In this document: positions 1 to 64,000 of the stretch, piece by piece
Layout of the letters: each line of letters opens with the position of its first letter
Position numbering within the stretch: the first letter of the stretch is position 1
DNA from: Beroe forskalii
Taxonomy: Eukaryota > Ctenophora > Nuda > Beroida > Beroidae
Length of the DNA stretch: 64,000 bases
NCBI GenBank assembly: GCA_011033025.1
Contig: WFMF01000009.1
Span: 1,414,853-1,478,852 of the forward strand
Direction of reading: 5' to 3'
Made by a program: the position numbers and the translations under genes
The notes under the pieces: generated by a model
What the model was told of the DNA's origin: nothing
The model's input: only the letters and a program-made list of their open reading frames with translations
Database searches by the model: none

Positions 1-26
1 AAATTTTTTCATGTTTTTTTTTTCTT

Positions 27-192
27 GAAAAATTTTTTATAGTAAAAAAAGTGATCCTCCTCGGCCACGGGGTTGGACAAACAGGATCAAAAAAATTTAT
101 ATAAAAAATTTTTCAAGTAAAATTTTTTATAAAAAAAAATTTTTATGAAAAATTTTTTATGTGAAAAAAAGTGAGCCTGCTCGGCCACCGTA
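27..192. repeat. AT-rich imperfect tandem repeat
   Basis: Two similar blocks (about 27-75 and 147-192) each consist of an AAATTTTTTAT tract, an A7 run, then GTGAnCCTnCTCGGCCAC. The spacing is about 120 bp. No coding signal is visible here, and the short reading frames are low-complexity. Confidence 0.5.
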
Positions 193-518
193 CCCCTCTG
201 GGAAAGCGCGCCGCGCGAGCCACACACAAGGATATATGTGAATTTAGCAAGCCCTAACCAGGACCCGTACCCGATTGGTTCCGCGCACGTAAAGTGCGCG
301 GCCCGGCGGCTGGTTAGAAATAATAAGCGCATCAAGCGTTTAACTTTTAGGGTTACGGTCAGGAATTGTTTAATGTTTGGGTTAGTGTTACTGGTTAGGA
401 TTAAGGTTAGCAGTTGCTAAACACGTAAAATGTATAAGTATATCCCTGTTTGCGTTGCGTTGCGCGCTTTGCCGCTTCCTGCGGTGCTGATTCTCAAATC
501 TCAATCTCGAGAGTGGAG

Positions 519-778
519 AGGGTCTGTCATTGTCAACGTCAGACAACCAGCTATTCGAGATCCTAGCCCTTAACCTCAAAGTAGCCAGACGTTGTCTGCC
601 CCATATTTTTTTCAAAAGTCGGGGCGCGCGCGCGAGGGGGCCAGGCAACGCCTGGCAACCTCAAAGCGCGCTAAAAAAGATGCTCTTAACTACATTTTTC
701 CTAATTGTCGGCCGTTGACAGACCCTCGTTAGAATCATCGCCGCGGATGACGTCAGCGAGCCATACATCGTACGACAA
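519..778. repeat. MITE-like repeat, two opposed copies
   Basis: Bases 712-778 run from CGTTGACAGACCC to CATACATCGTACGACAATTG. The same start and end motifs occur at 2301-2380. A partial inverted copy (GGGTCTGTC...AACGTCAGACAA) lies at 519-545. This looks like a short non-autonomous element or its ends. I see no transposase. Confidence 0.4.
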
Positions 779-1869
779 TTGTTTTATCAGAATTTAATCA
801 TTCTACAATTACAAATCAAACGACACTGTTATGCATATGTAACTGTAAGATATAGTTTCAAATTTAACGATCAAATTCAAACACTACAGAATCGATATGT
901 ACACTAATATGTTTACTTATCTTTTTGCTTTTGTTGCCACGCTCCATTTTTCCAAGCATGGGCAGGAATTATCAATTAATTTATTAATTCTATTGCTTTT
1001 TTTTCATAAATATAATGTTATGTACCGTTTACCAAAAGTTAAAGTATAAGTATAACCATAAGTAATAACCTAAATCAAGGGGCGTATAAGTTATTAAATC
1101 AAGGGGCGTTTTTAAATTTAACGCTATCACTATCAGTATGAGTAACTGTTAATAATGATATTGATAAACAAATAGATTAAATTATAATTATAAATATAAG
1201 ATATTCAAATAAGCATTAACAAATATGATAATGACAACACTAAAGTTACACACCAGATTTTTCAACGAATGTGATTGGCGATAAACCGAAACGCACTGGA
1301 GTGAATGTGATTAAACGTAGGTTACTTAGGAACTACGTAAACTGTTCGAGCGTTGAAAAGCTGGAAGTGACACTGAAAGTGCAATTCCTGAAGTGTTCAG
1401 AATGAAAAGTGCAAGGCCAGAACAACAATCTCTATCGTTTGTCATTGTGGTTTGACATTTTTAATAATTCTCTTCAATCAAATGGAAAATGTAAATAAAT
1501 AAATGAAATATGTAATTATTATATCAAGTAAGATTTAAACTTCAAAGATATACGATTTAACTTACGCAATAAAGTTCTAATGGAAAAATCAAATTAATTA
1601 ATGATGCCAAGCCAACTCTATTTCTAGGGACAAAGGCCAGCGAATCATTTTGACACCCATATATTAAGTCAAGTCAACCATTAAGTCTAAATCTTACTAT
1701 CGTTATCTAAATTCCACATGCGACTTCGGACATTGTTTCCTAGGTTCTCCAGTCGATTACAGATTTGCAACATATTTACATACAATTGCTCACACTCACA
1801 GAAATTTGATCACAACAGTTTATAGATTACAACATTTTGAGTAAAGTTGTTTACAGCACGTTTGTTACA
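779..1869. other. Non-coding AT-rich stretch downstream of dynein copy 1
   Basis: No reading frame above background and no RNA gene are recognisable. The stretch lies 3' of the minus-strand dynein gene and may include its 3' UTR and polyadenylation region. A minus-strand AATAAA occurs near 981, but it is far from the stop codon, so its use is uncertain. Confidence 0.5.
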
Positions 1870-2107
1870 GATGTTTACAACAAACTGTTTACAACAGTTT
1901 GATTCACGTTTTCACAACAGTTTACAGTAGAAAGATAACAGCAGTTTGATTACAGATGGTTACAATAGCTTGATTACAGTTGTTTACAACAGCTTCATTA
2001 CAGTGGTTTAGAATAGCTTGATTACAGTGGTTTACAGCAGTCTGATTACAGTTGTTTACAGCAGTCTGATTACAGTTGTTTACAACAGTTTGATTACAGT
2101 TTGCAGT
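1870..2107. repeat. 24-bp minisatellite abutting the dynein stop codon
   Basis: About nine to ten imperfect units with consensus close to TTGATTACAGTTGTTTACAAC plus 3 nt are arrayed head to tail. The array begins immediately after the stop codon (2108-2110, minus strand), so it would form the proximal 3' UTR of dynein copy 1. Units differ at a few positions and become more degenerate toward 1870. Confidence 0.75.
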
Positions 2108-5100
2108 TTACTTGATGTCACAGAGCAATGCAGCACCACGTAGTGTCCAGTAATCGGGCGACTGGTTTGTCTTCAGTCGGATCTTTGTAATGTAGGTCAA
2201 ATCAGTTCGTTTAGGCTTCTTGTATACCGGACATTCGTAGACCTGAAAAAATATTCGATATGATTCGATGATTGTGAATGTGATGGTATTGTCTGACGTT
2301 GACAGACCCTTTCGAGAATCAGCGCCGCGCGCGGCTGGCGTCAGCGGCTGGCGTCAGCGGGTCATACATCGTACGACAATGATGGTAAGAATATGAATCG
2401 GCACGAAGCGTCGAAGCTGACGAGCTGCGTTAAATTTAAAGTTGTTTTGCGAAAGAGAAAGTATACTCTGTTAGATTGGAAAGAAAACACAGAACATGCC
2501 CCTCCCCAACTTACCCTCTGTGCTTTCTGCTCCTTGGTCATCTCGTTGACAGCGAACATGTGGACGACAGGGAGGGCAGCGAAGAGGACTTTAGGGGCGG
2601 GCTCCATGAGCCGCATTCCTCTCCTGTCCCAACTGGCTCCATCCAAGGACAGGCCGTGGATGTAAACACCGTCTTGTGGTGAACTGAAAACAAGATGGAG
2701 TGAGGAAGCATATTAAGATATTATTACCCTTAACAAGAACAAGCCCATAATTCGCAAACAAAACTGGTAGCATTGCAGACATGTGCCAATTTTGTTCAAT
2801 AAATATGGTACCATTTCGGAATAGGCACAACTGCCAGAAAAATGGTAGGTACCTAAATAGAAAAGCCAAATTTCCCAAACAAAAATAGTGTACCATTTCG
2901 GAAAGTGCCAATCAAAAATGGTATCATTTCTGACAAAGGTCGAAAATACCTAAGAAAAATGGTACCTTTTTATTCTTCAAAAATTGATTTTACCTCCTAG
3001 AAGCCCCATAAACTCCGAAAAATCAAACCCCTATAAGCCAATTTCCATTTTCACTCAGCGTTTTTCGGGGTTGCTTCCCCCCATTCCTTACCAGGATTCC
3101 AAAAGATTACAATATTTGGCACAGTCCGTAATTGTATACTAGAAATATTTGTCGTAAGTAATAGTTAGTACTAAGTTAAGCACCATCCCAAAATGTAGTT
3201 CCACAAGGAAAAGGCCTATTCTGAAAAGCCGCGAATATTTCACCTGGTGACGTCCTCTCTGTTCATTTTGGTCATCTCATTGAACAGTTGGACGGTATCA
3301 AGAGCCCATCCCTTGTGGGCACGAGTGATTTCCTGTCTCATGGCCGTGAGGAAACCCTGAGATGATTGGTAAATTAAAAATGAGAAACATGGCAGTGCGA
3401 AAAAATATCAAAGATGAAAAATAAGAACGGCTTAAGGGAATTAGCGATGGTCAGAATGAATAGAAAAGAATCATGATCCATAATTCCTCGAACAGTTAAA
3501 ACAAAAGTAACGGCTATTCGGACTTCCATCATCAGATAACCGATGTATCAAACCATCAAAGTAGCTGGTTATTTGAGAATATAAATCTTATCAAGGTGCA
3601 CATTGTCCACGACTATGAATCTTGAAAAGTAAAAACATGAAACTGAATTTACCTGTGGGTTGAAGAATCCAGTAAGCCAGAAACATTTCGGCTTCGACTC
3701 AAATATCCACGATCTGAACTGTGTATCACGCTCTAAGAATTCAGTGAACCAGAAACCGAGAGTGGAACTTTCCCAGGAAATCTTGGCCCAGCTACTGGGG
3801 ACTCGAGCATCGAAGATGTTATCAAGGGCATCTTTGAGAGAGTCACTCATAATGATGGTACCATCGATAGCAAGTTTAAGGTCCTTCAGTGTTTGTTTCA
3901 CAACGGCCAATACTTTCTGGATTCGATCAATTTCTTGTCTCAGGAAAATATTCATTGGTTGGAATATACCGTATTTCTGGAGTCTGGCCTTGACTTCATG
4001 AGAAATGAAGTCATCGGGCACCTTCTCCAACATTTCACCTGACAAACGGTAGACAACTTCCTCCCTGGTCTCTCCACCGCCACCTCCTGAGTCTTTGGGC
4101 TGGATGTTGATGATCTTCTCTAACATAGTGTTAGCTGTATTAGTCTGGTAGGTAATGTCAGCATTGGGATGAAGTCCAAATGCTTCTGGTGTATCAACAT
4201 CTGGCAGTTCATTGTTGATATACTCGAGATACTCTTCAACCTTGTTTAGCTGTGGAATCTTGTAGCCCTTGTAGAAACAGAAAGTATTGCCGAAGATGTT
4301 GTCACTCATCCAAGCTCTGGTGTAGGTGTTGAGGAGAATCTTGTCAAAGTCATCAGTAACACGGCCACCGTATTGGACTTCTGCAATCATGTACCTAACA
4401 CATACCCAGGATACGCCCTTCTTTGGATCCATATCATCAAGATGAGTTTGGACAAATGTCAGACTTGCACTCAGATCAGACTGATTGAACTCGTAAGGGA
4501 TATTCCATCCAAGAGGACCGAACTTCCTTCTCTCTTGCACTGTGGTGTGTAGGAAGGCAAGGTTATACAACATAGGTTTCCATTGGAATGTGCTGGAGAT
4601 ATCTAGTTGTTCCTGAGTTGTGTTATTGTAAGTTCTGGAAAGTCCAGCTTTGATACCTTGAGGAGGCTCATTAGTGAACTTGATACTGTTTTGCAAGAAA
4701 TTAATTGGGAATTTGGGGTGAGGTTCAGTTGTTACCCATAGCCTAAAGTTAGGAGTTATAGACTCTGTTGTCAAGACTGTCTCTAATACTTCATCCATGA
4801 AGCTCAGACCCAAATGACAGTTCTGCAGTAAGACCCATCCACCATCTTGGAAACTCTGTGCAAGAATTCTTCTGGATGGAATCTCCTGACCTTGCCCCAT
4901 AGAGATGTCTCGGCATTCAGTCTTCTTTTTCTTTGCAAAACCTTTGATGGCCTCAGTTGGGTCAGAACCCATGCTGAGGAAGCAAACAAGCGGGGTCCTG
5001 TTAGTACTTTCTTCGTACATCAGTGGGTAGTTCAAAATTACAGCTTCAGTAAATTTCTTTCCAGCACTGTTGGTGATGTAATGTCTAGACTGAGGAATAA

Positions 5101-8100
5101 TACGGTCAGGACACCATGATCTTATGAGCAGAAGTTTGCTGAAAGACTCATCAGGACTGAACTTGTAATCAGGAATTTCATTGTCTTCAGGAGCCTCTGT
5201 ATCAAACCATGCCTTCCAGGCCTTTTCATTCCTTGCAACCTGACCCAGAATTTGGGAGAATCTTGTAAGCTTACTGAGTTGAACCAAATTCAACCAGGTC
5301 ATATCAGTAATCCATTTCTTAGGTTTTGGTTCAACAGAGTTCAAATCCAAAGCTGCACCACCTTTGAAGAATGTCTGGAAGTCCTCTTTGCGCAGTCTTC
5401 CGCTGTCCAAATCAATGTTCAATGCAAGCAGCATAGTGAACAAGAACCTGTCCTCCTCATACAGGCCTTTAACAGTGTACTTGAATATATGGAATGTCAA
5501 GAAGTTGATAATTGATTTGATACGCTTTGCTGTGATTGGTGACTTGTCTGAACGAGCCAAACTGATATCAAATTCATTCAAGAACTGGTTAAGAGAAGTT
5601 TGGTACATGGTGTTGACCATACTCATACTGACAATCAAGAAGTAAAGAATACTTCCTCTTGTAGCAACTGGTCGGTATTCCTCTCTGGCTGTGTTGATCT
5701 TAATCTCTGTTTCAGCAGCAATGGTCAACTTTTCACTGACTTCTTGGGCAGTTGTTTTTGTTACTTGCAATACAACAATTAGATCCTCATCCTCTACCAG
5801 TGATCCTTCAGTCTCAGTCAAACGTTTCAGTAAGTTGTCTTCAAGATCTTGCATACGTTTTTTGTTAGCATTGACCTCTTCCATGAGTTTATTACGCTCA
5901 CTTTCAAGTTCTGCCTTTTCAGTCAAGATGACACGACCGAGCAACTGATCTTCAAGACCCCTTTGAGTGACAGTGAAGTCAATGATGCTAGTCCTAGCAG
6001 AAATTTCTGGAGTGTAGACAGGGTTAGGTAGCTTAGTGGTGATATACATACGGAAACCATCCATAACATCACACTCTTTGTCACCAACCTTCACTTTGTA
6101 TGAAGAACCTTGTTTAATGAAGTTCTTCTCGAGGACATTATCCAAAGCAGGATCAAGTTCTTCCTCAACATCCTCTAGCAAGAATGGTCTACCCAGAGAT
6201 AAGGCATCCTCAAGATGAGTTCTGAAGTACTTGTTATTCAGTTGAGAAACCGTCAGTTCGTTGTCACCCTCCTTTTTCTTTATCCATATTGTAGCTTGGC
6301 CTTGTGGATCAATAAGAAGTGGGAACCTAGTCGACTTTGTAACAATTATACCGTTCTGAATGGATAAGTTATCAGTTGGTAAACCTTGAAGTACCCACTC
6401 ACCAGCAGTTGCATTATCAACCAACATTTTAATTAGATCAAGGTCTTCGGAGAAGGGAATCTTTTTCTTCATCATCATAGTCTTCCAATTCTTAACCAAA
6501 AGATCTCGGAATTCTTGATTGAATGGACCAGAATAAGACAAAAATCCAGTGCACACAAGGGCATCACCAACCAATCGTCTGATTTGGTCACTAAATCGTA
6601 GGCCTGCCTCTGTCCAACGTGTCTTTTCGCCAGCAAGACCTTCAATAAGAGCAGTAGCATTAGTCATTTTTCGCCTTGTTGCTTCTGCATCATCGAGAAG
6701 CATTTGTTTATGCGACACAGCACCATCAAACTTAGCTTGCACAACGTCCAACTCCCTTTGCTTTTCATCCAACTGACCTTGGGCTTCAGCTAAATCACTA
6801 TTTGCAATTGTTAGCCGGCCTTCTTGAACAGCAAGATTTGCTTTCAATGGCAAGACTTCCTTGTTGATACCGAAGAAGAAGGACATAGCTCTTGTCCAAC
6901 TGAGCAAACCAGCAACATTTCCAGAAACAGCTTTAGCTCTCTCCAAGTTGAAATCATCTGCTGCAAGGTAAGGTTCGAGTAATTCAACAACTTCGTCATT
7001 GATTGTATCCTTGGGGAAATTAAGAAGGTTAAACAGGAACTTTGTGTCACCCATCAATTTGAGAGCCTCACCCCAACTCGTTCCAATGAAACCAGGTCTA
7101 TCTGGATCCATTACAACTTTCCCAACAGTCTTTTGGAATAACAATATGACACAGTCCATAATTCGCATAATGAGATGGGGAGGTTTACCAAGCTTTCGCA
7201 CAGTGGCAATATCAGCAGCTTTGATTGTACTCAGAGCTCTTTCAGCTTCGAGCAACGCTGGTTCTGCAGCAGCTAACTTTGTGGTTGCAACAGCTTTGTC
7301 CTTGGAAATTTCGTCGACAATAGCTTGTGCTTTATCTTTCACCTTTTGAACTGATGCCTTGACTTTCTCAGCAGCAGTGGCCGAAACTGTCACCTCTTGC
7401 AGTACAACGTCCGCTTCTTTGCTTGCAACAGCAAGATCTTTCTCTTTGACAACCAACATCTCACTGAGTTCTGCTACACTTTGACTTGCTTCAAGAAGTT
7501 TCGCTAGACCAGTTTCCATCCTTGATGCTAGCATCTTTATTTCTGCGTATTTGACTGAATAGAAACCTTTGAATTCCGCTAAGAAGGACAAGTAAGATTT
7601 GGGTGTTACATGAGTCTGTCTTCTGAATCTGTTGAAGTACTCAATACAGGTTTCAGCAACTCCATCTTGGATCACACCCATACTGGTAATGATGCTCTGT
7701 TTTACATCTTCTGGTGTATCCATGGTGTAACTACTAAGGAAATGGTTGGATACTTCCACAAGAGCTTCTTTGGGCCATCTCATGAACCAATCCATGGTAC
7801 AACCTGAGAAAAGTCCTGGGAATTTGAGAGACCTCGTTCTGAATTTCTCTCCAACAGGAGAGAAACATAAAACAACGTGTAAGTTCTCTTTTACACGATT
7901 TATGAAGAATTCATACAAATTTTCGTTTGTGGGCGGGTGTTTTGGCATAGCTTTCTTCATAATTGGACCAAGTTCACCAAGAATCTCATCAATTTCATCA
8001 CGCTGGAACATACCAGAAACTTCACCTGATGCAATGACGTTATTCATAGATTCTAGGAAGTTCTCATCTTTGATTTCATTATCTGTGAAAATGAATGTTA

Positions 8101-11100
8101 CTCCCTTACCCTTAACACCAGCTGTTCTGTACAGAACCTTTAAGTCATCAAGAAGATTTTGTGCATTGTAAGTTCTCGAAAGAATAACTTGGAAGATGTC
8201 ATAACCTGCAATATATGATGCCAGTCTGGTTAAGGACTGTTTTCCTGAGCCACCCACACCAACCAACATAGCATGTCCAATGGGCATGGACAAAATACGT
8301 GATATACGGGCTAGATGGACTGCAGCATCTTTGAAGAATACAAGATCCATTCCAGCACCCCTAACAGTTTCATTATACAGTTCTTGGTAAGACCTCAACC
8401 TATTGGGCAACTGTTCTCTAACCTCAATGGACTCGTAGATCTTTGGAGCATCGAAATCAGCATCATCTGGTTCCTCCCCAGTTGGCTCAGGTGCATCTCT
8501 CATAAAATCAGCAAAGAATATATCCCGATGAATTTTTTCGGCAAATTCTGGGCCAAGACCGGCAGTTTCCCCTACTATCTCAACACAGGCACTGTGCAAC
8601 CAGTCACAGTCCTTCATGTTAGTGAACCTATCGGCTATGACTCGCTGAACTTCACAATACCAGAGAGATACAACATCATGACCTGTAGTCACAACATCAC
8701 CTTGAACTTTCAGAATTCCTTTCCAAATCCTGCTCAGATCTCGTAAGTTGAAAATGTAATGGAATTTAGCAGGGGTTGGTAAAAGCTTGTTTTTCACAGT
8801 CTGCCACAACATTCGAGTAACTGGAACAAGTTTTAAAACTGTCTCACACACCTCAGGGGTGAATTCTCTCTCAGGGACGAAATATCCACCGCCAATTGTG
8901 TTGAAGATTAGATCCATACTGGTGTTCGAAGGAAGAGTACAATTAAATGTACAGAACTGTCGTTTGAGACGCTCAGGGATGTCATTTCTACCACCACCAG
9001 GATGACTCATAGCAGCCATAACCTGTACATCAGCAATGTTAGTGTAATCACCAGGTTTATCCAGATTGTAAAATCCACGATTTTCCATTAGCTGTCGGAC
9101 AATTTCGTTGGTGATTTGATCTCCCCACTCATTGATGATTGGCATGTTCACGTCATCAATGAAAACAGTCATCTTCTTACCAGCTGGTGGACCATATGTG
9201 CTACCCATACGCTTATCAACATAACTCTCAACAGCAGCCTGGAAAAGACCTGGAGTTGTTGCAGAAGAGAAGTTAAGGGCCTTATAAAGATGCACTTCAG
9301 GATCATATTTGGAGCAATATGCCTTGATGATTACAGTTTTTGCAGTACCACTTTCTCCGATAAGTAGTACACCTTTTTTGAATTGCTTGGCAATGGTGTC
9401 AACCAAAAATTCGGTACATGTGTTATCCACATTGGGGACAAGAATTCCATCATAATTTGGTATGCTATCAACAGGATATTCATACTTTACTACTCTGCTG
9501 ATCCAGTGAGCCCATTCACCATCATCATTAACATAATACTCGAATATTGTCTCACCGGGTTTGTATTTGGGAAGGTTAAGGCCACCCTTTTCTTCTAAGA
9601 ATGCTTGCATTTTAGCTCTGTCTTCCAATTCCAGAATAGCTCCAAGACTCCACATCAAAGCAAACACAAAGAAGCGTTCCATATGAGTTGGCGTGGGTTG
9701 TTTGGCAGCATCAACTGGTGGAAGCAAGCCATTTATAATTTCTATGAACTGTGCAACCAGCATTGATTCCATAATCTCCATTTTCGGTAACAATGCTGTC
9801 AAATAGAGGCGATATGCTTCAGGGAAATAGTCATTGATCAATGGCCTGAGCGAATCAGCCTGCATAGGTGGAAGTCTTGCGAGCCATGCTTCAGTGAGAG
9901 GTGCATAGTCCAAAACAGAAGCAGACATGAATACCATACCGTTTCTAGAGACAGTGGCTGGTGATGCATTGTCAATGTTGTGCACTTCGAAGCAAATCTT
10001 ACAGTTAGGAGACATAGGAATCCTGTCACCATTAGCAAGAGTGAGCGTCTTGTTGTCATCAAGGACAGAGTTGAGATTTTCAATCCAGATAGCATCGACA
10101 GGTCCATCAAGCAGCAGCCAAACATAGTCTGTCTTCTTTATTTTCAGAGTCTTTCTCCAAAGAGTAGAGAAGATTCCATCAGTCCAGTCATTGGTGGCAA
10201 CATCAAGACGACCAAACATCTGAGGGGCAGTGATAGCTTTGGGATTCATCCTCATTTCTCTGTGTGGCATACCCAACTCACTCATTGCTCTGTGAAGAGT
10301 ATTGATACATTTAGTTTTACCTGCACCAGATGGTCCAAGTGTCATCATACCGTGACGTACATTTTGAGTTTCATAAAGCTGGATAACTTTGAGAATCCAT
10401 GGTGGATGGTTTACTAATCCCAACTCGGTGACCTTTTCAGCGATAAAGCCTTCCAGTTCAGGGTAACCAACAGTTGGCAGAAGGAGGGCTGGGAACAGAT
10501 CGTCGATTAGGGACAAGAAAAGTGGTTCATCTTCATCAACAAGTTTTGATAAGTTCATGTCTCTCATAACTTTCATCATGATTGAGTCTTCAGACATCTC
10601 TTTGTTGGCTCTCATGAAGGCACCCATAGTCCTCAGCACAGATAGAATATTCCTCAACCCGAAATCGTAATGGACCTGTTTTGACAGCTGTTCCTCACAA
10701 AGTTTGTATAAAGTGAAGAACTTACCAGACAGCACAATATTGGTGACGAAACCAACTGAAGCAAGTTTCACCCTCATGATGATCTGACGATCTGGAACCA
10801 TCATAGCAACTGTCCTGAAATTGACCTTCAGGTTCTCAGGCAATTCTTGACGACCTGCATAACCAGGGTTCATCGTCAAGAAAAGACCAAATTCGGGATC
10901 CATGTTAACAACATCACCATCAGTAAAGATGAATTCCCTCTTGCGTTCCTTCTTACAGCCCAAAACAATAGCAATTTGCTGAGCAGCTACAGAAAGTACA
11001 GGAAGTTCAACTCGGTTGAACTCATCAAAGCAACCCCAACAACCAGATTGGGCAAGACCTTTGTAAATACGACCCAGACCACGGAAATCCATCTGATCAG

Positions 11101-14100
11101 AGCAGTTGAACACAACAACGAACTTACCAAGACATCGACCCATATCCTTGGTTGACTCTGTCTTTCCTGTTCCAGCTGGGCCAGCAGGTGCAGCACCCAA
11201 ACTCATGTTTAGTGCCTGGGCAATGGAGATGTAACACCTATCAGTTAGGGGCGTGATGACAAGACGATCTGTACAACCAAGGAACTCATTCTGATATGAG
11301 AAATCAACATTTGTAATGGAAATCAAGCACATATCATTGTCATCATCGAAGTAGAATCTACTCTGTTTGGTCCATTCGAAGTCATTGACAGACTTAACAT
11401 GAAGGGTTACTAGATCGTGGAAGATATCACGCTGATGCACGTGGATGGTGATGTAAGTCTCGAACTTTGTACGCTCCATCTTTGTCAAGTCCCTGGTAGT
11501 AACTTCGATAAGCAAGTTAAGCATGTCCACGAATTTCTGATCAGTGGTCGCCATAATTTTCTTATCACTTCGTGCCATACTCATTGCAACCTCAGCCTCT
11601 TTGGACCACAGCATTTGGAGGCCCAGAAGTCCAACTTGCGCTTGATAGTTGAAGAGGAACTCAACCAACTTGAAGTTGGGGTCTGCTAATGTCATGCTAG
11701 CTGTACGGATGACAAAGTGGACAGATTCTTGGACAGATTTAAGGAGGCTACTGAGCCAGTTCTCCACATTACCCTGTGCCATTACCGAAGTCACAAGATC
11801 AACTGTTTCGCCTTCTTGGGATATGATCTCTAAGATTTTATCATAAACTTTCTCGTCAAATGTAACGTTTTTAACATTGTCAAATACAGACAAGAGATGA
11901 TTCTGGATGGTGTGTGAGTCACTAGCTTGACCAAGGATCTCAAGCAAAGCGGGATCAGATACGAAGAAGAATCGAGGGAACAGAAGTCTTTTCTTCTCAA
12001 GATATCCAGTCAGCGACTTCTGACAGATCTCAAGTTGTTCCAGAAGATGAGGCAGCAGTTGGGCCAACATTTCATCACCAACACAACACTGAACGACATT
12101 GGGATTCTCATGGGCATAAGCCATAATTTTAGCCCAACTCTTGTCAATATTCTGGAATCTCTTTGCTTCCTGTGGCAGCTGCTTAGCAATGTCACCACCA
12201 ACAAATACAGCCTCTAGATACACCCATAAGTTCTGCACAATCAGCCACTGCTCAATGATCTCAGTACTTCCTGTGAGATCAGCAACCCATTTTTGGATGT
12301 TCTTTTTGAATGGAGCATTGTAACGGTTACTCAGAAGAGAACCAAGGATCATGAGAGAATCTTCCATAAAGGACACAATCTCAGCAGTTTCGTTACCCTT
12401 CAAGAGCATTTCACCCCTGTTTTTGAACAGCCCAAAGGAGAACTCTTGAGTACTCCAGTCAGCTGTCAGCTGTTTGAGCTTCCCTTCGATGTCACGCTCC
12501 TTGACGGCTGCCACACAGATATCCTCAATATCTTCTTTGTATGTTAGTAGAGGAGCTTTCATGATATCTCTTAGTTGGAAGGCTTCATTTTCAATATCAA
12601 ATTTGTATTTGGTCAGATCTTCAATACGAGCCCAATGCCGCTTTTCCATGGATTTGTTGGACATCATTTCAAGCAGGGGACAAGACTCACTGAAATCATC
12701 AATCTTTTGCTTCAGATCCAAGAATGCCTCCCAGTCTTTCAGCCCCTTCGGTAACTTTCTGCATTTGTTTTGGAAATCAGCAAGCTCACTCATGATCTGT
12801 TCAATATCAACTTCATGCCAGAGAATGTCATAGTAACCATTTACTGTATTGATGACATCATTGTACAAACCATACAACTTCTGAAGGAGAGAAAGTTCTC
12901 GCTTAACTTTATGAAGTTCTGGGTAGTCAGTTACACTCAGACCAAAGAGTTCCTCGCCACCAGAATATGTTTCGTACTTTTGCCACATGTCATCAAATTT
13001 GACTTGGAAGATGCTGACCCTCTCAGATGCCTCTTGAGGTGAAATTCCAACTTCCATAGGTCCCTTGTCGGCATAATCGCCATTAAAACTATCAACTGCA
13101 TCTCTGTAGACTTCGATGTTTGTGACCAAGTCTTTACGGAAACTAGGCTGGATGCTCAGCAAATGATTTTGGACCTTGTGAGACTGGGAGAGAACCTTAG
13201 ACCAACGGTACTGTAGGGTGTCAACTTCCTCAACCTCTTCCCGCAAAACATGACATTCGTGTCGAGATAACATAGAATATGCTTCCTCAACAGGCCCAAT
13301 GGTCATGTCAACTTTAATCTCAGCCTCACGCATTTTGGCAAGAGCAGCCATGGCACTTCGAACATCGTCCAAATCAGTGACTTGTCGGTTGAGCTTCTTG
13401 GACATATCGTTAATGAACTCAATGAGTTCAGTCATGTCTGCCTTTACTCTCTGATTAAGACGAGTTGCATATAGATTTTTCCAGTTGTCACATTCTGCCT
13501 TCAGTGACATTCGCAGAGGCTCACTCTTAAGAACGATAGCACCAACTTGTTTATCAGCCGACAGCTCAATGATTTGCAAAGCTTCCTTCTCATAGAATGT
13601 GATTTTTGCCTCGAACTCCGACAGAGTTGGGTCAATTTCAAGGAAGGTGGCCAGATCCTTTTCTTTATCATCCTTCCACAGATAGTTGTAATGAGAAAAG
13701 CTTTGAAGTGCTGCATTGATCTCAACAATAGTGCTATTGACTATGGTGTTCAATATTATCACAACTTTTTGGATATCCTTATGCTCACTGATAGCTTTCC
13801 AGAATATTTTGCTCCTGCCGTCCTCCGGGTCAGGTTTTCCCCAGTCTTTAAGACCTTGGCATGCTTGAAGGAGCATCTGAACAGCTTTATTCAAACAGCC
13901 TTGAATGTCGTCTAAACTGGGTCTCATGATAGTCTGAGGTATAGCAAGGGCAATGTCAGCACAGAATAGAGGTGGCTTAGGCTCCTGGCTTTCTCGGGAA
14001 GATTTCATGAATTGGTTGGCAGTAGAAATAATGAATCTTCTTCTTATAGCATCAAGTGAATTCCTTGTGCATTTGACAAGAGCTTCTGTGCTTCGACTAT

Positions 14101-17100
14101 GGAAATGTTGAACAACATTAAAGATGCAGCAAGGCAGACATTCAGTACATCGGGCTTGATTCTTTCCCTCAGGCCTGAGACACTTGTACTGACCTTCCAA
14201 TCCAATCAGATCTTGTTGGCTGTAGTTTTGCTTCAAATAGTTGATGATTTGATGCAGGGACAGCTCAATAAGCTCCATTTGTCGAGCAAGCTTTATGCCA
14301 CTTTCCTTAGTTTCCCTCTCGAACATGTCAAGGAACTCATCTACCTGATACACATTGTCACTGGGAATTTCAACAAGGGGAGATGCGGAGATAGCGTTCA
14401 ATACACTCTCAAGCTGAACGTCATGCATGTCTCTAACACGGTTCATGACCTTCTCAAGGTTATTCAGCTCATTGTAGATGGTCTTGGTGTAGCTGTCAAG
14501 GTTCATGGAAGTCCATGACATGATGGACTTTCCTGGTTTGATGGCATCATCAACTCGTGCTATGATGGGACCCATTGCCCTGAGGAATATCTTTGGTATC
14601 TTTTCAATAAGCATATCATAGTCACTCAGAATAGTTTCCAGTCGTGTCCAGTTATGCTTCATGGTGTAAAGGTTAACTCGGAGTGATTTAGCAGCATCGG
14701 GGACCTCTAAAGAGTTTCATGAACTCATGAATAATTGTTAATTAAGATCCAAGTTAATTTGATTAAGTAAATTCATGAGATCCCAACATCTGATGAGAAT
14801 TAAATATGAATTTGATTGGGATAATGTGTATTACAATACTGCAACACAAATCGTAGCATAAATCAATCTTACAAAAGTACAAAGTTAGAACTTACCTCTA
14901 AGTCCATAAGGAGCATTATTCTTGTTTCTCGTAGAAGCTCCCAAACTTGTGGATCCATGTTCACATACAGTTTCTTCGTGTCAGGGTGTTCAACCAACAG
15001 TGAGGACTTCAGACCAGTAATAGCTTTCTCTACGGCTTGAGTCCATCCTTGGTGATACAGCACCTGAAAATTGAAATTTAAGTTTCAAAATATGATGTTA
15101 ATTTTGGAAAATACAGTTGATAAACAGATAATACACACGAATGGATTCATATAGCGAAAACCGGAAAATGATATCAACAGAGGCATCCCTTATCAAACTC
15201 AGAGCTTCATTCTACAAAATGTCAAAATATGAAGATCAATGATCATATTTTCAACATTGACCTCGAATTCAACGAGTACGGCAGCCATTCGGTTGAAGTT
15301 CTTGACGATCTTCTTTCCTTCAGGTGTGTTTAGGATCTCCTTTTTAGAACCGAGCGCCTGCATGGGTTTGTCGATGACTTCGTAAAGTTGTCGAGCCCAA
15401 GCAATCCTTCCAGAGATGGGGGGCATGTTTCGAGGAATGGGTGGGTTTTCTTTCTGCTTCTGATACTGCTTCCTGATTACTTCAAGGTCCTGAAGGGAGA
15501 GTCTGTAAGCATGAAGTAAATAACACTAGTTCTAGAACAACAAACAATGGTCAGAAACAACAAAAAAACGCCCGCTCACAGTGAGTCCAATTATTCCATT
15601 TAAAAATATAATTTCTATGATTACAAGGCATTTTGTGGGCAGTTTTGACAAAATCAATCTTCACTTACTTTCCGTATGATATGAGGCATTTGTACCACTT
15701 TTCTTCCATATCAAGTTGAAGCTGGGGCATGTCCTCGAATTTCTTCAACGCCAATATGGATTTCCAGGTCTGCAAATGGAATCGTGGTTTGTCACGAATG
15801 GGATTTTGCCCGTTTAAAATCGAAAATTTGCAGGGATGGGTGAATAAACCTGACTGCGCTTGCTCCCATAAAAGAAAAAAAAAAAGAGAAAAAGAATTTC
15901 AGTAAATTTGTTGTAATATCAATGTTTAATTTGGACTCAAAGGGTTTTTAGATAACAAATAACTAACTAACCATGGTTTGCTTTTCAACGCATCCCTCCA
16001 TGAATTTCTGCAGTTTTGTCTGCATTAGATCAACAGCTCTAAGGAAGTCATCATAGTCAACTTCAAACTCCTGCTTCCTGTGGTCCAGAATGTCGTAGTT
16101 TTTCTTTTTTGCCATACCAACGACAGCCTGCCACTGTTTGTTATGAGACTCCAACCCCTCGACCTTAGACACAGTCAAGATGCTGAACCTATCCATGGTT
16201 TGCAGCATATCTTGGACCTTTTCCAATCGACGGGCGAAAATCTCAAACTTTCCGAAAATGTACTTCTCACTGAAATCAAACTGCTTGTCACTTGGACTCT
16301 CTTTGAGTTTGTCTTTGGTGCGTCTGAAGCAGGCTTGGTATTCCTGGTTGAGATGAAGACAGTCGTAGATTCTCTGAAGAGCCACATCTCGTGGCAGTTC
16401 CCAAATCTTGCTTACATCTTGAAGGATATACGTCTTACAAGCACTCACCATCTGGAAATGAAAGATGATATTGAAAGTGAAATCACTAAATTATATATGT
16501 TAATAACAAAAAATAAGGAACCGCCAATTGCCATGTTTTAAACAACTTATTCCTCAAAAATTCTCAAAATTTAACTTGACTTGAAAGTAGGGTTATGTTT
16601 CACAAAAGTTCGAGGACTGAGGAGTTAGGATGAATTTATTGAATACTATGGACCTACATTCAGATAATTAACCTGATTGGTGACTTTCACAAAGAGACTG
16701 GTCATCCTTTCAGAGGTGTTGTAGTATCTGGAGATGGAGTTTATCATGCGGATAGCATTGATCAGACCAGGAATGCTATCCAGCATCTCCACTGGGCTGG
16801 ATCTCTTCAAGGGCTTACAGAACTTCATCAGGGTGTAGAGGTACTTCACGTTGTCTTTTGCCTCATTGGCAGCATCTGTGATCCGAGCGTCCAGAGTTTT
16901 CCACTGTTTTATAATCTTGCTCTTAGCAGCGAAGAGAATGCCGATGGTTGTCTTACAAGGCTGAGACTTGATCTGGTCCAGTAGTCTGCAATGGATGCGG
17001 AACATGTTAGAGCCTAAATTTTCTGATGGCTGCATACTGACGAAATACCGACGAAAAGTAAGCGGGGCGTTATGATAAAGAATCAATCTCCCCAGTAAAT

Positions 17101-20100
17101 AAACTTCTGGTAGGCATGATATAGCATAGAAATCTTTACTCACGCATTGAAACTGGCCATTCTTTCCTTCCAGTACACAAGTTCAGAGTTAGGGCCAGTG
17201 TCATCGGCTTCTTTCCTCATTTGCTCTGACTGGGCGAGCACTTGTTCGATTTGCTTGCACCAGCCAGCCACAATGCCCTCAAGTTGTGTTACCAGGTCAA
17301 AGTTAGCCGCTGAAATTAAATGCAGGGTGAAATGATTAGGGGCTTTAGTGATGAATATAAAATTCTAGAACAACTGAAGAAAGGAGTTCAATAGTCAATA
17401 CTTATACTGTTATGTATATGTACTATTTTAGTCTTTTAGCGGGGGATTGCTTGGCAACATAAATCGGAAAATAGAGCGATCATAGTCTCATATTGAGCGA
17501 CAATATCTCAAGATATGCTAGATTTCACTGATCTACATTCGGATGAGCTGCTGCTACAATGCACATCTTCAATGAAACTCACCAGTATTTTGGTACTGCT
17601 GTGGCGTTGTCAGTCCCTTGATAGGCAAGTCATCAGGCATTATGAGTTTCACACTGCAAGGTGCACTAAAATGTTAGCGTTAGTTTCAATGTTAATTATT
17701 TTCTTCCCAGGTACCCACTATTGAGGTGATTATTTCATGAAAATCAGAGTAAATACCTAAGTGGGTTATCATAATTCATCAGCAGCGCCAAAAGCGAAAT
17801 ACTTGGTACTGACCCATTCATAATCGTCGAGTGAAAGGAACAAATAGAATGACTAACGTTTCAGAAAGGTTCGACTTGGCGGACTCAAGAAGCTTGGAGA
17901 AATCCTCTAGACTGTTGATGAAGTTAGCAACAGTTCCATTCTTAGTTCCGTTGCTGGAGAGTTTTCCCCAGTTTGTGTTCTTCAAGAGCATGGGAACAAT
18001 AAGGTTATCGAGCATAGTCCTTACCGCAGCGAGAATATCACCGTCAGCAGCTTCCACTACTCCGAAATGTACCTCCTGAGGAATATGGGGAGTAGTAAGA
18101 TGCCTACTAAATTAACGATAAGGAACTCTTCCTTACACTCTTCCTTTCAAAATTCTGTGAAAATTCTTGAAAAAATAATTGAGATATTCGAAAATTAGGA
18201 AATTGCTAAATTGCTTCAATATCAGTAATAGAATAATGCAGATAGTTATTGAGAGTTCACCATTTTCTCCGACACACCACTCACCCTGTCGATGGTTTTC
18301 TCAGTGAGGTCCTTGTCGTTGTTGAGTCTGAAGAAGTACATGCAAGCCCCGCAGAGAGGAACATCATTTCCACTCGTTACGACCAGCTTCTGTGCCCCTT
18401 TCTTCTCCTTCCCATCTCCTGCCTCCTGCGTTTGGAACACCAGCAGAACTCGCGAGCCTTTCGCTTTGAAGAAGTTCTCGAAGAGGGTGAACTGAAAAGG
18501 AGTGAAAATATTGGATTGGTGCATTTCTCAAATATGAAATAATGGTACAGATCGAAGCGTCTCTTTACATACTTTTCTATTGTTGCGAAATGTTTTCATG
18601 GTACAAATTTATACTTTTCTGGCTGCGGCTCTAAAAACTTTAAAACCAGGTATGAGGTGCAACATCTGGGGCGCATTTTGAGTGCCACTGGGGCGCGTCT
18701 AAGTGCATCTGGGGTGCATTTAGGTTGCGTTTTGGGTGCATTTAGGTTGCGTTTTGGGTGCATCTAGGGCGCATTAAGAGTACGTTTTGGGTGCATTTAG
18801 AGTGCATACTTTCTTAGCTAGCTACAGCCGGGCATACCTTATTGGCCTTTATTTAGCCGGCCTTTTTTTAACCGGCCCTTTTTTAACCGGCCCTATGGAC
18901 AAAAAACGGACCCTTTTTGAACCATTTTAACCGGCCCCTTGGACAAAAATTTCTCAAGCAGTTGCCAAACCAAGAAATTTTTGCTCAAATAGGGCCATGA
19001 AAACCAATTTATACTCAGCAAATTGCATCAAAAACCTAAATTCCGGTCTGTTATCATTATTTAGGTCATTATCTGTGTTATATAATGACGGTTAAATGAA
19101 TTTAACAGTACATAAGCCAAGTAATGAAAGTTTGATTTGGCCTAAATTATCTGGCCTTTAATTTAATCGGCCCCATTTTAACCGGCCGTTTTTTTAACCG
19201 GCCCTTTGGACAAAAATCTCAAAGTTGTTTTTGTCCTTAAGGGCCGGTTAAATAAGGGCCAATAAGGTAGCCTGCGCGCGCGCCGCAATAATGTCATAGT
19301 AAATGCTTGCAATGAAAATTTGCATAGGATAATCGGGAAATCTGAAGACCCTCTGATATTTTCCACGTACGATCCATATGATCTTTCGCCAAAATGGAAC
19401 AAAAGTGTCAGGATTTTAAGCATATTACCTGAGGCCAGATTTAGGCCCGGGTTGACTTAATGATGATATAGATATGTCTTAGAGGCATTGAATCGATAGT
19501 TTTGATAGGTTGTTAGGGTCAAGTTGCAATTATGGTGCCGCCACTTAGCCGCCTATTTTCATACACGTTTATGCCAGTATTTTGGGCGTTTCTGACGGAC
19601 CCAAGAAGGTCAAAGGTACTAAAATTGTTGCAAGATATGTTCTAAAAAGTGTATTTAATGATACAACATTCGTAAGTCGCGTGGTAATCGCCTCAGAAAG
19701 TGGAACAAAGTGTATTTGAAAAATGGAACAAAAGTGTCAGGATTGTAAGCATATACGCGAAAAGTGTCAGGATTGTAAGCATATTACCTGAGGCCAGAGT
19801 AAGGGCTGGATTGACTTTGTGATGATATAGATATGTCTTCGAGGCATTGAATGAATAGTTTTGATAGGTTGTTAGGGCCAAGTTGCTACCATGGTGCCGC
19901 CACATAGCCGCCAATTTTCATACACGTTTATTCCGGTATTGTGGGCGTTTCTGACAGTCCCAAGGAGGTCCTAGGTACTCAAATTGTTGCAAGATATGTT
20001 CTTGAAAGTGTATTTAATGATACAACGTCCGTACAACGCGTGGTAATCGCCTCAGAAAGTGGAACAAAGTGTATTTGAAAAATGGAACAAAAGTGTCAGG

Positions 20101-22878
20101 ATTGTAAGCATATACGCGAAAAGTGTCAGGATTGTAAGCATATATGTGGCGGCACCATGGTGGCAACCTGACCCCAACAACCTATCAAAACTATCGATTC
20201 AATGCCCCTAAGACATATTTGTATCATCAAAAAGTCAATCTAGTCCTAACTCTGGCCTCTGGTAATATGCTTACAATCCTGACACTTTTGTTCCGATTTT
20301 GTTCCATTTTTGTTCCAAAATCGGCGAAAGACTGACTCGTACGATCATGCGATGTTTCCACGAAATTGGAACAAGATTAATTTTGATTTTTGGGAAAAAG
20401 TGCTGAAATTAATTTATGTGCACCAGTGGATAGAAAAATATTGAAATATAATCGTAAGTCCAATGTATATAGAAGTCTTTACAATTGCATCTATCTTAAA
20501 GATCAAACAGCTTTGGTTCATGTCGGCCTATTTTGAAATAGGTATGTCAACATTTTTTACCTATTTTGAAATATGTGTCTTCATTTTGTCCCTATATTGT
20601 TTCAAGTTTATTCCAATTGCACAAAAACATTAACCCTATGTTTAATGTTCATATACGACTGGTGTCAAGATGATGTAATGGTAGCAAAATGGTTTAAGAA
20701 TGAAATTGTCACTGATGAGTGATGTCAGGAAAAAGTAGTGTCAGGAACATCTATCGGAAAACTATCATAAATCTCCAAACATAAGAGAACATTAGCAAAA
20801 CTTACGTCCGAATCGAGGAGTTGATCTTCAACAATTTCCGTCCCAAGTTGGCAATAATCAGCAATCTTATCGAACAACCATTTGTGTCGGGAATCAATCT
20901 GCGACGGTGGCATTAGGTTCACTTACAAATGGATTTCTTTGAGTCAACTAATATCAACTGCTGACTTGTGGAGGGAAATTCCCCCTCACTATCTCTCAAA
21001 TCACTATCGAAAATACGGATACACAAGATGAGTGAGTGAGAAAGTAGCTTATGATACGACCGGAGAGGTACAAACCGAACATTCGCTTGCCTCCTGGAGT
21101 GATCTCATTAATTAGAACGACGTGTCAAAAGACAGATCCATGGGTTTTAGTCAGCACAATCTCATTAAACCTCACTTGGGACACACTACTTGTCACGATG
21201 AGAAAAACTTTCATGAGAACATTTTGTATGTGTATCATAAACATTTGAAATTGTTTTCAGGGACAGGTTATTAATCTAGGGATATGCATAAACATTAGGG
21301 CTAATAGTATGCTAAATAGTAAATACTTGCCTGTTGCCTCTTTATGTCACGGCTTGCTTTGCTGATCTTCATCAAATCCTTCACTACGTCTCCCGTGATC
21401 ACTGATGGCCGCTTTTGAAATTATAATAATTAGTATTCATTAATCATATACGTATATTTATTTAGGTCATAATTTGGTTTGTAATTTAGGGATCATGCAA
21501 GCAATAAGCTTTTGGTTTTAAGAAACAAAATGACGTCGCTATTTAAGCAGAACGCTTTCTCGGGTGAATAATTTTCTTTATTCTCTTCTTAGCTCAGCGA
21601 AGTGAAACGAACTTTTTCTAAAATTCAATTAATTAATTTCGTCGAATCTTCAACGTCATCAGGTTATCTCAAATTTGATTGTATAAAGTAGTAGCAGGCA
21701 AGTGGAAACCTAGATCTCTGATCTAGATAACAGTCTGGGTACGTGCATTATGCATAGGACTGTAGGAAGTTTACTGCTAGCAAGCGTGAAGCACAATAAT
21801 TGTATTATTTTTATTCCCAATCAAATGCAAGAAATTTTAATCTCCTTCGGCAAACAATTTTGACTTTATATTTGTTTCACTTTACTTTACGTACTTCATT
21901 TTGCACAGATCCAACCCTTGCCTTAAACCACCACCCTCCAACACTGACCTACCGTCCAAGTGAGTTAAATAACACAGTAACTTGGTAACTGTTGCTAAGC
22001 AACCCATAAAATACAGTAATTATACGTCAGTAAATTCAGTGACCTGGAGGTACACAGCTCACATATATAACAAAGTTACAATGATAAAACTACGCAGGAA
22101 GTCTTTATAGAACTTTTAACTTTATACTGGAATTATGCATTCAACATTTTATTCAAGTTCACAACATAATTACATATTGATAATAGGTTTCAGGTGTGTC
22201 TAGGGCACAAAGTTTGGTTGAACTGATTGTGACAGTTCAAAAAAGGTTCAAAGGATTCCAAAAGTTTTACTTAGATTCAAATGGAACCTACACTATACCG
22301 ACAACTATTCAAGACCTTCTTGCAAGCGGTACCCCGTCCAGGCCACTTTTGTTTCCAGGCTCTGAACAGGCTGAGACGGGTTTTTGACAATTCACAGTCA
22401 GGTTTTGGGCGGGTTTACATAAGTATTTGAACCTTTTACTCTTTTAACACGATTTTTTTGTGACAGGATTTGAACAGGTTTGACAATTTTAAAACTAACG
22501 TTTTCAGAGGCCCAGTCGGGACACGTTTTCAACAGGTTTGTGACAGGTTTTGCACATGTTCTATGCTTTTTGGACAGGATTTGACGGGGTACCGCCAGTC
22601 AAGAGGCCTCAGTTTTAGTTCCAGTTTGAGTTCCATGCATTACAATTTACACAACAAACGAATTCATGACAATAGTACAGTTCGATTCTGAATGAAAATA
22701 TTCTATACAAATATAACTTTTTTAGTGGCAATACATGCAACTTTCCAAATTGCCCAACAACAGAGATTGGTGTCTAACTCACATTCTTACTGACAACAGA
22801 TAGCCTGGTGGAGCTGGTTTCCTGATGAGGTACTTTATTAAAAGAAACATTCTTACGATATCCGTCTTTTCCTGACAT
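2108..22878 (-). CDS. DNAH5: Axonemal outer-arm dynein heavy chain (DNAH5/DNAH8 type), copy 1, 16 exons
   Basis: This is the force-generating ATPase heavy chain of ciliary outer dynein arms. Exons inferred from frame, GT/AG sites and phase (5' to 3' on the minus strand): 22878-22783, 21411-21331, 20898-20806, 18491-18285, 18072-17858, 17665-17583, 17309-17144, 16985-16673, 16451-15972, 15769-15669, 15502-15262, 15063-14896, 14704-3653, 3356-3244, 2683-2515, 2242-2108. All phases agree and the sum gives about 4,570 residues, normal for this family. The N-terminal exons carry the tail ([15 protein letters not shown] and [14 protein letters not shown] motifs, typical of DNAH5/8). The C-terminus ends [12 protein letters not shown]. 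The family is very sure; DNAH5 versus DNAH8 cannot be decided because these are vertebrate co-orthologues. The first exon (start [10 protein letters not shown]) is the least certain part. It was chosen because it resembles the first exons of copy 2 and ends in phase 0 at a GTGAGT donor. Intron 2 has a GC donor (CAG|GCAAGT). Confidence 0.9.
2684..3243 (-). other. Intron 14 of dynein copy 1 with short repeats
   Basis: The intron between 3244 and 2683 contains several copies of a short motif, GTACCATTTCGGAA or AAAAATGGTACC, in both orientations. It looks like small decayed repeat units. There is no coding potential. Confidence 0.5.
3653..14704 (-). CDS. DNAH5: Giant 11,052-bp exon 13 of dynein copy 1: linker, six-AAA motor, stalk, C-terminal domain
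   Basis: This exon is 3,684 codons with no stop and no intron. It opens [11 protein letters not shown] after a TTTAGAG acceptor and closes GFFNPQ before GTAAATTC. P-loops in order: AAA1 [11 protein letters not shown] (near base 11,180, residue ~1,920), AAA2 [10 protein letters not shown] (~2,205), AAA3 GESGTAKT (~2,528) and AAA4 GVGGSGKQS (~2,894). AAA1 also has the Walker-B region [10 protein letters not shown]. The two stalk coiled coils flank the microtubule-binding domain around bases 7,250-6,900. AAA5, AAA6 and the start of the C-terminal domain follow. AAA3 has A in place of the usual G (GxxGxAKT), which dyneins tolerate. No truncation or frameshift is seen, so the motor looks catalytically complete. 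In vertebrates this region is split over dozens of exons; here it is one. Confidence 0.95.
18655..18812. repeat. Minisatellite in intron 3 of dynein copy 1
   Basis: Units of about 10-11 bp with a higher-order period of about 21 bp, of the form GTGCATTTAGGTTGCGTTTTGG, are repeated across the block. The block lies directly beside the inverted-repeat element at 18835. Confidence 0.6.
18835..19269. mobile_element. 435-bp non-autonomous TIR element (MITE)
   Basis: The left end TACCTTATTGGCCTTTATTT (18835 onward) matches the reverse complement of the right end (19242-19269) over about 28 bp with a few mismatches. The interior has more copies of TTTTTTAACCGGCCC in both orientations. There is no transposase frame. 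It is inserted in intron 3 of dynein copy 1. Confidence 0.7.
19396..20312. repeat. Direct repeat pair plus inverted third copy (foldback cluster)
   Basis: Copy A (about 19396-19714) and copy B (about 19735-20075) are direct repeats of about 330 bp sharing AAGTGTCAGGATTnTAAGCA, TTTTGATAGGTTGTTAGGG and TGGTGCCGCCAC. A third, shorter copy (20143-20312) is inverted relative to them, so B and C could pair as a long hairpin. The unit AAAAGTGTCAGGATTGTAAG is also duplicated at the junctions. It lies within intron 3 of dynein copy 1. Confidence 0.75.
21062..21182. other. 121-bp perfectly conserved intronic element, copy 1
   Basis: GGAGAGGTACAAACCGAACA (21062) through CACTTGGGAC (21182) is identical base for base to 49350-49470 in the equivalent intron of dynein copy 2. 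It sits 164 bp upstream of exon 3 here and 136 bp upstream of exon 3 there. Flanking intron sequence is only loosely alignable. The plus strand is open for 40 codons. The minus strand is open apart from one TGA. No tRNA, 5S or snoRNA hallmark was recognised. Confidence 0.8.
22326..22595. mobile_element. Small TIR element (270 bp)
   Basis: GCGGTACCCCGTC at 22326-22338 is the exact reverse complement of GACGGGGTACCGC at 22583-22595. The interior has repeated GACAGGnTTTGAACAGG units. No coding sequence was found. It lies in intron 1 of dynein copy 1. Confidence 0.5.
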
Positions 22879-23709
22879 TATCCAGCATTCTACCCTTCGA
22901 AAGGATTAACACATCTAACGTTAATCTCAATATCTTAACAATTCATAAATCTGGCATATACAATCGAACAAGGAATCATATTATAATATAGTTCTAACGA
23001 TGGGTTTCTGCGACTGTCAAGCGCAAGAATGAAGGAACCTAACTCATTTAACAGGCAGCGAAATGATGGCGAATCCATGAGCTTCTTAAAACCCAGTACA
23101 GACGTTGAAGAGTAAAGATCGTACAGCGTTACTTGTACGATTTATTATGGGCTTATGGCCTATGGGTGATTCAGAGTGTTTTGCATATGCAACATGAAAA
23201 CGCAGGAAGTACCAGGCTCGAACCAGTTAAATAGAATGAGTCCTGATAGGTGACCACCAAGTGATCACTGGTTACCACCCCCATACCAGGGACCAAGGAT
23301 AAGGCTAAGTGACTGGCGTCACTTGGACCAAACCGTTCTAGAGGAGCTCGTACACGTCCATCATGCGGAGACTCGGAAGACATTGCGTACATACAGACCT
23401 ACATATTCAAGGGGCAATCAGCTGATTTTGTGGAAGTTTCTATGACGGATATAAGTCATTTCCGTGACCCGGTGAGTCATTTGTCCACCTTCGTAGAATT
23501 TGAGATTGTTTTTACTCATCCGGTCATAACAGCATCTCATCTGCTTCGATTCAGCTTCAGCTCGAGCCTCAGCCCTCAATGAATGAAACACAGAGACACT
23601 TCAATCAAATCGCTCGACAGCAGCTTGACGATTGGTCTATAATTAGTACACTCTTGATAAAAGAGGCTAATTAATGACTCCCGAATTAACAATTACGCAG
23701 GGTACTTAC

Positions 23710-23754
23710 TAGGTCAATTAGTGCAGTTCTAGCTTTATTCGTCAAGGAAGTCAT
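23710..23754 (-). other. Candidate alternative first exon of dynein copy 1
   Basis: ATG at 23754 opens 15 codons (MTSLTNKARTALIDL) ending exactly at a GTAAGTACC donor in phase 0. This is the phase required by exon 2 at 21411. The frame stays open upstream of the ATG. It is a short frame, so chance cannot be excluded. The strong donor and correct phase are the only support. Confidence 0.35.
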
Positions 23755-26700
23755 TCCAACTGTAGGAATACTCAAGAAACAAGTCCTCGAAATACCAAAG
23801 GTCACGCCATAAGAGAGAAAGAGAATGACAAGAGAGTTACTTCAAAAGGACTGTAATGAATAGAGAAGCAGTACCGTGCGAAGCGGTATTTACCTAGTTG
23901 CCATGGCAACCCCCATATATATTATGCGTATCAACACATCACTAAATATTGGTAACACGATCACTGCCAAAGTGGGGTCTCCGACATTTTTTACTGATAA
24001 ATTTGTTTTAAATTCTGAAGCGCGTTTGTAGCAGGTCCGAGAATTGAGAAATGTGATACACCTCGGGGGATAATCACTTATTATTCCCTGCCGAGTGCCA
24101 TTGATAACCATGATGACTGAGAAGGTAAGTGATTACTTTTCTTGGTAACAATCAATTAATGAGACAGTTACATTTAGAGAAGGATTCTTTATAGTTTTTT
24201 TTTCTTTCATAGTAGCGAAAATCCCGCGGAGGATAAGGGTATATAGTAGTGAAAATCCCGCGGAGGATAAGGGTATATATATATATCCTCCAAAAATTTT
24301 AACCCATGCCCCCGTGAAGTTTAAAAGTTCTTGACCCGACCGCCAAAATTTAATAATGGTCTTCAGAACAGCTGTATTGCCTTCCCTTATATTTTTTCTC
24401 TCCCGAAACCTTTTTGTTTTACAATAAAAAAGCATTGAAGAGGGTGGCTTAGAAAGGTTAGAAATAGGATGTGTAGAGCTGGTCCAGGTTTGCAATAGAA
24501 CTATTGTAATTTATGGAAAGTTTCCGGAATTGTTGTTTTATAATATCAGTCGCGAAAATATCCCTCCGTCCGTGCCCTTGTCACAAATCTTCTATATATA
24601 ACGAATTTCTTAGTTATGAGGATTTCTATTATCAAAAACGTAAATCTTATAGACTGACTAGGCCCATCCGTGGACCACATATTGGAAATTTCTAGAATTA
24701 TGTCAATAATTTCTAAATTAAAGCTTCAAACTCTTGGAATCTTATTTAAGACTTAAGAATGAGCTGGGCTACGGGTTGGAGGAAAAGGCTTCGGATCTGT
24801 CAGTACTGAGTATAACTAAATAGCACCAAACTGTACTGCTGTACACTGAATTGGAGAAATTAGTAATATCAACGTACGTTGTGAAACTCGAAGAAATATT
24901 GCTTTTCGGAACAAGCGACAGCATTGAGGCTGAAAACGAAAGTATGAACTTTGAAAATCAGATGAGAAGTTACATTAAAGGTGAGAAAAGACATCAGAAT
25001 TCAGAACATCAAACGATCAGACAATCAGTGTCATTAAATCAGTATCATCACAGTAGATGAACTAAAGTCTATGCTTTCATTTTTTTAATCTCCAAAATTA
25101 TTCATTATCAGGGGTTGTCAACTTAAACAATTTTTTTCAGTTCAAATTTCAAACAGGCTTGAGGCTGTGTAATAAGACAGATACCTAGGAGGCATACATG
25201 CGCAAGGACTATCGAGAAGACGACAGACTCAACAAAACTTACACTAAATGACATGGAAGCTTTGCCCCAGAAGCTTTGAAAAGTAAAATTGTTACAAAGA
25301 AAATTGCGCGGCGTCACACGAATTTGATAGTCTCTCGCCGCTGCGCGCAACCTTGCAAAGTTTCTAGTACAAGCTTACAAAGACACAGCAGATGCTTGAT
25401 TTCTATTCAAATAAAGCGTTTCATGATTATTTATTGTCACGAGCTTTGTGATACCTGTTTAGACTTTAAGAAAGTCATTTATGTATTTATCCCGTGATAA
25501 ACTTACATTTTGTATGATAGCTATTATTAAGAACTCCGTTAATTTTCTCTGAGTACTCTTCAGTCTCAAATAGAGTGGAGACGATTGCAGTTTTTTTTTT
25601 GGATTTTTACTACTGTGGGTGACAGCTGTTATCTAACACACTCCCGTTGAGACACTTTTAAAAAGATTAGAAATTCATAATTTTTGTTCGAATTTTTACT
25701 TTTTAGACAGAAAACAACAATTCTGTACTTGATTCCTTAATAAAACTCGTTACCAATCCAATTTCATCTATACATTGTTCATATTTTTCATAAAGTAAAA
25801 AATGTTCAAAAATATTTTAAACCCCCCTCCCTCTTATTTGACATCCCCCCCTTTTTACGACATTGCTGAAAACCTGCCACAGTGGGGACAGTTGTCACAG
25901 TCCCCCGTCTATTTGAGACTGAAGAGTAAATGTCTGACTGTCTGAGTATCATGCTTTTTACCCTCTTTGGTCTTTTGGTAAGGACGGGGTGTCATAACAA
26001 ACTCATGGTTAGGGAAATCAAGCGCCAGCATACGGGAATAACAGACAAGAATTGTGCCGTACGCGCAATTCTTGGTCTACTGGTATGATAACAGTCCCCA
26101 ATATTACCCATAATGTAGCACATAGTTAGTTAATTGAATAAAAGGTTGCCCAAGTCTCAAACCATCCCCTTCAAATTTGAAAATTGCTGAAAATGAGTCA
26201 TTTTAGCAGCATCATCCTCATTCCCCTTCCATGTTGAATGTGGATGTGCCCCGCTGAATTAATTTTATCCAGAAAACAATATGGGATACTATGGAGATTC
26301 AGAGTGGAATAGAATTTTGCAAGAACCTCAGGAAGCTATGAGATAGATAATGGGGGCATGGCGGTATTTCAGTAGCTATTATTCAGTATTATGTATAGCT
26401 GAAGACGAAGCTTCGGTAAGGTCCAGAAGCAACAGAGCTCTACAACACTTCGCTATTATATTACCACATAATATAGGTACTTGGTAATAACCTGGTACTT
26501 TACTAATTAAACATCGAAAAGCTCGAAACAACAGACTTGAGTATTGGAGATAATTAATTAAATAGCACAAATTCATGGATCATAATGGAGTAATGATACT
26601 ATTATACCGATGCGATGTCCGATATACAGAACCACTACGGGATTAATTCTAGATCGGCAACAACCTCACGTAAATACACAGAAGAAGCTGATGAAATGGA

Positions 26701-28109
26701 AGAGTGATGAAACAAGCATCCGACGGTTAAAGTAATGGGAGTAGCCTCCGCACAATTTACAGCGATATTACCGTCATCACATGCTCTCCTAGAGTGCATG
26801 GGACAACCTAATCACGTGATTTGTTATATAAGCTACAAACAGAAGATTGGGTAGATCGGAAACAAAATGGTGCCAAGAGAGTCACATGGCCAAAGAATTA
26901 GAATGCCCTATTGAAAGCTCTAAAATAAGAGAGGAATTAGATGCATGCTCGTAGAAACATACCTACATTGAACTGATATACAGTACAGGAAAGTGCTGTC
27001 TTAGGTGCAAGAGAATATGGCATGAATTGGAATATAAGGTCACTCACACTCGCATATTAAAGAAGTCCTTTAGTCCTTTGCTCTTAATATAATAATGAGT
27101 TAGAATCAGGGATTCAGGGACGGTAATAGGATCACAATTATTACACGCACCAGGTGATGGTTACATGCTGCTGTCACTGAAGGGGTGCAAGACCTCAAAC
27201 AGAAAGTGTGGGCACAGTGCGAGGGCAAGTGGCACTCGTTCTGACATTTCACTGGAGCAAGTCGAGCTCCAGTCGATCAGTTAGGTGCTAAATTTTTACA
27301 TTGAGTGCCCTGTAGATTCGAACCGTACAGCACTTCAAAGGTCTAAATGCTGCAAATTATTCTTTCAGAAAAAGGGTGACGGCGTTGTTAGAAAATTAAC
27401 TTAAATGCAGAAAAATTCACCCCAGTACAAGCCACAAGGTAGTAGCCACTGTTTTATGGTCACAGACCGTTTCTATGGTGAATGGTTTCTAATAAAGAAA
27501 TGCATTTCTTCGAGGTATACTCTTATATTGTTATTTTGTTGATGAAACTTTTGGTACAAAAAAAACTAGGGTTTATATTTTGCATCCTATCAACGGTGGT
27601 CGGTGGCCGGTGGGCCTATAAAAGAGCACAAGCTATTTCGTTCTTGTTTACCTGTCCAGTTATCCAGTTAATTTCAAATATAATAATATTTCATTCATTG
27701 ATTCCGTAGGAAATGCTTGTAACACTTTGAGAGTAACAAGCATAAAGATCACAAATGTATACATTATACATCTATCATAGGCGGCATTGATATTGAAACA
27801 ATCAGTGCACGAGTTAACACTTGACAGCGTACTCGTGTGCTGACGATTTCAGGATCCTATTATATTATGGGTGAGCTAATATGCCGCCGATATTAATAAT
27901 GTTGCATTGTCAGATTGTAGTCTGAACACTTGAAGAGATAGAAAGCAATGTTGAATGGCTAGTAACGTAGTGTTTTGATGTGTAACAGCTCCTGCCCCTT
28001 TATAACCCTCTACCAAACTGCAATTACTCCAACTACTTACTTATATATCACTAAAATATTCTTTGGTTACAACATACACAACAGCAGCAAACCAAGCAAT
28101 GTTACTCAC
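23755..28109. other. Upstream or intronic AT-rich stretch without a supported gene
   Basis: A perfect-length tandem duplication of 34 bp sits at 24211-24278 (AGTAGnGAAAATCCCGCGGA repeated), followed by a (TA)n run. A plus-strand TATAAAAG lies at 27617-27624, but no coding exon was found downstream. If the 28110-28381 exons belong to dynein copy 1, this stretch is its first intron. Confidence 0.5.
24211..24278. repeat. 34-bp tandem duplication
   Basis: Units 24211-24244 and 24245-24278 differ at a single base. The duplication is followed directly by a short (TA)n tract. Confidence 0.8.
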
Positions 28110-28381
28110 TTGCGTGGCAGCACCTTTCGGAACATTTTGCGCCCTGTTTCCATAGGTCCGTCTTTGGTATCGTCGCCCAGTGGTCGGCAAGCCAACACCT
28201 GAATAAAGAGGAGTGAGTAGGGAAGGCTATTAGAGCATTAGGGATTAAACGTGGGCCAAACGATAAGGATGAAAGGAAAGTAAGTAAGTAATAGAATGCA
28301 AACCATAACATAATAGTAATCCTGATATATGAGGGACTTACGGCCAGTGGTGGTAGATGGCGTGCCATTGGCATCAGCCAT
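28110..28381 (-). CDS. Candidate two-exon 5' leader (alternative start of dynein copy 1 or a separate gene start)
   Basis: Exon A (28381-28342) begins ATG and reads MADANGTPSTTTG plus one base before GTAAGTCC. Exon B (28198-28110) follows a TTTATTCAG acceptor, completes that codon and reads RVGLPTTGRRYQ...GAATQ to a GTGAGTAAC donor. The 43-codon frame runs cleanly across the junction and leaves phase 0, which matches exon 2 of dynein copy 1 at 21411. The peptide is basic and low in hydrophobics, like a disordered N-terminal extension. There is no homology I recognise. Belonging to the dynein gene is inferred only from strand, position and phase. Confidence 0.45.
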
Positions 28382-29820
28382 TACTGTATAGTTTTAAGGA
28401 TGCTGTTCTCTTTCTCTTCGAACATGCGGTCCTACTCAAGTGATGATTGAGAAAACGAATATTGTTACTAGAATTTGATGCAATGAATGACCAATTAACC
28501 AAATAGCATTATTTCTTTCGACAAGTACAAAACAAACTTGTACATAAAATATGGATCACTATAAACTGTATAGTACAAGCAAAGAAATAAATAGTTGATG
28601 TAACGAGCTGGTACTACAGAAAACCATGTACCCACCAATCCGGCAGTAGCCAGTGCTCTTACAGGCCAATTACAGGTTGCTAACAACATACGTACTTAAC
28701 ATTATCTTTGCAGTTGCTATGTACCTTCCTAGAGTCAGGGCTAGACAAACCAATTAAATACCATAATGTGCTTTATTTCTTCTTCTGACCATTTTACCTT
28801 TTTCTAGGAACTGTAAGAAGAATACCTAATTTGGCTACCTGGGGCAGTTCCTAATATACATTTCATATAGAGCTCCTTGCCATAACTTTATTACAAGATT
28901 GCTTTCATAATGTTTAATCACTAATCAAATGGTTGAACTCGTATCGAAAAAGTTGAAAAAAACTTATAATCTAATAACTCTGCAGTCTGCTACTGGATCA
29001 GTGTCAAAGCATTTTGAAAAGAAGAACATCAGATCAGTGCTTCAAGCATACATAGACTCATAGAGACCGCAACAAAAACGGCTTAATGTATTAAGATATT
29101 GAGAGAAATAGTAATTCATTAATAATCCAATATCACGACTTAGAGCAACAAAATGCAGGAGCTTTGTGTTAAAAACAAAGCTCGTTCGTATGATTTGTGA
29201 GGCAGTGCAGCTTGCCTCGGGGAGTAGCAAGCAATATTGAGCAGTGCCATGGTTACAACATGAGACTCAACACACATGTTATCATGTAAAACACTGAGCA
29301 ATCATGCATGGACTGCAGCATATGACATGCACGTGTCAGTAACATATTGCACCACTTCTCATATGAGCTTTATACTAATGAACACAATGCAGAGATAATG
29401 AAAAATCTTTGCAAGCTGTTATAAGGATTTTAGGATCAGGAGAATTATAGGTATATTAATTAATGATTCATTAGAAGATTAGTAGTGGGCCCATTGGGCC
29501 TGCAAATACACAGCTCACTCTGCCATGCTAGTTGCTATGCAGCACCCTGTCAACAAATTTTAAACAAATCAATTCAAAATTATTGAATACTTTTTACCAG
29601 TGCATCAAAAATTCCAATCAGATAAAAAGTAACAGAGTAGTAAAATCAAAACAGCATAAAGCAGAAATCAACACATACAGAGTAGTAAAATCAACAATAA
29701 CCATACTGCTGGTGGGCACCCTAAAATATGTTAACAAAAGGACAAAAGACACTATGACATTAAAAATTGTACAGAGTATAGGATTTTATAAGCATTGATA
29801 CTAAAAAAGGAACTGGTTGA
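28382..29820. other. Intergenic stretch
   Basis: AT-rich sequence with scattered short frames and no recognisable gene, RNA or repeat. Confidence 0.5.
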
Positions 29821-30190
29821 GTCCAAACAAGCTGAACGAACCAAAACCACCCTGAACTGACCCAAAACCTCCCCAAATCAAGCTGAAACGATGCCAAAAG
29901 AAGCGAATCAACTGGAAACAAGCAAATCGACCCAAAACAAGTGAATCAACCTGAAACAAGCGAATCAACCAAATCAACACACATTCTTACCCTAACCAAG
30001 GTTGATTCAGGTTGATTCACTTGTTTTGGGTTGTTTCATTTGTTTTGAGTTGTTTCACTTATTTTGGGCTGATTCACTCGTTTTGGCTCACTTCAGTTGG
30101 TTTTGGCTTGATTTAGGGAGGTTTTTGTGTTGGTTTGGGGTGGGTTTGCCAGATTGTTCCACTTGCTTCAATTTGATTTCCCTTGATTTG
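29821..30190. repeat. Large palindrome of minisatellite units
   Basis: The left arm (29821-29990) is built of units such as AGCGAATCAACCTGAAACAA and CCAAAACAAG. The right arm (30001-30190) carries the reverse complements (GTTGATTCACTTGTTTTGGG type). The arms meet around 29,995, so the whole block is a foldback of about 370 bp. No coding potential was found. Confidence 0.75.
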
Positions 30191-31832
30191 GCTAGTTCCT
30201 GAGCTTGTAGCATTGACAAGCAGTGACAAAACATTGGAAAATTGGAAACCTCAAGACAAGGCTTTGTCACTCTCACACTGATATGTCACTAGAAGTTTTG
30301 GCAAATGAGACCTTTTGGTAGGTTGGTACCATCCATGGCATGAAAAAACCTAATCCTGGCTATCCTAGATACATGCAAAATGCTTTTCAAAACATGCAAT
30401 TTTGAGATATTTCCAAATCCCTAGACAAAATGCATAAAATTAGGAAAATTACTTGAGTTCTATCTTAATTTTAGAAACGAAAGTGCATATTTTAAAGTTG
30501 AAAATGGAGGGGTTTCGGCCCACATACACCTCACAGCTTACAAGTGCAAGGCTGGGCCACCCAGGACTCCAGATTCCTGAGGAACACAGTTTAGAGGAGA
30601 AGGGAGGAAAGAGAAAGAGTTCAGTAGAGGTAAAAGATCATTGAGTGCTAAAATCGTGTGGAATATCTAAGTATAAAGTTATTAAAACCTTAATGTGTAC
30701 GTTAAAATGAAAGGGAGGTTGCAGGCATCTGCCTGTCCAGCTAGGGGGCGGAGCCCCCCCGGAAAATTTTTGGGTTTTTCAATGTCTGAGAATGAATTTT
30801 GGGCTACAGAAATGGGCAAGAATCGGGAAAATTTTAAGTCTTATACAATGGTACTTTAACAAGTCTTGAGCAAGTTTTCATGTTGAAAAACTGTGTGCAG
30901 AACATTTTGTGCCTCATAATCACCCTTGCCCAACTGATGACCCATTGTTAGCCCAGAGCAGTTGCTGGTTTTTAGGCGTTTAGTTATTATGAACATCATT
31001 GAATCTTTTTATTCATTCTGAAAGTATGCCACTTGCATAAATCTATGAGTATTATATGAGCATGATATTTAGTTATTCCTTTCTTTATTATTATTTTTGC
31101 CTACTAAAAATGGAGACATGAATTTATTACAGCACTTCCGTATCTACTGTGGTTTGTAGAAATAAAATACCATGATTAACCTACAAAGATAAAGATAAAG
31201 ATTTGACATCAACACTCATTTCACAAAACAGTGTCCATGATTCAATAAACATTATGCTGGATCTTCCAGCCCATATTATATAGACATTATCATTGAAAAA
31301 TACATAATACAATTTAATAAATTAACATTTAATGGCGAATTTAAATTTTATCTGTATAAATTATAACGTAAATTATAGTATGAATAAAAAGAACAACCTG
31401 ATAAAATAAAGAATAAAACAAAATTTTCAGAATAAAACAAAATTTTCTATTGACATTCCATTAATCATTCCTACATACTGGAAAATATATCAGAACAAAT
31501 ATCTTGTCTTGCTGAGTATTAGAGGGCATAGGGGTGTTGGTGTTGTGCAATCAGAGTTTGTAAACAAGATAATTCATTTTCCTAGGCTCAGCTCATAAAC
31601 TTAATAAGGACCTTCCACTTGGTATTACAAGTGGGCTCTAAAATGAGGGCAGAATGCAGGGTCACAGGGCTTGAGGCTTGTTGTTTCCCTTAATGAACCA
31701 TCATTTAAAAGCAAGGATAATTTTATAAATCAAGAGTATATATTCAGGGTGAAGGTGTTACAGTTATATATATTGAACTGAACCTAGTTATTGACTGCCT
31801 TTTGTTCATAAAAGATTGCCAATAGTGAGTTA
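30191..31832. other. Intergenic stretch 3' of the LINE
   Basis: AT-rich, with no supported gene. A short GC-rich island near 30,720-30,770 (GGGGGCGGAGCCCCCC) is a near-perfect palindrome that could fold as a hairpin. Confidence 0.5.
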
Positions 31833-32077
31833 ATAATAATAATAATTGTAATTTATTTACACCGCTATTAAGAAAAAACTTATACTCAGCAGTGTATAAC
31901 CAATAGAAGCCAAAAAAAATCTACTAAAAGGTTTTCTTAACTGAAAAAGTGCTTGCACTCGAAAGTTGAATATAACTAAAAGCAAAAACTAAAATCTGAT
32001 CTCCCCTTTTTTGAGAAAACAATAAAATAACACATAAAATTCAGTGAAGCACCAAACATGAGTTTCAAAAGTTCTGA

Positions 32078-32443
32078 GTGTCACTTAGTTAGTTGCATAG
32101 TTTCAGAGATTGTGAGATTAAAAAGAAATGTTTTCAGCAGTTTTTTGAAAGACCTTGTGCTTTCAGCTGTCGTGACATATGAAGGAAGGCTATTAAGAAT
32201 CTTGGGACCAATAAAAGAGAGGCTCCTTTGTCCATATGTAGTATTCATCACTGGAGTCTGTAATTTTGGTCTGTAACCTTGGTATGAGTAACTAAACATG
32301 TCCTGGATATAGAGTGGTGCATGGCCATTGAGTGCTTTATATGACAAGAGGGCTATTTTAAAGATGATCCGTTTCTTAATCTGAAGCCAGTGGAGGTCGT
32401 GTAGGTCATTCCCAACATGATCATACTTATACTTTCCTGACAC
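32078..32443 (-). pseudogene. Frameshifted C-terminal part of LINE ORF2
   Basis: The continuation of the ORF2 protein is in a different frame and ends with TGA at 32078-32080. The block contains HDLHWLQIKKRIIFKIALL and LSYKALNGHAPLYIQ, the conserved C-terminal motif of CR1/L2 reverse transcriptases. It is offset from ORF2 by a small indel at about 32,440-32,450. Confidence 0.8.
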
Positions 32444-34896
32444 AAGTTTGGCAGTGCAGAGTTTTGTATTACTTGTAGCTGATTCAGCTGTTTCTCAGCT
32501 ATCCCATAATACAACCCATTGCAGTAGTCCAGACAAGATATAACCATACTGTTGACGACCAACTTCATTTGATCTTTTGTTAGAAGAAACTTTACTTTGC
32601 TCAGATTTCTGATTGTATGAAAGGAGGTCTTTTTAAGTGAAACTATCTGGTTGGCAAATGATAATCTTTGGTCCATTTGAAAACCCAGGTTTTTGACAAC
32701 TGACTGAAACCTAATGGTTGTGCCACATAACAAATTCACACCATTAATTACAATGTTCTTCAGAATTTTACTTGACCCAAAGATTATAATTTGAGTCTTT
32801 GGCTCATTAAGTTGAAGGTAAAATTTGGACATCCATTTCCTGATAGCATCAAAACAGTCATTTACCTGAGTGGTCAATACATCTAGTTGTTCTGTTGGAC
32901 GAAATTCCTTGGTAACCTGATGGTCATCAGCATAACCAAAAATACTAAAGCCCAGTTTCTTGACACACATGTATATAGATCTGATATAAATGTTGAATAG
33001 GACAGGACCCAAAACTGACCCCTGAGGAACTCCAAACTTTATGATGATGGTCTCGGAAGTTACAGAGCCAAGTCTAATTCTTTGAGCACGACCTTTGAGG
33101 AAGCTAGTGAACCATGACAAAGCAGTGCCTCTGAGACCAATTTCATATCTCAAGATTTTCAGAAGCAGATCATGATCAACTGTGTCAAAAGCTGCACTCA
33201 GATCTAATAACATTACAACTGTGGCTGATTGCTCATCTGCAGCAACTAACAGATCATTTACAATTTTGAAAAGGATTGTTTCTGTGCGGTGGTTTTTCTT
33301 GTAGGCAAACTGGTCTGGGCAGAGGAGGTTATTTTGTTCCATGTGGGTATTCAGTCTTCTGAGGACTACTCGTTCAACCAATTTTCCAATGAATGTAAGG
33401 TTAGAAACAGGGCGGTAACTGTTCAGATTATTTGCATCTAGTTTCTTGTCTTTGAGTAGGGGTGCGACATCAGCCAGTTTAACCCCATCCATAGAGCCAG
33501 ATTTCAAGGATGTGTTTACTAGATCAACAATAGTTGGAAGTAACATGCCAATGTTTTCTTCAAGTAAATCTTGAGGCAAAATGTCAGCAGGAGAGCACTT
33601 GATTCCACTTTCTTTGATGATATCCTTTATCTCATCTATTGATGTAGGGACAAAGTCAAACAGTTCAGAAGTTGGTTGACAGTATTCCTGAACAGAAGTA
33701 TCATACTGGAATTTCTCATGAATCTTGTCGATCTTATCAATGTAAAATTTGTTGAATTCACTAGCAAGCCTCTCTATATCATTGTTTTCAGGAAGGGTGT
33801 GACATTTCTGTCTGTCAAGCACTTTATTCACAACACTGTATAGTGTGCGAGGTTTTGTTTCAGATTTAGCAATCACATTCCCTAGATATGCCTTTTTCTT
33901 GTTTTTTGCAAGTTCAGATGCCTTGAAACAAAGCTCCTTGTAAAACAAAAAAGATTCATCTGACAAGTGTTTGGTTCGCTCAGCCTGCCTTCTAAGCTTC
34001 CTGAATTCTCTATACTCTTTATCAAACCATGGAGCCTTATCAACAACTGATATAGACTTGGAGATAACTGGAGCATGTTTGTCAAGCAAAGTTTTACAAG
34101 CAGATGATAAGATATCAACTGCAGTGACAAACCCATTTGAAGTAGTTATTGTCTCTATTATGTCTTTCATATCTGAGGAAAATGATTCCCTATCTATAGT
34201 TGAAATGTTTCTCACATGAATATTTTTGAAATATTTTCCACTCACTTGTGCATTTAAGCTGCAGAAAATTGGAAAATGGTCAGAGCCTAGGGAGTTCAGA
34301 GGTTCAACCTCACAGGCAGAGAAATTTAAGGTTTTATTTATGGAGAACAAGAATATCTGATCCAGAGACCCCCCATTTACATGAGTAGATTCATTAACCA
34401 GCTTTTCCATGCCATAGGATTTGAAAACATCAAGGCATTGTTTGCTAATACGTGATTTAGTCTCGAAATGAATATCCAAATCCCCAGAAACAATGAAATG
34501 GTCTGCTTTAGCTGAAATAACTGAGAGAAGAATGTCAAGTTCCTTTGAAAATGCTGAAGTCAATGTACCAGTTCTGTACAGAGTAACCAATATTATTTTT
34601 ATAGTTTCAGCTTTTAACCATACAGCAACATACTCAAATGTTTGAAAAGTTTTAGATATTTTGCATATATTGACTGATAATCCTGTTTTAAATACAACAG
34701 CAGTACCACCTCCACGTTTATCTTCTCTAAACTCATGAATTATTGAATAGCCATATGACTTTATGATACTTGTTGTAGCATTGGTATCATCATCAAGCCA
34801 CGACTCACAAATTGAAGCAATAGCAATGTCTTTATCATGAAATAGACCCATTACATCATTAATCTTGTTATTGAGTGACCTAGGGTTGAAGAGCAT
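32353..34896 (-). CDS. LINE ORF2: endonuclease and reverse transcriptase
   Basis: 847 codons from ATG at 34896; the frame is also open upstream and overlaps the end of ORF1. The N-terminal third is an APE-type endonuclease (NPRSLNNK start, SDHFPIF motif); the GDLDIH box replaces the usual GDFN-type sequence. The reverse transcriptase follows, with the KYRPVSN-type finger region (NSYRPVSNLTFIGK), AFDTVDHDLL, GVPQGSVLGP and the catalytic GYADDH (bases ~32,920-32,940). After IQNSA the frame shifts; the true C-terminal domain continues in another frame at 32443-32078. It nicks target DNA and copies the element's RNA into the genome. Confidence 0.85.
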   Translation of the reverse strand: MLFNPRSLNNKINDVMGLFHDKDIAIASICESWLDDDTNATTSIIKSYGYSIIHEFREDKRGGGTAVVFKTGLSVNICKISKTFQTFEYVAVWLKAETIKIILVTLYRTGTLTSAFSKELDILLSVISAKADHFIVSGDLDIHFETKSRISKQCLDVFKSYGMEKLVNESTHVNGGSLDQIFLFSINKTLNFSACEVEPLNSLGSDHFPIFCSLNAQVSGKYFKNIHVRNISTIDRESFSSDMKDIIETITTSNGFVTAVDILSSACKTLLDKHAPVISKSISVVDKAPWFDKEYREFRKLRRQAERTKHLSDESFLFYKELCFKASELAKNKKKAYLGNVIAKSETKPRTLYSVVNKVLDRQKCHTLPENNDIERLASEFNKFYIDKIDKIHEKFQYDTSVQEYCQPTSELFDFVPTSIDEIKDIIKESGIKCSPADILPQDLLEENIGMLLPTIVDLVNTSLKSGSMDGVKLADVAPLLKDKKLDANNLNSYRPVSNLTFIGKLVERVVLRRLNTHMEQNNLLCPDQFAYKKNHRTETILFKIVNDLLVAADEQSATVVMLLDLSAAFDTVDHDLLLKILRYEIGLRGTALSWFTSFLKGRAQRIRLGSVTSETIIIKFGVPQGSVLGPVLFNIYIRSIYMCVKKLGFSIFGYADDHQVTKEFRPTEQLDVLTTQVNDCFDAIRKWMSKFYLQLNEPKTQIIIFGSSKILKNIVINGVNLLCGTTIRFQSVVKNLGFQMDQRLSFANQIVSLKKTSFHTIRNLSKVKFLLTKDQMKLVVNSMVISCLDYCNGLYYGIAEKQLNQLQVIQNSALPNLCQESISMIMLGMTYTTSTGFRLRNGSSLK

Positions 34897-34937
34897 GAAG
34901 TTGAATGAGGCTTCTTTGTCAAAAGTGTTTGTGCCAA

Positions 34938-35921
34938 TTAGGTCTTTTGGTAAAAAGGGATGGTCTTTTTTACTTTTTCAAGTTGCTCCAAATAAGCTGG
35001 ACAGGAAATGCTGTTGGCTTCATGGTGTGTATCAGCTTGATCTGCCTTTTTGCAATTTACACAGCAGCTGGCTCCAGAGTTGATCTTCACAGTGCAAGAC
35101 CTAGTCTCATGGTCACCAGCACAATAACCACACTTATGAGAATTCTTACATTCCTTACTATGGTGCCCAAACTCTTGACAGTTGTAGCAACGAAGCACAA
35201 AAACCCTGTCATAAACTTTACATGTTTGTGAACCTACAAAAAGACGATCATTCTGCTTACTGATGACTGATCTGATGACATTACTGACACGGATAGTTGC
35301 ACGGAAAATATTGTTGTTGTTCTTGAGAGGTGCAACATAAATGACGTCCAATATTTTATCATCAGTAGAAGAGGAACTTTCAATAACTGAGGTTATTCCA
35401 GGATTTTGGTTCTTCACCATTGTAGTTATTTCATCCTTTGAATACTCCCTATTCAGACCAACTACATTAATTGTGGGCATTTTTGTAGGAACTTTTTCAA
35501 TTGTATGCTCAGGGCAATCACTAGCGATTTTCTCCTTGAGTTTCTCTGCATCTGATTTATTATTCAGAACAATACCAGTGTCCGATGACTTTTTCATAGT
35601 AAAGGTTTTGTGCACAGAAATCCCATTATCAATACAAATCTTTTCCAATTTCACAGCATTGACTGGTTGACCATTAACATCTTTTTTAATGGCCATTGTA
35701 TGTTTCAGATTTTCAGTGCGTTTTGTATCTTCCCAAACATTATTAGAAACAGACTTAGTTGAACTAGATGCTTTGACAGCATGATTATCTGGATTACAAA
35801 TTGCTGCTTTCAACTCACTCATTTCTGTTTTAAAAGAATTTTTCATTGAATCTATTTTTCTTTCAAGGGCATCGACTCGATCAACAGATTCATGAGCTCT
35901 CTTTTCCTCCTCACGTGTCAT
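34938..35921 (-). CDS. LINE ORF1: RNA-binding protein with zinc knuckles
   Basis: 327 codons from ATG at 35921. The N-terminus is a short heptad-like coiled coil (VDRVDALERKIDSMKN). The C-terminus has CCHC-type knuckles (CYNCQEFGHHSKEC, then CGYCAGDHETRSC and CCVNCKKAD...). The same frame continues upstream through a TAA (35991-35993) into a PHD-like cysteine pattern (CNAC, CIRCWFCKNFFHAINC, then CDYC just before the ATG). The annotated ATG is therefore probably an internal one in a longer ORF1. ORF1 proteins of this type bind the element RNA. Confidence 0.75.
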   Translation of the reverse strand: MTREEEKRAHESVDRVDALERKIDSMKNSFKTEMSELKAAICNPDNHAVKASSSTKSVSNNVWEDTKRTENLKHTMAIKKDVNGQPVNAVKLEKICIDNGISVHKTFTMKKSSDTGIVLNNKSDAEKLKEKIASDCPEHTIEKVPTKMPTINVVGLNREYSKDEITTMVKNQNPGITSVIESSSSTDDKILDVIYVAPLKNNNNIFRATIRVSNVIRSVISKQNDRLFVGSQTCKVYDRVFVLRCYNCQEFGHHSKECKNSHKCGYCAGDHETRSCTVKINSGASCCVNCKKADQADTHHEANSISCPAYLEQLEKVKKTIPFYQKT

Positions 35922-36239
35922 ACAATAGTCACAAACAAAAAGAAAACGTCCAAACCTCTTCTCATATGCACCTGTGTTATTAACAGCTGGTTAAATCTGA
36001 TTTGTAAACACTGTTGTTGCACTGACACAGTACTTTTCATTGGAACAATTGATAGCATGGAAAAAGTTCTTGCAAAACCAACATCTGATACAGTGAGCAT
36101 CAACATTAACCTTGGTATTGCATGCATTACATGCACCATCAGTAATGAGGTTTGGAGCAGTGTTGGAATTTACATCATCCTCTTCAGTGTCAACTTAAAC
36201 TTAACAACACTACTTATTACAATCAAATTTGAGCAGGTA

Positions 36240-36870
36240 GATGGAGTTCAAGAACGCCCCCTAAGGGGAGTCATGGCCAAGACACATGGAAATGTACATG
36301 GCAATGTTAGTGTCAAGAAACCTTCTCCAACCTCATCTAAAGCTCCTGATTCATCAAGTAAGGTGACTTATCCTAGTGTTGATGGTGAGAAATGTTCTTT
36401 TTGTCCATTTCTGGGGGATTTAATCAATGAAACAATTGACTGTTGGGGTGCTCCCAGTCTTTTCATGCTGTCTGTCGTGACAAAAAGGGGCAACATTTAC
36501 CTAGTGCAATTTGTTCTAAAGCTTTTCTACAAGTTCAGACCTTTGTCTGTACATTTTGGACCAGACAAGGAGAGATGGGGAGATTTTTTTGTATGCACAA
36601 AGAAGGAAAAGTCTTTTACTGTATCTACAAAGGCTGTTCTATTCTCAGCACTCTCCCTCACTTTCATGTGCTGAGTCTCAAACAACCCCTACGTGTTTTC
36701 TCTCAAGCAGGAAGTCAGACTATCACCTCTGGGAACTTACTTGAAACAAGCTCAGATTCAGATGAATCTGACTCTTCCATTGATGTTTGCAATGTATCCG
36801 ACTCAGGCAACAAAGTTAGTTCTACCTCAAAGTCTGCAAATAAGAAACAATCTGACATCACAATAAAAAT
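36240..36870 (+). pseudogene. PHD-finger-like fragment in opposite orientation, frameshifted
   Basis: The plus strand encodes GEKCSFCPFLG...IDC and, one frame over, GCSQSFHAVCRDKKG, which together give the CxxC...CxxC...FHAxC layout of a PHD finger broken by a single-base indel near 36,445. A Ser/Asp-rich stretch (SDSDESDSSID) follows before homology stops at the dynein breakpoint. It resembles the N-terminal finger of LINE ORF1 proteins but is not a copy of the one at 36141. It is likely a fragment of another retroelement. Confidence 0.45.
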
Positions 36871-38436
36871 GCGGAATGTAGGCTGAATAGTAAGTAGATG
36901 ATTTTGAACCTTGTGAGATTGGGAGAGGACCTTTGACCACTGATATTGCAGAGTGTCAACTTCTTCAGCTTCTTCTCTTACCACTTGACATTCGTGCCGA
37001 GATAACATGGCATATGCTTCCTCAACTGGTCCAATAGTCATGTCTACCTTTATTTCTGCTTCACGCATTTTTGAGAGGGCAGCCATGGCACTTCGAACAT
37101 CATCTAAATCAGCAACTTTTCGGTTCAGCTTCTTGGACATATCGTTTATAAACTCTACAAGCTCCTTCATATCTTTCTTGGCTTTCTCGTTAAGACAGGT
37201 GGCATAGAGATTCTTCCAATTATCGCATTCATCTTTTAGTGCCATCCTTAAAGGCTCACTCTTTAGAAGTATAGCACCAACTTGTTTATCAGCTGACAGT
37301 TCAGAAATTTTCAGAGTTTCCTTCTCATAGAATGTCAGCTTTGCTTCAAACTCCGAAAGAGTTGGGTCAATTTCCAAGAAGGCATTGAGTGCTTCTTCCT
37401 TGTCATCTTTCCACAGATAATTATAGCCAGAAAAACTCTGCAGTGCAGCATTGATCTCAACAATGGTGCTATTGACTATGGTGTTCAAGATTATCACAAC
37501 TTTTTGGATATCCTTATGCTCACTAATGGCTTTCCAGAATATTTTGTTCCTTCCATCCTCTGGGTCAGGTTTTCCCCAGTCCTTAAGACCTTGGCATGCT
37601 TGAAGGAGCATCTGAACAGCTTTATTCAAAGAGCCTTGAATGTCGTCTAAACTGGGTCTCATGATAGTCTGAGGTATAGCAAGGGCTATATCAGCACAGA
37701 ATAGAGGTGGCTTAGGCTCCTGGCTATCCTTGGAAGATCTGAATTGATTTGCGGTGGAAATGATAAATCTTTTTCTAATGGCGTCGAGCGAATTTCTGGT
37801 AGATTTAACGAGAGCTTCTGTGGATCGACTGTGGAAATGTTGGTAAACATTGAAAAGACAGCAGGGTAGACATTCCGAACATCGAGTTTGATTTTTACCT
37901 TCAGGCCTGAGACACTTATACTGGCCTTCCAAACCAACAAGATCCTGTTCTCCGTAGTTCTTCTTCAAGAATTTGACAATCTGGTGTACGGAATGCTCGA
38001 TTGTCTCCATCTGCCGTGCCATCTTAAGACCACATTCTTTGGTATCCCTCTCAAAGATATCGAGGAACTCATCAACAGTGTACACATTGTCAGAAGGAAT
38101 TTCTACAAGTGGGGAGGAAGCGATATTAGACAAGACACTTTCAAGCTGAACGTCATGCATGTCTCGAACTCGTCTCATGATCTTTTCAAGGTTATCCATT
38201 TCATCATAGATGTTCTTGGTGTAGTTGTCAAGGTTCATGGAGGTCCATGACATGATGGACTTTCCTGGTTTGATGGCATCATCAACTCGTGCTATGATGG
38301 GACCCATAGCCCTGAGGAATATCTTTGGTATCTTTTCAATAAGCATATCGTAGTCACTCAGAATAGTTTCCAGTCGTGTCCAGTTATGCTTCATGGTGTA
38401 AAGGTTAACTCGCAGTGATTTAGCCGCTTCAGGAAC
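36871..38436 (-). CDS. Exon 13 remnant of dynein copy 2
   Basis: The reading frame starts [11 protein letters not shown] after a TTCAG acceptor. It matches the first ~522 codons of the copy 1 giant exon at high identity ([20 protein letters not shown] is identical). After QPTFR it runs about 50 codons into antisense of the neighbouring PHD fragment before a stop. There are no internal stops or frameshifts. Confidence 0.85.
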
Positions 38437-39340
38437 CTGAATCGGAAATGATTGTCACTACAGGCATAAAATGACAAATATGACCAAAAATATCAAAATT
38501 TCAACATAGTCGAGTACTAGGGTCTCTACCAGACTGAATTGCAAATTTTCAGTATTAACGAAGATTTTTGAGTGCGTCATCTAGCCTGTTTTTTGATTGT
38601 TTTCAGGTGCTCCGCTGTATGGCGAATTCTACATCTTCTAGGCCATGTTTCTATGGTCCGATTTCACTATTCAGGACATATTCAGGGCCTTCAGGTCAAA
38701 AACTAAAGAATAGGATGATTGGTTTACATCCGGGGCAAATTTCTGTACAATTTAACCCTGCATTATTGATAATGAGTAGAGCTAAAAAGTGGCAAATTTA
38801 ACAGTTCAGTAACCGATAATGCAGTACACAGCTAGCACACACGTTTCTGATGTTAAGAAAATTAGTCAAAATCTTAAAAATGGTTGTGTCGTGTACGGAA
38901 GGGTCTGAACTAATAGCCTAACACGATAACCGAAGGTTTCAAGTTATTTAAATGTTTTATTTCTGGGCAATTGCCAGAGCAAAAGTTGCAACTGTCCTAT
39001 CTGGAGCATATCCTTTTTGAGGTCAAAGCACCCCTTAGGATTATTTCATCTCGACGAAAACCAGTCCATTTGTTCTGGTTAGCATCCACGTGTGCTGCAA
39101 CAGCCTCATTTTGATTATCTCACACTTCTTGGGTCCGTTGATAGCGCGTTTTCTTTGACAACGAAATTTGTGGTCAGAAATTTGAATCTGCTGTAGAATG
39201 GTCTAAGAAAACTTAGTTATCGGTAAAACCCGATTATCATAATCCAAAAATGTCTGAAAAAACGAATATCACATAAAATAGTCACTCCCGACAGCCGTTT
39301 CTCCAGAAAATTGCAAGTGACAATCTTTTCCGAACGCACT
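38437..39340. other. Unrelated DNA replacing exon 12 of dynein copy 2
   Basis: In copy 1 the equivalent interval is 557 bp and carries exon 12. Here 904 bp carry nothing like it. A short motif, GCTGTATGGCnAATT then ACATCTTCTA (38615 onward), recurs near 62,208, suggesting dispersed repeat sequence. Insertion with deletion is the simplest reading. Confidence 0.6.
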
Positions 39341-40087
39341 ATAGTTTTTGATGGTTTTCTTTCCCTCTGAGGTCGTGAGTATCTGTCTTTTCTCACCGAG
39401 AGCCTGCATGGGTTTGTCGATGACTTCGTAAAGTTGTCGAGCCCAAGCAATCCTTCCAGAGATGGGGGGCATGTTTCGAGGAATGGGTGGGTTTTCTTTC
39501 TGCTTCTGATACTGCTTTCTGATCACATCAAGGTCTCTGAAAAGAGAGTCAGTCAGCATAATAAATAGTTGCAAAAACTTATCACGCAATACCTTCTATA
39601 CGACTCTTTGTACAATCTACATTCTACATAGGTATTTTTATATACAAATCACAGTGCAGAAATGCTGCAATCTGATGAACTCATTTCAGCAATGTAAGTG
39701 ATATAAAATAAAGAATATCATGCATTTTGTAAGATTCATCCAATAAGAGCTTCTCCGACAAAAGCACCAATCAACTAGCAATCTGAATAAAATCCTCTGT
39801 GCATTCAGTGACCCTCCACTTACTTTGCGTAAGATTGGAGACATTTGTACCACTTTTCTTCCATCTCAAGTTGGAGCTGGGGCATGTCCTCGAATTTCTT
39901 CAGCACCATTATGGCTTTCCAGGTCTGCAAGGTTAAATAAAAATCTCAATTAATTGCAGTTCATGATGGAAATCCTGAGTTTCAAACAGAAATTATCAAT
40001 TAAAACATTGCGACTTCATAATCCTATAACAATGAACCCAATGTAGTTTTTACCGGAGTAACCTTCGATTAGTAAAATATTTAGAGT

Positions 40088-40657
40088 TTATTCATTGTTA
40101 CTCAGGAAAAAGAAGTGTGAACTCACCGTGGATTGCTTCTCGACGCACCCCTCCATGAATTTCTGCAGCTTTGTTTGCAGAAGGTCAACGGCTCTAAGGA
40201 AGTCATCATAGTCAACTTCAAACTCCTGCTTTCTGTGGTCCAGAATGTCGTAATTTTTCTTTTTTGCCATACCAACGACAGCCTGCCACTGTTTGTTATG
40301 AGACTCCAACCCCTCCACCCTTGAACTTCCCAAGATGCTGAACCTATCCATGGTTTGCAGCATATCTTGGACCTTTTCCAATCGACGGGCGAAGATCTCA
40401 AACTTTCCGAAAATGTACTTCTCACTGAAATCAAACTGTTTGTCACTTGGACTCTCTCGCAGTTTTTCTTTAGTGCGTCGGAAACAGTCTTGGTATTCAT
40501 TGTTGAGATGAAGACAGTCGTAGATTCTCTGGAGAGCCACATCTCGTGGCAGTTCCCAAATCTTGCTAACATCTTGAAGGATGTACGTCTTACAAGCTCC
40601 CACCATCTGAAGAGGGTGATTGGTAATATATTCTTGGAGTCGTGAAGTCATAAACAA
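40088..40657 (-). CDS. Exon 9 of dynein copy 2
   Basis: The exon proper is 40606-40127 (480 bp), identical in length to exon 9 of copy 1 (16451-15972). It encodes the tail segment with [20 protein letters not shown] and [20 protein letters not shown]. The acceptor is CTCTTCAG and the donor GTGAGTTC. It is intact. Confidence 0.8.
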   Translation of the reverse strand: MFMTSRLQEYITNHPLQMVGACKTYILQDVSKIWELPRDVALQRIYDCLHLNNEYQDCFRRTKEKLRESPSDKQFDFSEKYIFGKFEIFARRLEKVQDMLQTMDRFSILGSSRVEGLESHNKQWQAVVGMAKKKNYDILDHRKQEFEVDYDDFLRAVDLLQTKLQKFMEGCVEKQSTVSSHFFFLSNNE

Positions 40658-42396
40658 AGTCTAGATTTGATCGACATGGTTCACGAAGTTTAATGCTGAG
40701 TAATTCAATGGAAAAATCGATTGGAATCAAGATAGAATCGAGTAAATCAAGTAAAAGTGAAATTTTTTAACAGATCATAAAAAACCTGATTGGTGACTTT
40801 TACGAAGAGACTGGTCATCCTTTCAGAGGTGTTGTAGTATCTGGAGATGGAGTTTATCATGCGGATAGCATTGATCAGACCGGGAATGCTATCCAGCATC
40901 TCCACTGGACTGGATCTCTTCAAGGGCTTACAGAACTTCATCAGGGTGTAGAGGTACTTCACGTTGTCCTTTGCCTCATTGGCAGCATCTGTGATTCGAG
41001 CGTCCAGAGTTTTCCAACGGGTAATAATCTTGCTTTTAGCAGCAAATAGGATACCGATGGTTGTCTTACATGGCTGAGACTTGATCTGGTCTAGTAACCT
41101 GAAAACATCTTAATTTATTTTCCATCCAGAAATTGGCTCTGGTTGCATCAAATCTCACTATCCTAGAACTTATTGATACCACAAAATTGAAGTACCTAGC
41201 ATTAATACGGTTAAACGATGATTCAAGGATTTCAGAGGGCAGTTGACTCACGCATTGAAGCTGGCCATCCTTTCCTTCCAGTACACAAGTTCAGAGTTAG
41301 GTCCCGTGTCATCGGCTTCTTTCCTCATTTGCTCTGACTGCGTTAGCACTTGTTCGATTTGCTTGCACCAGCCAGCAACAATGCCCTCAAGTTGCGTTAC
41401 AAGGTCAAAGTTACCCGCTGAAATGAGATATCTAATGCAGGGGGGAGGCAATGGACACATGCAGAAGGAAAGAAATTCAAAAATAAAAAATAATTAATTT
41501 TGTGCAAATTTTTTTGCAATAGTGCATTTGCAATTAATGATGATGAAATTTACAAGAAGAACCTGTAGTTTGGTATTGTTGGGGTGTTGTGATTCCCTTG
41601 ATAGGCAAGTCATCAGGCATTATGAGCTTCACACTGCAGGGGGCACTAAAATGTTAGCGTTAGTTTCAATTCAGTAATTCGCTGTTAGAGTAGTGCAAAA
41701 CTCTGATTCGGACCCAAACACTTTTAGGGGCATTAATAATTTGGTAAGTTTTCAAGAGTGTCCATTGTACAAACACACAAATAATGATGAAATTAAAAAA
41801 GTTATGACATACCTTTCAGACAGGTTAGATTTAGCAGACTCAAGAAGCTTAGAAAAGTCCTCAATTCCGAGGATGAAGTTAGCCACATGAGGGTTTTTGA
41901 CGCCCTCCTGTGTCAGCTTGCCCCAGTTGGTGTTCTTCATCAGCATGGGGACTATGAGGTGGTCGAGGGTGGTCCTAACAGCTGACAGGATGTCACCGTC
42001 TGTCGCCTCCACTGCTCCGAAGTGCACCTGGAAATAGAGGATTAGAGGGTTCAGAGTGGATGTCATTGTCTGCAGAATAAGCAACACTACAATAAGTTGT
42101 AAGACATCGTGTAGTATAACCAATATTATGTACAATGCACATACAATATGCATTGATTGATGATGAAGGGATTGATGAAGACACGCATTTCAAAGAACGC
42201 GCAATTTACTTTTCACAGAATTCCGAAAATTCCTACGCGTTTTATCGTTCGATCCACGTGCACACATATATAGACATATCATAAAAAGACACGCAGAAGA
42301 AGCAGCTAAGCATGTCAGCCGTGTCCTCCCCTACCCCCCAAGTCGCGGCCCCCTGTCTCCTGCCCTCTTCAACACCCCTAACATCCCATCCCATAG

Positions 42397-42484
42397 GACC
42401 TGATCCTCGACCTCATGCCGTCCCTCGAGGCCCTGGAGCGGCCCGACCACAACCTCATGATGAGCGACCTCTTCAACAACCAGG
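42397..42484 (+). other. Isolated GC-rich putative exon on the plus strand
   Basis: A strong pyrimidine tract and CCCATAG acceptor precede an open 29-codon segment (DLILDLMPSLEALERP then DHNLMMSDLFNNQ). It ends at a GTATGAG donor-like site. Almost every codon ends in G or C, unlike the surrounding AT-rich intron. No partner exon is recognisable nearby. It could be one exon of a plus-strand gene or a captured exon fragment. Confidence 0.35.
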
Positions 42485-43439
42485 GTATGAGGGCGCACAA
42501 TTCAAATAATCATGAGATTATCACTCTGAAATATCGAATCGCGCAGTACCATGCATACATATATTATGAGGATATGCTCATGTTGGATCAGTCTCACACA
42601 AGTTCAAATGGCGGACGGTGGTTTTGTGGAAATTTCAGATACGGATCTCAGAAGTGGTGACACCTTTGTAACACGTAGACAGTTAATTTGAACGGTACTT
42701 CAAGTGGAAATGGCAAGGAGAGAGTGTCATTGTAATGATAAAGCTTTTTAATCAAATGAATAGAAATTATATGAACTAATCATGTGGTATTGGCGTTGAT
42801 TTTCATTAGATAATACAAATTTAGGCTTTAGCCATATTTACAATAAATTTTTAAATCAAAACAAATTACAATTTCATTTCAAGACAAAAATTTTTTCAAA
42901 TAACGACAGCTAAGTTTTGCATGAACTTCTGCATAATAATCATTATAAGAATGATTTTCATTGACTAGTTCTTTGTTTGACTCCTTTGATCCTTTCCCTA
43001 GAAAGATTGAAGAAAGGAAAAAAATAATTTAAAACGTTAGAAATTACAACGGTCCGAAGGCGGCAAGCAAACAAGCAACTAATGCGTTCTTCAGAATCGC
43101 CCTCGTAGAAAAGAATTGTTACAATTAAATGAAAGTCTTATCTAATAAGATGTATATGAAAAAAGCACTGCTGTGTCGATTTTTCATTCCAAAGATTACG
43201 AAATGAGACACGAGAAAAGGAAGAGACTGCGAACCAGTTATCTTGTAACGCATTTGTAAATGTCCTTCTCCGTCTACTGCGATGTGGTTCTGTGCGAATC
43301 AGCAGTTGGCAAAATCAAAAAGGAGTGATTAATGGGTATTTTCGCGCCTAGACTCAAGAGTTGAAGTTTGAAGTTCTTACTTTTTCTTTGTGCGGTTCGC
43401 ACTGAAACCTCGCTGATCCCCTTACCCTCCTCTACCTCA

Positions 43440-43930
43440 GTCTCCTCCTCCTCCCCCTCATTTACCTCCTCCTCCTCCTTCCCCTTCTCCCCCTCCTCCT
43501 CCTCCTCAGTCTCCTCCTCCTCCTCAGTCTCCTCCTCCTTCCCCTCATCCTCAGTCTCCTCCTCCTTCCCCTCATCCTCCTCCTCCTCCTCCTCCTCCTT
43601 CCCCTCATCCTCCTCCTCATCCTCCTACTCCTCCTCCTTCCCCTCATCCTCCTCCTCCTTCCCCTCATCCTCCTCCTCATCCTCCTACTCCTCCTCCTTC
43701 CCCTCATCCTCCTCCCCCTCCTCCTCCTCCTCCTCCTTATCCTCCTCCTCCTCCTTCCCCTCATCCTCCTCCCCCTCCTCCTCCTCCTCCTCCTTATCCT
43801 CCTCCTCCTCCTTCCCCTCATCCTCCTCTCCTCCTCCTCCTCCTCCTCCTCCTCCCTCCCCTCCTCCTCCTCATCCTCCTCCTCCTCCTCCTCCTCAGTC
43901 TCCTCCTCCTTCCCCTCTCCCTCCTTCTCC
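43440..43930. repeat. Long (TCC)n-type microsatellite, coding on the minus strand
   Basis: About 490 bp of TCC/TCA/CCC triplet-like repeats, with higher-order duplications of 30-60 bp. Read on the minus strand it forms the Glu-rich then Arg-rich tail of the XK-like protein. Confidence 0.9.
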
Positions 43931-46900
43931 CTCCCTTCTTCCTGTTGCCGTAACGCTGAGTACCCCAGCTCTGTTTGCGGTGGCTGGTCCCTCTTTATTC
44001 CACTGTACTGCCTCACTGCTTCAGCGTACGCTCTGTGAAACTCAAAGATTCCCTTGGCTCTGTTGGGAGGCGGCAGCATTCTGCTGAACTTCATGATGAT
44101 TTCCCTAATATCTTCCTTGAAGACATCACAATCCCCTCCTCCCACGACCTCCCTAATGATATCCTTAGCATTCCTTGAACAGGAAACGTCTACCTCCTCC
44201 CCTACTTTCTGTGTTCTGATCAGGAAGTCCACTATCTTTTCCCTCGAAAGGGTCTGGACGTGCGATGGGTCAGCCCGGTATATTAGGACCATCAGTGCAA
44301 TCAGGTGAAGGGCCTCCATCCCTAGCCCTACGAGAGTGAGATGGAAGGGAGACATCCCGATTTCCACGTTACTGAACCCTCCCTCTCCACTTCTCTGGTA
44401 GAAAATACCACAGAATGTAATGGTTCCCACTGCGTGCAGTAGGGAGGGGTACGTTCTAACCATGAACCTGACCCACCCCACATTCTGGAGATGGTTGGTG
44501 GCATCGAACATGTAGTGACGTTGCTGCAGCACTGAGTTAAGGATGTAGATCCACCAGAGTCCCCAGATGAACTTGAACACGTACGCCACCTTGCCTGGGA
44601 GCGTCTTTATCCCTCGGAGAGTGGCCTTGAGGCTGTACTTGTACACGTAGCAAGGGATAACGTGGAGGGTGATGAGAGCAACTGCAGCGTAGTAAGCTCC
44701 TATGTAAAGCAGGAGCAGCCATCCCGTCTTACTCTCGAAGTAGCAACTCTTCTCTGTCTCCTCAGCTAGAGCGGTGGTGATGAAACACCATTTCAAGGGG
44801 CTCTCCGGCTGCGCCAGAAAGTCGTGATTGACCAGCATTGCGAGGTAGATAACAGCGAGGCCTTTGTTGATTATCAACGTGGAATGGATGACCCCCAGCA
44901 AGTACTTCTGAGGATACAGAGCTTTCCAGCCAGAACCAATCGAGTAGAAGCTAAATAGTCGGGGGTTGAGATCCAGTCTGACAAAGTCAAAGTTAACACA
45001 GGACCTGGTGAGAGATAGGGCTGTTAGGAGCAGAGACACCAGTTTCCAGTAGCCCCAGAAACCCCCAATGTGGGTGTCTCTGGCGATGTACTCAGGGGCG
45101 ATGTTGATGATCTGGATGATGAACTGCGGAAGGTTCTCCACCATCTTCTCCAGGATCACAGCCTCGTGGAGCTGCCGGACCTTGTGGCGGAGGTTGTTGC
45201 AGCTGTCCGTCCGGCACTTGGTGTTGTGGTACGCCACACACTGTCGCCTGTCGTACTTTCCGGTATCGTGGGGGACTAGGAACTTCTTGAAGATGAAGTA
45301 CTGGGTGGAGGATAGGGTCACGGCTGCCACAGCATTGCGCCATGAGAACTTCCACTTGTTGGTGGGTTTATCCCCGGAATTAGCTGGTTTCAGTGATCTT
45401 GTGTGGAAGGGAATCCACATGCCCACCAGGACCATCACAGACAACGACAGGGACCCGAGGAGGAACTTCTGGTTCCTGAACATGTCAATGGTTGTCACAA
45501 CATCTGTGATGGTGTCAGCGTAGTTGAAGAGGCAGGTGAGGACCAAGGATAGCTTGGTGAACCAGGGAAGCATTTCACACACGTGTTTGGGATGCTCCCT
45601 GACTAAGGGTGTTTTGTTCTGTCTTTCGCCCTCCATCCAATATGAAACGCTCGAATCACCCTGGGGAGGATAGGATCTTGTTAGAAGACCTAACTAGAAT
45701 TTTCTAACATAAAGCTTTGAATTAATGATCGATCTATATAGGACCTTGGGTAACCAATAATAAATATGTTGGGTAATATAGAATCAACGACGGTTGTGAC
45801 TGGTCAGGTGCTAAAACAGATTGAAAATACCGCGGAAATAGCCAATTAAGAATGCTCCTAATCGATTAGCAAGAACAAGGACCTGATCCTCAGTAGTATA
45901 GTAGAGACGCATAGGACGAAGTTGTGAAAACTGCCCATAAAATTGGGATAATATAAAATGAGCTTTTGATTAATTCTTTTTTGCATCACGGTGCACGATA
46001 ATATCAAGGTTCATGAAAATCGGACAATAAAAGTGCATAAAAGTTACGTTTGAAAAATCTTTAAATAAACTAGGTGTCTCTACTATAGGTACAAGTTGTA
46101 ACCCTATATTTTCAATGAATCGCATGGACTAGGATACGAACTCCATCGAACATATCGAACAACAAGAAAATACAAAAGTGAAAAGTGAATCTAATACCCA
46201 GTCCTTGGTTATGACTCTGACGTCCTTTTGTAACCCGAGATAGCCTAAAACAACCTTACTTTGATATAACCAAGCTGATGTGAGCCCAACAGCTCTTCAA
46301 AGCATATCATATGGAGAAGTTTGAGCGATTTGAACTTATAGAAATTACTAAATACTCTTCTTACCTGTTTCCATCCGGGGTTCATTCCCTTAGTCCAGGA
46401 TACACTTCCTTTCATCCCATCTATACTTTCTTCAGTTTTCCTAGTCCGTTCCCGTAATTCGGTTATAGCTGAGCTAAGGCTCTCCAAGGTTGCATTCTCA
46501 AATCCTCTTTGACTGTTGGCTGTCCAAGTTTCCTTGCTCCCTCGGGATTTATTGCCTAATCCATTGAGTTCCTCACTTGAACCCTGGAAAGGTACCCGTT
46601 TCTTGAGGGGGCTCCTCACTTGAACCCTGGAAAGGTCCCCTTTCTTGAGGAGGTTCCCCAGCCAGATGGTTCAGGCTTCTATCAGGAGATGCCGTGAGAG
46701 AGTCTACTTCTAGAAGTACTTCATCAGGAGATGTCATCAGGGTGTCTTGTTCGTCATGATATAGATCCTCATGCATTGCAGGATCTAAAGGCACTGATTC
46801 AACCTCACACAAGCCGTTTTCTGCAGGAGACTCCAGCTCTCCAGTTTGATTCAGGGATTGATCGGTAGCAACTCCTGGCAAATTCTCTGAATCTTCATTG

Positions 46901-46998
46901 GAAATAGAACTTTGCTCAATATGAGCATTCTCGAATTTTATCACAGCAATCAGTTCTCTTTGACATTCAGAAATATTCCCTTGTTCTTCCATTTCCAT
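43462..46998 (-). CDS. XK-related-like multi-pass membrane protein, two exons, frameshift in exon 1
   Basis: Exon 2 (45660-43462) follows a TCCTCCCCAG acceptor, joins exon 1 in phase 0 and encodes about 730 residues. Roughly ten hydrophobic segments are visible, including FNYADTITDVVTTIDMF near the start, ENLPQFIIQIINI in the first half and LVGLGMEALHLIALMVLIY near the end. The layout and the E-x-L-P-Q motif recall XK-related proteins (scramblase family), but this is not certain. Exon 1 (46998-46365, donor CAG|GTAAGA) adds an acidic cytoplasmic-type N-terminus. In this sequence it is split between two frames by a one-base difference inside a short tandem repeat near 46,600. The C-terminal ~130 residues are a simple-sequence Glu then Arg tail. 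The gene sits inside intron 4 of dynein copy 2, same strand, and uses much more GC-rich codons than the dynein exons. Confidence 0.6.
46573..46645 (-). repeat. Two-unit tandem repeat carrying the XK-like exon 1 frameshift
   Basis: Two units containing ACCTTTCCAGGGTTCAAGTG follow each other. The second has one extra base (ACGGGTACC against AGGGGACC). The extra base puts a TGA in the upstream frame and opens the downstream frame. Confidence 0.6.
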
Positions 46999-48499
46999 TT
47001 GCAAATCTTCTTTTTCCGAGTTGGCAAAGAGCAATCAGCAAAAATAATATCACATAACTCACGTAATATAATCAAAACATAAAACGAAAGATATCCTCAA
47101 GTAACGCAGCTGTTGCTCAAGAGCAAAATTTACGAAAGCAAAAGTTGTTCACTGAAATACACAACTGCTGGTGATGACAGATGATTTAATGCATATTGAA
47201 CTACTAAAGACAAGATGATAGAATTACAATAGCCTGCAGCGGACACATTGATTATTGATAATTGTCACAGAACTAGATAGTGAATTGATGACGGGCCATG
47301 GCCTGCATGTCTATACACTTACAGCAGCTGGTATTAAGTGTACATAATGTACATAATGTACAATGCATATTCGACACAAAACAGCATAATTAAGTAGCCA
47401 TGCTACGTGCTAGCTCTTTCCATACTTCACTCCAGTTGATCTCCCAACCCTTCAGTTAATTTCTCTTTTTCACTCCCTATAGCCCTATGGCCTATATTCC
47501 TCAGTTTTCAGTTCTCCTCTACACCCTTGTCCCTCTTTTCCCCCAGAGTATTTGATTTTTTCCATTTTTATTTCCCCTCTTCCTCAGTCTATTTCACCTT
47601 TCCTTTCTTCAGTTTATTTCATCCCTCCTTCTCCACCCATCCCCATCCCTTCCCTTCCTCCCCCCTTTCAACTCTCCTCCCCCCATCCTCACCTCTCTTG
47701 ATCTCCTCCCCTACCATCCTCACCCCTGTCCGAGGCCGAAAAGCGGAAAATCCTCTAACTTTACATTTTTGAATAATTTGAAGAGACAATTTTCACAAAC
47801 TTTACTTCAGAAATTAAGGTGGAAAACTCTTAAAGTCTAAAGAGTGAAGAGTAAGAGTAAATTTTCCGTCTAGAAGTACTGATGTAGAAACGATATTTAA
47901 ATATTCTCTAGGTCGCGAGATTGTAATCCTCCCGATTCACGTCAAAACTTAACTTTGAAACCTTATCTTACCACGAGCGAATCTCCTACTTTACTTTTAA
48001 CTTATTTCTCACCGTCTATTAATCTGATAAAATTAAGAAGAAAAAGTACCGATTTTATCTTGCCCTTTGAAATATTTGCCCCTCAGCAAATCACACCTCT
48101 TGACTCATCCCTTTCACCCCTCCTCACCGCACTTCCTCACCATTTCCCCTTTCCTAAAGGTTCCTTTCCAAACGCCTCCGTACATTTTTTTAAAATACGG
48201 CAAAAATACGACACGTATTTTTTCTGAAAATTGCCGTATTTTTGGGAGTGCAATAATCAGTCAAAATGCGTCGTTCAACTCTTAGATTTACTTTTATTGG
48301 CACGTGTGCAAAAACATCGCGGGCGCGCACCCAAAATGTTGACGATATCAAAATTCTATTCGGTAGCGGCGTAGCACGTACTTTTTCACGTAATTAACAA
48401 CCCATATTCAGACATGGTGCTGCCTACTTATGAAAAAATACGCATTTTTTAATTTTTCCATATATTTATACTACGTCGCTATACACTACTATAGTACTA
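46999..48499. other. Non-coding part of dynein copy 2 intron 4
   Basis: Contains a pyrimidine-rich block at 47,410-47,740 (CTCC/TTCC-rich) and AT-rich DNA. I see no gene. It may hold the promoter and 5' UTR of the XK-like gene. Confidence 0.4.
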
Positions 48500-48504
48500 T
48501 CATT

Positions 48505-48590
48505 TATTATTAAGGTGGTTCATTATTATTAAGGTGGTTCATTATTATTAAGGTGGTTCATTATTATGAACCGCCTAATTAAGGCGGTTC
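48505..48590. repeat. 19-bp tandem repeat ending in a perfect hairpin
   Basis: Three units of ATTATTAAGGTGGTTCATT are followed by the exact palindrome GAACCGCC-TAATTAA-GGCGGTTC at 48568-48590. It lies just downstream of exon 4 of dynein copy 2. Confidence 0.8.
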
Positions 48591-49349
48591 ATAATATGAC
48601 TTGAGAAGTGATGACTTACCCTTTCTATGATAGTTTTGTCCGTAAGTTCTTTCTCATTCGTCAGCCTGAAGAAGTAGACGCAAGATCCGCAAAGGGGAAC
48701 ATCCTCCCCATTCGTAGCCACTAACTTCAAGGGCCCTTTCTTATCCTTCCCTTCTTGTTCTTGGGTTTGTAAGATAAGTAGAACTCTCGTGCCTTTGTCT
48801 TTGAAAAAGTTATCGAAATGTGTGAACTGAAAGTACAGTGAGGTTAAATCGTGTTTTTATAGTATTTTGAAATTTTATAGTTTAAAGAATCTTACATTTT
48901 GATAGCTTAGAATCTTAGAGTTATAGATAGGGATAGACTCATGATAACCTGATAACATGACATTGGACACTGCTTAGACTTTTAGACCAAGTATGAATGA
49001 AGAAACCGTTGGTAAAGTACTAAAATAACACGTTTACATTGGTTTCACGTAAAGATAGATAATCATGAGATGAAAAACAGATAGGGATTCTGGGAAACGT
49101 ATCGATCGATGAAATACTCACGTCTGAGTCAAGCAGTTGATCTTCAACTACTTCAGGTCCGAGTTGACAATAATCCGCAACTTGGCTGAATAACCATTTG
49201 TGTCTCTGGTCAACCTGCGGTGACATGAAATTCGCTGAATACTGAAACCCAGTCAAATTACCGTCTGCTACATGGAGATTACTCTCAAATCGCTATTAAA
49301 ATCGCTGCATAGGATGAGTGTGTGACAGAGAAAGTAGCGTAATACGATT

Positions 49350-49470
49350 GGAGAGGTACAAACCGAACATTCGCTTGCCTCCTGGAGTGATCTCATTAAT
49401 TAGAACGACGTGTCAAAAGACAGATCCATGGGTTTTAGTCAGCACAATCTCATTAAACCTCACTTGGGAC
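49350..49470. other. 121-bp perfectly conserved intronic element, copy 2
   Basis: Identical to 21062-21182 at all 121 positions and in the same orientation relative to dynein exons 2 and 3. Similarity falls off abruptly on both sides, with a weaker tail toward exon 3 (ACTTTCTC and CTCTCAAATC blocks). Confidence 0.8.
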
Positions 49471-50565
49471 TGCTACAAGTATTGCAAGTAACCAGCTTTA
49501 CATCTTGTACCGACGCATGCTTGAGGGAGTGCCGAGTGATCCATTAATCGTATAGTGGTGATATGCTTTCATAAGTTCATACAATTATGAACATACGCAC
49601 AAGATATAAGTCTTTTGAGTTCCTCAGTGTAGACTACCCACTTTGAAGATTACTCATTGTGAACTGAGAAGACTACCTAGTACCTACTATGAAGACTTAT
49701 CGTGAATCATGTCCCTTCAAACTGCTCTTATGTTGGCTATTGAATGTAAACAAACGTTGATGATTAAAATAACACATTCTTGATAAAAAGTATCAATCCT
49801 AACTTTCGATCGAAGTTTATGCATTTCAAATTTCAACAATTGGGCCTTCAGCCTGATCGCGTCGCTAATTGATGCATGAACTTCGGTCGATAGACCCACT
49901 CATAATTACTTACCGCTTGTTTGTTGGTATCCCGGTTTGCTCTGGCACTCCTCATTTCCTTTCCTGCATCACTCGATAAACCTGATCTTCTTTGCTGAAG
50001 TGAAGCAGGCGATAAGATGTGGACAATCTCTCATGGATTATCACAAGAAATTTATTATTTTAGGTTTATTTAGTTTTATTTGAACCTCAAGGAACATAAT
50101 GAACATAAGTACAAGGAAGATCCCAACTCAGTACAATGATGCAAGATTCGAACGAGCCTTCGTTTCCTGAGCATCACTGACAATCAAAATAATTACATAC
50201 ATCGGCCTATTACAAACACGTTCTAACAACTACATTTTGTCGATCTGATTTTTTAAAGAATTTGCTTCATGATTGAAGACAAGATAGTGAAATGGTGTCG
50301 TGACAGGATTCGTGTGAACCCCAACAGCCAGACATGCATTTAGGAATTTAGATGAGAATTAGTTCTTAAAAATGCTGTAAGAATATCATGCTCGTTCGAT
50401 GCGTCAGCTTTTTTGCGAACAAAAAAGCCAAAAAAAGTAAGCCTCGACGTCTGACCTCTCCAGCAGGCTTATTCTAAAGACATATCACAGGTTCATGGAA
50501 ATTAAATATAAGGAGGGTTGGGAGAAAAGATGTTCGTTGGGGGAGTTGACGGGAATCTGACTCAC

Positions 50566-50649
50566 TCTGCTCGCTGTCATTCTAGTAGACAGGTTCTCCA
50601 GAAGAGAAACCCTAGACGCGACATTCTTAAGGGACGGTCTCCTTTGCAT
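50566..50649 (-). other. Candidate first exon of dynein copy 2 (nearer)
   Basis: ATG at 50649 gives 28 codons starting MQRRPSLKNVASRV and ending NLSTRMTASR at a GTGAGTC donor, phase 0. Exon 2 at 49994 also starts in phase 0. It closely resembles the exon at 51245-51159, so one is probably a duplicate of the other. Confidence 0.5.
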
Positions 50650-51158
50650 CTTAGCCTGTCATTCTAGGTCCCTTTGGGAAGGATCTAGTAGTGTTTCCCA
50701 CGAATACAAACGACAGTGAAGATCATAAATACATACAGTAAGAATTAATAAATCTATAATCAAGAAATTCATGCAAAAAGTCAGCTCAGAACAAAGCTAT
50801 CCTCCATTCTCCAAACGCAACTCCAAATGGAGTTTAGAGTGAATAAAAATATGATATCTCAAATGTGCATGTGAGATAAAAAAGAAGTAAGATAGTTAAC
50901 AACTATTTACTGAAGTTATGCTTTCAGCCGATTACAAAATATCTCATATCTGTTGAGAAGTGCTTCAGAAGTGCATGAAATATGGAAGAAAATTCAGTGT
51001 ATTATCCCTGGAAAAAGAAGTTCGGCTGGTGCCATCATCGCACCGTTCATGTCCCAAAAGAACCGTAATAATATGAGCACCATCACAGGATGAGAAAAAG
51101 ACATACGGCTATATCAAGGCAAGGCTACGAGAGGTACACGGCATACGGAGGAACTTAC

Positions 51159-51245
51159 TCTCGCGACGTTTAGTCTCGTGGAGAGGTTCCCTACTCTGGT
51201 TACTTTGGTGGCGAGCGCTTTGAATGACTGCTTTCGAAACGCCAT
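51159..51245 (-). other. Candidate first exon of dynein copy 2 (farther)
   Basis: ATG at 51245 gives 29 codons starting MAFRKQSFKALATKV and ending NLSTRLNVAR at a GTAAGTTCC donor, phase 0. It shares the R[RK]xS-x-K, A[ST][RK]V and NLSTR[ML] pattern with the exon at 50649. It shares the RK...SF...STRL pattern with the copy 1 first exon at 22878. Confidence 0.5.
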
Positions 51246-54200
51246 AGTTCAAATTGAGCATGCCGAGCTGCTACAGGGCCGAAAATGTGGACTTGATATT
51301 AGCAAACACAATGATAATCGATTATCCATCAAAATTCGATCTTTCACCATTCATGACATGAACATAAATGATAAAATCAAGGGAGTCAACAAATCATAAC
51401 TTGGATATTCATTCCCAGCATATTGTGGGGCTTAATTGACGAAAAAACAGGGCTATTCGGCTTTTCAGGGAATAAAAACGATTGCTCTGATTACTGAGAA
51501 ATTCATCGATTTTCAAAAATCATTTAAAAGAAACAATGTTATTCAGAGCTACCAATGCACTCTTAAAAGTAAATATATGGCCCTTCAATATTCAAATAAA
51601 GAATGAAAAGTAAACTTTTGAACTGACAAATGGCCAACTGATGAACAACTAAAACTAAAAGCGAAAATATAAAATCGTAAAAACAAAGCTGAAAGTCTAC
51701 TGCATACATTTTCATCATTAAAAGAATTATGAAAGTAAAGACAGATCCGATACTAATATGAGCATGATAGTAAGTACCTATAGCTACAAAATAATATCAT
51801 AATAAATGAAAGCGTACATTAAGCTCTTTTATCATAACATGATGCCATATTAGATGCCATAATATTGCGTGAGAAATTCTGAATAATGCATCCCAACATA
51901 GAATTAGGACCATTCAGTATCTAAGACAAGTAAGAAAGTCAGAGCATTCTGAAATCAGTAATCAGGGAAGTCACTATTGCTTCCCAATACTTAATGTCAG
52001 GAGCTGCTGTAAAGGAAGGTCCAGGGTAGCCCAGAACAGATTCTTCTCATGAGGCTTCTACAGAAGCTTTAATGAATTTGAATGACTATTTATTTATTTA
52101 ATTTTTAAATAAAACTTGAGTGAATTACTGAACACTTATCACAGATAAATCAATCCAAGTCTAAACTATTGGGTACATGGATTTCTTTTTGATTTAGAAT
52201 GACTGGCTTTGCTCCATGCTTGGAAGCTTAGATTAAATATAAATAAGCACTGAACAGAGCACTTTTAACATAAAAATCCGTGGATCCAGTAATCAAACCA
52301 TTTAATCTTTGATTTAGAAAATAACAGTGAACAATCAGTAGCATATCATGTGACTCACCTTTTTTGTAGAGCTCGAAAGTAGTATCTAGGAGTCAAGCCC
52401 AGGAAATATTTACAAAATGAACTCTAAAGTGAAATAAATGCTTATAAAACTGAGCAAATAATTGAAAATACAAATGTTATGGTGATTACATCAGCTGAGA
52501 CCGTAGTCACGTAAAAATGCTAAACAAACAGGCCAACGACCAAGCTACCAAGGCTGCTCCAGGATGGCTTATTGGGGTTAGAAGAGGAATTCTTCGCATC
52601 TGGTTACCATGACACCTTCCATAATATGCATAATTTATCAATTATAGCTAATGAGTTCTATTAGGTGCATATGCAGATAAAGCCCCCTGAAATTCACCAT
52701 TCATATGACATGATTGATTTTAGCTGTTTATGGATCTAATAGCTTAATAGCTTAATGATTTAATTGGTACGTGCAGTCACGTTTATAGCGACGGTTGGAA
52801 ACAGGCATTGTTTCAAGAATCACGTGACTGAAAAAGAATAGATCTAAAGCATAGATCCAAAGACAGAGAAACAAATTAATGCCCAATGGGAGTGCAGTTT
52901 GTACCGGTTGAATAGGATATGAAGTCAATTGGACTGATATGTTCACCTCATAAAACAGAGTGCTGTCTGGTCAATGAGTCCTAACTTAGTATCGGGAAAT
53001 GCCCTTGGAAGTGGCCAACAATTAGGATAACAATTGGACAATATCCAATTGGACATGATTTGATGGGACAATATATGGCGGATCTATTGTGGGCGGACAT
53101 AGTTATGGGCGCTTAGAGGACTTGGAAATTTCGGAATTCCCTTTTGCTGGAGAAATTATTGGAGCAACTCAATACTTTAATAGCATGATAGTGAGAAGAA
53201 ATACGTTACACTGAATATAACACTCAAGCATGTGCATCGAAGTTTATATCGAAACCAAAAAAGGAGAATTTTCAATGGAATTGAACATGATAGGACATTG
53301 ATTTATCTGGGGGGATGAAGGGCTGGTTAAATGAGAATATATGGTATTATGAATCGGATAATTCAGGTTGCTTAGTGTTGCAGTATAACCAGTGTGCCGT
53401 TTGAACTTTGATCCATTATCAAACTAGCACCTGCATAACGACACATAACAAAACGCTCCAAACAAAGCATTGCTAAGTGAGCGACAGAGACACAGAGAGA
53501 GGACCTTATTATCTAAATGAGTGACCTATAATATGCAATGAACTGCATCACAAAAAGAAAGGGCGAAGATCAAGTAATAATCTTATGACAGCATATCACT
53601 CTCCGTACTATACCTATTTACTATCATTAAAATGCCCTCCGGATGCCTCCCACTATACTACAATTCTAGCTGTTTTACTACACCTACTCTACCAAGGATT
53701 GATATGATATGGAGATATAGGACGAATAGTAGCATAATCTCACTGACTCAAGGTGTACAGCTGCTGGTAATTGGTGTAAGGTATTACCGACTATTCTGTG
53801 GTTTGCATCTGATGTTCCTTCTTGACGATACCATCACAATATTCTCGTTACCATGACACATGAGTACCATGCATAAGAACGTGATGAGAAATGATGATGA
53901 TACTCGGAGTATTGCTCGAAGTCCTCCTAAGATTCTTCTCATTTCAAGTGACATGTAATCTCAGGTTCATTACTTACAGTCGCAGACCTCAGATTAATGA
54001 AACAGTAATGGAATGAATTGCTGGAAGAAATATGAATGTCTAGACATGAACTATACGTCAGAATCTGCTCTCTAAAAGATTGTTGTTCTGAAAATATTGT
54101 TATTTATATTCTTGGACCCGAAAAAGCGTGATCAGATTCAAATAAGGGCCCGATTGAGTCTTCAAGTGAGGCTTATTATAAAAAGATAATAAAGAGATAC

Positions 54201-54859
54201 CAGTTCTTGGATCCTTGCCACTCGGAATCATAGAAATTTAGAATTGATAGTATCCAGTAGGCACTAAATAGAGTAGGCACTAACAAAAGAATATTAGTAA
54301 CTTTAAAAAAGATATTTTTATTTTCTTTAATAATCTTGATCTGCTTTCAGTACAAAAGTACAAAGTACTTTGTTATGTTCTTTGGCGATCTCAGTGGATA
54401 TCCTTGCAGTTCAGCATGTGAAAGTGTGAGATAAGAAATTGAATCTGAGAGGTTTTGTACAGACCAATCTTTTCCGACAGATGTGATCATAGAAAAGAGC
54501 ATTAAGATTTCGACTAAAGTTGCTGGTAGGTCAGCTTGCATTATATACAATTTCCTAAGTTCTGCTTTTCTGGCACAGGCCCGTAATTCCTGAGGGAAAC
54601 AAGGGGACATGTCGCCGCTATTTTTTTTGTAAATGTGCTCAAAATTCAATAAAACCCTTTTTTTAAATTTCGCTTGCGGCGGGCGTTTTTGCCATTCGAT
54701 TGCTTTACAAGATTCACATTACCTCACCGCTTTTTCTTTTCGATTCACGGCCCTGATCTGATTGGCAAAGAATCTGATTTAGGTAATAGGTATGGCTGGA
54801 TACGGAGATAAACTGTTTAAAGCTTTAAACTTGGTTAATTTACAAATCCAATTCATTTG
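51246..54859. other. Intergenic stretch upstream of dynein copy 2
   Basis: AT-rich DNA without a recognisable gene or RNA. A 100-codon minus-strand frame at 54649-54347 starts at TTG, has no homology I recognise and is left unannotated. Confidence 0.5.
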
Positions 54860-55410
54860 GGCAGGTTTCAAGATGGGAACTTGGTTCTTCCCAGCCCAAC
54901 CGAGAACAAAGCCTGGTTTAAGCCCATCCGAACCATTATTACATAGTGGTGCTGGGTCAGATGGTTACTGAACGAATTGACCTGGAGAATGGCACTGTCC
55001 TGTCATTCTCAAGCTAACCACCGAGGTGGGGGGTCGGGTGCCACCTGTTACACCTGGTTCTTGGACATGTTGCCCTCAGGCCCACAGAGGTGGGGCTTCT
55101 GTTGGTGGCCTGCCACCCAGGTGACAGGTGCTGTCTCTCCCTCTTCCTCACTCTTGCTCGGCACTGGACATTTGGACCTTCTAGCGGCTCATGCCAACCA
55201 CATTACTGGTACCGGTCTTCGGAGGGGCGCCCCCGTCCGATTGGTACTCCTAGAGTATCACCACCTGGTACCAGGTAAGAGGTTGCTAGCAAGCCTGGTA
55301 GTGCATCCAGGTGGGTCCCAGTAGAACTCTCTGCAATTGAGAGTTGCCATCCATCCCCGGAAGGGGATGTGGTGGTCTGTTGGATATTGCACCAAACAAA
55401 AAAAAACCCA
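54860..55410 (+). mobile_element. Possible retroposed element ending in an A-run
   Basis: About 550 bp of GC-richer sequence stands out from its AT-rich surroundings and ends in ACCAAACAAAAAAAAA at about 55,390-55,406. It has no clear internal promoter boxes and no recognisable protein. It is compatible with a SINE or a LINE 3' fragment. Confidence 0.3.
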
Positions 55411-55904
55411 ATTCATCATTTTTCATGGTACCATTTGCAATTAAAGAGACGCTGTACTCAGAGATAAAATTATCTAAAAATGACAATAATCAAGTTAAAA
55501 TTTTTAACATAATTATTGTCAATTAGTTTTTATCAATTGCAAAATCTGCAGTTTTCTGCAAAATTAAAGACACATGACACGTTGGAAGAAGGGGGAGGGA
55601 TTCTGGATAATACTGATTACCTTGGACACGTGGATAACATTTTGTTTGAAAATATTGTATATTGTATATTTTTATTTCTTGCAACGCGATTTTATAATTT
55701 TTCCACCTTACTGCAACGCTCTTTCTAGGCCATTGAAGAGTTCGGTAGCTCATGGCTAATGTAAAATACTATACTTTATTATTTGATAAAGATATAACAA
55801 TAGTTATTCGTATGTAGTGGTATTATTATCCAGCTAGTCCAAAATTATGACAAAACATTTTGCAATAATATAGCAATATTTGCAAAAGACGAAGTGTACA
55901 ATCG

Positions 55905-56550
55905 CCGACTAAGCGCCTATTCACCACGTATATGCGCTTAACATCACCTTTTTTTTATTTAAAGGTTTTACTTCTATTCCAACAGCCGTACGGCCAATGA
56001 AAGGAATCGGAAGAACTAACTATGCGCTTTGTATAAACGCCGATGCAAAATATGACCTATAGGCACTAGGCAGCACCTCGTATTATAGGCACCAACTACT
56101 AAAAAGTTGCCTTGTCATCGTAAAAAAGACTTCTTGCGATCGGGAAAATCTTTTTCAAACTAAAAAAACTCTATTTTCAAAACGAAATAAGACGCCAAAG
56201 TTATATTTCACAGGGAAGTATCAAACAACATTGCCTACATTCGTCCGTCGAACGTATTGAAATGTTACTACTATATAATATTGCTGTTTGATATTTCGCC
56301 ATTAAATTTCTGACCTCTTACTTTGCCGTCTTGAAATTAGCTCAGAATGCTATATTCAATGTTCCTAAAAAATGCTGTCTCGTTCAGAAAATTTTGCTGA
56401 TCAATTTGATATGCCTTTATTTGTTAAAACTCATTTCCAGCGTGACACCTCTTATAGCACTAGGCGCCTATAATAGACGATGGTAGATACCTATAGGCAA
56501 TTATTAGGTGGTGACTTTTGACTAAGTTCCTATAGACGCCTAGTCAATGA
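55905..56550. mobile_element. Possible MITE with imperfect terminal inverted repeats
   Basis: GACTAAGCGCCTATTCACCA near 55,908 resembles the reverse complement of the right end near 56,500-56,545 (GACTAGGCGTCTAT). Internal copies of TATAGGCACTA or TATAGGCACC recur. No protein was found. The match is weak. Confidence 0.3.
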
Positions 56551-57282
56551 TAGTAACCGTAGTGATATTGTGAAATAAATCTAAATAATAAAGTTTCTAT
56601 TAAAGTTTCTATTAAAGTTTCCATTCTCCTCTATTCCATTTCCAAGATCGCATCTTTTGTCAACAAATTGACAAATTGTATAATAACATGAACTCATTCA
56701 CAAGAGGTTCCGGAAACTCTTTGAATGTTATTAAACAATAATATTAGCTGTTATGTGATTAACATTATTCAGAACCTCCATAGACCCGTTATAAGACCAG
56801 TATCATTGTTTAATTCGTAACTCGCTGTCCTTATGTGTTGCTGGTATAGAGGCTTGTATAAAGGCTTGTATAGAGGATTTCAAGGTTCAGGGAACGCCAG
56901 GTGGTATTCGAACCCCTTGAAATTCCAATCTTTTGGCAGTCAATTTCACCTTGATATTCGATTCCAGCTCCCATCCCTTGTAAGAACTTCATCCCTTCTT
57001 ACCCTCAGCTGACGACGATTATCGCATGATATTCGAATTAAGTCCTTTTATCGCAACTTAATAATCTCTCGATTATAAATCAATCGTTTCAATTATTTGA
57101 AAACGTTGACAAGGTTCTTTGCTGCATTCCTTTTATGTTTTGGGGCATTTTCACGGTTTTAAAAATCAGTGTAATGTGTATTCTGCTTAGCGTTCTATCT
57201 CATAATAGAGTAATAGCTTCCATAATACCAAAAGTAATTCTACTTCTTAAGTTCTAAACTTCTTAGCTGCCGAGTTATTATA

Positions 57283-59731
57283 ATGAAGATCTGGCACGTG
57301 TTAGCATTGCTAGCTGTGCTATATCTAAACACTGCGAGCCAGAAAGTACTACCATGCTCCAGTGCCAAGGAGCTATTTGAATATTGTCTTAAAAACGGTA
57401 AGTCTTATTAGCACGGTGTCTTAAGAAAAGTTAAAACGATGCTGCAAAGCTGCAGTTACCTAGATATTCCTTAGATATACATAGATAGAATGTGTCACTA
57501 AACATATCAAACAGTTAACTAGCTAAATTCTATAAACAAGTGAGCTGTGACGGTACTTACAAGGTTTACTTGTCTGAAGGTGGTACTATATTATGAGACA
57601 ACACTACCAGCTTGCCAATCAGTATCAGTAAGTCAGTAAGTAGTAACACTAAAATACCATCTGGATTAACAAACTCTGCTCTTCCACCAGGCTACACCCC
57701 AACAAAGGTAGTGGGTTGTACCGTTGGATCCAGGAGGAATGGACTGGACTCAGGACGATGTATGGGGGCGGAGAGGAAGCTGCACTCTTACTGCGGGTAC
57801 AGGCACTGCCCTGAATGGGAGCCCCGAGTGGACAGTAACGCGACAGTGTCGGTGGCTTCAGACAATGACGAGTGCACTGTGGTCGGGATGCGGGCCATGG
57901 CAGACGGTGGCAGCTCAGTGGACGCCGCCATAGCCACTCTCCTGTGTCTGGGTGCCGTGCAGCCGCATTCTAACGGCATTGGAGGCGGCGGCTTCATGCT
58001 CATCCACAGCGGTGCCGCTAATACAGCCATAAACTTCAGAAACACGGCACCTAGAGCTGCTTACAAGGACATGTTCGTGGAGAACCCCAGGGAGTCAGTC
58101 TTTGGAGGCAAGGCAGTCAGTGTGCCTGGCGAGGTAGCCGGCTACTTCCAGGCTCACAAACAGTTCGGCAAGCTCAATTGGGAGGAACTATTCGCTCCAT
58201 CGATAACGATGCTGAGGGAAGGAGTCAGGGTGACAGCGCACATGGAGATGGCATTGAAAAAGGTTAAAGATGAACTTATCAAGGATGAAGTGGCGAGTAA
58301 CATCTTCTTTAAGGACGGAAATGATCCAAACTCATATCTTTTAGAAGGTGATAAATTTACAAACAAGAGATTAGCTTCGGCCTATGAGGCTATCGCTAAG
58401 AAAGGGCCCAATGCGTTCTACAAGAAGAAAATAGCGCAAAACATCGTAGAAGCCGCGGTTAGTTCGAAAACTTAAATAATTTTCAGTTTCAAACCTAATA
58501 GAAAACTACAGTTATTACTTACTGTTCTTTAATTTCTTATTTTCGGGAATGGTATCTAAAGCATTGAAATTTGTTTAGGTACAGGTATCGAAACAATGCG
58601 TTCAAGTAGTTATCACTGCGACTACCTGCTTTCTGGTTGTGATATTTAGCAGCTAATCACTTCATATCCATAAAATATATCATATATGTGATAATTGACT
58701 AACTTCAGGAGGCCCGGGGAGGCATCCTCACCCTCGGCGATCTGACGAAGTACAGGGTGAAGGTGGAGGAGCCGATGAGTGTGGATTACCGGTCCCTGAA
58801 CGTGCTGACCACGCCCTCACCCTCCTCCGGTCACGTGATATCCCTCATCCTCCAGCTGCTCAACAACTTCGACATCTCCCAGAACAACACCGCCTCCTAC
58901 AACAAGATCCTGGAGGCGTTCAGGTTTGGGTACGCGATGCGAGGCTACACTGGCGACAAGGACTTCTCCAGACAGACCCGGTGGGTGATCCGCAAGATAA
59001 GGGATGGCTCGTGGGCAAGGGACATCCTGTCGAAACACTTCAAAGAGAACAGTGACGGTCTGATAGAGCCGTACGACACACCGCAGGAGTACAGGGATGG
59101 AGGGCCAATCTACTCGGTACGAGACGGGGTTCACACCACTCACGTGTCAATAGTAGGACCTGAAGGAGACGCTGTGTCGGTGATGTCGTCAGTCAACACC
59201 TACTTCGGCTCCTGTGTCATGACACAGGATGGTATCGTGCTCAACAACGAGATGAACGACTTCTCCATCCCCGGAGTTATCAACGAGTTCGGCTTCCCTG
59301 CTGCTCCTGAGAACTACATAGCGCCCAGGAAGCGGGCTCAGTCCTCTGCCAGCCCTCTCATAGCCCTGGACGAGGAGGGCAAGGTGGTGTTCGTGTCAGG
59401 GGCAGCAGGAGGGTCTCGCATCATCACCAGCACAGTTCTGTCCCTGATCAGGGCAGTGGATTGGGGCATGAGTCTGGAGGAGAATGCCCACGCACCCCGG
59501 GTACATGATCAGCTGAACATGGTCGTGAAGTACGAGCCATGGCTGTCACCTCGTATTGTGGAGGAGTTGAGGGAGCTGGGGTATGTGATGGAGGCATACC
59601 CGGAGGGGAGCGTGCCCAGTGTAGTTAACACCTACTCGAGACTTTACCAGAACATGGACGAGGCCTGGGGAGACCCCAGGAAGGGCGGCAGTGGGAGATC
59701 TGACGACATTGAGTCAGTCAGAGAATATTAG
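57283..59731 (+). CDS. Gamma-glutamyltransferase, three exons
   Basis: Exons 57283-57397, 57691-58457 and 58709-59731 join in phase to give 634 residues. The enzyme cleaves or transfers the gamma-glutamyl group of glutathione outside the cell. Residues 1-20 are a signal peptide or anchor (MKIWHVLALLAVLYLNTAS). An unusual Cys-rich stretch of about 50 residues follows. The family core starts at GGSSVDAAIATLLC. The substrate carboxylate-binding Arg is in NFRNTAPRAA. The autoprocessing, catalytic Thr is in TTHVSIVGPEGDAVS (about residue 437), followed by the NTYFGS, LNNEMNDFS and GAAGGSRI motifs. It therefore looks catalytically competent. Intron 1 donor is GGTAAGTC, acceptor CTTCCACCAG; intron 2 donor GCG|GTTAGT, acceptor AACTTCAG. 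Exon 3 is markedly G+C-rich at third positions. Confidence 0.92.
58458..58708 (+). other. Intron 2 of the gamma-glutamyltransferase gene
   Basis: 251 bp, AT-rich, phase 0. Reading straight through gives a stop shortly after the GTTAGT donor. The reading frames on either side only make a full-length enzyme when it is removed. Confidence 0.85.
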
Positions 59732-60974
59732 TTTGTAAATTTGTAAGGATTGGGATGGATAATTGATGCCGTAATCTGTAAATACTCAGGGCAGTACTTT
59801 CACCACAATTACGAAAAGGCCTGATAATTTGGGAGGCTGAGGCTAATCTGATTATTTACAGAAGACGGGAGATTTTAAAATGAGAGCGTGGGATATAAAA
59901 CGTTGTTATAATGTGATCAGTAGCTCATTCAGTTTTATCGTTCAAATATAAAATTTCCGCTGAGAAAAGTTGTAAGGATTGAGGTTATGGATACTGGACA
60001 TGCAATGTTAAATCCGTCAAATCCTACAGCTTGCCGTACCAATCATTATCTTAATATTCTGATTTGCATAAACTACAGTTCTATAAGCCAAATTTTCAAT
60101 ATTTTCATGTGTCACAATTACCTAATTTGAAGTGTTTTACAGTTTTAATTTATGACTAAGAACTTAAAGAATTAAGAAGTAAGAAAGAGTAAAATGTCAA
60201 TGAAGATAACTGAAGAAGTAAATTTTGAATAATAATTATCAAAGAAGTAACTTGGTAGACATTTCGTCAAAAATATGGTTATTGCGAGTAATTGAAAAGT
60301 TTAAATGAAAAGTAATCATGATGAATTACTACAATTTTTCAGCGATCATGATCCACAATAGACACAAAAGGAACTGAGCACTGAGCCCACAATGACAAAT
60401 GCACTGTAGGCACCTTAACCACGCGGGAAGGACAGTTAGCCGTTGAGACAGTGGCATTTAAACAGAAGATTCGATTAAGTGGTCGGTTCACTGAAACATT
60501 CAAATAACGACGAGAAAGAAATTCCAATAAACAAAGTGCTGGGGAGAGTCAGTACGTTGCATCTCCTAACACAGGTTTAAATTACCGTTGTCATGACTCG
60601 TAGCTAAGATAAACGCTCAACACCTGCCCCACGCTATTTAATTTAATGCCATTTAAGTATTTAATAGAGTTATTATAGACAATCAATTTAGAAGTGCATT
60701 GAATAAAGCTGCTGAACGAAATTTATTGTTCATGAAATCAGGAACGTATGTCAAAGTATGAATAGCTTTGTCTAATCCGGGCAAAGTCAGTGAATCAGTA
60801 AAGATCCTTGATGTAACTCCAGCCTAGATAAAATTAAATTAGGATATCAGCTATTATCTGACGAAAAAGTACTTAAAGAATTTCATGCGAAACCTGTCAC
60901 ATATCAGAAATCAAAATTTTCAGAAATTTGGGCGGAGGGCCATATGTAATCCGTCAAACTTGTTCTTAATAAAT
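59732..60974. other. Convergent intergenic region
   Basis: Lies between the 3' ends of the gamma-glutamyltransferase (plus) and the SRCR/Ly6 gene (minus). AT-rich, with no gene recognised. Confidence 0.6.
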
Positions 60975-61838
60975 TCAAAACATAAGTGAAAACACAGTAA
61001 ACCAGGCATCAACTTCCAGAAGTATAAGTTTCATGACAAAGTTTAAAGATTCCAGCACTTTTTGAAACATGGCCACACTGCCTCCGGCAATTTGTTTAGT
61101 GTTAACGTCAAGTAACGGTAGAAACATTGCATTACAATGGCTAGCAGAGCAGTCATTGCAGTAACAAGTAGTCCCAGCCTCGCACTCTGTCAACTGATCC
61201 ACACACCGAGTCTGGGAGCATCCCAGGAAATCCTCTGTTTCTCCATCCCTCACTTTAACGCTCCTGACACAGCCCACATCAGCCATGGAGCACCTCTCCG
61301 TGGCACTGGTAACGATATCGTAGTTACACGACACTCCTCCCGCACACACATTGCACAGACTCCTCTCTTGACACTTCAAGTACAGGTCCGAGTAGTGTGA
61401 GCACTGACCACTGATCTCGTCATACGAACACCGCCTCAGGTCAGATATCTCGGCACTCGCACAGTCCAAACCGTTGAGGAAGGTGGGTTGCGCGGCGTCA
61501 GCCATCTCGAACTTGCGCGACAAGCTGCGCGGCACCGTCACCAGTTTCCCGAAGTCTGTGTAGTGGAGACTAGCGCAGATAGCGTTGAGTGTCTGGGTGG
61601 TGATCCTCCGGGAGCAGATAGTGCCCCAGTAAAAGCTGTGTCGGGATGGACTCTCCGGGGAGGAGTAAGGCATGCAAACTTCTACTCGACCCACGAAGCT
61701 CTCTTTAAAAGCCCCCTCGTACGGCACTCCCGCCTGGGTTAGGTTCAGTAGACGAGTCTTGCCAGCCAGGGACGAGGGACACGAGTAGTGAGGGAGCGAG
61801 GCACGAGCAACGTGTAATACTAGCAGCAGGTAAATCAT
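60975..61838 (-). CDS. Secreted or GPI-anchored protein with SRCR and Ly6/uPAR-like domains, single exon
   Basis: 287 residues from ATG at 61838. The frame is open 11 codons further, but only to a GTG close to the TATA box, so the ATG is preferred. Residues 1-14 form a signal peptide (MIYLLLVLHVARAS). An SRCR domain spans about 50-156: GRVEVC, YWGTICSRR, LNAICASL, FLNGLDCASAE, LRRCSYDE, CSHYSDLYLKC. Residues 162-236 form a compact Cys-rich module of 12 cysteines starting CNVC and ending CYCND-C-x4-CN, the layout of Ly6/uPAR three-finger folds. A moderately hydrophobic C-terminus (about 262-287) could be a GPI-attachment signal but contains charged residues. Likely a cell-surface or secreted recognition protein; ligand unknown. 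No sign of a break. Confidence 0.75.
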   Translation of the reverse strand: MIYLLLVLHVARASLPHYSCPSSLAGKTRLLNLTQAGVPYEGAFKESFVGRVEVCMPYSSPESPSRHSFYWGTICSRRITTQTLNAICASLHYTDFGKLVTVPRSLSRKFEMADAAQPTFLNGLDCASAEISDLRRCSYDEISGQCSHYSDLYLKCQERSLCNVCAGGVSCNYDIVTSATERCSMADVGCVRSVKVRDGETEDFLGCSQTRCVDQLTECEAGTTCYCNDCSASHCNAMFLPLLDVNTKQIAGGSVAMFQKVLESLNFVMKLILLEVDAWFTVFSLMF

Positions 61839-61894
61839 CTTGCGAAATGTCTCATAAAATGCGACGTACACGGTGTATTCAATATATTATGTAT

Positions 61895-61903
61895 GCTTTT
61901 ATA
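61895..61903 (-). promoter_or_regulatory. TATA box of the SRCR/Ly6 gene
   Basis: TATAAAAGC on the minus strand, 57-65 bp upstream of the chosen ATG. A start of transcription about 30 bp downstream would fall near 61,873, leaving a short 5' UTR and excluding the upstream GTG. Confidence 0.55.
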
Positions 61904-64000
61904 CGCAGTATTGAGTGTGCTGTGGCAGCTCAAAACATAAAAAGGAGCTGAAAAGATGAGGCTTATAATGCTAGGAATGTTCTAAATTACACTTAAAAGC
62001 CTATATATTAATCATATAGCTAGTTGGTACTCAATTTTATGATTTCCCCAATAAAATAATAAATCGGATTCCACACAAAACGAGTTTTCCTAGTTTTAAG
62101 TAAAAAAGATTGGCAATAAAAATGAAACATATTACGAGAATAATATTCCCTATCGAATTGAATTCTTGAATTGCAATTTTGTTTTTGATAGGACTTTTAT
62201 AGCCGCAGCCGCTGTATGGCCAATTTCACATCTTCTAATCCATAAAAATCGTTGTTTTTATAGTTTTACACTTACATATTATGGCGATTTATACTGAAAC
62301 GGCCGTTTTAGCCCAAAAACGTGAATTTTCCTATAAACGAAAAAAGTGATTTTTATGTCATTTTATTTTTGTCAGAAGAAATTTAAAAAACACACTTTCG
62401 CTCTCTGGGAAATATACACTATGCTTGATACATGTCATTCTATTTCCTCCCGTTACCATATCTCATAACATGAAAGTTATTTTTTAGAGCTTGGATGCAC
62501 TGGATCACGGTAAGGCATAATATACTGAATATGATGTAGTCCTCTAATTTTTCTCTTGTGTTCTTACTTGAGTTCCCTGACGATAAGTCTAGCGTTACCC
62601 CGCGGTATCATAAGTGCCGTTCCTCACTTTCCATACGTAAAGCTATGATATTAATGATTTTGGAATCGGAGGATGTCTTTAATTAATCGAATTTGATGTT
62701 GTCCTCTTCTCACCCCCTGCGAAAAAGTGGAGGTTCAACGTCATCAACTCAACACACCGTTCTATGTGATATTAACGACATTTTAACCGCCGACGATGAT
62801 CTGTAAACATATTAATCCTTGGCGGAGTCATCAAGCTTGATGTATAATACGTGGCTGTAGTATTCAACCGCAATGAATAATTGCCTGTGGAACTTGAGGG
62901 TAAATGTGAAAGGCTATGATGAGGATCAGCAATCAAAGTAATTTCCTCGATACTTCATACCATATTCATAAATCATATGGTGCATTATGAAATCTAATTT
63001 ATCATGATAGGCCACAATTGTCCATTTTGGCTGAAGTGGACTGTGGAGTCATTGCTACCATTGTATATCAAAAGCTTAAATTTGTTACTTTGCCAATGCC
63101 TTTTTCGCACTGTACGGTATTATGTACATAAAAAATTTGCTAATTAATAAAAGTTAATTCAATTAGGACATCCTTTGAAATTTTTGGGGACGACCAATTA
63201 ACAATGATATCGATCTGGGGAACCGAGTGACAAATCACCGTTTGTGTCCTCCAGAATTTTCTAATTTTAAAGTTTTAAGCTCAAGAAACTTTGCACGCCA
63301 TTCCAGTTTGGTCCAAGTTATGAGATACTGCTTTTCAAACTTGAATCGTGACCGATTTCAAGATTCATAGCCGCATTAAAACCTTGATTTCGGTTATAGA
63401 ATGAGTTAAAGGCCGCGGAGGAGAGGGTGTTTTCAAATGATTACGTTTGATTACGGAGAGGGATTTTGGTGATTGATTACGTAATCAAATCATCCCATTT
63501 TCGACACAATTGTTGAAATTTTTGTCACAAATTCTCGTTATTTTCTCGGAAAATTTTTCAGCAAAATTTCCTAACTATTTTCTAAATTTTCGAAAGTGAA
63601 ACCAGTAACGACAATGAATATTCAAGTATTTACACAGTCCATTTTCTTCCATGTCTACTCAACTAGGTGGGGGGGTGGCCGTGATAACGTAATATTCCCC
63701 TAAAGAGCTTTTAAGGGTACAACCCCTCATATTTTGAAAACGAATTTGAGATATGAGTTACCAGGACATTTGGGCGTGTATAAACATTTTGACGGTGGTC
63801 TGAGTCTATAGGTCCAACATTGCCTTGTGAGGCCACGATAAAATTATGTTCAAAAATCGAAATTTTATCGGAGAGGAGATAGCCATTTTTGATTGCATTC
63901 GATTCGTCTCGAGTCGAGACGAATGAGCAATCACTATTTTTTTCGCTACTTTCTTCCATTTTCAATGTTTCGGCATGAAATTTTCAGAATCGCTTTGAAG
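61904..64000. other. Non-coding 3' end of the window
   Basis: AT-rich. Near 62,205 is a short match to 38,612 (CCGCTGTATGGC then ACATCTTCTA). Near 63,420-63,500 are several GATTACG/GTAATC repeats, including the palindrome TGATTACGTAATCA. No gene seen. Confidence 0.5.
63902..63924. repeat. 23-bp perfect palindrome
   Basis: ATTCGTCTCGA-G-TCGAGACGAAT: two exact 11-bp arms around one base. Confidence 0.9.

Follow-up and report, generated by a model that had tools for sequence, protein, structure and literature searches.

Probable recent short-tract gene conversion at an identical intron block shared by an old tandem pair of DNAH5-like dynein genes

A DNAH5-like axonemal dynein heavy-chain gene is present as an old tandem pair in the window, i.e. 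the whole 64,000-nucleotide stretch of Beroe forskalii DNA analysed here. The copies are both on the minus strand, one with a motor and one partial. In the intron upstream of exon 3, both contain the same block of 121 bp. How does a stretch of intron come to be identical at every base in two genes that have otherwise diverged so far? The perfect match reported in the initial annotation is borne out by direct comparison: 121 of 121 bases are the same, with zero bases of extension at either end. The block is the longest exact match between the 11-27 kb and 34-58 kb parts of the window, the runner-up being a 116-bp match within an exon. The chance of 121 straight matches is 2e-12 at 80% identity; the block is a real, non-random signal, and chance is excluded as the source of its identity. 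The features on which the analysis rests are collected in Table 1.

Table 1. Positions of the features of the two dynein copies in the window.
Feature	Copy	Positions	Strand	Basis or remark
121-bp identical block	1	21062..21182	.	intron upstream of exon 3
121-bp identical block	2	49350..49470	.	direct comparison with copy 1
Adjacent conserved flank	1	20993..21059	.	alignment, 54/62 aligned bases identical
Adjacent conserved flank	2	49282..49347	.	alignment to copy 1 flank
Exon 3	1	20806..20898	-	25/93 bases differ from copy 2
Exon 3	2	49122..49214	-	compared with copy 1
116-bp identical tract in coding exon 11	1	15356..15471	-	exact match and third-paralog control
116-bp identical tract in coding exon 11	2	39402..39517	-	exact match
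Near-identical tract in exon 12 (1 difference in 104)	1 and 2	13848..13951 = 37583-37686	-	third-paralog control
3715-aa open frame including exon 12	1	3569..14716	-	linker, AAA motor, stalk and C-terminal dynein domains
Probable exon 2	1	21331..21411	-	GC donor, CAG/GCAAGT (slash, exon end); inferred
Extent of copy 2	2	36871..49470	-	tail exons 3-12; exon 12 incomplete, a tail exon of copy 1 not seen

The two copies differ in extent. Among solved structures, the best match of exons 9 and 12 of copy 1 is DNAH5. Copy 2 can be aligned from the block as far as 36871, midway through exon 12; past this break, a short unrelated tail is followed by a donor-like site near 36740. A search with the remaining 3188 residues of copy 1 found no second motor within the window, and copy 2 appears as a partial, tail-only copy. 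Its ten aligned exons contain no stop and dN is lower than dS in all eight exons where both can be estimated, and it may plausibly make a protein. Copy 1 possesses a further tail exon at about 14896-15063, resembling a stretch of a paralog on contig C281, of which no counterpart was seen by eye in three frames between exons 11 and 12 of copy 2. With this exon lacking, it is less certain that copy 2 functions as a gene and would require a regulatory element. At the other end, the probable exon 2 of copy 1 is backed by its reading frame and by a weak but continuous alignment to DNAH5, while no convincing homologue was found upstream of copy 2. A candidate near 57.0 kb was rejected: stops delimit it, and a clear donor is missing.

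Outside a few tracts, the copies are an old pair. The initial annotation had estimated by eye that exon 3 differs at roughly 30% of positions, close to the measured 27%, and 11 of the 23 codons that encode the same amino acid there differ as well. With exon edges trimmed, dS is saturated and not estimable in exons 3 and 5 and amounts to 1.55 in exon 4. It falls to 0.75 for exon 6 and to 0.29-0.34 across exons 7-11, and is 0.90 for exon 12. Within exon 11, the 116-bp tract shows no difference, as against 22 of 73 sites in the remainder of the exon (19/55 on one side, 3/18 on the other). It comprises 35 same-amino-acid codons in a row without a synonymous difference (exact p 1.1e-4 within the exon; 0.0011 when multiplied by the ten exons), and exon 12 has a run of 31 (exact p 3.6e-4 within the exon); when the 939 codons of the ten exons are pooled, the runs have p values of 0.0015 and 0.0060, respectively, in tests which assume that differences fall randomly along the exon and which were applied to two tracts noticed beforehand. 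Among the other eight exons, the longest silent run reaches p 0.016 in exon 6 and 0.15 to 0.90 in the rest.

Third paralogs provide the control for these exon tracts. Over the exon 11 tract, the C281 paralog exhibits synonymous differences at 16 of 21 same-amino-acid codons (18 of 23 for the whole aligned stretch around it), compared with none between copies 1 and 2, and a paralog on contig C248 at 9 of 14. Over the exon 12 tract, the C281 paralog differs in this way at 9 of 11 codons and the C248 paralog at 10 of 12. Since the silent sites of both tracts vary in other paralogs, they are free to change over longer times, and codon constraint is not the cause of the identity in exon 11. The identity of copies 1 and 2 over the two exon tracts looks recent.

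The surroundings of the block are asymmetric. Lying upstream of exon 3, it is separated from it by 163 bp in copy 1 and 135 bp in copy 2. The initial annotation held that the flanking intron barely aligns, which is right for the high-coordinate side and wrong for the other. Past 21182 and 49470, similarity never rises above that of shuffled sequences (p 0.91 and 0.73), and nothing beyond shuffles was found out to 2.8 kb in one copy versus 3.5 kb in the other. This edge of the block is thus the limit of the detectable shared segment, and may correspond to a duplication breakpoint. On the low-coordinate side, a flank of 67 bp matches at 87% of aligned bases, a value from a local alignment, which selects the best part; its score is 51, and the shuffles reach no more than 24 and 22. 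The block stands apart from its own flank, with 0 of 121 mismatches versus 8 of 62 (p 1.3e-4).

This flank is conserved above the background of the gene pair, as measured between the paralogs only, for the other intron stretches cannot be aligned. Ten comparisons were made over nine introns, with stretches trimmed at the exon edges and leaving out ~2.7 kb of the long intron between exons 4 and 5 of copy 2, and nine of the ten scored within shuffles. The exception is the exon 11-12 intron, with a 42-bp non-collinear match (p 0.005), in a comparison whose copy 1 side includes the extra tail exon. Even the introns beside the most similar exons (exons 7-10, dS ~0.3; 15966-17322 versus 40121-41430, minus strand) are not alignable over the stretches compared. 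Homogenisation therefore appears confined to exons for exons 7-10, and conversion is not broadly homogenising introns. A small conserved intron stretch is also seen, beyond the parts compared, at the exon 6 acceptor, where some 24 bases are identical in both copies (17667-17690, minus strand; position approximate).

The reading that accounts best for these observations, and which is considered reasonably likely, is that the exact identity of the block results from recent short-tract gene conversion within a probably constrained intron element of ~190 bp in a partial dynein duplicate. Interlocus gene conversion would recently have copied ~120 bp between the genes, wiping out all differences. 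Purifying selection on a ~190-bp non-coding element (20993-21182) would have kept this site accessible to conversion, whereas most of the other intron sequence would have drifted past recognition. The element would probably be cis-regulatory, a role suggested by its position near the 5' end of the gene, and a shared enhancer or promoter function is possible. It would sit at the edge of the duplicated segment and, copy 2 having no detectable exon 2, may represent promoter-side sequence brought along by the partial duplication. Local gene conversion, one of the origins proposed initially, gains support from the second, near-equal-length tract in an exon that is not codon-constrained: as the two genes share this other perfect tract of comparable length, the 121-bp intron tract fits the same process. 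The case for conversion of the intron block is one of analogy with the exon tracts and compares two block sequences only. Conversion by itself would probably not suffice, given a flank that is conserved next to unalignable introns and a diverged exon 3. On the sequence evidence, the simplest reading is that flank and block together would be constrained non-coding DNA, in which conversion then cleared the differences of the block.

Published work is consistent with such a history. According to the relevant passages of PMC3924818, interlocus tracts in yeast have mean lengths from ~50 up to several hundred bp; for rodents the mean is ~100 bp in most data sets and above 1 kb in one. The length of the block lies within this range. 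The same passages describe conversion as acting mainly above 80% identity and at a low rate below it. In the part of the review PMC3924832 that deals with this interplay, purifying selection maintains high identity and conversion then removes the differences, introns included, which matches the history proposed for the block.

Other origins of the identity have to be weighed against this combination of conversion and constraint. The suggestion that a young repeat had been inserted twice at the same place is ruled out by copy number: only two copies of the block were found in the 216-Mb genome, in searches at E thresholds of 0.001 and of 10, and its 25-mer core, allowing up to three mismatches, recovers the same two places only. 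The same tool returned 294 matches for a control repeat taken from the neighbouring intron. This control (19391-20300, in the exon 3-4 intron of copy 1) belongs to a repeat family, with copies of ~150-300 bp in both direct and inverted orientation; the best other full-length copy is 93% identical. A non-coding RNA gene or an exon hidden within the intron, both raised by the initial annotation, have next to no probability. The plus strand of the block does hold one open frame of 40 codons and the best minus frame is interrupted by a single stop, as first described, and the former would suit an exon. Against this, no Pfam family matched in the two frames tried and the block edges show no splice dinucleotides common to both copies, on which grounds a coding exon was dropped. 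As regards a known or strongly structured RNA, Rfam returned no match overlapping the block up to E 10 and none at gathering score within the window, the tRNA search on the block was negative, and folding of either strand was no more stable than that of shuffles. Searches for short motifs turned up nothing specific that would point to regulatory function: no ciliary X-box occurs in the block, two loose matches lying outside it near copy 1 and none near copy 2. The internal repeated 10-mer TTAATGAGAT, taken as a spaced pair, has 8 genome-wide matches, two of which are this block, compared with 35 for a reversed-letter control, and with one mismatch it occurs 11 times within the window versus a mean of 9.88, i.e. 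at chance; it is not informative as a motif signal.

The remaining alternatives keep the block as shared DNA and differ in what held it identical. It might be an ultraconserved regulatory element, with almost all of its bases needed and without any recent conversion, which is an unlikely explanation. The 87% identical non-coding flank that the block adjoins, unlike the bulk of the other introns, speaks for it. However, per-site conservation above ~97.5% would be needed (the chance of 121/121 is 0.047 at 97.5%) in a pair of paralogs whose dS is at least 1.55 in exons 3-5, and the 116-bp exon tract, with silent sites that vary in other paralogs, would be left unexplained. The strong constraint invoked initially is therefore retained for the neighbourhood of the block, as its flank indicates, but not as a requirement for exact identity. 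The opposite extreme, neutral conversion of a block devoid of function, with the alignable flank as the remnant of an older and longer tract, is quite unlikely. Active conversion is indeed indicated by the exon tracts, and the flank could be such an older tract, yet exon 3, beyond it, has diverged at silent codons as well as overall, and the introns adjoining the most similar exons carry no remnants of this kind. A very improbable source is the assembly itself, if reads of one copy overwrote the consensus of the other during polishing over about a read length, which the sizes of 116 and 121 bp resemble for short reads. Polishing alters sequence mainly where reads of the other copy already map well, whereas the coding DNA beside the exon 11 tract is as diverged as described above.

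Conversion acting on a probably constrained element can be compared with two known systems. As in interlocus (ectopic) conversion between tandem paralogs, the tracts are short and perfect, with abrupt edges, in otherwise diverged paralogs. Unlike the usual tracts of this type, the block is intronic although the bulk of the pair's other introns has diverged, and one of its edges coincides with the end of detectable homology. With conserved non-coding elements of duplicated genes, the block shares its non-coding nature, its presence in two copies only and surroundings that are better conserved than the intron stretches compared elsewhere in the pair. It differs from them, in a comparison made between paralogs only, by its exact identity over 121 bp together with a similar tract in a coding exon of this pair, which points to conversion. 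The process behind the block is most likely an already known one, short-tract gene conversion. If this is true, the locus would be a clear example from nature of conversion at work on a non-coding element amid neighbouring introns that have for the most part diverged past recognition, and would help to tell selection from conversion as the source of perfect identity between paralogs. It also serves as a warning that 100% intron identity in a tandem duplicate need not denote an ultraconserved element.

The more interesting biology may lie in the adjacent tail-only dynein copy. An unlikely scenario would make the element an alternative promoter or enhancer before exon 3, which, moved by the partial duplication, would have provided a headless outer-arm dynein heavy-chain gene, consisting of the tail only, with expression of its own. 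Repeated conversion would since have held it identical in the two genes, leaving the motor and headless versions under common regulation.

Several other features were noted. In the genome at large, a 13.3-kb mitochondrial contig carries an AT-rich, divergent COX1. Within the window, the exon 4-5 intron of copy 2 harbors a 743-residue open frame (43462-45693, minus strand) ending in a long, low-complexity Arg/Glu tail. It presumably resembles an XK-related membrane protein, although no Pfam family matches it at E 0.001. Just downstream of copy 2, a LINE-like element (32353-35990, minus strand) combines a reverse transcriptase frame and a zinc-knuckle frame. Upstream of copy 2, on the opposite strand, a gamma-glutamyltranspeptidase gene is represented by two open frames (57597-59731, plus strand). 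An open frame at 60975-61886 (minus strand) carries a scavenger receptor cysteine-rich domain.
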